From assembly GCA_002689655.1 (NCBI GenBank), contig NZHC01000053.1, positions 49,972-98,353 on the forward strand: a stretch of 48,382 nucleotides of DNA, written 5' to 3'. How positions within the stretch are numbered: position 1 is the stretch's first letter; each line of letters opens with the position of its first letter. Shown one piece after another: positions 1 through 48,382 of this stretch. The notes under the pieces are model-generated. The model was given only the letters and a program-made list of their open reading frames with translations, was not told where the DNA came from and searched no databases. Both the position numbers and the translations under genes were made by a program. The DNA is from Rhodopirellula sp. (GTDB lineage Bacteria; Planctomycetota; Planctomycetia; Pirellulales; Pirellulaceae).

Positions 1-936
1 GATGGCATCCTGCGTGATCCGCGTGTACTTGCTGCCGAAGTGAAACGCATGCTGGCTGACTCGAAATCAAGAACACTGGGAGAAATTTTTGCTTCCCAGT
101 GGCTGGGCTTCAGTGCCTTGCCGCACGCCCCACGCGATCCGATCGATAATCCTTGGGCAACCGACTCGCTGGTCCATGCGATGCAGCAGGAATCAGCACT
201 CTTTTTCTCATCTCTGGTAGATGAAAATCAGCCCATCGAGCGTCTCATTGATGCCCAATACACATTTGTCAACGAAGAGCTGGCTCGACATTACGATCTT
301 GAGCAAGTGCGGGGACCAGAAATGAGACGAGTCTCACTGGAATCCACTCCCCGTAGCGGGATTTTGGGTCAAGGCAGTATTCTGGCAATCACCTCCTTCC
401 CGAATCGGACCAGCCCGGTGGTGCGTGGCAACTGGATTCTGACTGAGTTGCTGGGGACACCGCCACCACCACCGCCACCGAATGTCAGCGAATTTGATGA
501 TCGAGTTGCCGAGCGTCGGAATCTCACCCAACGACAAAAGCTGGAACTTCACCGTAACAACCCGAATTGTTATGCCTGCCATGCACAAATCGACCCACTT
601 GGTTTCGCGTTGGAGCAATACGACTGGTTTGGACGCTTCACCGAATCACGTCGCGGCCGTCAGCCTGACACTCGCGGCACCCTGCCGGGCGGCACCGAGT
701 TCCGTGGTTTGACAGGTCTGCAAACTGCATTGGTGGCCGAGCGGCGTGACCAACTGGTGGAACAAATCACGCGTAAGATGATGACTTATGCTTTGGGCCG
801 TCAACTTGAATATTTCGATGAACCGGTCATCCGTGAGATCATTGGGCAAGTCGATGCGGACAACAGGCGACTGCAAACGCTGATTCAAGCCATCGTCAAC
901 AGCGACACATTCCAAATGAAACAGGTTGTTCCCTGA
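1..936 (+). CDS. DUF1592/DUF1588/DUF1585 haem-motif protein, C-terminal part (5' truncated)
   Basis: The frame is open from the first base, so the start lies outside the window and about 311 residues are visible. They cover the end of a DUF1592 region (SQWLGF, then FVNEELARHYDL), a DUF1588 region with the GNWILTELLG block, a run of seven prolines and a CYACH haem-type motif followed by IDPLGFALEQYDWFGRF, and a C-terminal DUF1585 helical region (MMTYALGRQLEY). This domain series is typical of large exported planctomycete proteins, usually beginning with a PSCyt1 cytochrome domain. Their biochemical role is not established; the CxxCH motif suggests covalent haem. The DUF1552 gene downstream follows after about 80 bp in the same direction, and this pairing is common in the phylum. 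Family call firm, function unknown. Confidence 0.93.
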   Translation, partial: DGILRDPRVLAAEVKRMLADSKSRTLGEIFASQWLGFSALPHAPRDPIDNPWATDSLVHAMQQESALFFSSLVDENQPIERLIDAQYTFVNEELARHYDLEQVRGPEMRRVSLESTPRSGILGQGSILAITSFPNRTSPVVRGNWILTELLGTPPPPPPPNVSEFDDRVAERRNLTQRQKLELHRNNPNCYACHAQIDPLGFALEQYDWFGRFTESRRGRQPDTRGTLPGGTEFRGLTGLQTALVAERRDQLVEQITRKMMTYALGRQLEYFDEPVIREIIGQVDADNRRLQTLIQAIVNSDTFQMKQVVP

Positions 937-1015
937 ACAGCGAACAATCTGGCAAACTGAGTACATAACTGACTGGTAAACTTTGGCATCTGATCAACAC
1001 GGCACGAGCGGCCCT

Positions 1016-2392
1016 ATGGCAAAACAGACACGCAATCAAACCCGCACTTCTGGTGCGTGGCGGATTTCACGACGCACGATGCTACGAGGCATGGGAACCG
1101 CCATTTCGCTTCCGCTGCTTGAAGTAATGGATTCTGCTGCAACAGCAGTCGAACCTGCTTCGCACAAGACCACGCGACTCGCCTACCTGTACATTCCTAA
1201 TGGTGTTGCTGACGGAGCATGGTTACCTGAGGAATCAGATCCAGATGGCAAACTCAAAAAGCTGAATCCCTGGATGAAGTCGCTGCAACCGTTCGCAAGT
1301 GAAATGACGCTGTTCAAGAACATCTGGACGCCACGCGGCAATGGACACAGCGCAGGCACAGCAACATGGCTGACCGGAGGCGGTTTTAACCACGAGAACA
1401 TCAACGTTGGCGGACCATCGGCGGACCAGATCGCTGCCAAACATTTTCGATCCACCACGTTGCTGCCATCCCTAGAGATGGCAATGCGAGGAGAAGGCTA
1501 TTTCAGCAGCAGCCTGTCTCGCAACTCCATTTCATGGGCAGATGCCCAGACACCGGTGCCGCGTGAGATCGAGCCTCGAGCCATTTTCGACCGCATGTTC
1601 CGCGCCGGCGAAAGCCAAATGGCGCAACGTTCGGTACTCGACATGGTGATTGCCGACGCCCGCCGCATGAAAAATTCAGCCAGCGTGCAGGATCGTCAAA
1701 AAATTGATGAATATCTGGAATCCATTCGCGAGATCGAACGCAAAATCGCCTTCTCTGAGCGTCAGAAACAGCGATCTGATCTCGCGTCTGGGCTCGGCAA
1801 AGCAATGATCCGCCCCGCCACTGAGATACCAGAAGATCATGGTGAATACGTGCGTGCGATGATGGATATGATCGTGTTGGCATTCTGGGCCGATGCCACC
1901 CGCGTCGCAACGTGCATGATGGACCACGGCCAAAGCAACCGGTACTTCAACTTCATTGATGGCGTGACAGGCACCTGGCATGCACTTTCACACTGGAAGG
2001 ACATCAGTGGCAAGACAGAGGATGATGATGGGGTCACCTCGTGGAAATCACGTGACGAAAAACGTGACATGTACAATCGCGTTACAGCATGGCACACCCA
2101 ACAGGTGGCCTATCTGATCAGTCGCCTCAACCAAATCCGGGAAGCTGACGGAACACTGCTCGATCACAGCACCATCGTGTATGGCTCCAGCCTGGGCGAT
2201 GGTCACGAACATGAAGAGAAGAATTTGCCGCTGCTGTTGGCAGGCCGAGGTGGTGGAGCAATCCGTCCGGGGCGACTGATCAGTGGCCGACGGGACCTGT
2301 CGATGTCCGACTTGCACCTGACGTTGCTGCGGGCCACCGGGGTTCCCTTGGAACGATTTGCTGACAGTGATTCGCCACTCTCATTGGCCTGA
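1016..2392 (+). CDS. DUF1552 domain protein with Tat-type signal
   Basis: Exported protein of the DUF1552 family, usually encoded beside DUF1592/PSCyt proteins; activity unknown. The frame is open to a TTG at 983, but the ATG used here gives a compact Tat signal with SRRTMLRGMG followed by a hydrophobic segment. Family hallmarks are the WLTGG segment, the EYLESIREIERKI helix, a WHALSHWKD histidine motif and the C-terminal SLGDGHEHEEKNLPLLLAG block. Length (458 aa) is normal. It probably forms an operon with the preceding DUF1592 gene. It runs convergent to the esterase gene, with only 37 bp between the stop codons and no clear terminator in that gap. Start choice is the main uncertainty. Confidence 0.92.
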   Translation: MAKQTRNQTRTSGAWRISRRTMLRGMGTAISLPLLEVMDSAATAVEPASHKTTRLAYLYIPNGVADGAWLPEESDPDGKLKKLNPWMKSLQPFASEMTLFKNIWTPRGNGHSAGTATWLTGGGFNHENINVGGPSADQIAAKHFRSTTLLPSLEMAMRGEGYFSSSLSRNSISWADAQTPVPREIEPRAIFDRMFRAGESQMAQRSVLDMVIADARRMKNSASVQDRQKIDEYLESIREIERKIAFSERQKQRSDLASGLGKAMIRPATEIPEDHGEYVRAMMDMIVLAFWADATRVATCMMDHGQSNRYFNFIDGVTGTWHALSHWKDISGKTEDDDGVTSWKSRDEKRDMYNRVTAWHTQQVAYLISRLNQIREADGTLLDHSTIVYGSSLGDGHEHEEKNLPLLLAGRGGGAIRPGRLISGRRDLSMSDLHLTLLRATGVPLERFADSDSPLSLA

Positions 2393-2429
2393 TTGATTCC
2401 GGCAGCGGACGAATCTCTAGCGGTGTCAA

Positions 2430-3650
2430 TCATTCTGCACTTCTCGCCAACTCTTTTCCCCGCAGTGTGCGAGCAAAAAAGCTGGCCATCTCATTTTGAA
2501 AGGCATTCCTGTTTTTCTGGAAAACAGCGTGCCCGGAACCGTCGGTCATACGCCGGTAGGTCACATCCGTTGCTCCTGCCGTCGTCAAAGCTTTGACAAA
2601 ATCATCGGAATGGCCGATATCCACCAGGCGGTCCGAAACTTCGTGAAACAAAAGGAAGGGGGGCGCATCCTTGGTCACGTAGGTGATCGGCGCAACAGCG
2701 GCGAGGCCGGGATTGGCTTCGCCCCGCCTCATGGGGCGAGTCGGCGTGGCCGAAGCAGCGACAGCTTGAATCTGGCTGGAATAGTCTTGAAACGGCCCGT
2801 CTCCCTCAAGCTCACGGTTGCTTGCTGAAACACCCAGCATGCTGACAAGATGCGCTCCTGCTGAATTCCCGTAGGCTCCGATTCGCTGGGGGTCAATTTG
2901 ATAGTCATCTGCGTGAGCCCTCAGCCACCGCACGGCGCACTTCACGTCTTTGATACAAGGCACTCTCGAAGCATCAAGTCGATAGTTGACTGTGATACAG
3001 ACATATCCTCTGCGAGCAGAATCAATGGCCTGCTCAAGAAACAATACTTTGCGTTTATCGCCACGGATCCAGCCACCGCCATGAACGAATACCAACGCCG
3101 GTCTCAACCCATCAACCTCACCAACCGGCCTGAACAAATCCAGTTTCCAACGCTCGTGACCCTCGCGATAAGGCACGTTCAACTCACAGGCAATTTGATC
3201 GCCGGCGCTTCGCCTGACCTGTTCGTCAGTCACTTCGTTGGCTGCGTTACCTCTCTGTCTTGGATTCCCCCGATTTCGATTCCCCCGATTTCGCACCAAA
3301 CGCTGGGCAAGCGCAGCCAACTCATTGATTTTCAGAAATCCGTCCGAGTTGCTGTCGACCCGTGCAAAATTTTTCCGCATCAAACCGCTTGATTCATTCC
3401 ACGCGATCCGTTGATCCTTGTTCTTATCCATCTGACGCAACCACTGCTGAACCATGGTCTGGTTCGCGTTCTTACCACCTTGTTGTTTTCCCGAGCCTCC
3501 TTCGATCCGTGGCTTGTCCGTGTCACCCATTTCTTTTTGGACGAGTGGTTTGGAATCCTCAGACGCCTCCTGTGCCACGACGATCCCATACGAGTCAAGA
3601 TACCCACACGAGCCAAGGCAAAGGAACACAAACACCAGACGCGCCACCAT
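2430..3650 (-). CDS. Secreted EF-hand / alpha-beta hydrolase (esterase-like) fusion
   Basis: The 406-aa protein begins with a signal peptide (about residues 1-27). Two EF-hand loops follow: D75-E86 (DKNKDQRIAWNE) and D99-E110 (DSNSDGFLKINE). Then comes a low-complexity Arg/Asn/Gly linker (about 117-135) and an alpha/beta hydrolase domain of the BD-FAE/esterase-lipase type. The hydrolase shows the oxyanion motif HGGGW at 190-194, nucleophile Ser263 in GNSAG and a likely catalytic His in GSGHAVF. EF-hands suggest calcium binding outside the cytoplasm. The ATG has a GAGGAG ribosome site nine bases upstream. It is the last gene of the minus-strand DUF1552/DUF1592 series, 141 bp after a DUF1552 gene. 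The substrate cannot be told; a carbohydrate or acyl ester is plausible. Confidence 0.9.
   Translation of the reverse strand: MVARLVFVFLCLGSCGYLDSYGIVVAQEASEDSKPLVQKEMGDTDKPRIEGGSGKQQGGKNANQTMVQQWLRQMDKNKDQRIAWNESSGLMRKNFARVDSNSDGFLKINELAALAQRLVRNRGNRNRGNPRQRGNAANEVTDEQVRRSAGDQIACELNVPYREGHERWKLDLFRPVGEVDGLRPALVFVHGGGWIRGDKRKVLFLEQAIDSARRGYVCITVNYRLDASRVPCIKDVKCAVRWLRAHADDYQIDPQRIGAYGNSAGAHLVSMLGVSASNRELEGDGPFQDYSSQIQAVAASATPTRPMRRGEANPGLAAVAPITYVTKDAPPFLLFHEVSDRLVDIGHSDDFVKALTTAGATDVTYRRMTDGSGHAVFQKNRNAFQNEMASFFARTLRGKELARSAE
3263..3292. repeat. Two perfect 15-bp tandem copies (codes RNRGN RNRGN)
   Basis: The unit gattcccccgatttc occurs twice head to tail with no mismatch. It lies inside the esterase gene and encodes the Arg/Asn/Gly linker between the EF-hand pair and the hydrolase domain, so the duplication keeps the frame. 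Confidence 0.95.
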
Positions 3651-3791
3651 AACATTCTCCTCGCAACAAGAAACTTCAGAGGCGATTCATATTCCTCTGC
3701 ATGCCCCGTGCCACTTTTGCTTGGAACACGAATGCTTAAAAATGGCAACATCCGCACAAACGGGATAGCATCCCTCCCATCAGCGACCACT

Positions 3792-5138
3792 TCAGGCGAT
3801 CAGCGAATCGATGATGCCCTTGCTATCAGCAAACTCATCTACTTCCAGCCCCATCAACTGAGCCTGAGTCAACCACAGATTAGCAAGTGGTGTTCCCTCA
3901 CGCATGTTGATGTGTTGGCCAGACTTCACCTTCTTACCGCCACCAGCCACGATGATTGGCAAGTCATTGTACTGATGGGTTGCTCCATCACCGAGTCCCG
4001 AACCATAGGTCACCAGCGCATTGTCCAGTAGCGTAGAACCGTCAGCTTCCTGAATCGTGTCCAAGCGATTCAAAATATGAAAATACTGTTCCATATGAAA
4101 ACGATCGACTCGTAACAAATCATCAATGAATTTGGTCTGATTGTGTGACATCTGATGATGACTTCGTGGCTTGTCGAACAGACTGTCAAACATGAAAGGA
4201 GTATCCCATCGCTCGGGACCGATCATGAAGGTTGCCACATTGGTCAACCCCGTCTGCAACGCGACCACCATCAAGTCTCCCATCAAGCGGATGTACTCGC
4301 CTCTTGGAAGATAGGTTTCGGGAGGCTCAGGAAAATCAACGGTTGCCAAATCCTTTTTCATATCCTGCAGTCGCTTCATCTGCGTTTCGATCGTTCGCAA
4401 CGCTTCAAAATACTCGGTAAATTTCTGCCCATCGGAGTAGCTGAGTTCCCGTTGAAGGGACTTGGCGTCCTCGAGCACGAGATCGGTTACATCACTTGAA
4501 CGCGTGGCTTGGCTGGTACCGAACAAGCGATCGTACATTTTCCGCGGGTCACGAATCGATGGAGCAAGGTGGCCTGTGCCGAACCACGAAATATTGTCGA
4601 AGTGAATCGACTCTTTGTTATCGCGATGGCTGTTGCAACTAAACTCCAGAGTACTGAATGGCGTTTCTTTGCCCACATGGTCAGCCACGACATGATCCAG
4701 CGTCCGCTGAATGGGCCAGGCCGAACCTTTGACGGTATAAGGTTTGGCGCTACTGAGATAACAGGACGCGCACTGCGCATGCACATCGGTACCCTGTTGG
4801 AAAGTGCGATCCATCCCAGTGATCAGATTGATTTTCTCGACCAAAGGCATCAACGGTTCAAGCGTTGGTGTTAGATGCTCAAGCGGCTTGACGCTGAAAT
4901 TTGGATCCTGTTCTCCCAAAGAGCGAAAGAAATTTCCCAGATTCCCTTTCGGGATCACGTGATCTGCCTCGCCGGGAAAGAAGCCCCGGCGGACCACGCC
5001 AATGGGGACATAATAGTGCACCATCCGCTTGGCAACGGATGCACCAGCGTCTGCGTTTGCGACACTCTCAAGCCACGGCAGTGCGACCATGGCACCACCC
5101 ACGCTTTGCAGAAAATTTCTTCTTGAAGTTGATTTCAT
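3792..5138 (-). CDS. DUF1552 domain protein with Tat-type signal (copy 2)
   Basis: The 448-aa exported protein starts with a twin-arginine-like signal (SRRNFLQSVGGAMVALPWLES). It carries the DUF1552 features: CASCYLSSAKP, EYFEALRTIETQMKRLQ, the histidine-rich SHHQMSHNQT motif and the C-terminal GLGDGATHQYNDLPIIVAGGG block. It starts 21 bp after the stop of the DUF1592 gene, so the two are almost surely co-transcribed. It ends 141 bp before the EF-hand esterase. It shares only the family motifs with the copies at 1016 and 7343, so these are old paralogues rather than a recent duplication. Function unknown. Confidence 0.93.
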   Translation of the reverse strand: MKSTSRRNFLQSVGGAMVALPWLESVANADAGASVAKRMVHYYVPIGVVRRGFFPGEADHVIPKGNLGNFFRSLGEQDPNFSVKPLEHLTPTLEPLMPLVEKINLITGMDRTFQQGTDVHAQCASCYLSSAKPYTVKGSAWPIQRTLDHVVADHVGKETPFSTLEFSCNSHRDNKESIHFDNISWFGTGHLAPSIRDPRKMYDRLFGTSQATRSSDVTDLVLEDAKSLQRELSYSDGQKFTEYFEALRTIETQMKRLQDMKKDLATVDFPEPPETYLPRGEYIRLMGDLMVVALQTGLTNVATFMIGPERWDTPFMFDSLFDKPRSHHQMSHNQTKFIDDLLRVDRFHMEQYFHILNRLDTIQEADGSTLLDNALVTYGSGLGDGATHQYNDLPIIVAGGGKKVKSGQHINMREGTPLANLWLTQAQLMGLEVDEFADSKGIIDSLIA

Positions 5139-5159
5139 CGACGAAGGCTCATGAAATAA

Positions 5160-7346
5160 TCAGGGACTTGTAGTCAAACTCTGGTCAGACAATTCGACAC
5201 CACAAAGAAAAGGTTTGCTGAAAACAACCTCTCGAAAGAGAGTCTGTATTCGATAACCATCATCAATGGTTGCTGCTGCAATGCGATCCAATTCACTCTG
5301 ATCCCGAGGCCCTAGCTCGCGTGCTAACGCAAACGACAGCAGATGGCCTGCGAAACCGCGAACAAACCGATCTTTTTCGGCAAGAATCGCATCTTTGAAT
5401 CCAGCGATGTCAGAAAACTCATGACGCCGAAACAGTTTCCCAGACGAGTCAATTTCACGTCCGTTCTCGTACAACTTACGCCACTTTCCAATCGCATCAA
5501 AATTCTCGAGAGCGAATCCCAACGGATCGATTTTCTCATGGCAACCCGCACAATCAGCTCTTTCCCGGTGCAGTGCCAAACGTTCACGCAACGTCAAATT
5601 TTTCTCATCACCCAACGGTTGTTCCTCCAGCGGTGGCACATCCGCTGGCGGTGGTTCGGGCGGAAGGTTAAAGATCACGCTGGACACCCAGGCTCCGCGA
5701 GTGATCGGTTTGGTGCGATCGGTTCCCGAGGTCATCGTCAAAGTCGCTGGATTAGTAATCACTCCGCCCTGCCGTCGATCGTTAACCGGCTGACGCGTGA
5801 AGTTGAGCGCAGTGACACCCCCGCCATTTTTGTTGCCTTCAACCCCTCCGTAAACACGCTGCAACAACGGTGACCGATACGTGAAATCGGAATCGATTAA
5901 CTGCGTCAGCGACATGTTCTCAATCAACACCGCCTCAAACAGCAACAAAGGCTCCAACATCATGTGCATGCTGTGGCGATACTTTGACATGTAAAACCCT
6001 GGAAACTTTTCACGGTTGGGTACCGAGGAGATGATTCGTTCCAGTTGTAGCCACTGGGAAGGGAAACTGTCACAAAAACGTTTGAGCTTGGGATCTTGCA
6101 TCAGACGGCGAAATTGACCTTGCAACACATCAGGGTCCCGCAACTGTCCCGTCGATGCCAGCTCGATCAATTCCTGATCCGGGATACTGCCCCATAGAAA
6201 AAATGACAAGCGAGATGCCAAGTCAATGTCTTCCTGGCATGTCACTGCATCCAAGTCAGGTTGTTTGGCGTCGCTGGCTGGATCGCCGGACACTGAATCA
6301 CTCGCACCAGGAGTGGAATAAAGGTACAGGAATCGAGGTGAGGCAAGCACAGCACTCGACACACGTTTCATGACCTCAGTGAAGCCAACCCCACTTTCCA
6401 ATTGGCGTTTTGCATAATCGGCATATCTCGTCAAGGAATTTTCACTTACCGGCCTTCGAAAGGCCCGTGTCAGAAACGGTTTCAGACGGATCCTTGCTTC
6501 ATCGGGTTGAGAGACACTTGCCGTGGGTTCGGCGAAGAATTCTTTCCAGATGCCAACGTTGGCTGGTGTAAAATCAGGACTGCCGACAATGGACTGACTC
6601 AGACTGAGAAACGCCTCCATGAGCAGCGGCGACAACGAAAGCTGATCGCCCCGATTATCAAATCCATGTTCAGCTCGCAGGTCCTGAGGAAAAGCTGCGA
6701 CCCCGGCAAGTCGCTTTTCGATCATTTGCGATTTCCCAAGCGGTCGACTGCCGACCCGAACGGTATCGGGCATTTTGCCGCTGGCAGGATCAAAGTATTT
6801 ACTGTGTTGCCGCATCATACGTTCGGGCAAGGTAAAAACGATCGACTTGAGTCGAAACAGATCTTTGACGGCGTTGTTGTACTGAAACCGATTCATTCTT
6901 CGAATTTCAGCAAGCTCAGGCTCGGATTCCTCAGCGACCAACCTTTCGAATCGAGTTCTCAGCGCTTTGACAAGCTTTGCTTGCACCGCCGGCGCTAGCT
7001 CCCCTTCGTCTTCGGGAGGCATTTCTCCGAGATCGACAACACGAATCAGATCCTGAAGCAATTCAGGTTCGGATTCCTCACTTGGACGTTTCAGAAAGTC
7101 GACCAGATCAACCTCACCTCTCACCTCGCCAGCTTCACCGTGACAATGCACACATCGATCGCGCAATACCGCCGCGATTTCTCTTTGGGCTGCGACCGGA
7201 TCCGCCTTCGCTGCGGTGAGCAAGTCTTCCTCCGCCAAGACCTTCCTGTGTTCTTGTTCCAGCAACGACATTGAAATCAGCAGCAATGGCGCCATCCATC
7301 CAAGTCGTTTCATGTGTTGAACCCGCCCAAAAGACCGAAACATCAT
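5160..7346 (-). CDS. PSCyt1-DUF1587-DUF1595-DUF1592-DUF1588-DUF1585 protein
   Basis: A complete 728-aa example of the planctomycete cytochrome-like family. After an N-terminal hydrophobic export segment comes a PSCyt1 domain with CVHCH (C65-H69) and the GEMPPEDE motif. Then follow DUF1587 (RRMNRFQYNNAVKDLF), DUF1595 (LTRAFRRPVSE), DUF1592 (DLASRLSFFLWGSIPD), DUF1588 with a second haem-type motif CAGCH (C599-H603) before EKIDPLGFALENFD, and DUF1585 (LSFALARELGPRD). The ATG overlaps the upstream DUF1552 stop as ATGA, with AAGGAA eight bases upstream, so this start and translational coupling are well supported. Two CxxCH motifs suggest two c-type haems. No enzymatic activity can be assigned. Confidence 0.94.
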   Translation of the reverse strand: MMFRSFGRVQHMKRLGWMAPLLLISMSLLEQEHRKVLAEEDLLTAAKADPVAAQREIAAVLRDRCVHCHGEAGEVRGEVDLVDFLKRPSEESEPELLQDLIRVVDLGEMPPEDEGELAPAVQAKLVKALRTRFERLVAEESEPELAEIRRMNRFQYNNAVKDLFRLKSIVFTLPERMMRQHSKYFDPASGKMPDTVRVGSRPLGKSQMIEKRLAGVAAFPQDLRAEHGFDNRGDQLSLSPLLMEAFLSLSQSIVGSPDFTPANVGIWKEFFAEPTASVSQPDEARIRLKPFLTRAFRRPVSENSLTRYADYAKRQLESGVGFTEVMKRVSSAVLASPRFLYLYSTPGASDSVSGDPASDAKQPDLDAVTCQEDIDLASRLSFFLWGSIPDQELIELASTGQLRDPDVLQGQFRRLMQDPKLKRFCDSFPSQWLQLERIISSVPNREKFPGFYMSKYRHSMHMMLEPLLLFEAVLIENMSLTQLIDSDFTYRSPLLQRVYGGVEGNKNGGGVTALNFTRQPVNDRRQGGVITNPATLTMTSGTDRTKPITRGAWVSSVIFNLPPEPPPADVPPLEEQPLGDEKNLTLRERLALHRERADCAGCHEKIDPLGFALENFDAIGKWRKLYENGREIDSSGKLFRRHEFSDIAGFKDAILAEKDRFVRGFAGHLLSFALARELGPRDQSELDRIAAATIDDGYRIQTLFREVVFSKPFLCGVELSDQSLTTSP

Positions 7347-8629
7347 GCGAACAATTCCTTGATAACACCCGAACTGTCACCATGGGACGCTACATCAATT
7401 CCCACTCCACGCAACAGGCTGAGCCACAGATTTGCCAAGGGCGTGTTTGGCCCAAGCACCAAATGCTGACCAAGTTCGATTCCAGCACCGCCGCCCGTGA
7501 TGATCGTCGGACAGTTGGTCAAATAGTGGATCGAGTTGATGTTACTTCCATAACTCAAGGACACATGATCAAACAATCGACTGCCATCGGCTTCCCGAGT
7601 TGCTTTGAGACGGTCGATAAAATAGGCCAGCAGTTCCGACTGTTTCTGATCGCGGGTCTGGGAAACGGATTTCCGATCGCCACTGGTGTAGTGGCTCATA
7701 TTGTGCCCCGTGATCGTAGCTCCAAAACTTTTCAACAAGCTCTCTACGGGTTGCCGGTAGGTAAATACGCGGGTCGCATCGACCTGCATGGCCGCGATCA
7801 TCAAATCATACATGACCTTGATTTCTTCATATCCCGCCACTGCCCCCTGCGGCTCATCTGGGAACTTCGCTGGACGGGACTTTGGAACATCTAACCATTG
7901 CTCTTCTTTCGAGAGTCGTGTTTCAATATCTCGTACCGACTGCAGATACTCGCCCAGCTTGTCAGTATCCTTGCGACTAAGTCCCCGACCAACATCCTTT
8001 GCATCTTCCATCACCGCATCCAAAATGCTGCGTTGTTTCTGCAACATCAACTGCCGTTGCGCAAGAGGTGTTTTGCCGTCAGAGAATAGTTTGTGATACG
8101 CAGCCACGGGGTTGTCTAATCCTGCCATTGGCTTGCCTTGGCGATTCCACGCCAACGACAACCCAGGCCCATGTCCGGAATTCTCAGCATCCTTGCAACC
8201 GAGTTGCAGCGATGTAAACCGTGTTGCCAAACCCAACTTTTCCGCAGCAACCTGATCTGCAGAAATAGTGTTATGAAAACTTTTTCCAGGTTCCGCATAG
8301 CGATTGGCACCCGTCAGATAAAAAGTACTGCCCCAATGTGCTTCACTGCTGAACTGGTTGCTCAGATTCTGCAGAACCGTGATGTCGTTCTTGTGGCGTA
8401 GCAGCGGTTTCAGGCCAGCAGGCAATGCATAATCAGTGCCACTGACCGACTTGTCCGGGAACCAGTCATCTCGAGTAACACCCCATCCGAAACTCAAGAA
8501 CACCATTCGCTTGGCAGGCCGATCCACAGACGCTGCACTCGCGGAATTTTTCCGAACCAGAGATTCAAGGCCCGGCAGAGCAATCACTCCCGTACTACTT
8601 CGCAGAAAATGACGCCGTGAAAGATTCAT
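7343..8629 (-). CDS. DUF1552 domain protein with Tat-type signal (divergent copy 3)
   Basis: First gene of the minus-strand DUF1552/DUF1592 series. The protein starts with SRRHFLRSSTGVIALPGLES and keeps much of the family scaffold: FYLTGANRYAEPG, EYLQSVRDIETRL and the histidine motif GHNMSHYTSG. In the C-terminal block the two sister proteins read GDG, then H and LP; this copy reads YGSNINSIHYLTNCP, so the GDG is lost. The chosen ATG is the second in-frame one. It has GAGAAG just upstream, whereas the ATG at 8641 has no ribosome site. The stop overlaps the next gene's start by four bases (ATGA). Function unknown. Confidence 0.91.
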   Translation of the reverse strand: MNLSRRHFLRSSTGVIALPGLESLVRKNSASAASVDRPAKRMVFLSFGWGVTRDDWFPDKSVSGTDYALPAGLKPLLRHKNDITVLQNLSNQFSSEAHWGSTFYLTGANRYAEPGKSFHNTISADQVAAEKLGLATRFTSLQLGCKDAENSGHGPGLSLAWNRQGKPMAGLDNPVAAYHKLFSDGKTPLAQRQLMLQKQRSILDAVMEDAKDVGRGLSRKDTDKLGEYLQSVRDIETRLSKEEQWLDVPKSRPAKFPDEPQGAVAGYEEIKVMYDLMIAAMQVDATRVFTYRQPVESLLKSFGATITGHNMSHYTSGDRKSVSQTRDQKQSELLAYFIDRLKATREADGSRLFDHVSLSYGSNINSIHYLTNCPTIITGGGAGIELGQHLVLGPNTPLANLWLSLLRGVGIDVASHGDSSGVIKELFA

Positions 8630-9156
8630 GCAGCTTCTCATTAGAAATTACAATAAGTGAAAGGTTGACGAACCGAACTCTGCGATCGCGGGTGGGCGAC
8701 AAATCACAGAGGATCGGAAAGTTCAGTGCAGTGCGGGTCAAAACAACAAAGGAGAAAATTTTTTGGAAGGGCATGCCCCATTTCAGAGACCGCCTCAGTT
8801 CAGGGACTGTCCCATGTCATTGGACAGCAACTTCATTGGACGTTTTTTCCTCTTTCAGGCTCATCACACCTTGCCGCGGTAGCCCACAAGTTCGACGCAA
8901 CAATCACCATTTACGTGTGAACCTGACACATTGACCACCGACCGGCAGTCTTCCCAGTTTAGCAGGACAACAAGACGTGGTCATCTTGATTGCCACGAGC
9001 AACGGGCAAGACAGCTCAGCGGCGCACTCCAACCCGCAAAACCCAGAAAAACCGCGATATTGTCAGCCTCGCCTGAAAGTAAGACCTCTAACATCTTGCC
9101 CGACTGCGTGCATTCAAGTGCTAAAGCAAGTCGCCCTCAACGCCTGCTGTTTACCA
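8630..9156. other. Intergenic region upstream of the DUF1552 operon
   Basis: No convincing gene on either strand. It lies between the start of a minus-strand operon and the 3' end of dnaE, so it should hold the DUF1552 operon promoter near its left end. I see only short palindromes: GGGCATGCCC at 8769-8778 and GGGAC-T-GTCCC at 8803-8813. Confidence 0.6.
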
Positions 9157-12100
9157 TTAGCGCGGTTTACTCATCAACAATTTGTAGTGTCCGCTTCCAA
9201 GCAAATCATCGATTCGATCTCGTAATTCCATCGTAATTTCGACGCGATACTTTTCACTCTTCAAATGAACGGTTTCGCCTTCCCGCAAGCGCAGGCTGAA
9301 GAGCAGTTCCTGCGAACCCGGATAGCCACGCACAATTTCTCTTAGACGACTGATCGTATCACCGTCATGGTCCGTCTCGTCCAACCGCAGTCTCATGCCG
9401 TGCGTGTAGCGTTTATCGAGCTCGTCGAGGGGCGTCAGTTCATCGATAATCAGATTCGCTTCATCCCCGCCACGGCGATCAACTTTTCCTCGTGCCAAGA
9501 CGACTGCATCAGGCTGGATTCGATCTCCGACATCAACAAAACCTTTGGGCCAGACGATACACCTGATAGCACCTTGCATATCTTCCAGATCGAAGTTGGC
9601 ATATTTCGACGGCGCTCCCACCTTGGCATTTTTAGTGTGTGCAAACTTGATCGAACTGATCATGCCTCCCAGGACAACCTCGCCACGGTCTTTGACGTCG
9701 CCAAGTTTGTCTGTCGTGTGAGTCCGAAAGGTTGCCAGTTTCTTCTCATACTCCGCCAATGGATGACTTGCCAGGTAGTAGCCGAGCACCTCTTTTTCAG
9801 CGATCAACTTTTCACGTTCAGGCCACTCATCCATTTCTGGCAGAGGTGTTGCAACTGTTTCCCCACCTCCGGCCTCCTCTTCCTCAAAAGCACCAAACAG
9901 GCTGGCTTGTCCACTCTTTTTGTCCGCTTGAACGGCTGCCCCAGCCTGAACAGCCCTTTCAATAACCGCAGTCAATTGGCTGCGATGGGCATTGAATTCA
10001 TCCATCGCTCCTGCTTTGATCAAAGTTTCAATGGCACTTTTATTACATGCGGCAGGATCCACCCGCTCGCAAAAATCAAAGATATCCTTGTAAGGTCCAT
10101 TCTTTTTTCGTTCAGTTTCGATGCTAATCGCAGTGAAGCCGCCACAGCCCTTGATTGCGGAAAGCGCGAAGTGGATATTTCCCTCTGAGACCGAGAAGTC
10201 TGCAGAGCTGTGATTAACAGAGGGTGGCACCACTTCAATCTTCATACGATCGCAATCTTCCATATGCTCAACCAATGCATCTTTGCGTTTGAAGTTGCGT
10301 CCCGAAATATCACTCGACAACAACGCCGCCATGAATTCGACTGGGTAATGCGCTTTGAGGTAAGCAGTTTGATAGGCCAATAAGGCGTAAGCGGTTGAAT
10401 GGCTTTTATTGAATCCGTATCCAGCGAATTTGACAATCAGGTTCCAAATGTCATTGGCATCTTTCTCGGCGAGTCCGTTTTCTACGGATCCTGTGATGAA
10501 TGCTTCGTGATTCTGGTTGATCAACGATTCTTTTTTCTTACTAATCGCTTTGATACAAGTGTATGCATTCGCCAACGGAATTTTCCCAAGGCGATTAAGA
10601 ATTCTCATCACTTGTTCCTGATAGACCATGATCGAATTGGTCTCTTCCAGAATTTCCTTGAGAACGGGGTGTTTGTACTCGGGCTCCTGCCGACCATGCT
10701 TGATGTTGACGTAATCATCCACCATGCCGCCCTCAAGTGGTCCTGGTCGATAGAGAGCCGCAGTTGCGATGATGTCGGTAAAATGATCGGGCTTCATCCT
10801 TAACAACAAGTCACGGATGCCACCGGATTCCAACTGGAAAACCCCTTTGGTTTCGCCACGTTGCAGCAACGCGTAGGAAGCCTTGTCGTCGAGTGGAAAC
10901 TTCAATGGGTCGACGGCTTTCCCGGTAGTCTGCTCGATGAGCTGGACTGTACGACTTAGAATCGTGAGATTCCGAAGTCCAAGGAAATCCATTTTCAGCA
11001 GCCCTGATGCTTCCACATCTCCCATCGGCCACTGCGTGATGACATCCTGCTTCCCTGGCACACGCCCCAGCGGCACATACTCGGTCAGCGGCTTATCTGC
11101 GATCACCACGGCGGCAGCGTGGGTGCCGACATTCCTTGCCAATCCTTCAATTTTCATCGCCAGATCAAGCAATTCCCGTATTTCCGGATCGCCATCGTAG
11201 GCCATCTTCAGATCAGCACTTTTCGTGAGTGCTTTGTCGAGCGTGATCTTCAGCTCGTCGGGGACCATCTCGGTAATTTGGTTGACACGTGCCAGCGGCA
11301 CACCCAGGGCACGCCCCGTGTCTTTGATCGCTGCCCTCGCGGCCAGCGTGCCAAACGTCCCGATCTGACAGACCATTTCACTGCCGTAACGTTCTTTCAC
11401 ATAATCAATGACCTCGCCGCGACGTTCTTTTTCAAAATCGATATCGATATCAGGCGGTTCCGTCCGGCTCTCATCAAGGAAACGCTCGAATAGCAGGTCG
11501 TACCGCAGGGGGCACACATGCGACATGTACAGCGCGTAACAGACGATAGCACCAACACCGCTGCCACGGGCTGTTGCTGAAATCCCCTTGCTTCGTGCAT
11601 GTAGCACAAAGTCCCACACGATCAGGAAATAAGTGGGATAGCCTAATTTTTCAATCACGTCGAGTTCGCGATCCAGACGAGCCATCACCTCGTCACTTAG
11701 ATCTTCACCCTTGAAACGCTCTGGTTCGGATTCATACCGTTCCTTCAAGCCCTTAATGCACAGTTCACGCAAGTAGTCGATTGGCGCTTTTTGATCGGGA
11801 CACTCAAACGACGGAAAATAATACTTCCCCAGCTCCAAATCGATGTCGACTGAATCTGCGATTTCCTGACTGCGAGCTACCGCATGCTCCAAGCCCGGAA
11901 ACTTCTCATACATTTGCTCTGGACTGCGGAGAAAGAACTCATCATTCTCCATTTTCATACGTGAAGTATCTGTTCGATAACGCCCCGTGTTGATGCACAG
12001 CATGATGTCTTGTGCTTCTGCGTCACCACGATCGACATAATGGCAATCGCTGGTTGCCACCAACGGCAGCCCCATTCGCTTGGCGATTTCAACCGCGTTA

Positions 12101-12708
12101 TCAAGTTGTGCCTTTTGAATATCGACACCATTATTCATGATTTCGATGAAGTAACGATCATCGAATACATTATGGAACCAACCCGCAATTTCTCTGGCTT
12201 CTTTTTCAACCTCTGCAGTATCGATTCCTTTGATCACAGCACGACTGAATTCACTACTGACACATCCGGAGAGGCAGACAATTCCTTCGTTGTATTTTTC
12301 GAGAATTTCCTTGTCGATGCGTGGCTTGAAATAGAAACCTTCGAGCGAAGCTGCGCTGGCAAGCTTGATCAGATTACGAAACCCGGTCCGATTCTTCGCC
12401 AAGAGAGTGAGATGATAACTGGCCGCCTTGCTGCTACTGGCACCGCCTTTGTCGAAGCGGCTTCCGGGTGCGATGTATGCCTCGTATCCAATGATGGGAT
12501 TGATGCCAGCCGACTTGGACTTTCGATAAAACTCCAACGCTCCATGCAAATTGCCATGGTCGGTCAAGGCCAACGAGTTCATCCCATGCTCGACACAACG
12601 GTTGACCAGTTTTCCGATATCTCCAGCGCCATCCAACAAGCTGTAATGACTGTGGCAGTGCAGGTGTGTGAAGGGGCGAGCTGGAGCTTCCTTCGCGATC
12701 TCATTCAT
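9157..12708 (-). CDS. dnaE: DNA polymerase III subunit alpha
   Basis: Catalytic subunit of the replicative DNA polymerase, 1183 aa, normal for the DnaE1 type. The N-terminal PHP domain starts with HLHCHSHYSLLDGAGD. The catalytic core holds the metal-binding PDIDIDF motif near residue 415, with TARGSGVGAIVCYAL before it. VYQEQVM and the GYGFNKSHSTAYALLAYQTAYLKAHYP segment mark the thumb/fingers and tandem HhH region. An OB-fold follows (GGMISSIKFAHTKN, then IRCIVWP). The ATG has AAGGA about eight bases upstream. It appears to be a single-gene unit. Identification is secure from several independent motifs. Confidence 0.98.
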   Translation of the reverse strand: MNEIAKEAPARPFTHLHCHSHYSLLDGAGDIGKLVNRCVEHGMNSLALTDHGNLHGALEFYRKSKSAGINPIIGYEAYIAPGSRFDKGGASSSKAASYHLTLLAKNRTGFRNLIKLASAASLEGFYFKPRIDKEILEKYNEGIVCLSGCVSSEFSRAVIKGIDTAEVEKEAREIAGWFHNVFDDRYFIEIMNNGVDIQKAQLDNAVEIAKRMGLPLVATSDCHYVDRGDAEAQDIMLCINTGRYRTDTSRMKMENDEFFLRSPEQMYEKFPGLEHAVARSQEIADSVDIDLELGKYYFPSFECPDQKAPIDYLRELCIKGLKERYESEPERFKGEDLSDEVMARLDRELDVIEKLGYPTYFLIVWDFVLHARSKGISATARGSGVGAIVCYALYMSHVCPLRYDLLFERFLDESRTEPPDIDIDFEKERRGEVIDYVKERYGSEMVCQIGTFGTLAARAAIKDTGRALGVPLARVNQITEMVPDELKITLDKALTKSADLKMAYDGDPEIRELLDLAMKIEGLARNVGTHAAAVVIADKPLTEYVPLGRVPGKQDVITQWPMGDVEASGLLKMDFLGLRNLTILSRTVQLIEQTTGKAVDPLKFPLDDKASYALLQRGETKGVFQLESGGIRDLLLRMKPDHFTDIIATAALYRPGPLEGGMVDDYVNIKHGRQEPEYKHPVLKEILEETNSIMVYQEQVMRILNRLGKIPLANAYTCIKAISKKKESLINQNHEAFITGSVENGLAEKDANDIWNLIVKFAGYGFNKSHSTAYALLAYQTAYLKAHYPVEFMAALLSSDISGRNFKRKDALVEHMEDCDRMKIEVVPPSVNHSSADFSVSEGNIHFALSAIKGCGGFTAISIETERKKNGPYKDIFDFCERVDPAACNKSAIETLIKAGAMDEFNAHRSQLTAVIERAVQAGAAVQADKKSGQASLFGAFEEEEAGGGETVATPLPEMDEWPEREKLIAEKEVLGYYLASHPLAEYEKKLATFRTHTTDKLGDVKDRGEVVLGGMISSIKFAHTKNAKVGAPSKYANFDLEDMQGAIRCIVWPKGFVDVGDRIQPDAVVLARGKVDRRGGDEANLIIDELTPLDELDKRYTHGMRLRLDETDHDGDTISRLREIVRGYPGSQELLFSLRLREGETVHLKSEKYRVEITMELRDRIDDLLGSGHYKLLMSKPR

Positions 12709-13212
12709 CGTGATTCCTTCCTGATTACGAAATGCAGAAGCATTGCGAAACGGTTGAGGAGGGTGGCATTTTTCAAGGGCTGGAAAGCTGAGCCGGCTGC
12801 CGCATGGTGTCCCAGCAAGCGTCGAACTGCCGGCCAGCTTCCTGTGCGTCTAAGGTAGCGAACCGAGACCGGTTGGCAATCATGGCGTATTGTCAGCCGC
12901 CTAGCTCCAGAGCAACAAATTTCGGTCCACTTCGTTGAGGGTTCGCTGAAAGGGCTCACGATGCCGCATTTTGCCCTCCTGAGCGGACGCGAAACCGTCG
13001 TGGAAACGGTGTTTTCCGGGAATCACGCATCGAGTTCGATGCAAATCGCTCGCGGTCGCCTCCCCCCCTGCGCCACCCTGATGACGGCTGACTTAAGAGA
13101 GAACTGAAGCTCTTCAGCATGCGTAAACATGATTGCCGCATGTGAATCGGGGTGCAAACCCTCGTTTTTAGCCGGATAGTGGCGTAATCTGCGTCGATTG
13201 GTGTAAGCTAAG
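12709..13212. other. Divergent promoter region between dnaE and the DoxX gene
   Basis: About 500 bp with no convincing gene. It separates two divergently transcribed units, so promoters for both should be here. The inverted repeat GTAAGC...GCTTAC lies at about 13203-13220 and would overlap the GTG used as the upstream-most start of the next gene. That makes it either a regulatory site or a hint that translation starts further in. Confidence 0.5.
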
Positions 13213-14256
13213 GTGCTTACGTTGACCTTGTATCCTGCGACTCGCGGGCCGAGGAATCCCCACCAACTTTCCCGCCAACGGATCGCCTGTTTCGTGCTTA
13301 AGCTCGTACTCTCACCACTCCGTCTCTGCGTAGGCTGGAGCCTTTCCCCTCGGATTTTGGGTCTGACCGGGGCCGTCATGCTGGTTCTTCTGCGTCTTAC
13401 CGTTGGCTGGCATTTCTACAGCGAAGGTATCGATAAGAAAGCAGCCGGAGACTGGAGCGCCGCTCCGTTCTTTGCCAATGCAAAGGGCCCAATGGCAGAA
13501 GATTTCAGGCAGCTAGTATGGGATGCAGACGGAGAATTCCGACTCAATCGTGCTGCCGCGATGCAAAACTGGGCTGTTTTCCGTAATGGTGTTGCCGACC
13601 ACTACGGGTTCACTGAGCCGCAAAAGGCCCAAGCTCAAGCCAATTACGCTAAGGCTGTTGAACAATACGACTGGGTTCTGAGCGAAAATGCTACTGATCT
13701 CGAAGAGTACGCCTTAGGCCGAGAACGCATCGCGAAGCTCGAAACAGAGGGCCAAGAAAAGGCGGTTCGCGATGGCGTCACCAGCCTCGGGGGACAACGA
13801 GACACAATCCGGCGAGAATGGAAGCAAAAAGCCGCTCCCACGTTGGCACAAATTGATGCGATTTGGGCCAATTATGAGGCTGACCAGAACGCACTGGCAA
13901 CCGGCCCACAGGCGGAAGCAAGTCCCTATTACCGCTTAGTCAGACCACGTACTGAGCGAATTGACACCAGCGTGATCGATCGGTTCGTCCCCTACTTTGA
14001 CATTGCCATTGGGTTATGCCTGCTTCTTGGCTTCTTCACACCCGTTGCGGCGTTGGCTGCAGCAGGTTTTCTCGGTTCAGTGTTTTTGAGCCAATTTCCT
14101 CCCACAACCGGGCCAGGCTCAAGTAATTACCAACTGATTGAGTGCATGGCTTGTTTGGTACTTGCCGCCACAGGATCAGGGCGTCTGGCTGGACTCGACT
14201 ACTTCCTGCATTTAAGCGTTCGCAAAACTTGGGGCGGTCAGGCCCCGCAAAGCTGA
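13213..14256 (+). CDS. DoxX-family membrane protein with large soluble insert
   Basis: Integral membrane protein of the DoxX type. The first membrane segment (about residues 50-70, LGLTGAVMLVLLRLTVGWHFY) carries the usual LRL.VGWHF.EG start of the family. An insert of about 165 residues follows (KKAAGDW to TSVIDRFVPY), rich in charged helix-forming residues. Two or three hydrophobic segments (FDIAIGLCLLLGFFTPVAAL and onward) and a PPTTGPGSSNYQ motif complete it. The frame is open from GTG 13213. GTG 13294 is an alternative; ATG 13378 would cut into the first membrane helix. It ends 59 bp before the Gfo/Idh gene, so an operon is likely. The physiological role of such planctomycete DoxX proteins is not known. 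Confidence 0.85.
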   Translation: MLTLTLYPATRGPRNPHQLSRQRIACFVLKLVLSPLRLCVGWSLSPRILGLTGAVMLVLLRLTVGWHFYSEGIDKKAAGDWSAAPFFANAKGPMAEDFRQLVWDADGEFRLNRAAAMQNWAVFRNGVADHYGFTEPQKAQAQANYAKAVEQYDWVLSENATDLEEYALGRERIAKLETEGQEKAVRDGVTSLGGQRDTIRREWKQKAAPTLAQIDAIWANYEADQNALATGPQAEASPYYRLVRPRTERIDTSVIDRFVPYFDIAIGLCLLLGFFTPVAALAAAGFLGSVFLSQFPPTTGPGSSNYQLIECMACLVLAATGSGRLAGLDYFLHLSVRKTWGGQAPQS

Positions 14257-14315
14257 TCCATCACCCCACTGAACCAAAACAAAACAAAGCACACTCGAAA
14301 TAGAGGATTTTTTTC

Positions 14316-16181
14316 ATGGTCGATAAACTATCAGCTGATCAACGTGACGTCGGCGAACACAACTATTATTCAGCAGTCGGAAGCTACTACGATGTAAATC
14401 GGCGCGATTTCTTACGTGGCATTGTTGCTGCGGGAGCCGTGAGTGGGGCTGGACTAGGTGCGGCGTACTTCGGGTACGGCAAAGTCAAAGATCCTGTCCG
14501 GGTGGCTGTCATTGGAACGGGTGATGAAGGCAACGTATTGATCGGAGGCTGCAACCCCGAATACGTCGATGTCAAAGCGATCTGTGACATTCGTCCGTTC
14601 GGACAACACCGCGCCTTTCACGGTGACTGGTCCAGCCCATCGGCTCTTGGACGTCGTCCGGGTCTGATCAGCGTCGCCGGCTATAAGGATGAGGCCGAAG
14701 CGAGGCGAAATGTCAAAGTCTACGATGGCAGCAATGGTGGTATCATGGCCTGCCTTGATGATCCTGACATCGAGGCCGTGATCATCGCATTGCCGCTTTG
14801 GCTGCATGCCCCCGTGGCTGCTTTGGCGATGGAGCGAAAACTGCACGTTTTGACCGAAAAGCTGATGGCTCACAACGTGGCCCAGTGCAAGGTTATGTCG
14901 CGAATGGCAGCCGAAATGAAAGATCAAGGCGGAAACCCAATTCACTTGGCGACCGGTCACCAGCGGCACTACAACGTCAAGTATGACAACGCCATCAACT
15001 TGATCCGTTGGGGATTGCTCGGACAACTCCATCACATCCGAGCTCAATGGCATCGTGGCAACCTGCCAGGTGGTGATAGCTGGAAGATGCCAATTCCCGG
15101 TGGCGAAAAAGATGCAAACGGGAAGATGATCGATAAGATCGCAGGCGATATCCGCAATCGCCAGTCCAAACTCAAGAACGCCACCAGCCCCGACGACATC
15201 GTCCGACTCCAGGCTGAACTCGCACAACTGCAGGCATGGGACGCTGACAAAAACGTCAACCCCAAGGACTTCGGCTACGAAGACTTCACCGCGGGTGGAC
15301 GAATGTTCTCTTCGATGGATGAACTGCATCGCTGGAGATTGTTCGAACGAACAGGCGCTGGCCTGATGGCCGAACTCGGCAGCCACCAGCTTGACGCAGT
15401 CAGTATTTTCCTGAGCTCACTTCGCAACGATGGTAAAAAAGTCCACCCACTCAGCGTTCATGCTGTCGGCGGAAGACATATCATGCCAGTGGACCGCGAC
15501 GCAGGTGACCACGTGTACTGCATGTTTGAATTCCCTGGACCGGAGTACTCGGAAACATTCGACGTTGGCTACTACGATAAAGTCGAAAACTATCCCCCAA
15601 GCACGCTCAATAAACAAACCAAACAATGGGACCGTGCTGAACCGTTGCCAGGTTATGAAACAGATCCAAACAAGAAGGTTGTCGTGACCTACTCGTCGAT
15701 CAACGGTAACGGCTTCGGTGGATGGGGCGAAGTTGTGATGGGAAGTAAGGGAACGCTTGTTCTTGATAAAGAGACGGACGTTCTGCTGTATCGCAACAGC
15801 GATACGAGCAGCAAGGTTGGTGTTGCAAAACAGGACGGTGGGTACGTGCTGGACACAAGTGCGAGTGGAGATTATGCCGCACCAGTCGCGAAAGCAGCCG
15901 ACTCCGGACCTGTCAGCCGTGGCTATCGCGAAGAAATCGAGCACTGGGCATATTGCATCCGTAACCCCGACAAAGAAAATCACCCTCGTTGCTACCCCGA
16001 AGTCGCAATGGGAGATGCCGTGATTGCTTTGGGGACCAACGTGGCCTTAAAGAACGCGGCGGCCGGAAAAGGCGGGCACCTCCAGTTCAAGGAGGAGTGG
16101 TTCGAAGTCGACAACGACGCGACACCAGATGGTAGTGAGATCGCAACCGAAACAGCAAGAATGAAGAAACCTGTTGCCTAG
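14316..16181 (+). CDS. Tat-exported Gfo/Idh/MocA family oxidoreductase
   Basis: NAD(P)-dependent oxidoreductase fold, 621 aa, longer than the usual 330-450. The N-terminus carries a Tat signal (NRRDFLRGIVAAGAVSGAGLG). The Rossmann start VRVAVIGTGDEG follows, then a TEKLMAHN segment where many relatives have EKP. The C-terminal domain has AELGSHQLDAVSIFL, with the conserved histidine, and the GWGEVVMGSKGTLVLD stretch. Export of such enzymes is common in planctomycetes, and their cofactor is expected to bind in the cytoplasm before Tat transport. Substrate unknown; related families act on sugars or inositol. It is the second gene after DoxX and ends at a strong terminator. Confidence 0.93.
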   Translation: MVDKLSADQRDVGEHNYYSAVGSYYDVNRRDFLRGIVAAGAVSGAGLGAAYFGYGKVKDPVRVAVIGTGDEGNVLIGGCNPEYVDVKAICDIRPFGQHRAFHGDWSSPSALGRRPGLISVAGYKDEAEARRNVKVYDGSNGGIMACLDDPDIEAVIIALPLWLHAPVAALAMERKLHVLTEKLMAHNVAQCKVMSRMAAEMKDQGGNPIHLATGHQRHYNVKYDNAINLIRWGLLGQLHHIRAQWHRGNLPGGDSWKMPIPGGEKDANGKMIDKIAGDIRNRQSKLKNATSPDDIVRLQAELAQLQAWDADKNVNPKDFGYEDFTAGGRMFSSMDELHRWRLFERTGAGLMAELGSHQLDAVSIFLSSLRNDGKKVHPLSVHAVGGRHIMPVDRDAGDHVYCMFEFPGPEYSETFDVGYYDKVENYPPSTLNKQTKQWDRAEPLPGYETDPNKKVVVTYSSINGNGFGGWGEVVMGSKGTLVLDKETDVLLYRNSDTSSKVGVAKQDGGYVLDTSASGDYAAPVAKAADSGPVSRGYREEIEHWAYCIRNPDKENHPRCYPEVAMGDAVIALGTNVALKNAAAGKGGHLQFKEEWFEVDNDATPDGSEIATETARMKKPVA

Positions 16182-16213
16182 TTCGGCGAGCTAGAAAACC
16201 GAAATCAAAAAAT

Positions 16214-16247
16214 AAAACGGCGTGTGGAAAATTCCACACGCCGTTTT
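16214..16247. terminator. Bidirectional rho-independent terminator
   Basis: A perfect 16-bp inverted repeat (aaaacggcgtgtggaa / ttccacacgccgtttt) around a two-base centre. It is followed by TTTTT on the plus strand and by a T-rich tract on the minus strand. It lies 33 bp after the Gfo/Idh stop and about 70 bp past the stop of the convergent repeat protein, so it can end both transcripts. Confidence 0.93.
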
Positions 16248-16315
16248 TCATTTCATCAATAACCGGCAGCAATGACGAAACAAATGCTCGCCTCAAAAGT
16301 CACACAGCCGTTGGA

Positions 16316-16693
16316 TTACTCTTTGGCTGGTGCTTCAGCAGCTGGTGCTTCAGCAGCCGGTGCTTCAGCAGCTGGTGCTTCAGCGGCTGGTGCTTCAGCG
16401 GCTGGTGCTTCAGCGGCTGGTGCTTCAGCAGCTGGTGCTTCAGCAGCTGGTGCTTCAGCAGCTGGTGCTTCAGCGGCTGGTGCTTCAGCAGCCGGTGCTT
16501 CAGCAGCTGGTGCAGGTGTCTCGACGGCTGGTGCGGCCGCACCCGAGGTCACGTTGCTGTCGCTGGCAGTCGTGTTTGAGTCGTTCGCGGGTGCTGGATC
16601 CACGGAAACATCTACTGGGGGTTGGGCTGGTGGCTCACAGCCAACAGTGAAACCAACCAGTAAAGCGGCAAGAACCAGAATCGACTTATTCAT
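16316..16693 (-). CDS. Small exported Ala/Glu/Pro repeat protein, probable lipoprotein
   Basis: The 125-aa product starts with MNKSILVLAALLVGFTVGC, a lipoprotein-like signal, although the lipobox is imperfect. An acidic, Asp/Asn/Thr-rich segment follows. The C-terminal half is almost only AEAPA pentapeptides, ending in AKE. The chosen ATG has GGAG eight bases upstream; the longer frame to 16738 would place about 15 unlikely residues ahead of the signal. The tail should be an extended, negatively charged spacer rather than a folded domain, perhaps reaching from the membrane. The reverse complement is also open (about 145 codons) only because of the repeat. No function can be assigned. Confidence 0.75.
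   Translation of the reverse strand: MNKSILVLAALLVGFTVGCEPPAQPPVDVSVDPAPANDSNTTASDSNVTSGAAAPAVETPAPAAEAPAAEAPAAEAPAAEAPAAEAPAAEAPAAEAPAAEAPAAEAPAAEAPAAEAPAAEAPAKE
16325..16510. repeat. About twelve tandem 15-bp units (AEAPA)
   Basis: The block tgcttcagc recurs every 15 bp from 16331 to 16496, twelve times, embedded in ggctggtgcttcagc-like units. The units differ only at wobble positions (cagca/cagcg, gctgg/gccgg), so the protein repeat is exact while the DNA has drifted slightly. It encodes the C-terminal half of the small exported protein. Confidence 0.96.
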
Positions 16694-16954
16694 TGGAGGG
16701 ACTCCATAGACGGGAAACAATCGAGAGATGTTGGGCATCAGGCACGCTTGCTTCGCCCATTTAACTTTTACATAGTGGAATCTGTCTGACGCGAAATGAA
16801 AGGGGATGACCGAAATAATCCGATTCTTTGATCGCTTTGGGGGTGGGATTGGGCAACATTTCGCGTCACGGGTGGAGTTGTTCGGCCTTACCCTCCGATG
16901 GGATCAGTACAGCTTACTCAAGCCCCAACCCCAACCCAAAACGCGTGATTTGCC

Positions 16955-17620
16955 ATGAATGCATGCCAATCCCTGCCAGCGGTCTTGATCGTTTTCGCCA
17001 CCGTATCCTCCCCTCTCAACGGAAGGTGGACCCACGCCCAAGGCACAACGCCAGCCAAAGAAGCGGCTTCCAGCACTCAAACGATTTCTGTTCTGGACAC
17101 GATTCCGAACCAAAACTTGGCACCGGACCGGGTTTCCGAGGAAGCAAAACCGAATCCATTCGTACCGGCAACGTCACCTGAGGCAGACACGGTATTGCCT
17201 GAGCAAGCACCAACCACACCCGTTCCTTCGGTTGAACCAATAATCTCCGGCGACATCATCGAAAATCCGGTGATCGTTGCGGAGGAGATTGCCACACCGA
17301 TGGCGGAAGAAGTAATCACGGAAGAGGTATTCGTCCCGACGGCTCCTGCTGCTGTGACCAGCGTCCCCACAGTTCAGCCCGAAGTCTTTTTTGACAGTCC
17401 CGCTCCGAGTCAGTCAGACATGCGAATTTCAAAAGACAGGGTGACTGAACTCCGACAGCAACGAGCTCTGTACCGTGCCAACCAGAGAATGGCGCGCATG
17501 CAATACAACCAGTGGATGGGTCGAGAACCACTCCGCCCTCGCTGGAGCCCGATGCCAATGATGAATAGTCGCTACGCACCACCCACCATTGTTGTGCCGG
17601 TTTTCATCAACCCTCGCTAA
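16955..17620 (+). CDS. Exported Pro/Val/Glu-rich protein of unknown function
   Basis: The 221-aa protein has an N-terminal hydrophobic segment with a likely cleavage after THAQ. A long low-complexity middle (about residues 30-150) is rich in Pro, Val, Thr and Glu (PVIVAEEIATPMAEE, EEVFVPTAP). A basic C-terminal part follows (ELRQQRALYRANQRMARM) with a compact end, NQWMGREPLRPRWSPMPMMN then PPTIVVPVF. The end looks like the conserved part, and the middle like a spacer. I recognise no enzyme motif. It stands alone on the plus strand, with a long gene-free stretch after it. Confidence 0.72.
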   Translation: MNACQSLPAVLIVFATVSSPLNGRWTHAQGTTPAKEAASSTQTISVLDTIPNQNLAPDRVSEEAKPNPFVPATSPEADTVLPEQAPTTPVPSVEPIISGDIIENPVIVAEEIATPMAEEVITEEVFVPTAPAAVTSVPTVQPEVFFDSPAPSQSDMRISKDRVTELRQQRALYRANQRMARMQYNQWMGREPLRPRWSPMPMMNSRYAPPTIVVPVFINPR

Positions 17621-18794
17621 ATCAAAGCCGCGATAAGCTTGAGGTCAAACATCCACCCTCCCTTTTTAGACCTCGTGTTTTCTGGTTGCCAGGTACTTCA
17701 CTCCACCCTCCCCAAGTCCTGTCCTCCAGTGTCTTCCTCTCCCGAAATTCTCCGCCCTTCCCATCCATGGTTCAACACCAGCGGGCAGAATGAGCATTTC
17801 GGGAGGGGTGGAAACGAGGCATCCATCCGCACCTATTACTGCCACAGCTCAGCCTGCGGTTCAATCACTTCGAACGCCTCTCAGTGAGACAAACCAATCC
17901 TTGGTGCCCTGGACACGAATCGAATACCGATCAATCTTCCTGCCGCATCTGCAGCCCTGATTTCACGTCCACCCATCGCTGCTTTACGTTAAAACAATAG
18001 TAAGTGCCGCCGCACCCTGCGGCGCAATTGAAAATCCATATTGATTACAAGGTTATGCCACCCGCAGCCGGGGTCGTTGGCCCCCAGCCGCGAACGAGCC
18101 CAGAAGCCAAATACCAAACTGACACAGAACCCCGTACATCGGTCAGCTGTTTGTCATTGGCAAGCTCACCGTTTCTGGCACTAAAATACTGGCACGAAAA
18201 TACTTCTGGTGTCTTCCGCAACACTCTCTGTCATGACATCAACATATTCCCAGGCGGTGAATCGATTGCTTTCGTCATGACTGCGTGGCACGGATCCAAA
18301 GCTCTGAATCCATCGACGACAGAATTTTGTGTGTGCAACCGGGATCTGACCTGTTTGCCTGAAAGTATTTTTTCCTTCACGTGGGACAAACGCGCATTGT
18401 GGAAAACATGGGCTGACTGTGAAAAAACAACGATGATGCAATGGGTCAGTGTTCGATTGAGATACGACAGCCGAGATTCAAGATTGATTTGAATACCGAG
18501 CTGTACTGTTGAAACGGTCATGCGACTACTTTTCATTCCGTCCCGCGTCTCATTTTTCTGGGCCAACACATCGACCCATTACTAACGCCGCAGTTATTGC
18601 AATTTCACGAAACAACCGACATTGTCAGAACGACAGGCATTACGCGAAGCCCCAAATATGGCGACAATCCGCTAAACTTACGCGGCACGCGTGCAGCATG
18701 CATTTTTTGCTGGAATGCCTCGTTACCAGTCTGCCCTCGTTACTAGGCTGCCATCCTTTTCTTACACCACAAAGCAAACAGGCGTATCAGTTCG
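17621..18794. other. Gene-poor 1.2-kb region
   Basis: No credible gene. An open frame of 162 codons at 18004-18492 and an antisense one at 18231-18569 lack ribosome sites, domain motifs and plausible composition. Visible structure: a 10-bp inverted repeat ctcccgaaat (17739-17748) / atttcgggag (17796-17805) with a 47-base spacer, and a compact hairpin CGCCGCA-ccc-TGCGGCG at 18008-18024. The promoter of the next esterase should lie at the right end. Confidence 0.5.
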
Positions 18795-19664
18795 ATGAGC
18801 ATTCAAGATTCCGCGGCATGGTCCATCATTTCTGGTTTTCTTCTGATTGCTGCCCCGCTGTCTGCTGCTGATACGATAACGATCAAATCCGACATTTCTT
18901 ACAGCAAGGCCGATGAGAAATTATGCATGGACATTGCCCTTCCAACGCAGACATCTCACCCAGTGCCCTGCATTGTGGTGATTCATGGTGGAGCATGGAT
19001 GCAGGGAAATAAGTCGATGCATACCGAGGACATCAAATATTTTGCCAGGCAGGGTTATGTTTCAGCATCAATTGGATACCGTCTCGCTCCGAATTATCAA
19101 TTTCCTGTTCAGGTCGAGGATGTAAAATGCGCGATTCGTTATCTTCGAGCGAACTCTAAAAAGTTCAACATTGATCCCAACCATATCGGTGCCTTGGGTT
19201 ATTCGGCGGGGGCACACCTTTCCATGATGCTCGGAACCTTGGACAAAGGAGACGGCCTCGAAGGGGCAGGTGGCTGGCCGAATGAATCGAGCAAGGTCCA
19301 AGCGGTCGTCTCATTCTTTGGCCCCACGCAACTTGATGCAAAAGATATTCCTCAAGGCAGTGTGCCGTTGGTTTCCACATTCATTGGTGGTTCACAAACA
19401 GAGAAACCTGCTGCTTACCGCCAGGCATCACCGTTAACTTACGTGAGTCCAGAAGACGCTCCCATGCTGCTTTTCCAGGGAACCACTGATCCTCTCGTCC
19501 CTTACAGCCAAGCCATCAAAATGGTCACGGCACTGACACGCAACCAAATCCCCGGCCGTGTCGAACTTTTACTGAATGCCGACCATGGCGGCAACTGGGG
19601 CGTCGAGGAGTTCGAACGAACGAGAAATGCCACGACTGCTTTTTTCAAAAAGCATCTCAAATAA
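18795..19664 (+). CDS. Secreted alpha/beta hydrolase (esterase/lipase, BD-FAE-like)
   Basis: The 289-aa protein starts with a signal peptide ending near SAADT. The hydrolase fold shows the HGGAW oxyanion motif (64-68), nucleophile Ser137 in GYSAG, a late strand with QGTTDPLVPY carrying the likely acidic residue, and the likely catalytic His in NADHGGNW. Length fits a single-domain carboxylesterase of the hormone-sensitive-lipase/BD-FAE group. It resembles the hydrolase domain of the EF-hand fusion at 2430-3650 (both have YRLA or YRLD, DVKCA.RWLRA-like and GAYGNSAGAHL/GALGYSAGAHL segments) but has no EF-hand domain. Natural substrate unknown. Confidence 0.92.
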   Translation: MSIQDSAAWSIISGFLLIAAPLSAADTITIKSDISYSKADEKLCMDIALPTQTSHPVPCIVVIHGGAWMQGNKSMHTEDIKYFARQGYVSASIGYRLAPNYQFPVQVEDVKCAIRYLRANSKKFNIDPNHIGALGYSAGAHLSMMLGTLDKGDGLEGAGGWPNESSKVQAVVSFFGPTQLDAKDIPQGSVPLVSTFIGGSQTEKPAAYRQASPLTYVSPEDAPMLLFQGTTDPLVPYSQAIKMVTALTRNQIPGRVELLLNADHGGNWGVEEFERTRNATTAFFKKHLK

Positions 19665-19756
19665 TCAACAGCTGATATCAAACTACATCCACCTCAGTTA
19701 TCAGAGGGCATGCGTTTGCTCTCATGCAATACAATACGTTTACCTGAGCTTGCTAG

Positions 19757-21628
19757 ATGGAATTCCTGCTCTACCTTGCAATGATTCCTGCACTTGGACT
19801 CGCTGCGCAATGGATCGCCTGGAGAACACGTCTGCCTGGCATTTTGCTGCTTCTTGTGTTTGGCATGGCGCTCGGCCACTTCATTGAGCCGGATGATTTC
19901 TTACAGGATTTGACCGCAGGCAACGATCAGTCAGGCCCACGCCTGCTGTTTCCGCTGGTGTCACTGTCAGTAGCGGTCATCATGCTCGAGGGTGGCCTGT
20001 CACTCAATCTCAAGGAATTGCGTGAAGCCGGGCATGCCGCATTCCGCCTGTGCACCATCGGTGCGGCAATCTCCTGCTTGGGAGCCACCCTCGGTGCCCA
20101 CTACATCCTCAACTTTGGCTGGCGTTTAAGTCTGCTGCTTGGCGCAATTCTGGTCGTTACCGGTCCGACAGTCATCGGACCTCTACTGCGTCAGGTACGG
20201 CCCAGTAAACGCGTGGGCGCTACACTGAAATGGGAAGGCATCGTGATTGACCCCATCGGTGCCGTCCTGGCTGTTCTCGTCTTTGACCAACTGATGATGC
20301 ACATCGACCAACCGAGCCTCGGGGCGGCGGTATTCATGCTTGTTGAAACAGCGTTAGTGGGCACCGGACTTGGCATTGCCGGCGGTCTGATACTTGCATC
20401 TGCATTTCGTCATTACCTGATCCCAGACCATCTCCAGGGCGTTGCGACGTTGGCCATCGGTTTGCTGTTGTTTGCCGTCAGCGATCATATAGCAAGCGAA
20501 TCCGGCCTTATTTCGGTCACGGTACTTGGTCTATGGCTTTCCAACAGTCGCAGCTTAAATGTTGAAGCCATCATTGAGTTCAAGGAAAACTTGCGGACCC
20601 TTTTGATTGGCTGTCTTTTTGTCGTGCTTGGTTCACGGGTGAACATCGATGAAGTGATGGCCATAGGGCTACCCGGGCTCGCATTTCTAGCTGTCTTAAT
20701 TTTTCTGGTTCGCCCCGCCTCAGTTTACCTTTCGCTAATGGGAACGTCTCTGGACACGCGAGAGAAGGCGTTCATCGCGGGCATGGCGCCGAGAGGAATC
20801 GTAGCAGCAGCAGTGAGCAGCGTATTTGCACTTGAGATGGAATCGTTGCCCACAACTCGTGCAATCGAAGACGCACATCATTTGGATACAGTGACATTCC
20901 TGGTGATTTTCGGAACGGTAGCCACCTATGGTCTCGCCGCTTCTCCCTTGGCGAAAATCCTGGGTCTTTCGCGAGACAGGAACGATGGGATATTGATCGC
21001 AGGTGCAGGTCCTTGGACGCGGGATTTCGCACAGGAACTTAAAAAACTTGGTTTTCCGGTACTGCTGGTGGACACCAACTACAACAAGGTGGCCAAAGCA
21101 AAAATTGCCGGATTAGATGCGATCTGCGCAAACATCCTCAATGAACATGTCAGAGAAGACCTGGAGTTGAACGGGATTGGAAAGCTGATGGCTCTCACGC
21201 GAAACGATGAAGTCAACTCGCTTGCTGTACGAGAATGCCAGACACTTTTCGGCCGTGCCAATCTCTATCAATTAACGTTCCGCAAGCAGAACCAACACAG
21301 CAAACGGGGACTAACACGGAACCTGATGGGACGTGAACTTTTTGAGTCTGAGCTCACTTACTCGAAAATGGAAGACATTCACGCAGTCGGAGCTACCTTC
21401 AAAACCACCACGCTCTCTGAAAACTATACTTATCGTGATTTCATTGAGCATTACCAAAATGGTGCAAAACTGCTGTGCGTGATCGACGAGTTTAGAAACC
21501 TGTCGCTCAATACAGTGGAACACCAACTGCAACCCCTCGAAGGACAAACCATCATTGCCCTTGTTTCATCAACTGTGATTCCTGATGGTCATGAAGCGAA
21601 AAACCCTGACACTTCACCAATCGTCTAA
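19757..21628 (+). CDS. Cation:proton antiporter (CPA1/NhaP type) with TrkA-N domain
   Basis: Membrane antiporter of 623 aa. Residues 1-400 form about twelve hydrophobic segments with typical features of the Na+/H+ exchanger family: LEGGLSLNLKELR, VTGPTVIGPLLR with the unwound-helix TGPT, WEGIVIDPIGAVLAVLVFD with the IDP motif, and MAPRGIVAAAVSSVFAL. A cytoplasmic TrkA-N (RCK) nucleotide-binding domain follows from about residue 412 (GILIAGAGPWTRDFAQEL, then VLLVDTNY), probably regulating transport by NAD(H) or another nucleotide. In a marine cell it would serve Na+ export and pH balance. It follows the esterase by 92 bp, and operon membership is unclear. Confidence 0.94.
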   Translation: MEFLLYLAMIPALGLAAQWIAWRTRLPGILLLLVFGMALGHFIEPDDFLQDLTAGNDQSGPRLLFPLVSLSVAVIMLEGGLSLNLKELREAGHAAFRLCTIGAAISCLGATLGAHYILNFGWRLSLLLGAILVVTGPTVIGPLLRQVRPSKRVGATLKWEGIVIDPIGAVLAVLVFDQLMMHIDQPSLGAAVFMLVETALVGTGLGIAGGLILASAFRHYLIPDHLQGVATLAIGLLLFAVSDHIASESGLISVTVLGLWLSNSRSLNVEAIIEFKENLRTLLIGCLFVVLGSRVNIDEVMAIGLPGLAFLAVLIFLVRPASVYLSLMGTSLDTREKAFIAGMAPRGIVAAAVSSVFALEMESLPTTRAIEDAHHLDTVTFLVIFGTVATYGLAASPLAKILGLSRDRNDGILIAGAGPWTRDFAQELKKLGFPVLLVDTNYNKVAKAKIAGLDAICANILNEHVREDLELNGIGKLMALTRNDEVNSLAVRECQTLFGRANLYQLTFRKQNQHSKRGLTRNLMGRELFESELTYSKMEDIHAVGATFKTTTLSENYTYRDFIEHYQNGAKLLCVIDEFRNLSLNTVEHQLQPLEGQTIIALVSSTVIPDGHEAKNPDTSPIV

Positions 21629-22251
21629 GCAAGATAGTTACCAGAATCTGCCTGGTTCTCTGCGATGCAAAAACTCACCGATCCAAAGTTAGCAGACGCA
21701 CTGATAGCAAGCCCCGTCGTAACCTGCATGATTCTGATGGGATATGTTGGGTGATGCGAAGTAGGCGCTTAGTCGCCATCGTCGTGGGACATCCAAAGCT
21801 CACATATTTCAGAACACCTGTTCGATCTGAATTCCCTGTCACATTGCGAACATGCAATCGGCTTTTTACTGCTCCTGCAATTCTGCTCTCATCGTTGTCT
21901 TTCGGTTCAAACCTGCACCGTGTGAGTCGCTCTGGTCAAAGCATCGCGGAAATTGTGAACAACACCTCCTTCACGATCAACGGATATCGAGAGGCTACCC
22001 ATTCACTGGATTACTTGGCCGACAGGCAGCATCAACTCCATGAGCGACGATGGCGTCTTCTTGCTTGGAGTGCTGCTGGTCAGAAAGACCAATTGCAATT
22101 TGAATTGGTCGTGTCTGGGGTTGGTCGCGTGCCGTGAATTCGCATCCGTTTGATGCCGAACATCCTAATGTTGACCTGTCCTGATGAGGCAACCAAACGA
22201 TGGCAGGATCGTAAACCAATCAGGCTGAAAGACAAATGCACTGCATTTAGT

Positions 22252-22274
22252 ACGGAACACGGAACACGGAACAC
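22252..22274. repeat. 7-bp tandem repeat acggaac, three copies plus two bases
   Basis: acggaac occurs three times in direct succession and is followed by acttttt. It is intergenic, so frame does not constrain its length. Confidence 0.9.
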
Positions 22275-22390
22275 TTTTTCAGGTTGTTCAACAAATCCCC
22301 TCCACCCTCGAACCACCGATCTTGAATGACGAGCGGCGTGGCAGGTCGGATAACATAGCCAGCAGTCCCATAACCCTGCGTGCTGCGACA

Positions 22391-22408
22391 TTCGTGCCTA
22401 GGCACGAA
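22391..22408. repeat. Perfect 18-bp palindrome ttcgtgcctaggcacgaa
   Basis: The sequence equals its own reverse complement over 18 bases with no spacer, centred on CCTAGG. It lies 60 bp past the stop of the minus-strand 71-aa gene. No T-run follows on either strand, so a terminator role is doubtful; a protein-binding site or a dispersed repeat unit is possible. Confidence 0.9.
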
Positions 22409-22468
22409 ATTTCCTGCAGCACAAAGACCGTACAACTTGGGGACTGGGACAGACTCCTGCCAGAAAAA

Positions 22469-22684
22469 CTAAGATGTGCGGCGAACCGCTTTAAGAATAC
22501 TCTGCAGCAGCATTCCGCGTCGTCGGCCAGTGACGCGGGGTTGCATCACGTTTTCGCGTTGATCAAGCCAAATTTCTACCTCTTGGTAAGAGCCAGCAAA
22601 CAGGCGTTGCCCTTCTTGGCCTTGCACTACGAATTGATCGCCTTCGATATTAATTTTATGCACCTCATGGGATGGCTTGTTCAT
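22469..22684 (-). CDS. Small protein of unknown function (71 aa)
   Basis: The product begins MNKPSHEVHKINIEGDQF and runs through VVQGQEGQRLFAGSYQEVEIWLDQRENV to a basic tail with RRRG and KAVRRTS. The middle resembles short conserved planctomycete proteins in which a strand-like start is followed by a .YQEVE.WLD.REN helix. This impression is from memory and unverified. The ATG has GAGGGA immediately upstream; an in-frame TTG lies eight codons earlier. Composition is natural for a soluble protein, unlike the overlapping plus-strand frame. Role unknown. Confidence 0.5.
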   Translation of the reverse strand: MNKPSHEVHKINIEGDQFVVQGQEGQRLFAGSYQEVEIWLDQRENVMQPRVTGRRRGMLLQSILKAVRRTS

Positions 22685-23238
22685 TCCCTCGTCCCCACTA
22701 TTCCACAACGTTTCATACGTTATGTATCCAAAAGTGTGCGCAGAAAACAGAAAAGATTATCGATCTATCAGTCTTTCCTGACGGCGGTTTCAGGCATCCT
22801 CAGCCCGGTTCATCTGCAAGCCTTGTTGTGCATCTTGAAGCTATGCTGCATCGCTGCTTTCAGCTAGGAATCATTATCAGTCATTCCTAGAATTCGATTC
22901 AGAACTAAACGTATCAGTTTCCTCTGCCTGACGTGATAGCATTCCTGTAAATCAAGGCGTTCTTTTCCCGCAATTTGCAACTTATTTGAATCCCTGATTC
23001 ACCACACATCCAAAACCACCCTAGATGGCAACCAGGGAAAGATAGGTAAAACCCTTAGGTAAAACTGCCCTTCAAAGGTTTTGTTTGAAACCCCATCAGC
23101 GTGCAAGAGTTCCTCGGTAAACCAATACAAGCGGCAAACAGATTTAGCTGCCAAGAGGAATGCTGCTGGCAGCCCAAAGGGTGCTTGCCTCTCTGTAACA
23201 ATAAGGCGTTAAAGCGTTACACGGGAGTGGGGAAAAAA
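22685..23238. other. Intergenic stretch without clear genes
   Basis: No gene is supported. The left end should contain the promoter of the minus-strand 71-aa gene, and the right end the promoter of the possible small plus-strand gene. Confidence 0.5.
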
Positions 23239-23436
23239 ATGAAGAATGAGCAAGACTCGAACAATCTGATTCTGGAGCGATGTTCAATCCAGGCGGGTTG
23301 GAGTCCGGAGGAGAAAAAAATAAGGCGACGTGTGGCTGGGAACAAACAATTGCAATTAAAAGAGCTCATGTTTTTGACTGCGATTGCATCCCAGAAAATC
23401 ACCCGACCCCCGCGGTCGAAAACGTTGATGGCTTAG
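23239..23436 (+). CDS. Possible small protein (65 aa)
   Basis: The frame gives MKNEQDSNNLILERCSIQAG, then WSPEEKKIRRRVAGNKQLQLKELMFL and a basic end. A purine-rich tract gggagtggggaaaaaa directly precedes the ATG. The WSPEE..IRRR.. segment has the look of a real amphipathic helix and resembles short unknown planctomycete proteins. The call is tentative: it is short and without a known domain, and a 61-codon frame overlaps on the other strand. Confidence 0.35.
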   Translation: MKNEQDSNNLILERCSIQAGWSPEEKKIRRRVAGNKQLQLKELMFLTAIASQKITRPPRSKTLMA

Positions 23437-23682
23437 AAAGTCCCCCCGAACACCGATCGGCGAATCGATCGCTCCCAAGATGTTTGCACCAGCGGAGGCG
23501 CACCTGACTACTGGGCCGTCGCTCTTGGAAAGGCTATCCGCGACGTGTCCGTGTTGCCTCGTCCCGTTGCGGCGTGACAAAATTCTGGGTTGCCCTAAGC
23601 CACCGTCAAAAGACTGTGATTCCGGCCCCACAACTCTGCGCGTTTTGGATTGTGGTCGGTTAATAAAGCAGCTTTCTGGGAC

Positions 23683-23844
23683 TTACGAATTTTTTTTGGA
23701 GCCTGCCGTTCCCTGACGCCTGCAGCGTTCGGAGCAGTGCTTCACTTCGTTCCAGCATCGCTGCCACTTGCGGCGCCAACTGAACGCCCGGCCGCAGACC
23801 TTACAGGTCTTCGTAGGCAAGTCGGTTCGATTATTTTTCGCCAA
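23683..23844 (-). CDS. DUF2256 family small zinc-ribbon-like protein (53 aa)
   Basis: The minus strand encodes a 53-residue protein starting at TTG, with AAGGAA about six bases upstream. It reads LPTKTCKVCGRAFSWRRKW and then CWNEVKHCSERCRR. This matches the DUF2256 pattern of KTC..CGR.F.WR.KW...W..VK.CSERCR, including the paired cysteines that probably bind zinc. The family is short (40-60 aa) and often lies near photolyase/cryptochrome-like genes in other bacteria; no such gene is visible here. The TTG start is inferred from the ribosome site, because no ATG or GTG lies in frame nearby. Confidence 0.85.
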   Translation of the reverse strand: MAKNNRTDLPTKTCKVCGRAFSWRRKWQRCWNEVKHCSERCRRQGTAGSKKNS

Positions 23845-24117
23845 CAGGTTTCCTTCGCGTTACGCGGTCCTACTTGGGATACTCACTGGATCACGAAGTA
23901 AATTCACATCGCATCCTTGGGAATGATTGCCCCCCGCCAAGTGCTGAACAGCGTTCGTGACGGCATTTGTTTTGCGAGAGATCCCGAAAAGCAGGTCGCA
24001 AATGTCGCTAAAGTGGTTGCGGTCGAATCGCTTAAATGGGTTTTGCGGCCCGAAATTGACGCAGGCTCGAAGCGCAGCAACCCTGCCGGTTGCACATCTT
24101 GCGACGGCTAACAAAGA
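23845..24117. other. Upstream region of the cysteine-repeat gene
   Basis: No gene supported. It lies between the divergent DUF2256 gene and the CCEPV gene and must contain promoters for both. A 64-codon frame at 23917 has no ribosome site and no recognisable motif. Confidence 0.45.
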
Positions 24118-24118
24118 T

Positions 24119-24124
24119 AGGAGG
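24119..24124 (+). promoter_or_regulatory. Perfect Shine-Dalgarno aggagg before a tiny ORF
   Basis: AGGAGG sits five bases before the ATG at 24130. It is a full consensus match, much better than the GAGAGA preceding the main gene at 24163, so it points to active translation of the tiny ORF. Confidence 0.7.
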
Positions 24125-24129
24125 AATTG

Positions 24130-24153
24130 ATGGACTTCCACCTTTCAACATGA
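24130..24153 (+). CDS. Possible leader peptide, 7 codons (MDFHLST)
   Basis: ATG GAC TTC CAC CTT TCA ACA TGA follows an ideal ribosome site and stops nine bases before the start of the cysteine-repeat protein. It could couple or tune translation of the downstream gene, or the strong site could simply load ribosomes that reinitiate. The codons do not form an obvious attenuation run of one amino acid. Confidence 0.4.
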   Translation: MDFHLST

Positions 24154-24162
24154 GAGAGACAG

Positions 24163-24594
24163 ATGAACACTTTGCGTGGATTAATCACAGGATGCATGGC
24201 TGTGGCCATGCTATCGTTCGCTGCCCCAACAGAGGCAGAGGCGGGTTGCTTTGGCCTTTTGAGTCGTTGCTGCGCCCCCTTAGATTGCTGCGAGCCCGTT
24301 TGCTGCGAGCCCGTTTGCTGCGAGCCCGTTTGCTGCGAGCCCGTTTGCTGCGAGCCCATATGCTGCGAGCCACCACCGATTGCAGTCACATGGTGCATTG
24401 AAGATCCTTGCACCTGCTGCAGTTACGAAGTCACCGCGTGCGTCCCAGCATGTTGTGCAGAAGCCGCCCCGGCATTGATTTGCTGCCGCCCAGGCCTCTT
24501 TGGCAGAAAGGTCATGACTTTCGGTTTCGGTGATTGTGACCACACGGTTGACGTGGTGATCACAGCTCACGGTCGTACGATCGTCCGAGACTGA
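24163..24594 (+). CDS. Exported cysteine-rich CCEPV-repeat protein
   Basis: The 143-aa protein has a signal peptide ending near AEAG and 26 cysteines. Residues about 42-71 are six CCEP[V/I/P] pentapeptides. More CC pairs follow (CTCCSYE, PACCAEA, ICCRPG), and then a cysteine-poor C-terminal strand region (FGFGDCDHTVDVVITAHGR). The paired cysteines in a regular spacing suggest a disulfide-linked wall or surface protein, or metal binding. Planctomycete cell envelopes are known to be cysteine-rich, but a role here is inference. It is preceded by a tiny ORF and followed by a good terminator, so it is probably a single transcription unit. Confidence 0.83.
   Translation: MNTLRGLITGCMAVAMLSFAAPTEAEAGCFGLLSRCCAPLDCCEPVCCEPVCCEPVCCEPVCCEPICCEPPPIAVTWCIEDPCTCCSYEVTACVPACCAEAAPALICCRPGLFGRKVMTFGFGDCDHTVDVVITAHGRTIVRD
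24286..24372. repeat. 15-bp tandem repeat tgctgcgagcccgtt (CCEPV)
   Basis: Four perfect copies from 24286 to 24345, a fifth with its last four bases changed (24346-24360) and a partial sixth. Even wobble bases are identical, which suggests recent expansion or gene conversion compared with the AEAPA array. Confidence 0.96.
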
Positions 24595-24652
24595 CTGCGA
24601 ACGTTTAGGGCGGTTCGAATGAACCCGACGTCCTCCTCCCGCGTCTAACGAT

Positions 24653-24689
24653 AGCCTGTTTCCCCCTCATGGGAGAACAGGCTTTTTTC
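24653..24689 (+). terminator. Rho-independent terminator
   Basis: agcctgtt (24653-24660) pairs with aacaggct (24676-24683), with further tccc/ggga pairing inside. A TTTTT tract follows. It lies 58 bp past the stop of the cysteine-repeat gene. A smaller hairpin ggttc-gaat-gaacc occurs just before it at 24612-24625. Confidence 0.9.
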
Positions 24690-24977
24690 GTTGCAAGGCT
24701 ACTACCTGAATGTCTCACCGCCCAAGCTCACGAGCTTGGAAAAGCGGTTCGGGAACGGACTCTGCTGCGAAAAACTCACCAGGCGCACGACTTTCTAACC
24801 CGGACACAGAGACTAATACAAGCAAATCCACCGCTCAAATGACGCTCCTGAACGATGGCAAGCAGTTTCCGTTGACCAAGCAGCGCGAAAAGCGATAGGA
24901 TCTGCGGATCGCGATTCCTGCATTGCTGTCAGGTTTCGTCTACGCAACACCTGACTGGGCATTCAAGGAAGAACCAG
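24690..24977. other. Intergenic, with inverted repeat at 24928-24955
   Basis: No gene seen. gtcaggt (24928-24934) and acctgac (24949-24955) form a 7-bp stem with a 14-base loop 22 bp before the next start codon. The site could be an operator or affect translation. Confidence 0.45.
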
Positions 24978-26024
24978 ATGTCAGTGATTGATTCTCCATT
25001 GATGGATCGGCGCAAAACTGCGCGACATGGATCAACAATTCGATTTCGTGGTGCGTGTCCGCTTTGCACCACCGACCGCATCTGCACGAGCTTGCATTGC
25101 TTCGTGTTCATCGGCTTTCTGCTCTACCCCCACGGCGCAAGTTTGCAAGCCGCTCCACCGAGCCACCCTGCCGCCCGATCGGGCCCAAGCGTGGATCTGC
25201 TAAGGAAACCGGTATCCCACTTGCCACCGGGAACTTTGGTAGCTAACCCGCAACAATCTGGATTCTCGAATGTCGTGACCATCGCCATGCCGCGACTGGC
25301 AGCGGGGGAGATCGACAGCCTGCCTGAGTATGCCAAGCAGTATGCAGGCATGTTTCACTTCACTGCACTTGCGAATGTCCGGACGGTAAACACCGACGAT
25401 CGTACCGATTACCTGCTAGATCGTTTTGGTGTTGGAATTTCAATGCGGATCAATGGCGAACTAGTCGTGGTCACCCCACAGGCCGCCAACGAAATGGGAC
25501 TCAAGCTGGGAATGATCGAACGCGGGATCCTTAAGGGTAACGAAAAAGATCTGACTGACATCACGCAGGTCGCACGCACAAGTCGCATGATCATTTTCGA
25601 TGTTCCAACCAATATGCTTGTCGATGATAAACACGACAAACAAATACTGCGTTACTTTGTCTGGGCATCACCCGCGTCAGGCAAGCTCGGGATTCTAGTT
25701 TGGTCACTGAACGGTACAAGGAGCGATCGATACACAATCGCATGTAAGAATATGCAACTGCTGCCGCCCAACTACACCGAAGATCGTGCCATCCATGTAT
25801 CGAGGGGACCATTGTTGTCAAACATTCCCACAGCCAAACGATTTGCCCTCGTGACAATCCCACAAGGCACCTCGGTTCCTTTTTCTCAGAAAATGCGAAC
25901 GGTAGCGACATTAAGAACCATCACCGTGCAGAACCTGCACACCATGATGACAGGCGCCAGTGATTCGCTGGCGATGGCACCAGTCATTCAACAAGCCATC
26001 AACCAGCCGACAAATCGAAAATAG
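24978..26024 (+). CDS. Exported protein of unknown function
   Basis: The 348-aa protein starts at ATG with AAGGAAG about seven bases upstream. A basic, cysteine-containing N-terminus precedes a hydrophobic stretch (about residues 39-58, CFVFIGFLLYPHGASLQAA) that acts as a signal or anchor. The rest is soluble and well ordered in composition: FTALANVRTVNTDDRTDYLLD, GMIERGILKGNEKDL, RMIIFDVPTNMLVDD and RYFVWASPASGKLGILVWSLN. I recognise no domain. The unusually long n-region leaves open a later start, but the ribosome site supports this one. No partner genes are suggested by the context. Confidence 0.72.
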   Translation: MSVIDSPLMDRRKTARHGSTIRFRGACPLCTTDRICTSLHCFVFIGFLLYPHGASLQAAPPSHPAARSGPSVDLLRKPVSHLPPGTLVANPQQSGFSNVVTIAMPRLAAGEIDSLPEYAKQYAGMFHFTALANVRTVNTDDRTDYLLDRFGVGISMRINGELVVVTPQAANEMGLKLGMIERGILKGNEKDLTDITQVARTSRMIIFDVPTNMLVDDKHDKQILRYFVWASPASGKLGILVWSLNGTRSDRYTIACKNMQLLPPNYTEDRAIHVSRGPLLSNIPTAKRFALVTIPQGTSVPFSQKMRTVATLRTITVQNLHTMMTGASDSLAMAPVIQQAINQPTNRK

Positions 26025-26199
26025 TGACACCCAAGCTCAATCTTCCTTGTTCCCCCCGACTACACCTCAGGAAAAGGTTAAAATCTGAACACAAACTCGA
26101 AACAGGTTCAGTCGCGTGACCCACTCGTGACTAGCTGTTGAAAGGATGAAATCTTCGACCGCATCACTTCACTGAGTACATGGCGAGCAGTAAGCAACG

Positions 26200-26937
26200 A
26201 TGCGAACACTCGCGATTGGCGATATCCACGGCTGTTATCACGCGCTGACGACGCTCGAGGCGTCTGCAGGATTTCAGCCAGATGACCACATCATCACTTT
26301 GGGTGATTATATTCACCGTGGACCGGATTCCCGCTCGGCGGTGGAGTGGTTGATTGATCGCCAAGGGAAGGGAAACTTGACTGCCTTACGCGCCAACCAC
26401 GAGTGCGTATTTCAGGCCGCCATCGGATCCGAGTTGGGTCGTGAAACGTGGCTGGGATTTGGAGGTACCCAAATGCTGGCTTCCTGCAAGGTGCAAAGTA
26501 TCGACCTAATCCCAACCGAGCATCGTGCATTTTTGCAGAGCGGGCTCAAGGACGTCTACGAAAACGACACTCTTTTTTGTGTTCACGCAAACACGCGAGA
26601 AGCTTCGGCACTCAAGGATCAGACTGAACACATGTTGTTTTGGAAGAAGTTTGTCGACGTCACCCCCCATCACCGAGGCAAGACCATGGTTTGCGGACAT
26701 ACGCCTCAAAGGAGTGGCTATCCCAAAAACATTGTTCACGCCATCTGCATTGACACCGCCGCCGGGAGAAAAGGCTGGCTGACCTGCCTGGACCTCGATT
26801 CAAGATGTTGTTGGCATGCCAATGAAGCAGGAAAAACTCGGAGCTTTTCGCTGGACTTCGTGGACGAAGCTGCAAGGCGAAACCAACAAAGACAGTCACT
26901 CAAAGACAGTGAAAACGCTCGGCTGAGTCTGATTTGA
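26200..26937 (+). CDS. Metallophosphoesterase (PPP/ApaH-like) with altered motifs
   Basis: The 245-aa protein has the calcineurin-like order of motifs: GDIHG (D8, H10), GDYIHRGPDS (D36), ANHE (N66, H67), then VHAN and CGHTPQ as the later metal histidines. This fits bacterial serine/threonine phosphatase or diadenosine-tetraphosphatase relatives that use two metal ions. Two deviations stand out: His39 replaces the Asp of the usual DRG motif, and Ala65 replaces the Gly of GNHE. Metal ligands look intact, so activity is likely but may be altered. No signal peptide, hence cytoplasmic. Substrate cannot be told. Confidence 0.9.
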   Translation: MRTLAIGDIHGCYHALTTLEASAGFQPDDHIITLGDYIHRGPDSRSAVEWLIDRQGKGNLTALRANHECVFQAAIGSELGRETWLGFGGTQMLASCKVQSIDLIPTEHRAFLQSGLKDVYENDTLFCVHANTREASALKDQTEHMLFWKKFVDVTPHHRGKTMVCGHTPQRSGYPKNIVHAICIDTAAGRKGWLTCLDLDSRCCWHANEAGKTRSFSLDFVDEAARRNQQRQSLKDSENARLSLI

Positions 26938-27255
26938 CCGCTCACGCAACAGCCACGTTAAAATGTGAGCTCTCATTGATTTCATTGGCATCTGATAAAC
27001 CGATGGCGAAGCGAGTATATTGCTGAGGCGGCGACAGCGGGAATTTTTCGAACATGCCCTGCGGACAAGTGGCGGGCATCAGGGGGACACACCCCCTTAC
27101 TTCCGGCTGCAAATACAAATCCTAATTTTTCTTTTGTGATGGTTTGCCGCGTTGCTTCTGAAACATAGATATTCGATCAATCATTCTCTGACTCACAATG
27201 AACACTTCGTCGCGATGTTAACGAAGCATCGCTGCCGAAGTTTGGAAAAAACACC
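26938..27255. other. Intergenic region before the symporter gene
   Basis: No gene. A GGGGG-acaca-CCCCC hairpin at 27082-27096, followed by ttac, could end the phosphoesterase transcript but lacks a T-run. A GCGATG/CATCGC inverted repeat with a nine-base loop (27212-27232) lies just ahead of the symporter start. Confidence 0.45.
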
Positions 27256-28929
27256 ATGTTGTCCATGACACTCCTCTCATTTCTATTTTTCACTGGACTT
27301 GTGATTGTTCTCACGTGGTGGTTCACCCGTGGTTCTGATCTGAACACTGACGAGGGTTACTTTCTCGCTGGCCGGAGTTTGACAGGCATCTTTATCGCGG
27401 GATCACTGCTATTAACTAATTTATCGACTGAGCAACTAATCGGCTTGAATGCAGGATCATTCAATGATGGACTATCGGTGATGTGCTGGGAAGTAATCGC
27501 TGGCATGTCGCTCGTGGTTTTGGCTCTGGTGTTTTTACCGCGATACCTAAAATCGGGTATCGCAACGATTCCACAATTCCTTGAAGAGCGTTACGGTCCA
27601 TCAGTCAGGGCGTTAACGGCCGGCATTTTCATCGTCGCATACATGCTAATTTTGCTTCCATTCGTATTATTTCTTGGTGCTCGAGGGCTCAATGGAATGC
27701 TCGATCTGCAAACAATGCTGGATATCCAAAATGAGTTGACGGCAATTTGGGGTGTAATCATCTTCATTGCGATTCTGGGTGGTGGATATGCCATCTGGGG
27801 TGGGATGCGAGCGATCGCGGTTTCTGACACTTTCAATGGTGCAGGCCTGTTAATCGGCGGCCTGATGATCACTTTCTTTTCACTGCAAGTCGTCGCTGGT
27901 GACGAGGGCGGCTTCATGGGAGCTTTTGAAAAGATCAAGGCAGAAGACCCGGATGCATTCAACTCGATTGGCTCTGCCGACGAGGGGACTCACTGGCCGA
28001 CGCTCTTCACCGGCGTGCTATTGCTAAACTTTTTTTATTGGTGCACGAATCAGCAAATCATCCAAAGAACATTCGGGGCCAAGAATCTTGCTGAGGGTCA
28101 GAAAGGCGTGCTTTTGGCAGCGTTCTTCAAAATCCTCGCCCCGCTGATCCTCGTTCTGCCAGGCATCATCGCCGCGTACCTTGTCATCGGGATCAGTGAT
28201 GCTGAGATGGTGCAAACCGTGGGCAAGAATGAAGATGGAAATTGGATCGCGGACCGAGCTTATGGTGCCCTGGTAAGCAAAGTACTACCGAGTTGGCTGC
28301 TCGGTTTCTTTGCCGCGGTTGTCGTGGGCTCCATTCTATCGACATTCAACTCAGTGCTGAATTCCGCTGCCACACTGTTTTCACTTGATGTCTATAAGAA
28401 ATATCTAAACCCGAAAGCATCCACCAAGTCTGTTGTCCGCTCTGGTCAGATCTGCAGTTTCGTAGTCGCAGTCTTCGCGGTGATCGCAGCCCCTACAATC
28501 TTCTACGGCCAAGAAGCAATTTTTGGATTCTTCCAAACACTCAATGGAGTCTATTTCATCCCGCTACTTGCGATCATCATGGTTGGGATGTTCCACCGGT
28601 ATGCAGATGGCAAGTCAGCACTCATCACCTTGCTCGTGGGGCTTACGTTGATGACCATTGGTACATTCTTCACTGGCGAAGACAAAGCCCAGAATATTGA
28701 CGGCTGGTTGGCTGACTCTTTTGGAAGTCCATTCCACTACATGGGTGCTGTCTTTGCTCTGCTAGTCGTACTGCAATTGTTGCTGAGTGCCATCGGGATG
28801 AAAAGAACTGAACCTTATGTCCAAGAAGACAAGGGTCTGGTTGATCTAACGCCATGGAAACCAGCTCCCTTCGTAGGCGGAGCTTTGATTCTTCTAGTGC
28901 TGGGAATTTATGCATTTTTTGCAGTTTAG
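27256..28929 (+). CDS. Sodium/solute symporter, SSS family (YidK/SglT-like)
   Basis: Membrane transporter of 557 aa with about 14 hydrophobic segments. SSS hallmarks are the FLAGRSLTGIFIAGSLLLTNLSTEQLIGLNAG start, GGGYAIWGGMRAIAVSDTFNG in the middle, and NQQIIQRTFGAKNLAEGQKG followed by a late segment with FNSVLNSAATLFSLDVYKKY. This pattern fits the sugar-type branch that includes E. coli YidK and Vibrio SglT. In E. coli, yidK lies beside the sulfatase gene yidJ; here the next gene is also a sulfatase. It likely imports a monosaccharide or related product with Na+. A separate promoter is likely because of the 318-bp gap upstream. Confidence 0.94.
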   Translation: MLSMTLLSFLFFTGLVIVLTWWFTRGSDLNTDEGYFLAGRSLTGIFIAGSLLLTNLSTEQLIGLNAGSFNDGLSVMCWEVIAGMSLVVLALVFLPRYLKSGIATIPQFLEERYGPSVRALTAGIFIVAYMLILLPFVLFLGARGLNGMLDLQTMLDIQNELTAIWGVIIFIAILGGGYAIWGGMRAIAVSDTFNGAGLLIGGLMITFFSLQVVAGDEGGFMGAFEKIKAEDPDAFNSIGSADEGTHWPTLFTGVLLLNFFYWCTNQQIIQRTFGAKNLAEGQKGVLLAAFFKILAPLILVLPGIIAAYLVIGISDAEMVQTVGKNEDGNWIADRAYGALVSKVLPSWLLGFFAAVVVGSILSTFNSVLNSAATLFSLDVYKKYLNPKASTKSVVRSGQICSFVVAVFAVIAAPTIFYGQEAIFGFFQTLNGVYFIPLLAIIMVGMFHRYADGKSALITLLVGLTLMTIGTFFTGEDKAQNIDGWLADSFGSPFHYMGAVFALLVVLQLLLSAIGMKRTEPYVQEDKGLVDLTPWKPAPFVGGALILLVLGIYAFFAV

Positions 28930-29192
28930 AAGTCAGACGCCGTGTCGTGCTCAATCACAGTTGAAGCAATCAAAATCACGACAACCAAGCCTGCTCAACC
29001 GATTCGCGACATGGTGTTGGTGAATGTTTGAAGAACAACCACCCCGTTTTCACGGCATTGTTTCGATTTCTCGATGCAGATCCAAAAGTTATAAACTTGC
29101 GATCTAGCGATAAAACCAGAACTCAAGCTGACAGCTTGACGTTGTGGATCGGGAATGAAACACCGGAACAAACTCACATTCCGAGGTCAACA

Positions 29193-32100
29193 ATGAACTT
29201 CCAAAGTACCGCCGCTAAATATTCCAACAGCTGCCTCTTTCTGCTGTTTGTTATCAGTTGCCTACTCGACCGCACGAGTGCCCTGGCAGCTCCTCAATCG
29301 CTCACGCCGCAATCAGCTCAACCCGAGCGCCCCAATATCATCATCGTTTTCATCGATGACATGGGTTGGTCTGACCTATCATGTTTCGCCGGCAAGCAAG
29401 CCGAAACCGAGCACATTGACCAGTTGGCATCCGAAGGGATTCGCTTCACCAACTTCTACGTCAATTCGCCAATCTGTTCACCGTCTCGCGTCGCTCTTGC
29501 TACCGGCCAATACCCGCAACGTTGGCACATCACCTCCTATCTGAGCAATCGCAGATCCAATCACGACCGTGGGATGGCGCAGTGGCTTAGTCTGTCGGCC
29601 CCCATGTTGGCGCGACAGCTAAATCAAGCTGGTTACGCAACAGGGCATTTTGGCAAGTGGCACATGGGCGGACAACGTGATGTGGGAGATGCTCCTTTGA
29701 TCAGTAAGTACGGATTTGACCGATCACTCACGAACTTTGAGGGCCTTGGCCCTCGCGTATTGCCGTTGAAAAACTCTTTTGATGGAAAGCCACCGAAACG
29801 CCATGACTTAGGATCTGCCAAATTGGGCCGAGGATCGATTCGCTGGCTAGACCGATCGATCATCACTGCAGAATTCACTCATCAAGCGATTGATTTCATC
29901 GAGGAATCCGTGGCGAACAATCAACCGTTTTATCTCAATCTCTGGCCGGACGACGTTCATTCGCCGTTCTTTCCTCCGCAACAACTTCGCGATGCATCCG
30001 ACGGCAGCAAGCGTGAACTGTACTATGCCGTACTCGATGCTATGGACCAACAGTTGGGAAAACTGTTTTCAAGAGTCCGCGACGATGAACAACTTAGAAA
30101 GAACACACTGATCATCGTTGCTTCTGACAATGGCCACGAAGATGGGGCTGGTCAATCAGATCCCCTACGAGGTTCCAAAACATGGCTATACGAAGGCGGC
30201 ATTCGCTCCCCTCTGATTGTCTGGGGTCCAGGACTAATCAGCCAGGACGCGACCGGAACGACCAACACAGAATCCATTTTGTGCGCAATGGACATCAATG
30301 CCTCTCTTTATCCGCTCACACAAGTGTCACCGCCAGCCGGGATGGAACTCGACGGAGAGCCGCTTACTGCGACCTTATTGGGAAAATCGCACGCAAGCCG
30401 TTCCCAACCGATCTTCTGGCGGCGACCTCCTGATCGTCCCGGTAATCAACGCGACGACAATCCAGATCTGGCAGTCCGTGATGGCCAATGGAAATTGCTT
30501 GTCAACTTTGATGGCAGCAACCCACAACTTTTTGATCTTTCGCAGGACATCAGTGAACAGAAAAACCTGATCACTACCAATCCAAAAGTTGCGAAAACAC
30601 TTCTGGCCGCCGTCTTTCAATGGAACCAGAACATACCAGCAGACGCGGCGGTGCCGGATTTCAAACCCGGGGGAATGAACGATGCACCGCTTGCCGAGAA
30701 TTTATTCGTCAACCCTGTAGGTGAAGGAGCTGACCCGTGGGTCACTCGTGACCCAAATTCACCTCGTTACTTGTGGTGTCTCTCTGAAGGCAATCGTGCA
30801 ATCGCAGTCCACACGTCAGACCGCTTGGAATCCATGGGGCAAAAGCACATTGTCTGGGCAGCTCCCGCAACAGGTCCTTATTCGAAAGAAGTATGGGCAC
30901 CTGAATTGCACTTCCTTGATGGCCGATGGCACATCTACTTTGCCGCATCTGATGGTGACAACGCAAACCATTTGTCGTACGTCCTGCAAAGTGAAGACGA
31001 AGACCCCCTGGGTCCGTATTCACTTCATGGACCTTTGGCAACAGGCATGGGACAAGATGGGCGGAGCCCGAATCTTTGGGCAATCGATGTAACTGTGCTT
31101 AAGCATGCTGCAAAACACTATGCGATCTGGTCAGGCTGGGATGCGGCGGAAACCGATCAACAGTATCTCTACATTGCACCCATGAAATCTCCCACCGAAT
31201 TAGCTGGTCCCCGAATACGTTTGTGCAGCAACGATGACTATCCTTGGGAGTTCACAAAGTACACTCCTGACTCAGCGGCGAATGATCGAGGCAGAGGACT
31301 GAATGAGGCACCACAAATATTCCAGGCAGAGGGGCGAACCTTCATCACCTTTTCCTGTGGCGCATCGTGGTTACCGACCTACAAGCTGGGCCTCCTGGAA
31401 CTCATAGGTGACGATCCACTCAACCCAAACTCATGGAAGAAGCGTGCGACACCAATTTTCACGGGCAACGAGTCCACGATTGGCGTTGGGCATTCCTGTT
31501 TTGTCACCTCACTCGATGAAAGTGAAAATTGGCATATCTATCATGCCAAACGAGACCGGGAACCGGGGTGGCGAAGAACAGTCTTCGTACAACCGATGAA
31601 AACAGGAAAGCGGGGCTTCCCATTGCTTGGTCAGGCCTTGGCCAAAGGCTCCGCAACGCTACGCCCCCAAGAACAACAAACAGTTCCGATCAGTCAGATT
31701 GTCCGAGAATCACTTCGACAAAAAAGTGCTCCTGAAAAGTTCAGTTACTTTGGCCATCACCAGTATGCCAAACCTACTTCCAATGGGTTCGCACTTGGTG
31801 TCATTCCCAATCAACCAGTGAATGAGTTCCGCAGTGGTGAGAAGCTGGTCTTTGACAACCAATTGCCAGCTAATCTGAAAATCGCAGTCACGATCGATTT
31901 GATGGACCGCCGCAACGCCAGAGATGCAGGACTTCTGTTTCGCACGACGGGACCTTCCATCGGCTATGACGCTCAACGCGGCTACTTTGCCGGGTTGATC
32001 CCTAGCACCAACCTGATCATTTTCGGGAAAACTGACGGCGAAACATGGACCGAGTTGGCGAGACAACAACACGCCATTGATACCAGTAAGAAACAACGCC

Positions 32101-32261
32101 TCATCGTGACGTGCAAAGGTGATCAGTTCACTGTGAGCCTGAATGGTACTCCGATGATCTCAGTCAAAGATGCTACCTATGATCGCGGAACCATTGGCAT
32201 GCGTGTGGTCAACACGCATGCAGTCTTCAGTGATCTTGAGTGCTCACCGCTAACTGAGTAA
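29193..32261 (+). CDS. Secreted sulfatase / GH43-like glycosidase fusion
   Basis: A 1022-aa exported enzyme. The frame opens earlier at a TTG, but the ATG used has GAGG nine bases upstream and begins a clean signal peptide (to about ALAAP). Residues about 45-480 are a type I sulfatase: FIDDMGWSD metal site, CSPSR with Cys95 for conversion to formylglycine, GHFGKWHMGG and SDNGHEDG. Residues about 512-830 look like a GH43-type five-blade propeller with three acidic residues in family order: D514 in ADPWV, D632 in AIDVTV and E705 in NEAPQ, plus EVWAPELHFLDGRWHIYFAASDGDN. The last 170 residues resemble a LamG/DUF1080-type beta-sandwich. Probable role: removal of sulfate and of arabinose, xylose or galactose side units from a sulfated polysaccharide. 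Linkage unknown. Confidence 0.93.
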   Translation: MNFQSTAAKYSNSCLFLLFVISCLLDRTSALAAPQSLTPQSAQPERPNIIIVFIDDMGWSDLSCFAGKQAETEHIDQLASEGIRFTNFYVNSPICSPSRVALATGQYPQRWHITSYLSNRRSNHDRGMAQWLSLSAPMLARQLNQAGYATGHFGKWHMGGQRDVGDAPLISKYGFDRSLTNFEGLGPRVLPLKNSFDGKPPKRHDLGSAKLGRGSIRWLDRSIITAEFTHQAIDFIEESVANNQPFYLNLWPDDVHSPFFPPQQLRDASDGSKRELYYAVLDAMDQQLGKLFSRVRDDEQLRKNTLIIVASDNGHEDGAGQSDPLRGSKTWLYEGGIRSPLIVWGPGLISQDATGTTNTESILCAMDINASLYPLTQVSPPAGMELDGEPLTATLLGKSHASRSQPIFWRRPPDRPGNQRDDNPDLAVRDGQWKLLVNFDGSNPQLFDLSQDISEQKNLITTNPKVAKTLLAAVFQWNQNIPADAAVPDFKPGGMNDAPLAENLFVNPVGEGADPWVTRDPNSPRYLWCLSEGNRAIAVHTSDRLESMGQKHIVWAAPATGPYSKEVWAPELHFLDGRWHIYFAASDGDNANHLSYVLQSEDEDPLGPYSLHGPLATGMGQDGRSPNLWAIDVTVLKHAAKHYAIWSGWDAAETDQQYLYIAPMKSPTELAGPRIRLCSNDDYPWEFTKYTPDSAANDRGRGLNEAPQIFQAEGRTFITFSCGASWLPTYKLGLLELIGDDPLNPNSWKKRATPIFTGNESTIGVGHSCFVTSLDESENWHIYHAKRDREPGWRRTVFVQPMKTGKRGFPLLGQALAKGSATLRPQEQQTVPISQIVRESLRQKSAPEKFSYFGHHQYAKPTSNGFALGVIPNQPVNEFRSGEKLVFDNQLPANLKIAVTIDLMDRRNARDAGLLFRTTGPSIGYDAQRGYFAGLIPSTNLIIFGKTDGETWTELARQQHAIDTSKKQRLIVTCKGDQFTVSLNGTPMISVKDATYDRGTIGMRVVNTHAVFSDLECSPLTE

Positions 32262-32626
32262 TTGCAAGCGATGCGTGTCCGGAAAGTGAAATCCACGACG
32301 TGTTTCAATGCAATGAGCCGACCAAAGCACTTTAAGCATGGCGGCAGAGCAAATGCATGCCCCTGTCGGTATGCTGCAATCGTTCTCACGCCGTCATCGC
32401 AGTGTGCCGTCCTGAAGTCCTGTTGTACTGGAGGTACACGAATGAGCAGTGAAGTTATCGCTGGCCATGAGAACGTTGGAAAAGAGAACTCTGAAAATGG
32501 ATTCTCTACCCTTCGTTTCCCATGAGGGACCAACGACAGAATCGAAAAGGCGGACTTTGGCAGAAGCATCAACAGGAAGCTACAATCGCCGTCCATGCAA
32601 CACACAGCACCCTATCGGAACCACAA
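32262..32626. other. Gap between the two sulfatase genes
   Basis: No separate gene. The second sulfatase frame is open from an ATG at 32522, but that would add 35 unlikely residues before the signal peptide. No terminator is visible, so read-through from the first sulfatase is possible. Confidence 0.5.
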
Positions 32627-34033
32627 ATGACAGATTCAAGTTTACGTCCACTGGATGGCTTCCAAATTACACTGCTGACAGTTCTCGCCTGTTTTTTTTC
32701 TGAGTTCGCATTTGCCGAGCGTCCTTCAGGAAAGCCAAATGTGCTTCTACTTCTGTCTGACGATTTGGGGTATCAGGATATTGGCTGCTACGGCGGCCCA
32801 GTGAAGACACCGACACTGGACAGATTAGCATCCCAAGGCATGCGTTTCAGTCAGTTCTATTCTGGATGCGCCGTCTGTTCACCGTCACGAGCAACGCTGC
32901 TGACCGGGCGGCATCACATTCGGACGGGTGTCTACAGTTGGATCCATGATCCCAGTCAAAAATCACATTTACTCCGTCGGGAAGTTACTTTGGCAGAAGT
33001 ACTCAAGGACGCTGGATACGCTACTGCTCATGTTGGCAAATGGCACTTGGGACTCCCCACGCAACAACATTCCAAGCCAACCCCGGATCAGCACGGTTTT
33101 GATCACTGGTTTGCCACTTGGAACAATGCAGAGCCGAGTCACAAGAATCCGAACAACTTCATCCGCAATGGGGAACCAGCAGGGAAAACAGACGGATACT
33201 CCTGCCAGATTGTGGTCGACGAAGCGATCGCGTGGCTTGACAACCCCAGGGGCACGCATCAGCCATTCTTTCTGAACGTCTGGTTTCATGAACCTCATGC
33301 ACCGATCGCTGCCCCCAAGTCGATCGTTAACGAGTATGGTCCCACCACGAATCAAGCCGCCATCTATTCTGGCACCGTCGACAACACAGACAAAGCAATT
33401 CAGCGTCTACTGGTCAAACTGCAGCAACTTGATGTCACCGATAACACGCTGATCATCTATGCATCCGATAACGGAAGCTATCGTGACGACCGGACAGGGG
33501 GTTTGCGAGGTCGCAAGGGAATGAACTGGGAGGGAGGCATTCGAGTCCCTGGTATGTTCGTATGGCCCGGTGTCATCAAACAAGCCACGGTGTCGGCAAC
33601 TCCAGCAGGCTTGGTCGATGTCCTGCCCACGGTTTGTGGCTTGCTAGGGCTAAAAAAACCGGATCGGTATTTGGACGGCACAGACCTTACGCCGCTTTTA
33701 AAAGGACAGTCAAACGCCTGGCAACGGAAACAGCCTCTTTTTTGGCACCTTCAAAAATCAAGACCGATCGTTGCAATGCGCGATGGCGACTACTCACTAG
33801 TCGCCGAACCTGATTACGAGCTCTCGAAAAACAACATGTTTCAAGAAGCATGGATTCCAAAAATCAGATCTGGCGGATATCGCAATTTCCAACTGTTCAA
33901 CCTTACGAAAGATCCGCAGCAAATGAACGACCTTGCAGCGAAGAACCCCGAGTTACTGGAAAAGCTGAAATCCAAGCTACTCGGAATCAATCAGAGTATC
34001 ATGCAAGAAGCGCACGATTGGACGGCCCAGTAA
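32627..34033 (+). CDS. Secreted sulfatase (type I, formylglycine)
   Basis: The 468-aa exported arylsulfatase-family enzyme has a signal peptide ending near FAFAERPSG. The metal site LLSDDLGYQDIGCYGG, the CSPSRATLLTGR signature (Cys84 becomes formylglycine), VGKWHLG and the YASDNGSYRD late metal site are all present. The C-terminal domain with the LFWHLQKSRPIVAMRDGDY segment is typical. It lies 366 bp after the sulfatase/GH43 gene in the same direction, suggesting successive desulfation steps. Specificity cannot be read from motifs. A longer start (ATG 32522) exists but is less likely. Confidence 0.94.
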   Translation: MTDSSLRPLDGFQITLLTVLACFFSEFAFAERPSGKPNVLLLLSDDLGYQDIGCYGGPVKTPTLDRLASQGMRFSQFYSGCAVCSPSRATLLTGRHHIRTGVYSWIHDPSQKSHLLRREVTLAEVLKDAGYATAHVGKWHLGLPTQQHSKPTPDQHGFDHWFATWNNAEPSHKNPNNFIRNGEPAGKTDGYSCQIVVDEAIAWLDNPRGTHQPFFLNVWFHEPHAPIAAPKSIVNEYGPTTNQAAIYSGTVDNTDKAIQRLLVKLQQLDVTDNTLIIYASDNGSYRDDRTGGLRGRKGMNWEGGIRVPGMFVWPGVIKQATVSATPAGLVDVLPTVCGLLGLKKPDRYLDGTDLTPLLKGQSNAWQRKQPLFWHLQKSRPIVAMRDGDYSLVAEPDYELSKNNMFQEAWIPKIRSGGYRNFQLFNLTKDPQQMNDLAAKNPELLEKLKSKLLGINQSIMQEAHDWTAQ

Positions 34034-34193
34034 AATCAGCCCGAGCTACCGCTGACCCTTGGCCTAACCGTCATCCCTGGGGCTCGCCCATTACCTTAAG
34101 AATGCTGATGCAACCTTAAGAGCTTGCTCCAACTGGGTGAAACCAGTTGCAGAGAGCCAAATCCATTTGAAGTAACCAACAACGGGCTCTAGA

Positions 34194-35243
34194 ATGCCCG
34201 TCTGTACATCTTGCACAGGCCATTCTTCCCTCTCCATGTCGAAACCCTCCATGTCCCGCACTATTTCCCCAGCTATTTCCCCAGCTATGTCATCAGCTAT
34301 GTCCTCCATCAAAACTCTTTGCAGACACACGTTCTGCAGCCTGACCTTCTGCAGCCTCTTTCTTTTCGGGCTCATGTCTGAGTCTGCACAAGCTGCTGAC
34401 GCGTTTCAAGTCAATGACAACGCGGGCAAATACACTGACATCATTACCCCTGATGGCAAGCCAATCCTACGTTACATGTATGAACGGGATACTTCGGATG
34501 CTGCCAAGACGTTCGACACGGCGAAGGTTTTTGCTCATGTCTTTGCTAACGATGGCACAACAACCCTCACCAAGGGAGCCGGCGGCAAGTTCCCGCATCA
34601 TCGCGGAATCTTCATTGGCTGGAACAAACTCAAGCAGGGAGGCAAGAGCCATGATCTCTGGCATGTCCGCAACACGGTTCAAAAGCACCGTGAATTCAAA
34701 GAAACCGAGGCGGCAGACAAGGGCGCCAAACTCACTGCTTTGATCGACTGGATCGGAGTCGATGGCAAACCTGTCCTCGAAGAACAACGCACATATCAAG
34801 TAAGGTCACAAGATGACGCCTACAGCGTCATCGATTTCACTTCAACACTCACAGCCATACAAGGTGATGTCGAACTCAATGGTGATCCAGAGCATGCTGG
34901 TGTGCAGTTCCGCCCCTCACAACAAGTCGCTGAAAACCAATCAGCAGCATATACATTCCACAAGGAAGGAATTGATCCCAAAAAAGATCTCGACTTGCCG
35001 TGGGTCGCAGAGAGTTTTCAAGTGGGAGATGCCTGGTGGTCAGTGCAGCACATGAACCACCCATCAAACCCTGACGGTGCTCGCTGGTCCGCCTATCGCG
35101 ACTACGGCCGCTTTGGCCCTTTTACCGTCGCCAAAATTGCTGATGGTGAATCGGTGACATTCCGCTATCGTTTCCGGGTCACCCAAGGCAAGTCGCAAGA
35201 CCGCGAACACCTGCAGGCAAGCTTTGACCAATACAGCCAGTGA
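34194..35243 (+). CDS. DUF6807 (PmoA-like) exported protein
   Basis: The frame encodes up to 349 aa. The exported part begins after a hydrophobic segment ending SESAQAAD. The body has the family features: YMYERDTSDAAKTFD, KFPHHRGIFIGWNKL, LWHVRN, EDR-like EEQRTYQVRS and a C-terminal VTFRYRFRVTQGKS. The name PmoA comes from database annotation of this family and does not imply methane oxidation; related proteins are common beside glycoside hydrolases and may bind or process carbohydrates. The true start is unclear, because ATGs at 34194, 34236, 34251, 34287 and 34299 are all in frame and lie in a repeat-rich leader. The last gives a normal signal peptide. Confidence 0.87.
   Translation: MPVCTSCTGHSSLSMSKPSMSRTISPAISPAMSSAMSSIKTLCRHTFCSLTFCSLFLFGLMSESAQAADAFQVNDNAGKYTDIITPDGKPILRYMYERDTSDAAKTFDTAKVFAHVFANDGTTTLTKGAGGKFPHHRGIFIGWNKLKQGGKSHDLWHVRNTVQKHREFKETEAADKGAKLTALIDWIGVDGKPVLEEQRTYQVRSQDDAYSVIDFTSTLTAIQGDVELNGDPEHAGVQFRPSQQVAENQSAAYTFHKEGIDPKKDLDLPWVAESFQVGDAWWSVQHMNHPSNPDGARWSAYRDYGRFGPFTVAKIADGESVTFRYRFRVTQGKSQDREHLQASFDQYSQ
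34261..34361. repeat. 12-bp and 15-bp tandem repeats in the DUF6807 leader
   Basis: Four 12-bp units ctatttccccag/ctatgtcatcag fill 34261-34307 (protein ISPA ISPA MSSA MSS). Two 15-bp units with ttctgcagcct follow near 34329-34358 (TFCSL TFCSL), inside the hydrophobic export segment. Both keep the frame and change the leader length. Confidence 0.88.
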
Positions 35244-35299
35244 TCACTTAGCCACTGGTTGGCAAACGAGCGACTTTCGTTGGCCCGTCAGCCAATTGA

Positions 35300-36253
35300 T
35301 CAATGCGTCAACGCGTACACCAGAATATTGATGGTGATCGCGTAGGAATCAATTGAAAACCGTTCAAAGAACTCTTTTGATTCACCCTCCCGCTCCCAGC
35401 CATCTGCGATGTCGGTGTTATGGGTTGCGACAACCATCAAGCGATCCTGCTCATCAAATAGCCCCATGAAGCGAACTCGGTTGACCCCGGCGACACCGCC
35501 GGTAGGAGCACGGTGTGCAAACGGCGGATCCCAAGGCATCCCAGTTTGCTGATAGAAAACCCTTGCCGGTATCTGCGGACACTGCTTCATCGGGTAAACA
35601 ATGGTCAACAGGGGGTGATCAGCAGGAATCGGACGCACCGTCCAGTCTGCGCGCAAAGCTCCAATGTTCTGCATAAAGCTGGTCCATTCTGCCTGCCCCC
35701 AAAAGTCATCGACCCAGAGAAAACCACCCCGCTGCAGGTATCTTTCCAAACCCGCACGCTCAGGCGATGACAACTGTTGCCAACCGATGTCACTCATGAA
35801 AATGAATGGATGATCGAGAAGACGATCATCGGTTAAACGCAGCACGATGGGATCAGGACGGATCTTCATCGACGTCAATTCATTCAGTCGATAGATGAGA
35901 TTTTTTTCTGCACGCGGATAATCAGTTTCCCAGCGTTGCCAGTCGCGTCCCTCATATCGATACCATGATTCGTTGTAGCCCCCGATACTGTCATACCGAA
36001 CACGGACAAAAGTAAAGCCATCAGGATCCTCCGTGGCAGCGAAGGGATTGCCACTGGTAACAGCATCACTGGTAACAGCATCACTGGTAACAGCATCACT
36101 GGTAACAGCATTCAGATACCTCGCTCCGGCAGCGGTCACCAACGACAGTGCCAAAGCAATCCACCAAATGACAACAGAAAATTGACGGCGAGGCAGAACG
36201 TGATTGAACAGCAAACAAACCATGGAATGTCGATGGCGACGAGACGGTAACAC
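35300..36253 (-). CDS. DUF4159 domain exported protein
   Basis: The 317-aa protein has an internal hydrophobic segment (about residues 24-43, FSVVIWWIALALSLVTAAGA) as signal or anchor, and four TSDAV-type pentapeptides right after it. The DUF4159 domain follows: FTFVRVRYDS, WETDYPRAEKNLIYRLNELT, HPFIFMSDIGWQQLS, YLQRGGFLWVDDFWG and VATHNTDIADGWERE. The domain is often near membrane/von Willebrand gene sets in planctomycetes and has a flavodoxin/glutamine-amidotransferase-like look; no activity is established. The start is GTG 36253, with ATG 36223 as an alternative. It is convergent with the DUF6807 gene. Confidence 0.88.
   Translation of the reverse strand: MLPSRRHRHSMVCLLFNHVLPRRQFSVVIWWIALALSLVTAAGARYLNAVTSDAVTSDAVTSDAVTSGNPFAATEDPDGFTFVRVRYDSIGGYNESWYRYEGRDWQRWETDYPRAEKNLIYRLNELTSMKIRPDPIVLRLTDDRLLDHPFIFMSDIGWQQLSSPERAGLERYLQRGGFLWVDDFWGQAEWTSFMQNIGALRADWTVRPIPADHPLLTIVYPMKQCPQIPARVFYQQTGMPWDPPFAHRAPTGGVAGVNRVRFMGLFDEQDRLMVVATHNTDIADGWEREGESKEFFERFSIDSYAITINILVYALTH
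36052..36111. repeat. Four perfect 15-bp copies cactggtaacagcat
   Basis: Four identical units in direct tandem inside the DUF4159 gene, encoding repeated TSDAV just after the membrane segment. Identity at every base, including wobble positions, points to recent slippage or duplication. Confidence 0.97.
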
Positions 36254-36404
36254 GAAAAGAAAACCTGAACCTCACATACAGATTGTATCGTGACAGATCA
36301 CAGGTCATCAGCAACTCGGAGTTACATCAGGATACAATGCTACAACGAGTACGAGCAATGTACTGTAACATCAAAGACGCCTCCGAGCGTGACACAGGAG
36401 AGGC

Positions 36405-37340
36405 CTATTTCAGACCGGCAACATCCATTTTGATGACAAAGACGGAGTCCTTTGCCGTGATAAACAAGTGCTTTCGCTGGGGTCCAGCGAAGGTAACATT
36501 CGCAGTCCATCCTTTCGGAACGGCAATATTTTCAATTTTCTTCCCATCACGATTGAAAATCGTTACCCCCCGACCGGTTAAGAACAGGTTACGGTGTTCA
36601 TCAATCGTCATCCCATCACTTCCCATCGAACAAAACAAAGTCCGATCGATGAGTTGGCCCGATTCATCGATCCGATACCGATAGGTTTTACCATCGCCGA
36701 TGTCAGCGATGTAGAGTTGTCGATTCTTTGCGTCACCAATAATACCATTGGGTTGTTTCAGGTCACCAACAACTTTTGACACTACACCTTCTGGCGAGAC
36801 ACGGTAAACGCCACGTGGATTATCTTCGGGAATCACCTGAGTCCAATAGGGGCGTTTGTAGAGAGGATCGGTGAAATAAATCGCGCCATCATGATCAACC
36901 CAGCAATCGTTAGGCCCTGAAAATCTTTGTCCCTCGCTTCCCGCCGCAAGGACTCGGTGCTTTTGATCGCGGATATCAATCTGCCAAAGTTCGTTATTCG
37001 CATCGGCACAAGCGATGATTTTGTTGGGAGCGATGAAGAACAACCCGTTCGCCCGGCCACAAGGCTTCAACCAGTCAGTTAATTTGCCCGTCGCAAAGTC
37101 ATAGCGAACAATTCGATCATTGGGCTGATCCGTAAAATAGACATTACCCAAAGCATCAGCTGTTGGGCCCTCGGTGAACGAGTAAGCATCGTCCACTAAT
37201 GTCAGCATTCCCTGCGTCAGCGACGAATGACCAAGCGAGCGATCAGGCTCGGCAGCTTGGCTCAATGAAATCAGCGCAGCCAAGAACACTGCTGAGACGA
37301 GTTTGACACGAATAAAATTCTCAAGGCGTTGAAATGACAT
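36405..37340 (-). CDS. SMP-30/gluconolactonase-like exported beta-propeller
   Basis: The 311-aa product begins with a signal peptide (MSFQRLENFIRVKLVSAVFL, cleaved near SQAAEP). The body is a six-bladed propeller of the SMP-30/LRE type: DDAYSFTEGPTADALGNVYFTD, CGRANGLFFIAPNKIIACAD, FSGPNDCWVDHDGAIYFTDPLY, KQPNGIIGD and GSDGMTIDEHRNLF. The early Glu, Asn and Asp residues that usually bind the divalent metal are present. Relatives hydrolyse sugar lactones, which would fit oxidation of a sugar released in the neighbouring sulfatase locus; this link is inference. A longer frame to 37427 lacks a signal at its start. A promoter is likely upstream at about 37400. Confidence 0.9.
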   Translation of the reverse strand: MSFQRLENFIRVKLVSAVFLAALISLSQAAEPDRSLGHSSLTQGMLTLVDDAYSFTEGPTADALGNVYFTDQPNDRIVRYDFATGKLTDWLKPCGRANGLFFIAPNKIIACADANNELWQIDIRDQKHRVLAAGSEGQRFSGPNDCWVDHDGAIYFTDPLYKRPYWTQVIPEDNPRGVYRVSPEGVVSKVVGDLKQPNGIIGDAKNRQLYIADIGDGKTYRYRIDESGQLIDRTLFCSMGSDGMTIDEHRNLFLTGRGVTIFNRDGKKIENIAVPKGWTANVTFAGPQRKHLFITAKDSVFVIKMDVAGLK

Positions 37341-37650
37341 GCAAGAATCCAAGAAATGAAGAAGATAAAAACAAGTTTCGGAAGGCGTTGCGGGGGCACC
37401 CGAGATCCCCGTTCGAGTCACTCTCATTTTGGGGCGATCTCATGACGTCCTAAGCCGACCGCCCCGATCGCCATCCGCCACTAGTCTACTGAAATGCAGT
37501 TCAGAGAATGCGCATGACTCAATTCACTGCGAAAAGACATACCAGAAAGAGTCAACGGATAAAAAATCTGCGGCAGGATCGTCCCTGAACACATTTTGAC
37601 GCCTTTTCTGAGTAGACAGGGTCGTTAGACTAAAAGAGGATAAGGAAACC
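37341..37650. other. Divergent intergenic region
   Basis: No gene. It separates the minus-strand lactonase-like gene from the P-II gene and must hold both promoters. No regulatory motif is evident by eye. Confidence 0.5.
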
Positions 37651-37953
37651 ATGAAGCAAATCGTCACAGTCATCCGTCCTCACCTAGCCGAAAAAGTTCT
37701 GACCAGTTTACGTCGGGCTCCGATCGAGGCGTTGAGCGTAACCGAAGTCAAAGGCTATGGTCGTCAAAAAAGTTACCTCGATGAGTATCAGGAAACGGAA
37801 TACTCCGAGGCGTTTGTTCCCAAGGTAGAAATCACGCTCTGGGTTGATGATTCACGCTGCGAGGAAGTACTCGAAAAGATTGTGGCGGTCGCTCGTTGCG
37901 GACGAATTGGGGATGGTAAAATCCTAGTCATGCCAGTCAGTGAATTCCTATAA
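37651..37953 (+). CDS. P-II family nitrogen regulator, C-terminally short
   Basis: The 100-aa GlnB/GlnK-type signal protein. Residues align without gaps to the classical protein up to about position 95: EVKGYGRQK at the T-loop base, Tyr46 and the modifiable Tyr51 in ETEY, VPKVEI and GRIGDGKILV for the nucleotide site. The usual last 12 or so residues, with the RIRTGE arginines that contact ATP, are missing; the protein stops after VSEFL. A purine-rich aaggaaacc precedes the ATG. No ammonium transporter or glutamine synthetase gene lies next to it, so it acts on partners elsewhere, probably by sensing 2-oxoglutarate and ATP/ADP. Confidence 0.93.
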   Translation: MKQIVTVIRPHLAEKVLTSLRRAPIEALSVTEVKGYGRQKSYLDEYQETEYSEAFVPKVEITLWVDDSRCEEVLEKIVAVARCGRIGDGKILVMPVSEFL

Positions 37954-38146
37954 ACCGGAGCAACGCCTTCGGTCATTGGATCGCGGACATGACAAGTCAT
38001 CCTTTCCGGCCATGCATACTACGGTGTCGAAACTCGCTGGTCACTTTTTGAATTCTGCGTGACTTGAACTAATCGCACGAAAACCGCCTTGACCCTGAAT
38101 TCGATCTCACACCCAGTCCGTGCCAAGCAACCCTTACTGAACTCAA

Positions 38147-38635
38147 ATGGATTGGCCACCTCTTCCTGACTACGGTTGTATCCCACGTTGGCCGCAGGAT
38201 GGGCAGGGGTTCATTCATCCGGATGATGTCCCAGTCGCGACACGCTGCTTTCCGAGCGAACGTGTGTTTCGACGCGATAGATTCGACGGAGTCTACTATC
38301 ACTACAGCTATGGCTCACTCAGGTTTCGCTTGAGACCCAGCATGTGGCTAAAAGTGATCTCTGATGGAATTGACATTGGGGATCGAGTCGAAACCGTTGG
38401 TGCTTCTCTCGAGCGAGAGCTTTTCGTCGCTCAGGTGTGGGGAATGTACTTCGTTCAAAGCAAAGGTTGCATTCTGTATCGATTGCGGCGGGGCGACACG
38501 CACGTCCCCCGTCTCTACACTGCAACGAACTTGCGTCTCCTTCAAAACAAACAGAAGGTGCGACCTGGCGATACAGTTCATCCGCCTCCGAAGTGGAGTG
38601 GCGATGGCGACTTGCTTGAGGACATTGAACTTTAG
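38147..38635 (+). CDS. Conserved-looking hypothetical protein (162 aa)
   Basis: A soluble protein with no signal peptide that I do not recognise. It starts MDWPPLPDYGCIPRWPQDG, contains GVYYHYSYGSLRFRLRPSMW and GDRVETVGASL, and ends acidic. Aromatic and Gly/Pro content suggest a compact beta-rich fold. An antisense frame of similar length exists but has worse composition. Neighbours (P-II before, gamma-glutamylcyclotransferase-like after on the other strand) give no hint of function. Coding is judged from composition alone. Confidence 0.62.
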   Translation: MDWPPLPDYGCIPRWPQDGQGFIHPDDVPVATRCFPSERVFRRDRFDGVYYHYSYGSLRFRLRPSMWLKVISDGIDIGDRVETVGASLERELFVAQVWGMYFVQSKGCILYRLRRGDTHVPRLYTATNLRLLQNKQKVRPGDTVHPPPKWSGDGDLLEDIEL

Positions 38636-38718
38636 CTCGGTAGCATCGAAGCTTCTCTTCGGTGCAGTCAAACTCTCAGAAAAATGATAACGACTGCCAG
38701 TCGAATGATAATTCTGAA

Positions 38719-39195
38719 TCAGTAGCGAAGTGACGTTGGCCAGTGGACGCCCGGACCGACATGTCCCAGCGTTACATGATCCGGCAGGATGTGAGTGAAG
38801 CCATCATCCAGGGGATCGCTGGCATAGTGATACGTGTAGGCCTTACGGGAGGTATCTGCATCGATACGATGTTCAGCGGAACCTGATTCGCCTAGGCCCC
38901 ATGTCATGACAACAACGCGGCGATACAAATCTGGAACCCCTGGCTGGTTCGCGCCTTCAATCGCGTCCAACACTTTCAAAACTCGCTGCATCTGCTCAGG
39001 ACGAAAATCCCATTTTTCTCCGAAGACGTTATCCGTTCCACTGGTCATCGCCGGGTAATCGTGGCGATCAAACAATGTCCCGTGAGTAAAAACAGCGGAA
39101 ACCCGCAGCGGCTCAAAAGGCCACATGTCGCCGCGACACTGTCCCCGTTTTAAAGTTCCATAAACAAAAACAGACGAAATCGTGTCGATCTCCAT
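38719..39195 (-). CDS. Gamma-glutamylcyclotransferase (AIG2/GGCT-like) family protein
   Basis: A small cytoplasmic protein whose N-terminus MEIDTISSVFVYGTLKRGQC carries the VYGTLKRG substrate-loop motif of the GGCT/AIG2 family. HGTLFDRHDYPAMTSG, KVLDAIEG and LYRRVVVMTW, with the expected acidic residues, follow. Such enzymes form 5-oxoproline from gamma-glutamyl amino acids or amines, or act on related amides. In-frame GTG starts at 39216 (with GAAGG upstream) and 39234 would lengthen it slightly; ATG was chosen for normal spacing to the motif. No operon partner is visible. Confidence 0.88.
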   Translation of the reverse strand: MEIDTISSVFVYGTLKRGQCRGDMWPFEPLRVSAVFTHGTLFDRHDYPAMTSGTDNVFGEKWDFRPEQMQRVLKVLDAIEGANQPGVPDLYRRVVVMTWGLGESGSAEHRIDADTSRKAYTYHYASDPLDDGFTHILPDHVTLGHVGPGVHWPTSLRY

Positions 39196-39234
39196 TTCCG
39201 GATTGCCAGAATTCACGCCAAGACCTTCAAACAC

Positions 39235-39545
39235 GGGTAATTCACACGTCCGGTGTGCAGCTGACCAAACACTTTTAGCTGATAAAACGGGGCTACCTGT
39301 CAGGAGACTGACATCCCAACAAAACGTGACCGCCTAAGTCAAAACGGATGGCTCCACTCAACAACTTTGGCGGCAGCCGCTAGGTTCAACAAGACCGTTT
39401 ATGACCCGATCGCGGGGTTATAGCTCTAAAAAAGCAAATTCATAGCGGAAACCATGTTCCCACCAGCGGGCGCGTCCTTCCCAATGAGCGCGCCGTCCAT
39501 CATTATCTTTCCAGACCCTGATGTATCAATCCACCGAACAGACCC
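39235..39545. other. Divergent intergenic region before rsmG
   Basis: No gene seen. It holds the promoters of the GGCT-like gene and rsmG. A 100-codon antisense frame running into rsmG has no ribosome site. Confidence 0.5.
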
Positions 39546-40202
39546 ATGCCAATCGATCCTGATTTTGCCACGGCCCTCGAAGCCCACTCCATGGAGATTG
39601 ACGAAGCAATCGCCGAGCGTCTGGAGAGCTATGCTCACATCCTCTGGAAATGGAATGAGCAACTGAACCTGACTCGTCACACCACGTGGGACCTTTTTGT
39701 AGGGCGTGACCTGCGTGACTGCCTGCAATTGGCTCCATTATTAGAAGCGGGAGAGGAAGTTCTAGACTTGGGCAGTGGCAACGGCATCCCCGGGATTCCC
39801 TTGGCCATTCTGAGGTCGGATATCGAGATCTCGCTCGCCGAATCAGTCTCGAAACGCGCGAATGCATTGGGCGAGATCATCGAAGAACTTCAACTTCCGG
39901 TTCCCATTTACGGTGCTCGCGGTGAAGATTTGCTGGAAGACTTTCGCTTCTCAACGATTGTCTCAAGAGCAGTGGGCAGCATTGCTAAATTCTGCCGCTG
40001 GATGGAACCTCATTGGACGAATGTTGATCGGCTGTTGTTGATCAAGGGTCCCAAGTGGGTTGAGGAGCGGAACGAGGCCCGACATGTGGGAGCATTGGCC
40101 AATCTGGAATTGAGACGCATTGCTGCCTATCCGCTGGGTGACGATGCTGAATCGGAGGGTGTTATCCTGCAAATTTCGCGAGGTAAACGAAGCAGTGGCT
40201 GA
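39546..40202 (+). CDS. rsmG: 16S rRNA (guanine527-N7)-methyltransferase RsmG
   Basis: SAM-dependent methyltransferase that modifies G527 of 16S rRNA. At 218 aa it has normal length. The N-terminal helical part includes YAHILWKWNEQLNLTRHT. The SAM motif LDLGSGNGIPGIPLAIL follows, then AESVSKRANALGEI, a conserved FSTIVSRAVGS segment and LLLIKGPKW. In many bacteria rsmG lies near the chromosome origin with gidA and parAB; here it is alone, before the sulfate-activation genes. Identification is strong. Confidence 0.95.
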   Translation: MPIDPDFATALEAHSMEIDEAIAERLESYAHILWKWNEQLNLTRHTTWDLFVGRDLRDCLQLAPLLEAGEEVLDLGSGNGIPGIPLAILRSDIEISLAESVSKRANALGEIIEELQLPVPIYGARGEDLLEDFRFSTIVSRAVGSIAKFCRWMEPHWTNVDRLLLIKGPKWVEERNEARHVGALANLELRRIAAYPLGDDAESEGVILQISRGKRSSG

Positions 40203-40530
40203 GTGATCCGCGGGTAAAAACTTGGACAATGCGAGCCGAATTCGCCGTGAAACATGAGTTTTCCGAGCGGAACTGACCCCGACTGCCGATTCCTCTAGCG
40301 GGGTTCTGTCAGGCGTCTATACTTCTGACAGTGCACCTCGGGTGCGGCGATTGCCATGCGATCAATGGGTCTGCCCTGTCGCAGCACTTTGGCGGCCCAC
40401 GAGTTACCCTTGGGTTGGCCACTGAAATCACCCTAGCAACCATTAGATTCGGCTACACGGCCCTGATGACAGCAATTCCATGCTGCAGGCCCTACCTTCT
40501 CGCTCATATCCGCCCACACAGTTTCTCAAC
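40203..40530. other. Intergenic region before cysD
   Basis: No gene or recognisable riboswitch. The cysD frame is open back to an ATG at 40480, but ATG 40531 gives the normal protein start. A sulfur-responsive promoter would be expected here; none can be identified by eye. Confidence 0.5.
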
Positions 40531-41442
40531 ATGTCGGACTATAGCCTTACCCACCTCAAGCAACTCGAAGCTGAGAGCATTCACATCCTTCGTGAGGTGG
40601 TCTCGGAATTCCAAAAGCCCGTCATGCTCTACAGCATCGGCAAGGACTCGGCAGTATTGGTTCACTTGGCCCGAAAAGCTTTTTATCCGGCCAAGCCTCC
40701 TTTCCCTCTGATGCACGTCGATACGACGTGGAAATTTCGGGAGATGATCGAATTCCGTGAGAGCTACGCGCGGAAAGAGCTGGGCCTGGACCTGATCGTT
40801 CATACCAACGAAGAAGGTTTGAAGCACGACATCAAACCTTGGGAAGACAGCGAGCGACATACAGAGTTGATGAAAACAGATGCTCTTAAGGCTGCCTTGG
40901 ACAAGTACCAGTTCGACGCAGCGTTTGGCGGTGCACGCCGCGACGAAGAGAAAAGTCGAGCCAAGGAGCGAGTGTTCAGTTTTCGAGACAAGTCCCATCG
41001 CTGGGACCCAAAGAATCAACGACCTGAGCTTTGGAATCTTTACAACGGGCGAGTCAATAAAGGTGAATCGATCCGCGTCTTTCCCATGAGCAATTGGACG
41101 GAGTTAGATGTATGGCAATACATTCATCTTGAGAACATTCCGATTGTACCGTTGTACAAATCAGCAATGAGAAAGGTTGTTTTACGGGATGGGATCCTTT
41201 TGATGCGGGATGATGACCGCATGCCTCTTCTTTCGGGTGAAAAAGAAGAAACCAAAATGGTGCGGTTCCGCACGCTCGGGTGTTATCCGCTTTCAGGTGC
41301 CGTGGAGAGTGAAGCGACGACACTGCCTGAGATCATTCAGGAAATGTTGCTCGCTAAAACGAGTGAACGTCAGGGCCGAATCATCGACCAAGATGAGGGC
41401 GGTGCCGGAATGGAAGAAAAGAAACGACGCGGTTACTTCTAA
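40531..41442 (+). CDS. cysD: Sulfate adenylyltransferase subunit 2
   Basis: Small subunit of ATP sulfurylase, which makes adenylylsulfate (APS) from sulfate and ATP. The 304-aa length matches E. coli CysD. The protein begins [20 protein letters not shown] and carries the PP-loop [64 protein letters not shown] and [11 protein letters not shown]. The gene is followed 184 bp later by cysNC in the same direction; together they give the complete activation enzyme. Expected cytoplasmic. Product feeds sulfate assimilation or sulfotransferases. Confidence 0.97.
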
Positions 41443-41626
41443 AGGTACAACCAAGGCACGCCGGCGGTTCGATTAAGAAAGCCGCAGGCATGGGCACCGC
41501 CAATGCCAACTCAGCCCTCAACAAGGGCAAGCATAAAACATTGAAGCGAAGACTTTCAAACCAGCTGAATGCAGTTCTCGCTCACCGGTCCAATCCCCAA
41601 GATCATATAAATTCCGAATCGATCTC

Positions 41627-43564
41627 ATGAGCCATCAATCAGACCTGATTGCCACTGACATCAATGCCTACCTCAAGCAGCACGAATCTAAGCAACTGCT
41701 GCGATTCATCACCTGCGGTAGTGTCGATGATGGAAAAAGTACGCTGATCGGCAGACTACTGTACGACAGCAAAATGATTTATGAGGATCAGCTTTCACAA
41801 CTCGAGGCAGAGTCAAAGTTGGTGGGTACCACCGGCGGAAAATTTGACCCGGCTTTGCTGACTGATGGACTGAAGGCTGAACGTGAGCAGGGCATTACCA
41901 TCGACGTCGCCTACCGGTACTTCAGCACGCCGAAACGCAAATTCATCATTGCCGATACACCGGGGCATGAGCAGTACACACGGAACATGGCAACAGGTGC
42001 CAGCACAGCAGACCTGGCCATCATTCTGATTGATGCGCGACACGGTGTCTTAACCCAAACACGCAGACACAGCTTCATCGTCTCGCTGCTGGGGATCCGT
42101 CATGTCATCGTGGCCGTCAACAAAATGGATTTGCTTGATTTCGATGAGGAGCGATACAACGAAATATGCGATGAATACCGATCATTCGCGATGCGTTTGG
42201 ATCTACCGGACCTTCACTTCATTCCCATCAGTGCACTCGATGGTGACAATGTGGTCGACCGAAGTGAGAAATCGCCTTGGTACAGTGGCAGTACCCTGAT
42301 GAATTTCCTCGAAACGGTTTACATCGGTAGCGATCGAAACCTGCAGGATTTCCGCATGCCAGTGCAGTACGTCAATCGTCCCAACCTGGACTTCCGTGGT
42401 TTCTGTGGAACGATCGCATCGGGTATCGTTCGCCCCGGCGAAGAGATCATGGTGTTACCCAGCAGGCAAACATCCAAGGTCAAAGAAATCGTGACGTTTG
42501 ATGGTGCGGTGGAAGAAGCCTTTGCACCACTATCAATCACTCTCACTCTGGAAGACGAAATCGACGCAAGTCGTGGTGACATGATCGTCCGACCAGGAAA
42601 CTTGCCACGCTCGCGTGACCAAATCGAAGCGATGCTGGTCTGGATGGATTCTGAATCCATGGTCCCCGGCAAAACATTTTTGTTCAAACACACCTCCCAA
42701 ACGCAGCCGGGGACGATTGAATCGCTCAAATACCAAGTCGATGTCAACACGCTGCACCGCAATCCAGCACCCGAACTGGGCCTGAATGAAATCGGTCGTG
42801 TCAGCATCTCACTGAACGCTCCCATCCACTTTGATGCGTATCGCCGCAACCGCAGCACGGGCGCGTTTATTGTGGTCGACCGGATCACCAATGCCACCGT
42901 TGCCGCTGGCATGATCCTGGACAAGTCAGGAGATGGTTCCCCAAAATCAGTTTGGGATGATGAAGCCCAAAACGATGACAACAAGACTGAATTCTCAGCA
43001 GTCTCAGCAGACGAACGCAGCGCTCGATTCGGTCAAAAACCAGCCACGGTCCTGCTGACTGGACTTACTGGAAGCGGTAAGACATCCATCGGCCAAGCAG
43101 TGGAAAGAAAGCTGTTCGCAGAGGGTCGAGCAGTCGCGATGATCGATGGTGAAAAAGTACGTGGCGGGCTCACCCGTGACCTGGGCTATACGGCTGACGA
43201 TCGGAGTGAGAATCTACGACGAAGCGGGCACCTCGCTCACATTCTCAATGATGCTGGACTGATTTGCCTGGCTTCATTCGTCGCACCTTCAGAAGATGTT
43301 CGCCAAAAAGTTGGGGCACTCATCGGTGAAGACCGTTTCCTTGTCGTCCATGTCGCAACGTCGCTGGAAGTCTGCCGCGAGAGAGACACCAAAGGTCAAT
43401 ACAAATTGGCTGACGAAGGTGAATTGCCAAACTTCCCCGGTGTCACAGCGAAATATGAAGCTCCGGTGAATCCGGATCTTGTACTGAATGCGACCGAGCA
43501 AAGCATCGACGCTTGCGCCGATGCCGTTATCGAATTATTGCGTTCCAAGCAGATCATCAAGTAA
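41627..43564 (+). CDS. cysNC: Bifunctional sulfate adenylyltransferase subunit 1 / APS kinase
   Basis: A 645-aa fusion. Residues 1-430 are the CysN GTPase: P-loop GSVDDGKST (31-39), [21 protein letters not shown] and the following beta-barrels. GTP hydrolysis drives APS synthesis with CysD. From about residue 475 comes the APS kinase domain with P-loop GLTGSGKT. Its substrate motifs differ from the E. coli enzyme: DGEKVR for DGDNVR and FVAPSEDVR for FISPHRAER, so the usual phosphorylated Ser is Ala. [12 protein letters not shown] is kept. The expected product is PAPS, used for reduction or sulfation. No terminator is evident right after the stop. Confidence 0.95.
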
Positions 43565-44033
43565 CGACTTCAATGCATGCCACACGACATGCTGCGGAAG
43601 AACCGAACAGCAAGATATTGCAGCAACATGTACTGAAGTGACGTGTCGTGTGACTACGTGTCGTGTGAATCCGTGTCGTGTGAATACATTTACTGTAATG
43701 AAAGACACGACGGAAAGAGACCGCGGCCACAACGCACACAATTCCACTAAAACCCAAGGCAGCGGAAGCAACACCAACAGAGTACGCGGGTAATCGTGCC
43801 TTGCAAATCGCCGATGCAAATCGCTGAAAAAAGTGCAGTCAAAATAACACGCACTGACAACATCGCGGGGATGCATAGTCCAACGCCGACGATCCGCGAA
43901 TCTCGTTGAATGTCGCTCTTCTTCTTTACGCGATAATCAGTGGCATTCAGCACGCGCCGCCACTCTCAAGCGTTTTCGTTGACCTAATCCAGAAGTGACA
44001 ACGGAAGACCCGCTGAAGAACAAGAGCTTTCGC
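43565..44033. other. Intergenic region after cysNC
   Basis: No gene. It contains three tandem 15-bp units at 43641-43685. Several frames of about 100 codons cross it, but all run through the repeat and have no ribosome site. Confidence 0.5.
43641..43685. repeat. Three intergenic 15-bp tandem copies (acgtgtcgtgtgaat)
   Basis: Units at 43641-43655, 43656-43670 and 43671-43685 differ at one or two bases each. The period is exactly 15 bp although no protein seems to be encoded. Confidence 0.93.
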
Positions 44034-44065
44034 GACTAAAAAACGACCGGCGGCAAAAAGCCGGT
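44034..44065 (-). terminator. Rho-independent terminator of the CHI-like gene
   Basis: Read on the minus strand, ACCGGC pairs with GCCGGT around an eight-base loop and is followed by CGTTTTTTAG. It begins three bases past the stop of the chalcone-isomerase-like gene. Confidence 0.8.
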
Positions 44066-44067
44066 TG

Positions 44068-44643
44068 CTAACGCTGGACTGCTCCTTTGAGCATTGCTTG
44101 CTTTAGAGTGGCGTCCACTGGTTCATTCGATAGCCAAATGTTGAACAACGCCTGTTTGAACGCAAGACCAGGAACAACACCTTTGAATTGTCCATTTTTA
44201 TTGATCACCAAGCCATGCCTGGGCAAGTACACAAAATCAAAACGGTCGCCACTCTTGACGTCCTCACTCAGAAAACTACGGAACTGATTGACCCCGTTCT
44301 GGATCGGCTCCAACTTTCCTTTGGTTACCGTTTGAAAGCCATCATTCAATGATTGCATCAGTTTGGTTCTGCTCACCATGCTTGAAGTGATTTTCACCCG
44401 AATAGCCATCGGCTCATCAGCATCTGCGATCACAGTTGGATTGCTCTGGGCCTTGGTTACGTACAACCCAGCCTCATAGAGTTCAAGAAAGAATTTGGTT
44501 CGTGGTCCCCAGCCATTCAACACCAAACGGTGGTTACCAGCCTTGATCTGAGGCGGAAAATTCGAAGCAACGGATAAACCAGCCATCGGCAATGCTATCA
44601 ACAGACTGGCGACCATGACTCTTGTTGAGATGAAACCATGCAC
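44068..44643 (-). CDS. Exported chalcone isomerase-like domain protein
   Basis: The 191-aa protein has a signal peptide (hydrophobic VASLLIALPMAGLSVA). The CHI-like domain has LNGWGPRTKFFLELYEAGLYV, ADEPMAIRVKITSSMVSR, LNDGFQTV, GDRFDFVYLPRHGLVI and the C-terminal IWLSNEPVDATLKQAMLKG. The bacterial relatives of plant chalcone isomerase are mostly periplasmic and not proven to be enzymes; the fold may bind fatty acids or other lipids. GTG at 44643 has AGAGG eight bases upstream and is preferred; ATG at 44616 is an alternative. It ends at a clear terminator and looks monocistronic. Confidence 0.9.
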   Translation of the reverse strand: MHGFISTRVMVASLLIALPMAGLSVASNFPPQIKAGNHRLVLNGWGPRTKFFLELYEAGLYVTKAQSNPTVIADADEPMAIRVKITSSMVSRTKLMQSLNDGFQTVTKGKLEPIQNGVNQFRSFLSEDVKSGDRFDFVYLPRHGLVINKNGQFKGVVPGLAFKQALFNIWLSNEPVDATLKQAMLKGAVQR

Positions 44644-45582
44644 AGATAGACCTCTTCAGTGATGCGTTAAACACAATCTTCAGCCAGCGACCGCGTCGCC
44701 GAACCGATGGAAATTAAAAAAATCGCAGATCACGTGGCAAGGGATGTTTTCAGCTGGAACACGTTTCAACAACGGGCTGTTGGTGACTACGTTACGCGGG
44801 CTCATCAATGCCCTACCGAACAGCATGGAAATCCCAGCCAAAACCATCCCGGGATCAGGTCGTATCGCTTGAGAGAGCGTTTCAGGCCGTCCATCCGATT
44901 AGGAAACGTTTGCTAGCCTCAGTCCAGTGTCGTAAGGAAGCCAGAAATTATTCAGCAGCAAATTGAAAGACAAGAAGTGAACGCAGACCCCACCACGCGA
45001 CTGCCAACCATCACTTCAATTACAAGAATAAACTCAGAGCGAACAACATTCTGAGCAATAGGCCCATCGGCCTAGCAACGGGATCTACTCAAGAACTGGT
45101 AGAGAGTTTCCCAGTCATCAAATGGCGAACAGTCCGTAACGGTGGCAAGCTTCCTTGGTTAGGAATGGTGCGAATGTGCTTGACGTCCGTTTCGCTGAAG
45201 CTGTTCTGCTCATCTAGATCACTTGAGCCGGTGACTGGCGATGGTGGCTCCATCTCATTGCGGGTGATTGCCGTGGATGCCCAGCGAAGACTGTCCACCG
45301 CGAGGGAGCCGGACGAATCTTGCTCGTCATTCGGAACACGTCGAAATCAAGGTCCGATTAACGGCCTTTCTTCCGACAATCAATACAGCCTCATCGCGAA
45401 GAAATTCGAGTGGATGCAAGCGAGGTCGAGATTCACTCGGCTTCCAAACGATAAGCAAGCGCATACCCATCTAAGCACCGCCTGCCACATATGGGGCAGG
45501 CGTTTCCTTGCTTTTCATTGCCACGAGAAGAGATTCTGTTATGGCAGTCCAGCAGTCGCAGTTGATCGCTGGTCTCAGTTTC
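44644..45582. other. Gene-free 0.9-kb region with two hairpins
   Basis: No credible gene in six frames; candidates of 60-143 codons lack ribosome sites and motifs. Two compact hairpins are visible: TAGGCC-catc-GGCCTA at 45059-45074, and the stronger CGCCTGCC...GGCAGGCG at 45479-45502 followed by tttccttgctttt. The second could end a plus-strand small RNA, as no plus-strand gene precedes it. Confidence 0.5.
45479..45515 (+). terminator. Orphan terminator-like hairpin
   Basis: An 8-bp perfect stem cgcctgcc/ggcaggcg with the loop acatatgg, followed by a T-rich tail on the plus strand. No plus-strand gene lies within 1.9 kb upstream, so it either belongs to an unannotated RNA or is a chance structure. 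Confidence 0.4.
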
Positions 45583-46098
45583 CTATTCCTTTTTGAAATC
45601 GGACGATTGCGTGACGTGAACGCCACCGTAAGCGGCCGGAGAGAAGTGCCATGAGCGGGTCAGCCATTTACCATTTTCATTGACCCAGGTATGCGTCACG
45701 CGAGTGCGGTAAGGTGTTGTGCTCGCGCCAGCTTTGGAAAGCCCCTCAAGGTAATAACGAGTCAGGATTACGTCTTTGCTTAGAGCAATGGCTTCAGGGT
45801 AGTACACTTTCCAAAGCCCAGAATAGTTTAAAAAGTTCTCTTTCATTTGTTCAACGGACGTAACCTTAAGTGGTTTGTGAAAACTACCGTCAGAGTTCGT
45901 GCCATAAACGCCCTTAGGGCTATGCATCGCGACCGCAGCATCTGCGTCCATCCTGCTGAAGGCCGCCCAGTAATCCTGGACCTGCTTAATGCAGACGTTG
46001 CCCCCCGCTTTGGATGAGTCTTCTTGGGCTCGCAGTTCGCTTACATTCAAAAGAACCAAAAACGCTGCCAACCAAGTTACGCAAATAAATTTGTTCAT
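45583..46098 (-). CDS. Exported SnoaL/DUF4440-like (NTF2 fold) protein
   Basis: The 171-aa protein has a signal peptide (MNKFICVTWLAAFLVLLNVS, cleaved near LRAQ). The domain starts VQDYWAAFSRMDADAAVAMH, the typical first helix of NTF2-like proteins. GVYGTNSDG, a conserved aromatic LWKVYYPEAIALSKD and RVTHTWVNENGKWLTRSWHFS, the usual last strands, follow. Such domains serve as small enzymes or ligand pockets; nothing shows which. The ATG has AGAGGAA six bases upstream. No neighbour suggests a partner. Confidence 0.86.
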   Translation of the reverse strand: MNKFICVTWLAAFLVLLNVSELRAQEDSSKAGGNVCIKQVQDYWAAFSRMDADAAVAMHSPKGVYGTNSDGSFHKPLKVTSVEQMKENFLNYSGLWKVYYPEAIALSKDVILTRYYLEGLSKAGASTTPYRTRVTHTWVNENGKWLTRSWHFSPAAYGGVHVTQSSDFKKE

Positions 46099-47089
46099 AG
46101 TATTCCTCTGGATTGCAAAGACTTGTGAATGAGCAAACGCAACAAATAGCTCCTTTACTCACCAAGAGCATTGTCAACGAGCCTCAGCAAGTCAACTCTT
46201 CCTTTATTCAAGCGGACACAAGAATTCTTTTCTCAAGCACCACCAATGAGGGAGCGGCTACCTACTCAAAATAACGGCAACAGATTGAGTAAGAGAATCA
46301 TGCTTGGCATCGGATATTGCTTGATTCAGTTTTGCTTGCAGACGGCTCCATCACATACCGATTTCTCGGTGTGCAATGCTTGCCACGGTGTCACACAGTC
46401 ATGAAAAGCATGACATTGCTCGGTAGCCAATAACAGACACCCCATCGGAGCGATCCTACGGGGCGGTATTCGTTTGATGGCTGGATAGGCGGGCGATGCG
46501 TGGGAGGGACTGCGGTCGGCACAACGTGTTGACAGGGACGATCCTCCCTTAGGGCTGGATGGGTTTTCGGTAAATCACTTTCGCACAGCGACAACCGTTA
46601 GTGGCACTTCTCGGCTATCTATGAACAGGTAATGTCCGTTTGATTTACTTTGGGCCATTACTTCAGGCCCTTGTGGAGGTCCGTGAAAGTAATATTGCGT
46701 CATGCTTTCGCATTGACATCTACCAATCCACGCTGGGCCACTACCAACCGGTCGATGTCTTTCATTCATTTCAGTCATTTGGATACAGACAAGCAAGGCG
46801 ATACGGGTAAGCACGGTGAGGACAACACGCACTCACAGCCCCATGCATGCGTGTGTCCCACACCGTGCTCACCAACATCCGATGCCGACGATGGCGACCG
46901 TCCCTGTGCCCCGAAAGTCACCACCCGCATCGAAATCGCGATTCGTTACAATTCAGTTCTCCACTAAAAGGGAGAGTACGATTCGCCCAAAGAATCGGAC
47001 AACAAAATGGCAATATTTTCAAAAAACCAAAAACCTATTGCCAGCCCTCAATCGTTCCCCAAGCCCGATAGCATGCCGTGACGTTCTCA
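46099..47089. other. Intergenic region of about 1 kb
   Basis: No secure gene. A minus-strand frame of 85 codons at 46575-46832 has a hydrophobic start and a regular C-terminus (SNGHYLFIDSREVPLTVVAVRK) and could be a fragment of a small protein, but it lacks a ribosome site. Promoters for the SnoaL-like gene and the beta-propeller gene should lie at the two ends. Confidence 0.45.
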
Positions 47090-48352
47090 ATGCAGCATAA
47101 AAAGTGGCCTCTTTCATGCATCGCTGTCACCAGCATTTTGATGATTTCCAGCCATTTTGCCTGGACAGCCGAACCCGAGTGGACCGGATGGCTCGGTCCC
47201 CAACGCAATGGCTGGGTCGATGGGTTCCAGCCCCCGCAAACTTGGCCAAATGATCTTCAACAACGCTGGCGAGTCGAGGTGGGCTCAGGTTATGGATCCC
47301 CTCTGATCGCGAACGGCCGCGTCTATCAACACGCTCGGCAAGGCGAACAAGAAGTGACATGGTGCATCAACTTGAGCAACGGAAAAATACTTTGGCAGCA
47401 AAGCGACCCAACACCTTTTCAAATGGGTGGGGGAGGAGAACGACATGGCAAAGGTCCCAAATCATGCCCCGTGATGGCTGATGACCGACTCTTTACCATG
47501 AGCATCACCGGAACCTTGATCGCCAGAGAAACCGAAACAGGAAGGTTAATCTGGAAGCGGGACTACAACTCCCGATTTCCCAAAAGCCATCCTTACTGGG
47601 GTGTTTCAGCATCACCCATCATTGTCGACAACTTGATTGTGGTTCACTTTGGAAATGATGATCAGGGCACACTCGTTGCTTTGGACACAAGCACCGGCAA
47701 CGAAGTCTGGACACAGGGAACAGATGGAACCTCTTACTCCTCACCCTTGCTCGCCAAATTTTCCGGCGTGAGTCAGATTATCGACTGGAACCACAATGCC
47801 TTGTGTGGAATCGAGGTTTCCTCGGGTGCGCTTCTTTGGACGCAACCTTTTCCCCATGAAGGCCATAATCAGAACATGCCAACTCCGACGATCAACGAAG
47901 GTTGTATCCTGCTGGGTGCAGAAAACCGGGGAATCCACAGTTTTGAGCCACAACTGACAGACGAGGGCTGGCGAGTCAAAGAGAATTGGCATCAGCCCAG
48001 ACTGGCTCTCGACATGAGCACGGCTGTGATGAATGACGGATTGCTTTATGGGTTTTCACATTACAACAGCGGTCAACTGTTCTGCCTCAACCCGAACACT
48101 GGTGAAATCCTTTGGCAAAGCCGCGGGCGTTCTGGCCAAAACGTGACGTTCCTTTCGATGCCTGGTCACATCCTTGCTCTGATCAATGATGGTGAGCTCA
48201 AGATTTTTTCTGCCGCCGGAAAGGACACGAAACAGGTTGCAAGCTATCGTGTCGCTGACAGCCCGACATGGGCACCGCCCGTTGCACTGAGCGATGGATA
48301 TCTGGTCAAAGATCAGAAATCCCTGACCCGTTGGCAGTTCAACGAAAATTGA
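47090..48352 (+). CDS. Exported PQQ-type beta-propeller repeat protein
   Basis: The 420-aa protein has a signal peptide (hydrophobic SCIAVTSILMISSHFAWTA). A planctomycete-style start WTGWLGPQRNGWVDGFQPPQ follows, then a series of quinoprotein-like blades: CINLSNGKILWQQ, ARETETGRLIWKRDYN, VALDTSTGNEVWTQG, GIEVSSGALLWTQPF and CLNPNTGEILWQSRG. The blades match the tryptophan-docking pattern of PQQ dehydrogenases and BamB, but no PQQ-binding or catalytic residues are evident; it is most likely a binding or scaffold protein. ATG 47090 was preferred over GTG 47078. The gene is complete within the window. Confidence 0.92.
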   Translation: MQHKKWPLSCIAVTSILMISSHFAWTAEPEWTGWLGPQRNGWVDGFQPPQTWPNDLQQRWRVEVGSGYGSPLIANGRVYQHARQGEQEVTWCINLSNGKILWQQSDPTPFQMGGGGERHGKGPKSCPVMADDRLFTMSITGTLIARETETGRLIWKRDYNSRFPKSHPYWGVSASPIIVDNLIVVHFGNDDQGTLVALDTSTGNEVWTQGTDGTSYSSPLLAKFSGVSQIIDWNHNALCGIEVSSGALLWTQPFPHEGHNQNMPTPTINEGCILLGAENRGIHSFEPQLTDEGWRVKENWHQPRLALDMSTAVMNDGLLYGFSHYNSGQLFCLNPNTGEILWQSRGRSGQNVTFLSMPGHILALINDGELKIFSAAGKDTKQVASYRVADSPTWAPPVALSDGYLVKDQKSLTRWQFNEN

Positions 48353-48382
48353 ACGACCAGCTATCAAATCACCAGATCGCGA

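Follow-up and report, generated by a model that had tools for sequence, protein, structure and literature searches.

The fusion gene and its neighbours

The window analysed here is a stretch of 48,382 nucleotides from Rhodopirellula sp. (assembly GCA_002689655.1, contig NZHC01000053.1, positions 49,972 to 98,353 of the forward strand), and all coordinates refer to it. At 29193..32261, on the plus strand, it carries a gene for a protein of 1022 residues, in which the open reading frame, Pfam and a structural model delimit a signal-like N-terminus, an S1 sulfatase domain (S1a), a GH43 glycosidase domain and a C-terminal domain similar to binding modules. The frame starts with ATG, with gagg 6 bases upstream, and is translated without internal stop; Pfam finds both the sulfatase and the GH43 on it, as the original prediction of a single polypeptide had stated, and both catalytic domains are complete on this one chain. 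Residues 1-33 (29193..29291, plus strand) look by eye like a signal peptide, with a hydrophobic run leading to SALAAP, and the protein is apparently secreted, in line with the export proposed earlier. The catalytic domains are joined by a short linker (about residues 485-504; 30645..30704, plus strand), which measures 15-21 residues in the 54 of 60 aligned rows that cover all domains; domain order and linker are kept across phyla.

A sodium:solute symporter lies upstream (27256..28929, plus strand; PF00474; NF007790 at 683.8 bits, cut-off 401), and a second, separate sulfatase identified by Pfam, S1b, which is 29% identical to S1a, lies downstream (32522..34033, plus strand); both keep these positions in loci L030-L033, L115 and L119. 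They are followed by a DUF6807 protein (34194..35243, plus strand; PF14100) and an SMP-30/gluconolactonase-like protein (36405..37427, minus strand; PF08450), both kept in L030, L031, L033 and L119. The symporter-S1b-DUF6807 neighbourhood is conserved only among close relatives, which we counted against the explanation preferred below.

Two complete active sites

S1a extends over approximately residues 47-484 (29331..30644, plus strand). Pfam Sulfatase covers residues 47-376 (E 5.8e-45), and the best PDB match is 9fo1, the S1_16 kappa-carrageenan sulfatase AMOR_S1_16A (E 4.4e-56; Foldseek TMt 0.76, 29% identity). Conservation was followed in alignment A1, whose 44 rows are the window protein and 43 of the 48 full-length relatives to hand; a wider set of 60 rows, including 4 duplicate pairs, agrees with A1 at the positions printed there. 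Fourteen catalytic positions are identical in 44/44 fusions of A1. Eleven of them belong to S1a: the signature C-x-P-S-R (C95, P97, R99) with its presumed formylglycine residue Cys95 (29475..29477, plus strand) in the CSPSR already noted in the original prediction, the metal ligands Asp-Asp and Asp-Asn (D55, D56, D312, N313) and the sulfate-holding Lys and His residues (K155, H157, H256, K329). The metal ligands, Cys, Lys and His of AMOR_S1_16A are thus kept in S1a; passages of PMC11760155 assign the roles of metal ligands or sulfate-holding Lys and His to its D18, D19, D263, N264, K287 and H201. S1a is an S1 sulfatase with an intact active site, and sulfate release is predicted.

The sugar recognized by S1a is less readily read. 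The closest solved sulfatases bear galactose-type sugar names (S1_16, S1_19), and a Trp stacks on Gal in S1_16 enzymes acting on 4S-Gal/GalNAc, according to passages of PMC10154612 and PMC11760155. An equivalent of this Trp79 of AMOR_S1_16A was not found in the 44 fusions, where the position (Tyr116 in the window protein) is Tyr in 38, Phe in 6 and Trp in 0. Since the Trp is reported in 37% of S1_16 sequences (PMC10154612), Tyr or Phe argues against the 4S-Gal/GalNAc type, not against S1_16. Also unlike AMOR_S1_16A, its sugar-contacting Asn369/Gln370 align with positions that vary among the fusions.

The GH43 domain, which the original prediction had placed at residues 512-830, is assigned by Pfam Glyco_hydro_43 to residues 506-809 (30708..31619, plus strand; E 1.8e-36). 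A 526-aa model (pLDDT 91.0, pTM 0.90) shows a five-bladed propeller and matches 9nxj_B with TMt 0.85, as does the GH43 domain with 9nxj_A (TMt 0.85). In a profile search of the PDB the best six matches are 9nxj, 9nxg, 5m8b, 3k1u, 5m8e and 3akf (E 2.9e-54 to 6.7e-45), and the seventh drops to E 7.3e-21; the six include the GH43_26 exo-1,5-alpha-L-arabinofuranosidases AtAbf43C and SaAraf43A. The triad Asp, Asp, Glu is present in the family order and with the numbering given earlier, the three remaining invariant positions of A1 being Asp514 (general base position, 30732..30734), Asp632 (pKa modulator, 31086..31088) and Glu705 (general acid, 31305..31307), all on the plus strand. They align with D168, D283 and E344 of AtAbf43C, whose single mutants lose activity according to passages of PMC12493170.

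The C-terminal domain

The C-terminal beta-sandwich of the original prediction reappears at approximately residues 845-1020 (31725..32252, plus strand), modelled as all-strand. Its profile A3 (21 rows) matches the levanase structures 4azz, 4b1l and 4b1m in the PDB (E 1.5e-15 to 2e-15), modules which we take to be CBM66 and which presumably bind terminal fructofuranose. The domain resembles this binding module (CBM66-like), and sugar binding is predicted. Pfam finds 3keto-disac_hyd in 19 of the 21 members of A3, which would make it a third catalytic domain, a 3-keto-disaccharide hydrolase; we consider this reading less likely, since among solved structures the levanase module is closest and the window protein itself scores below the Pfam cut-off.

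Fused, split and swapped versions among relatives

S1a and GH43 lie on one frame in 52 of 80 related loci, and an extra sulfatase (S1x) stands N-terminal to S1a in 18 of these 52, giving two sulfatases per chain. That the fusion is a whole family, in part with two sulfatases, was absent from the original prediction. The longest relatives read S1x-S1a-GH43-CBM66-like, and a 3017-aa frame has GH2 in front. S1a and GH43 distances between relatives correlate (r 0.80, shuffled maximum 0.17), to which shared species history also contributes.

Several loci depart from this arrangement. S1a is alone on its frame in 18 of the 80 loci, and 5 further loci carry S1x-S1a without GH43 on frames not cut by a contig end; the other partner sets of S1a are S1x-S1a and S1x-S1a-S1b. 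At the 24 positions compared, S1a differs little or not at all between chains that have GH43 and chains that lack it, which together with the loci lacking GH43 implies that S1a does not need it. Conversely, a congener (L115) has the GH43 and C-terminal domains at the same locus without S1a. In L083, S1a, two S1x-like sulfatases and the GH43-C-terminal module are adjoining separate frames on one strand. Finally, a GH127 is fused to the same GH43-C-terminal module in a 1346-aa protein (L134, genome G087), and in locus L048 the next frame encodes GH127-F5/8C-sulfatase. Both GH127s match beta-L-arabinofuranosidases in the PDB. Some members of GH127 have other activities.

A single origin of the fusion was unsupported: on the starred branches of an 85-row tree the GH43 label has to change 10 times or more, a count that is an overestimate, as L075 and L090 were scored GH43-less while cut by contig ends and L106 was scored so although Pfam finds its GH43, missed by the custom profile. 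We also considered whether S1b (32522-34033) is an S1x that has come apart from a longer chain, and rejected this: its identity to the N-terminal domains of the longer relatives is only 23-29% and does not exceed that to S1a (29%). The best S1x-type matches in the source genome are three separate frames (467, 411 and 397 bits), and one of them could consequently act in trans.

Proposed function and alternatives

With a probability of about one half, we propose that the protein is a secreted bifunctional exo-enzyme, first removing sulfate from a sulfated glycan and then trimming its arabinofuranose-type ends. The CBM66-like domain would hold the non-reducing end of the glycan; S1a, with Cys95 matured to formylglycine, would remove a sulfate at or beside that end; GH43 would then hydrolyse off the residue so exposed, with inversion, D514 serving as base, D632 as pKa modulator and E705 as acid. 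We infer that both steps fall on the same residue and are speeded by the fusion. The released sugar is most likely an alpha-L-arabinofuranose-type residue, which would make the target a sulfated arabinan or arabinogalactan-like glycan, and the neighbouring sodium symporter could take up the freed sugar. Besides the domains, their conservation, the GH43 and levanase matches, the GH127 partners and the P36 precedent described below, we counted in its favour the adjoining frames of L083 and 18 matches to FGE-type genes in the genome (PF03781, a broad family, some matches looking like repeated contigs). Counted against this explanation were the presence of GH127 in 2 loci only, the pTM of 0.63 of the full-length model (given with no inter-domain error), and a report on Maribacter (passages of PMC11036162) in which none of three expressed sulfatases showed a response to arabinogalactan; the same passages describe arabinogalactan turnover as fast during a spring bloom.

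A first alternative, possible and yet improbable in our judgement, is that the domains act on the same glycan at different residues: S1a would desulfate the backbone or a neighbouring sugar such as galactose, GH43 would trim arabinofuranose branches, and the fusion would only co-localise them. The galactose-type sulfatases closest to S1a, the arabinofuranosidases among the GH43s closest to its partner and the association of S1a with S1x and S1b all fit this picture, whereas Tyr or Phe in 44/44 fusions at the position of the Gal-stacking Trp makes a sugar other than galactose-4-sulfate as likely.

It is unlikely that the two domains lack functional coupling, having been joined by drift in a sulfatase- and fusion-rich genome and sharing only signal peptide and export. 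The genome does have at least 152 sulfatase matches, and further long frames combine a sulfatase with PhoD, peptidase S9, FG-GAP, 3keto-disac_hyd or a second sulfatase domain; passages of PMC4807772 discuss fusion by rearrangement for planctomycetes and give 122 and 129 sulfatases for two others. L115 tolerates the absence of S1a, and this locus and the 18 + 5 of 80 loci with S1a without GH43 were counted against the coupled reading. Domain order and short linker are nevertheless kept across phyla and the catalytic residues of both enzymes are invariant; moreover, among the matches listed, no GH-family domain was found in the 8 scanned of 17 other sulfatase frames of at least 700 residues (L127 scanned in part).

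Still less do we expect GH43 to release xylose, galactose or another pentose from a sulfated chain of the xylan, xylogalactan or ulvan type. GH43 is a polyspecific family; the domain is only about 25-27% identical to GH43_26-type structures; and 5m8b and 3k1u carry the PDB molecule name beta-xylosidase, the title of 5m8b being alpha-L-arabinofuranosidase. Foldseek, with both models, ranks first another GH43, 5joz, from a xyloglucan PUL (14% identity), and fourth the beta-xylosidase 5z5d; the identities are 12-14% and the rmsd is about 10. The identity, the two names and the rank of 5joz were counted against an arabinofuranose-type sugar, which is favoured all the same, as the six best profile matches, well ahead of other GH43s, include proven GH43_26 arabinofuranosidases, and the GH127 partner points the same way. 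The sugars named originally, arabinose, xylose and galactose, are thereby narrowed to an arabinofuranose type, the latter two being less favoured.

A frame error near 30650-30730, the risk named at the outset, or an assembly join of two genes has a negligible probability and was rejected, as no support for it was found, the frame is open throughout and the same fusion recurs in the 52 loci.

More speculatively, and with a lower probability, a planctomycete and verrucomicrobial line of multi-enzyme chains might strip sulfated arabinogalactan-like glycans of two different sulfates and of an arabinofuranose-type residue at the chain end, as a single-chain alternative to separate enzyme sets; in the literature found, no dedicated sulfatase-arabinofuranosidase for such glycans is described. 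A sulfatase joined to a glycosidase of guessable sugar offers direct access to the glycan of one type among the many planctomycete sulfatases, GH43 and its swap to a GH127 partner pointing to arabinofuranose-type glycans. Relatives with split frames, with one sulfatase or with two supply ready-made constructs for asking whether fusion makes sequential glycan removal faster.

Comparison with known systems

The original prediction took separate sulfatase and glycosidase proteins as the usual case, which understates the fusions reported for planctomycetes and Kiritimatiellales in passages of PMC4807772 and PMC6388578, alongside the at least 152 sulfatase matches of the source genome. These passages list S1_7-GH10, S1_7-GH32 and S1_15-GH29 and also mention a fused S1_16 sulfatase; phyla and fusion idea are related to ours, and a GH43 partner is not named in them. 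PMC4807772 also describes many GH43 and GH117 matches inside sulfatases, read there as distant relatedness. A literature search, with most subscription journals outside it, found no prior description of a sulfatase-GH43 fusion, nor of a fusion of such enzymes for sulfated arabinan.

AtAbf43C (about 26-27% identical to the GH43 of the window) and SaAraf43A share its propeller and catalytic triad; they carry CBM42, whereas the window protein has a sulfatase and a CBM66-like domain. The nearest functional precedent is P36 of Formosa agariphila, an S1_25 sulfatase-GH78 rhamnosidase of the ulvan pathway, for which passages of PMC8511951 describe removal of the non-reducing-end sulfate and then of that residue, the domains having been analysed separately. 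P36 likewise places an S1 sulfatase and an exo-glycosidase on one chain, and the consecutive action measured for it makes coupled desulfation and cleavage of one residue plausible by analogy; it differs in sulfatase subfamily, glycosidase family and its ulvan substrate. The sulfatase-glycosidase fusion as a kind is already published, and S1a-GH43 is a new combination within this known kind.

The fusion gene and its active sites

The frame at 29193-32261 on the forward strand encodes 1022 residues without a stop, and Pfam places Sulfatase at residues 47-376 and Glyco_hydro_43 at 506-809, both well over their cut-offs; judged by eye, the chain begins with a stretch resembling a signal peptide. 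The original prediction that one chain joins a sulfatase (here S1a) to GH43 is thus borne out by the open frame, both Pfam domains and fused relatives, and all the residue positions that it gave are correct in the translation. The whole-chain AlphaFold2 model (44 sequences) reached a pLDDT of 84.2 and a pTM of 0.63, and that of GH43 with the C-terminal domain (CTD; 32 sequences) reached 91.0 and 0.90. With these models, Foldseek matched S1_16/S1_19 sulfatases and GH43 enzymes within one chain; its top rank, the GH43 structure 5joz, has 14% identity and superposes poorly, and the GH43_26 domain 9nxj superposes well on the GH43 of the fusion (TMt 0.85).

In an alignment of the window protein with 43 of 48 full-length relatives (L033, L060, L071, L078 and L079 were omitted), the sulfatase residues D55, D56, C95, P97, R99, K155, H157, H256, D312, N313 and K329 and the GH43 residues D514, D632 and E705 are invariant (44/44). 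The GH43 triad pairs with D168, D283 and E344 of the arabinofuranosidase AtAbf43C, each reported to be required for activity (PMC12493170). Given the identity of the catalytic residues and this match, both enzymes are probably active throughout the fusion family.

Distribution of the architecture

From at least 578 confirmed relatives, the best 80 loci were picked by likeness to the fusion, and our own domain profiles, run over their open frames, gave 81 relevant frames. S1a-GH43-CTD was found in 33 of them, and the longer form with an extra N-terminal sulfatase (S1x-S1a-GH43-CTD) in 15; S1x-S1a-GH43 occurred in three, all reaching a contig end, and S1a-GH43 and GH43-CTD in one each. The remainder were S1a (20 frames, including L075, cut by a contig end, and the split case L083), S1x-S1a (six, including L090, also cut by a contig end) and, joined to a domain like S1b, the separate sulfatase encoded downstream of the fusion (32522-34033, forward strand), S1x-S1a-S1b and S1a-S1b, one frame each; in the last (L106) Pfam detects a GH43 overlooked by our profile. 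S1a and GH43 share a frame in 52 of the 80 loci, which is no measure of prevalence because the loci were chosen for likeness to the fusion. By record title they belong to Planctomycetota, Verrucomicrobiota and one Kiritimatiellae MAG (L077), a few being titled just bacterium. The fusion is neither chance nor error. S1x is a second sulfatase, its nearest PDB family being S1_8 (one sequence compared), with C-x-P-x-R in all 18 aligned rows.

Among 100 whole genomes of the same family, GH43 plus C-terminus was matched in 21 at E 0.001 and strongly (>650 bits) in 12. Nine of these strong matches lie in frames of more than 1000 residues, where the partner is S1a in eight cases and GH127 in the ninth (G087); no S1a was found within the stretches examined in G092 and G088, and the match in G031 terminates at a contig end. 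At phylum level the GH43 profile matched 16 of 392 genomes at 1e-20; three exceeded 600 bits, all in frames of more than 1000 residues, and the weaker matches lie in shorter ones (one of 990, the others below 670 residues).

Other long frames were also observed. L131, in the window's own genome (C43:45500-50500), holds a double-sulfatase frame of 1055 residues; L112:6626-9595, of 990 residues, combines two GH43 stretches with a CTD and lacks a sulfatase; and beside the double-sulfatase fusion of L070 lie a sulfatase-GH2 chain (2210-6097) and a sulfatase chain with another GH43 (12200-15304). L048:3147-12197, from a Verrucomicrobiales MAG, is a 3017-residue open frame, a putative single gene, that carries GH2 and TraB/PrgY/gumN domains, a stretch weakly resembling a cellulase, a pair of sulfatases, GH43 and a CBM66-like domain; overlapping frames of 1310 aa (GH127-F5/8C-sulfatase) and 1213 aa (sulfatase-sulfatase) follow it. 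In the window's genome, C41:31405-32487 and C140:50913-51995 give identical match scores, as do the FGE matches of C12 and C26, which suggests that some contigs of the assembly are repeated or redundant.

Modularity and gene neighbourhood

The fusion domains are modular. At L083:6427-12514 the domains known from the fused chains have counterparts in four successive frames on one strand (S1x-like, S1a, S1x-like, GH43-CTD); in a congener (L115), GH43-CTD with its own signal-like start and without S1a is flanked by the same two genes, symporter and S1b; and in L110 a separate GH43-CTD frame lies directly downstream of a different sulfatase, an arrangement that L111 resembles by profile. Fused and unfused S1a are interleaved in an 85-row tree. 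Distances of S1a and GH43 correlate with r 0.80, against a shuffled maximum of 0.17 (54 of 60 rows, duplicates included), which fits joint inheritance, with a contribution from shared species history. Four loci, L030, L031, L033 and L119, all from close relatives, share the window's gene order of symporter, fusion, S1b, DUF6807 and lactonase, which was not found in more distant loci. Elsewhere in the window, CysD and a bifunctional CysN/CysC (sulfate activation) are encoded at 40480-43564, roughly 8 kb downstream from the fusion gene, and both strands of 40-8641 carry genes of the DUF1552 and DUF1592/1588/1585 types.

Predicted substrate

The GH43 profile (38 domains, the window's own and those of 37 out of 53 relatives) matched six near PDB sequences at E 2.9e-54 to 6.7e-45, the next falling to 7.3e-21. 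AtAbf43C supplies two of the six and SaAraf43A is also among them, both reported as GH43_26 exo-1,5-alpha-L-arabinofuranosidases (PMC12493170); 5m8b and 5m8e carry arabinofuranosidase in their titles, the molecule field of 5m8b reads beta-xylosidase, and 3k1u is named beta-xylosidase. The CTD profile (21 hand-picked rows) matched levanase structures at 1.5e-15, which we take to be CBM66. In G087, of the same family as the window, the same GH43-CTD module (57% identical to the window's) is part of a 1346-aa GH127-F5/8C-GH43-CBM66-like fusion without sulfatase (L134:1625-5665), and in L048 the frame next downstream of the fusion is GH127-F5/8C-sulfatase. The GH127s of both match first 6ex6, presumably BT3674, and then named beta-L-arabinofuranosidases. 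BT3674 is reported to contribute to larch arabinogalactan degradation (PMC10850190).

Because the GH43, CTD and GH127 evidence converges, sulfated arabinofuranose-type glycans are the most likely substrate; the interpretation originally offered, that the fusion would desulfate and then cleave one residue of a sulfated arabinose-, xylose- or galactose-containing glycan, was half right. Against the arabinofuranose reading stand the low identity of the GH43 to characterised enzymes and the GH127 family itself, which has other activities too and was clear in two places only among the loci searched, G087 and L048. Besides the L048 GH127, 20 neighbouring frames scanned across 12 loci held sulfatases, GH2, another GH43 and esterase/hydrolase folds, the rest being planctomycete proteins of unknown function or matchless, and no further arabinose-specific family.

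Comparison with known sulfatases and fusions

The nearest solved relative of S1a is the kappa-carrageenan sulfatase AMOR_S1_16A (9fo1), at 29% identity; its metal and sulfate ligands are kept, whereas the counterparts of its sugar-contact residues Asn369 and Gln370 are variable in the fusion family. S1_16 enzymes acting on 4S-Gal/GalNAc are reported to require a Trp (PMC10154612, PMC11760155); its position, in an alignment read by eye, corresponds to Tyr116 of the window protein, and the 44 fusions have either Tyr (38) or Phe (6) there. S1a is probably not a galactose-4-sulfatase of known kind. Of 60 rows, 59 or all 60 share R410, R411, D414, R415 and F182-E183, and in 26 S1a rows without GH43 by our profile the compared catalytic positions are identical, some others being slightly variable. 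Since the residues are alike with or without GH43, S1a is, judged from its sequence, one coherent enzyme type, fused or free.

In P36 of Formosa agariphila (S1_25-GH78), the joined sulfatase and glycosidase were shown, by analysis of each domain on its own, to work consecutively on a non-reducing end (PMC8511951). S1_7-GH10, S1_7-GH32 and S1_15-GH29 fusions and a fused S1_16 sulfatase are reported from Kiritimatiellales (PMC6388578). For two planctomycetes, 34 and 21 multi-domain sulfatases were estimated, glycosidase and hypothetical domains being the commonest partners; the many GH43/GH117 hits inside sulfatases, for which distant relatedness was proposed there (PMC4807772), would be explained by fusion as seen here. 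A literature search found no description of an S1-GH43-CBM66-like chain. What is new is this conserved sulfatase-GH43-CBM66-like chain with its two-sulfatase relatives; sulfatase-glycosidase fusion as such is already known.
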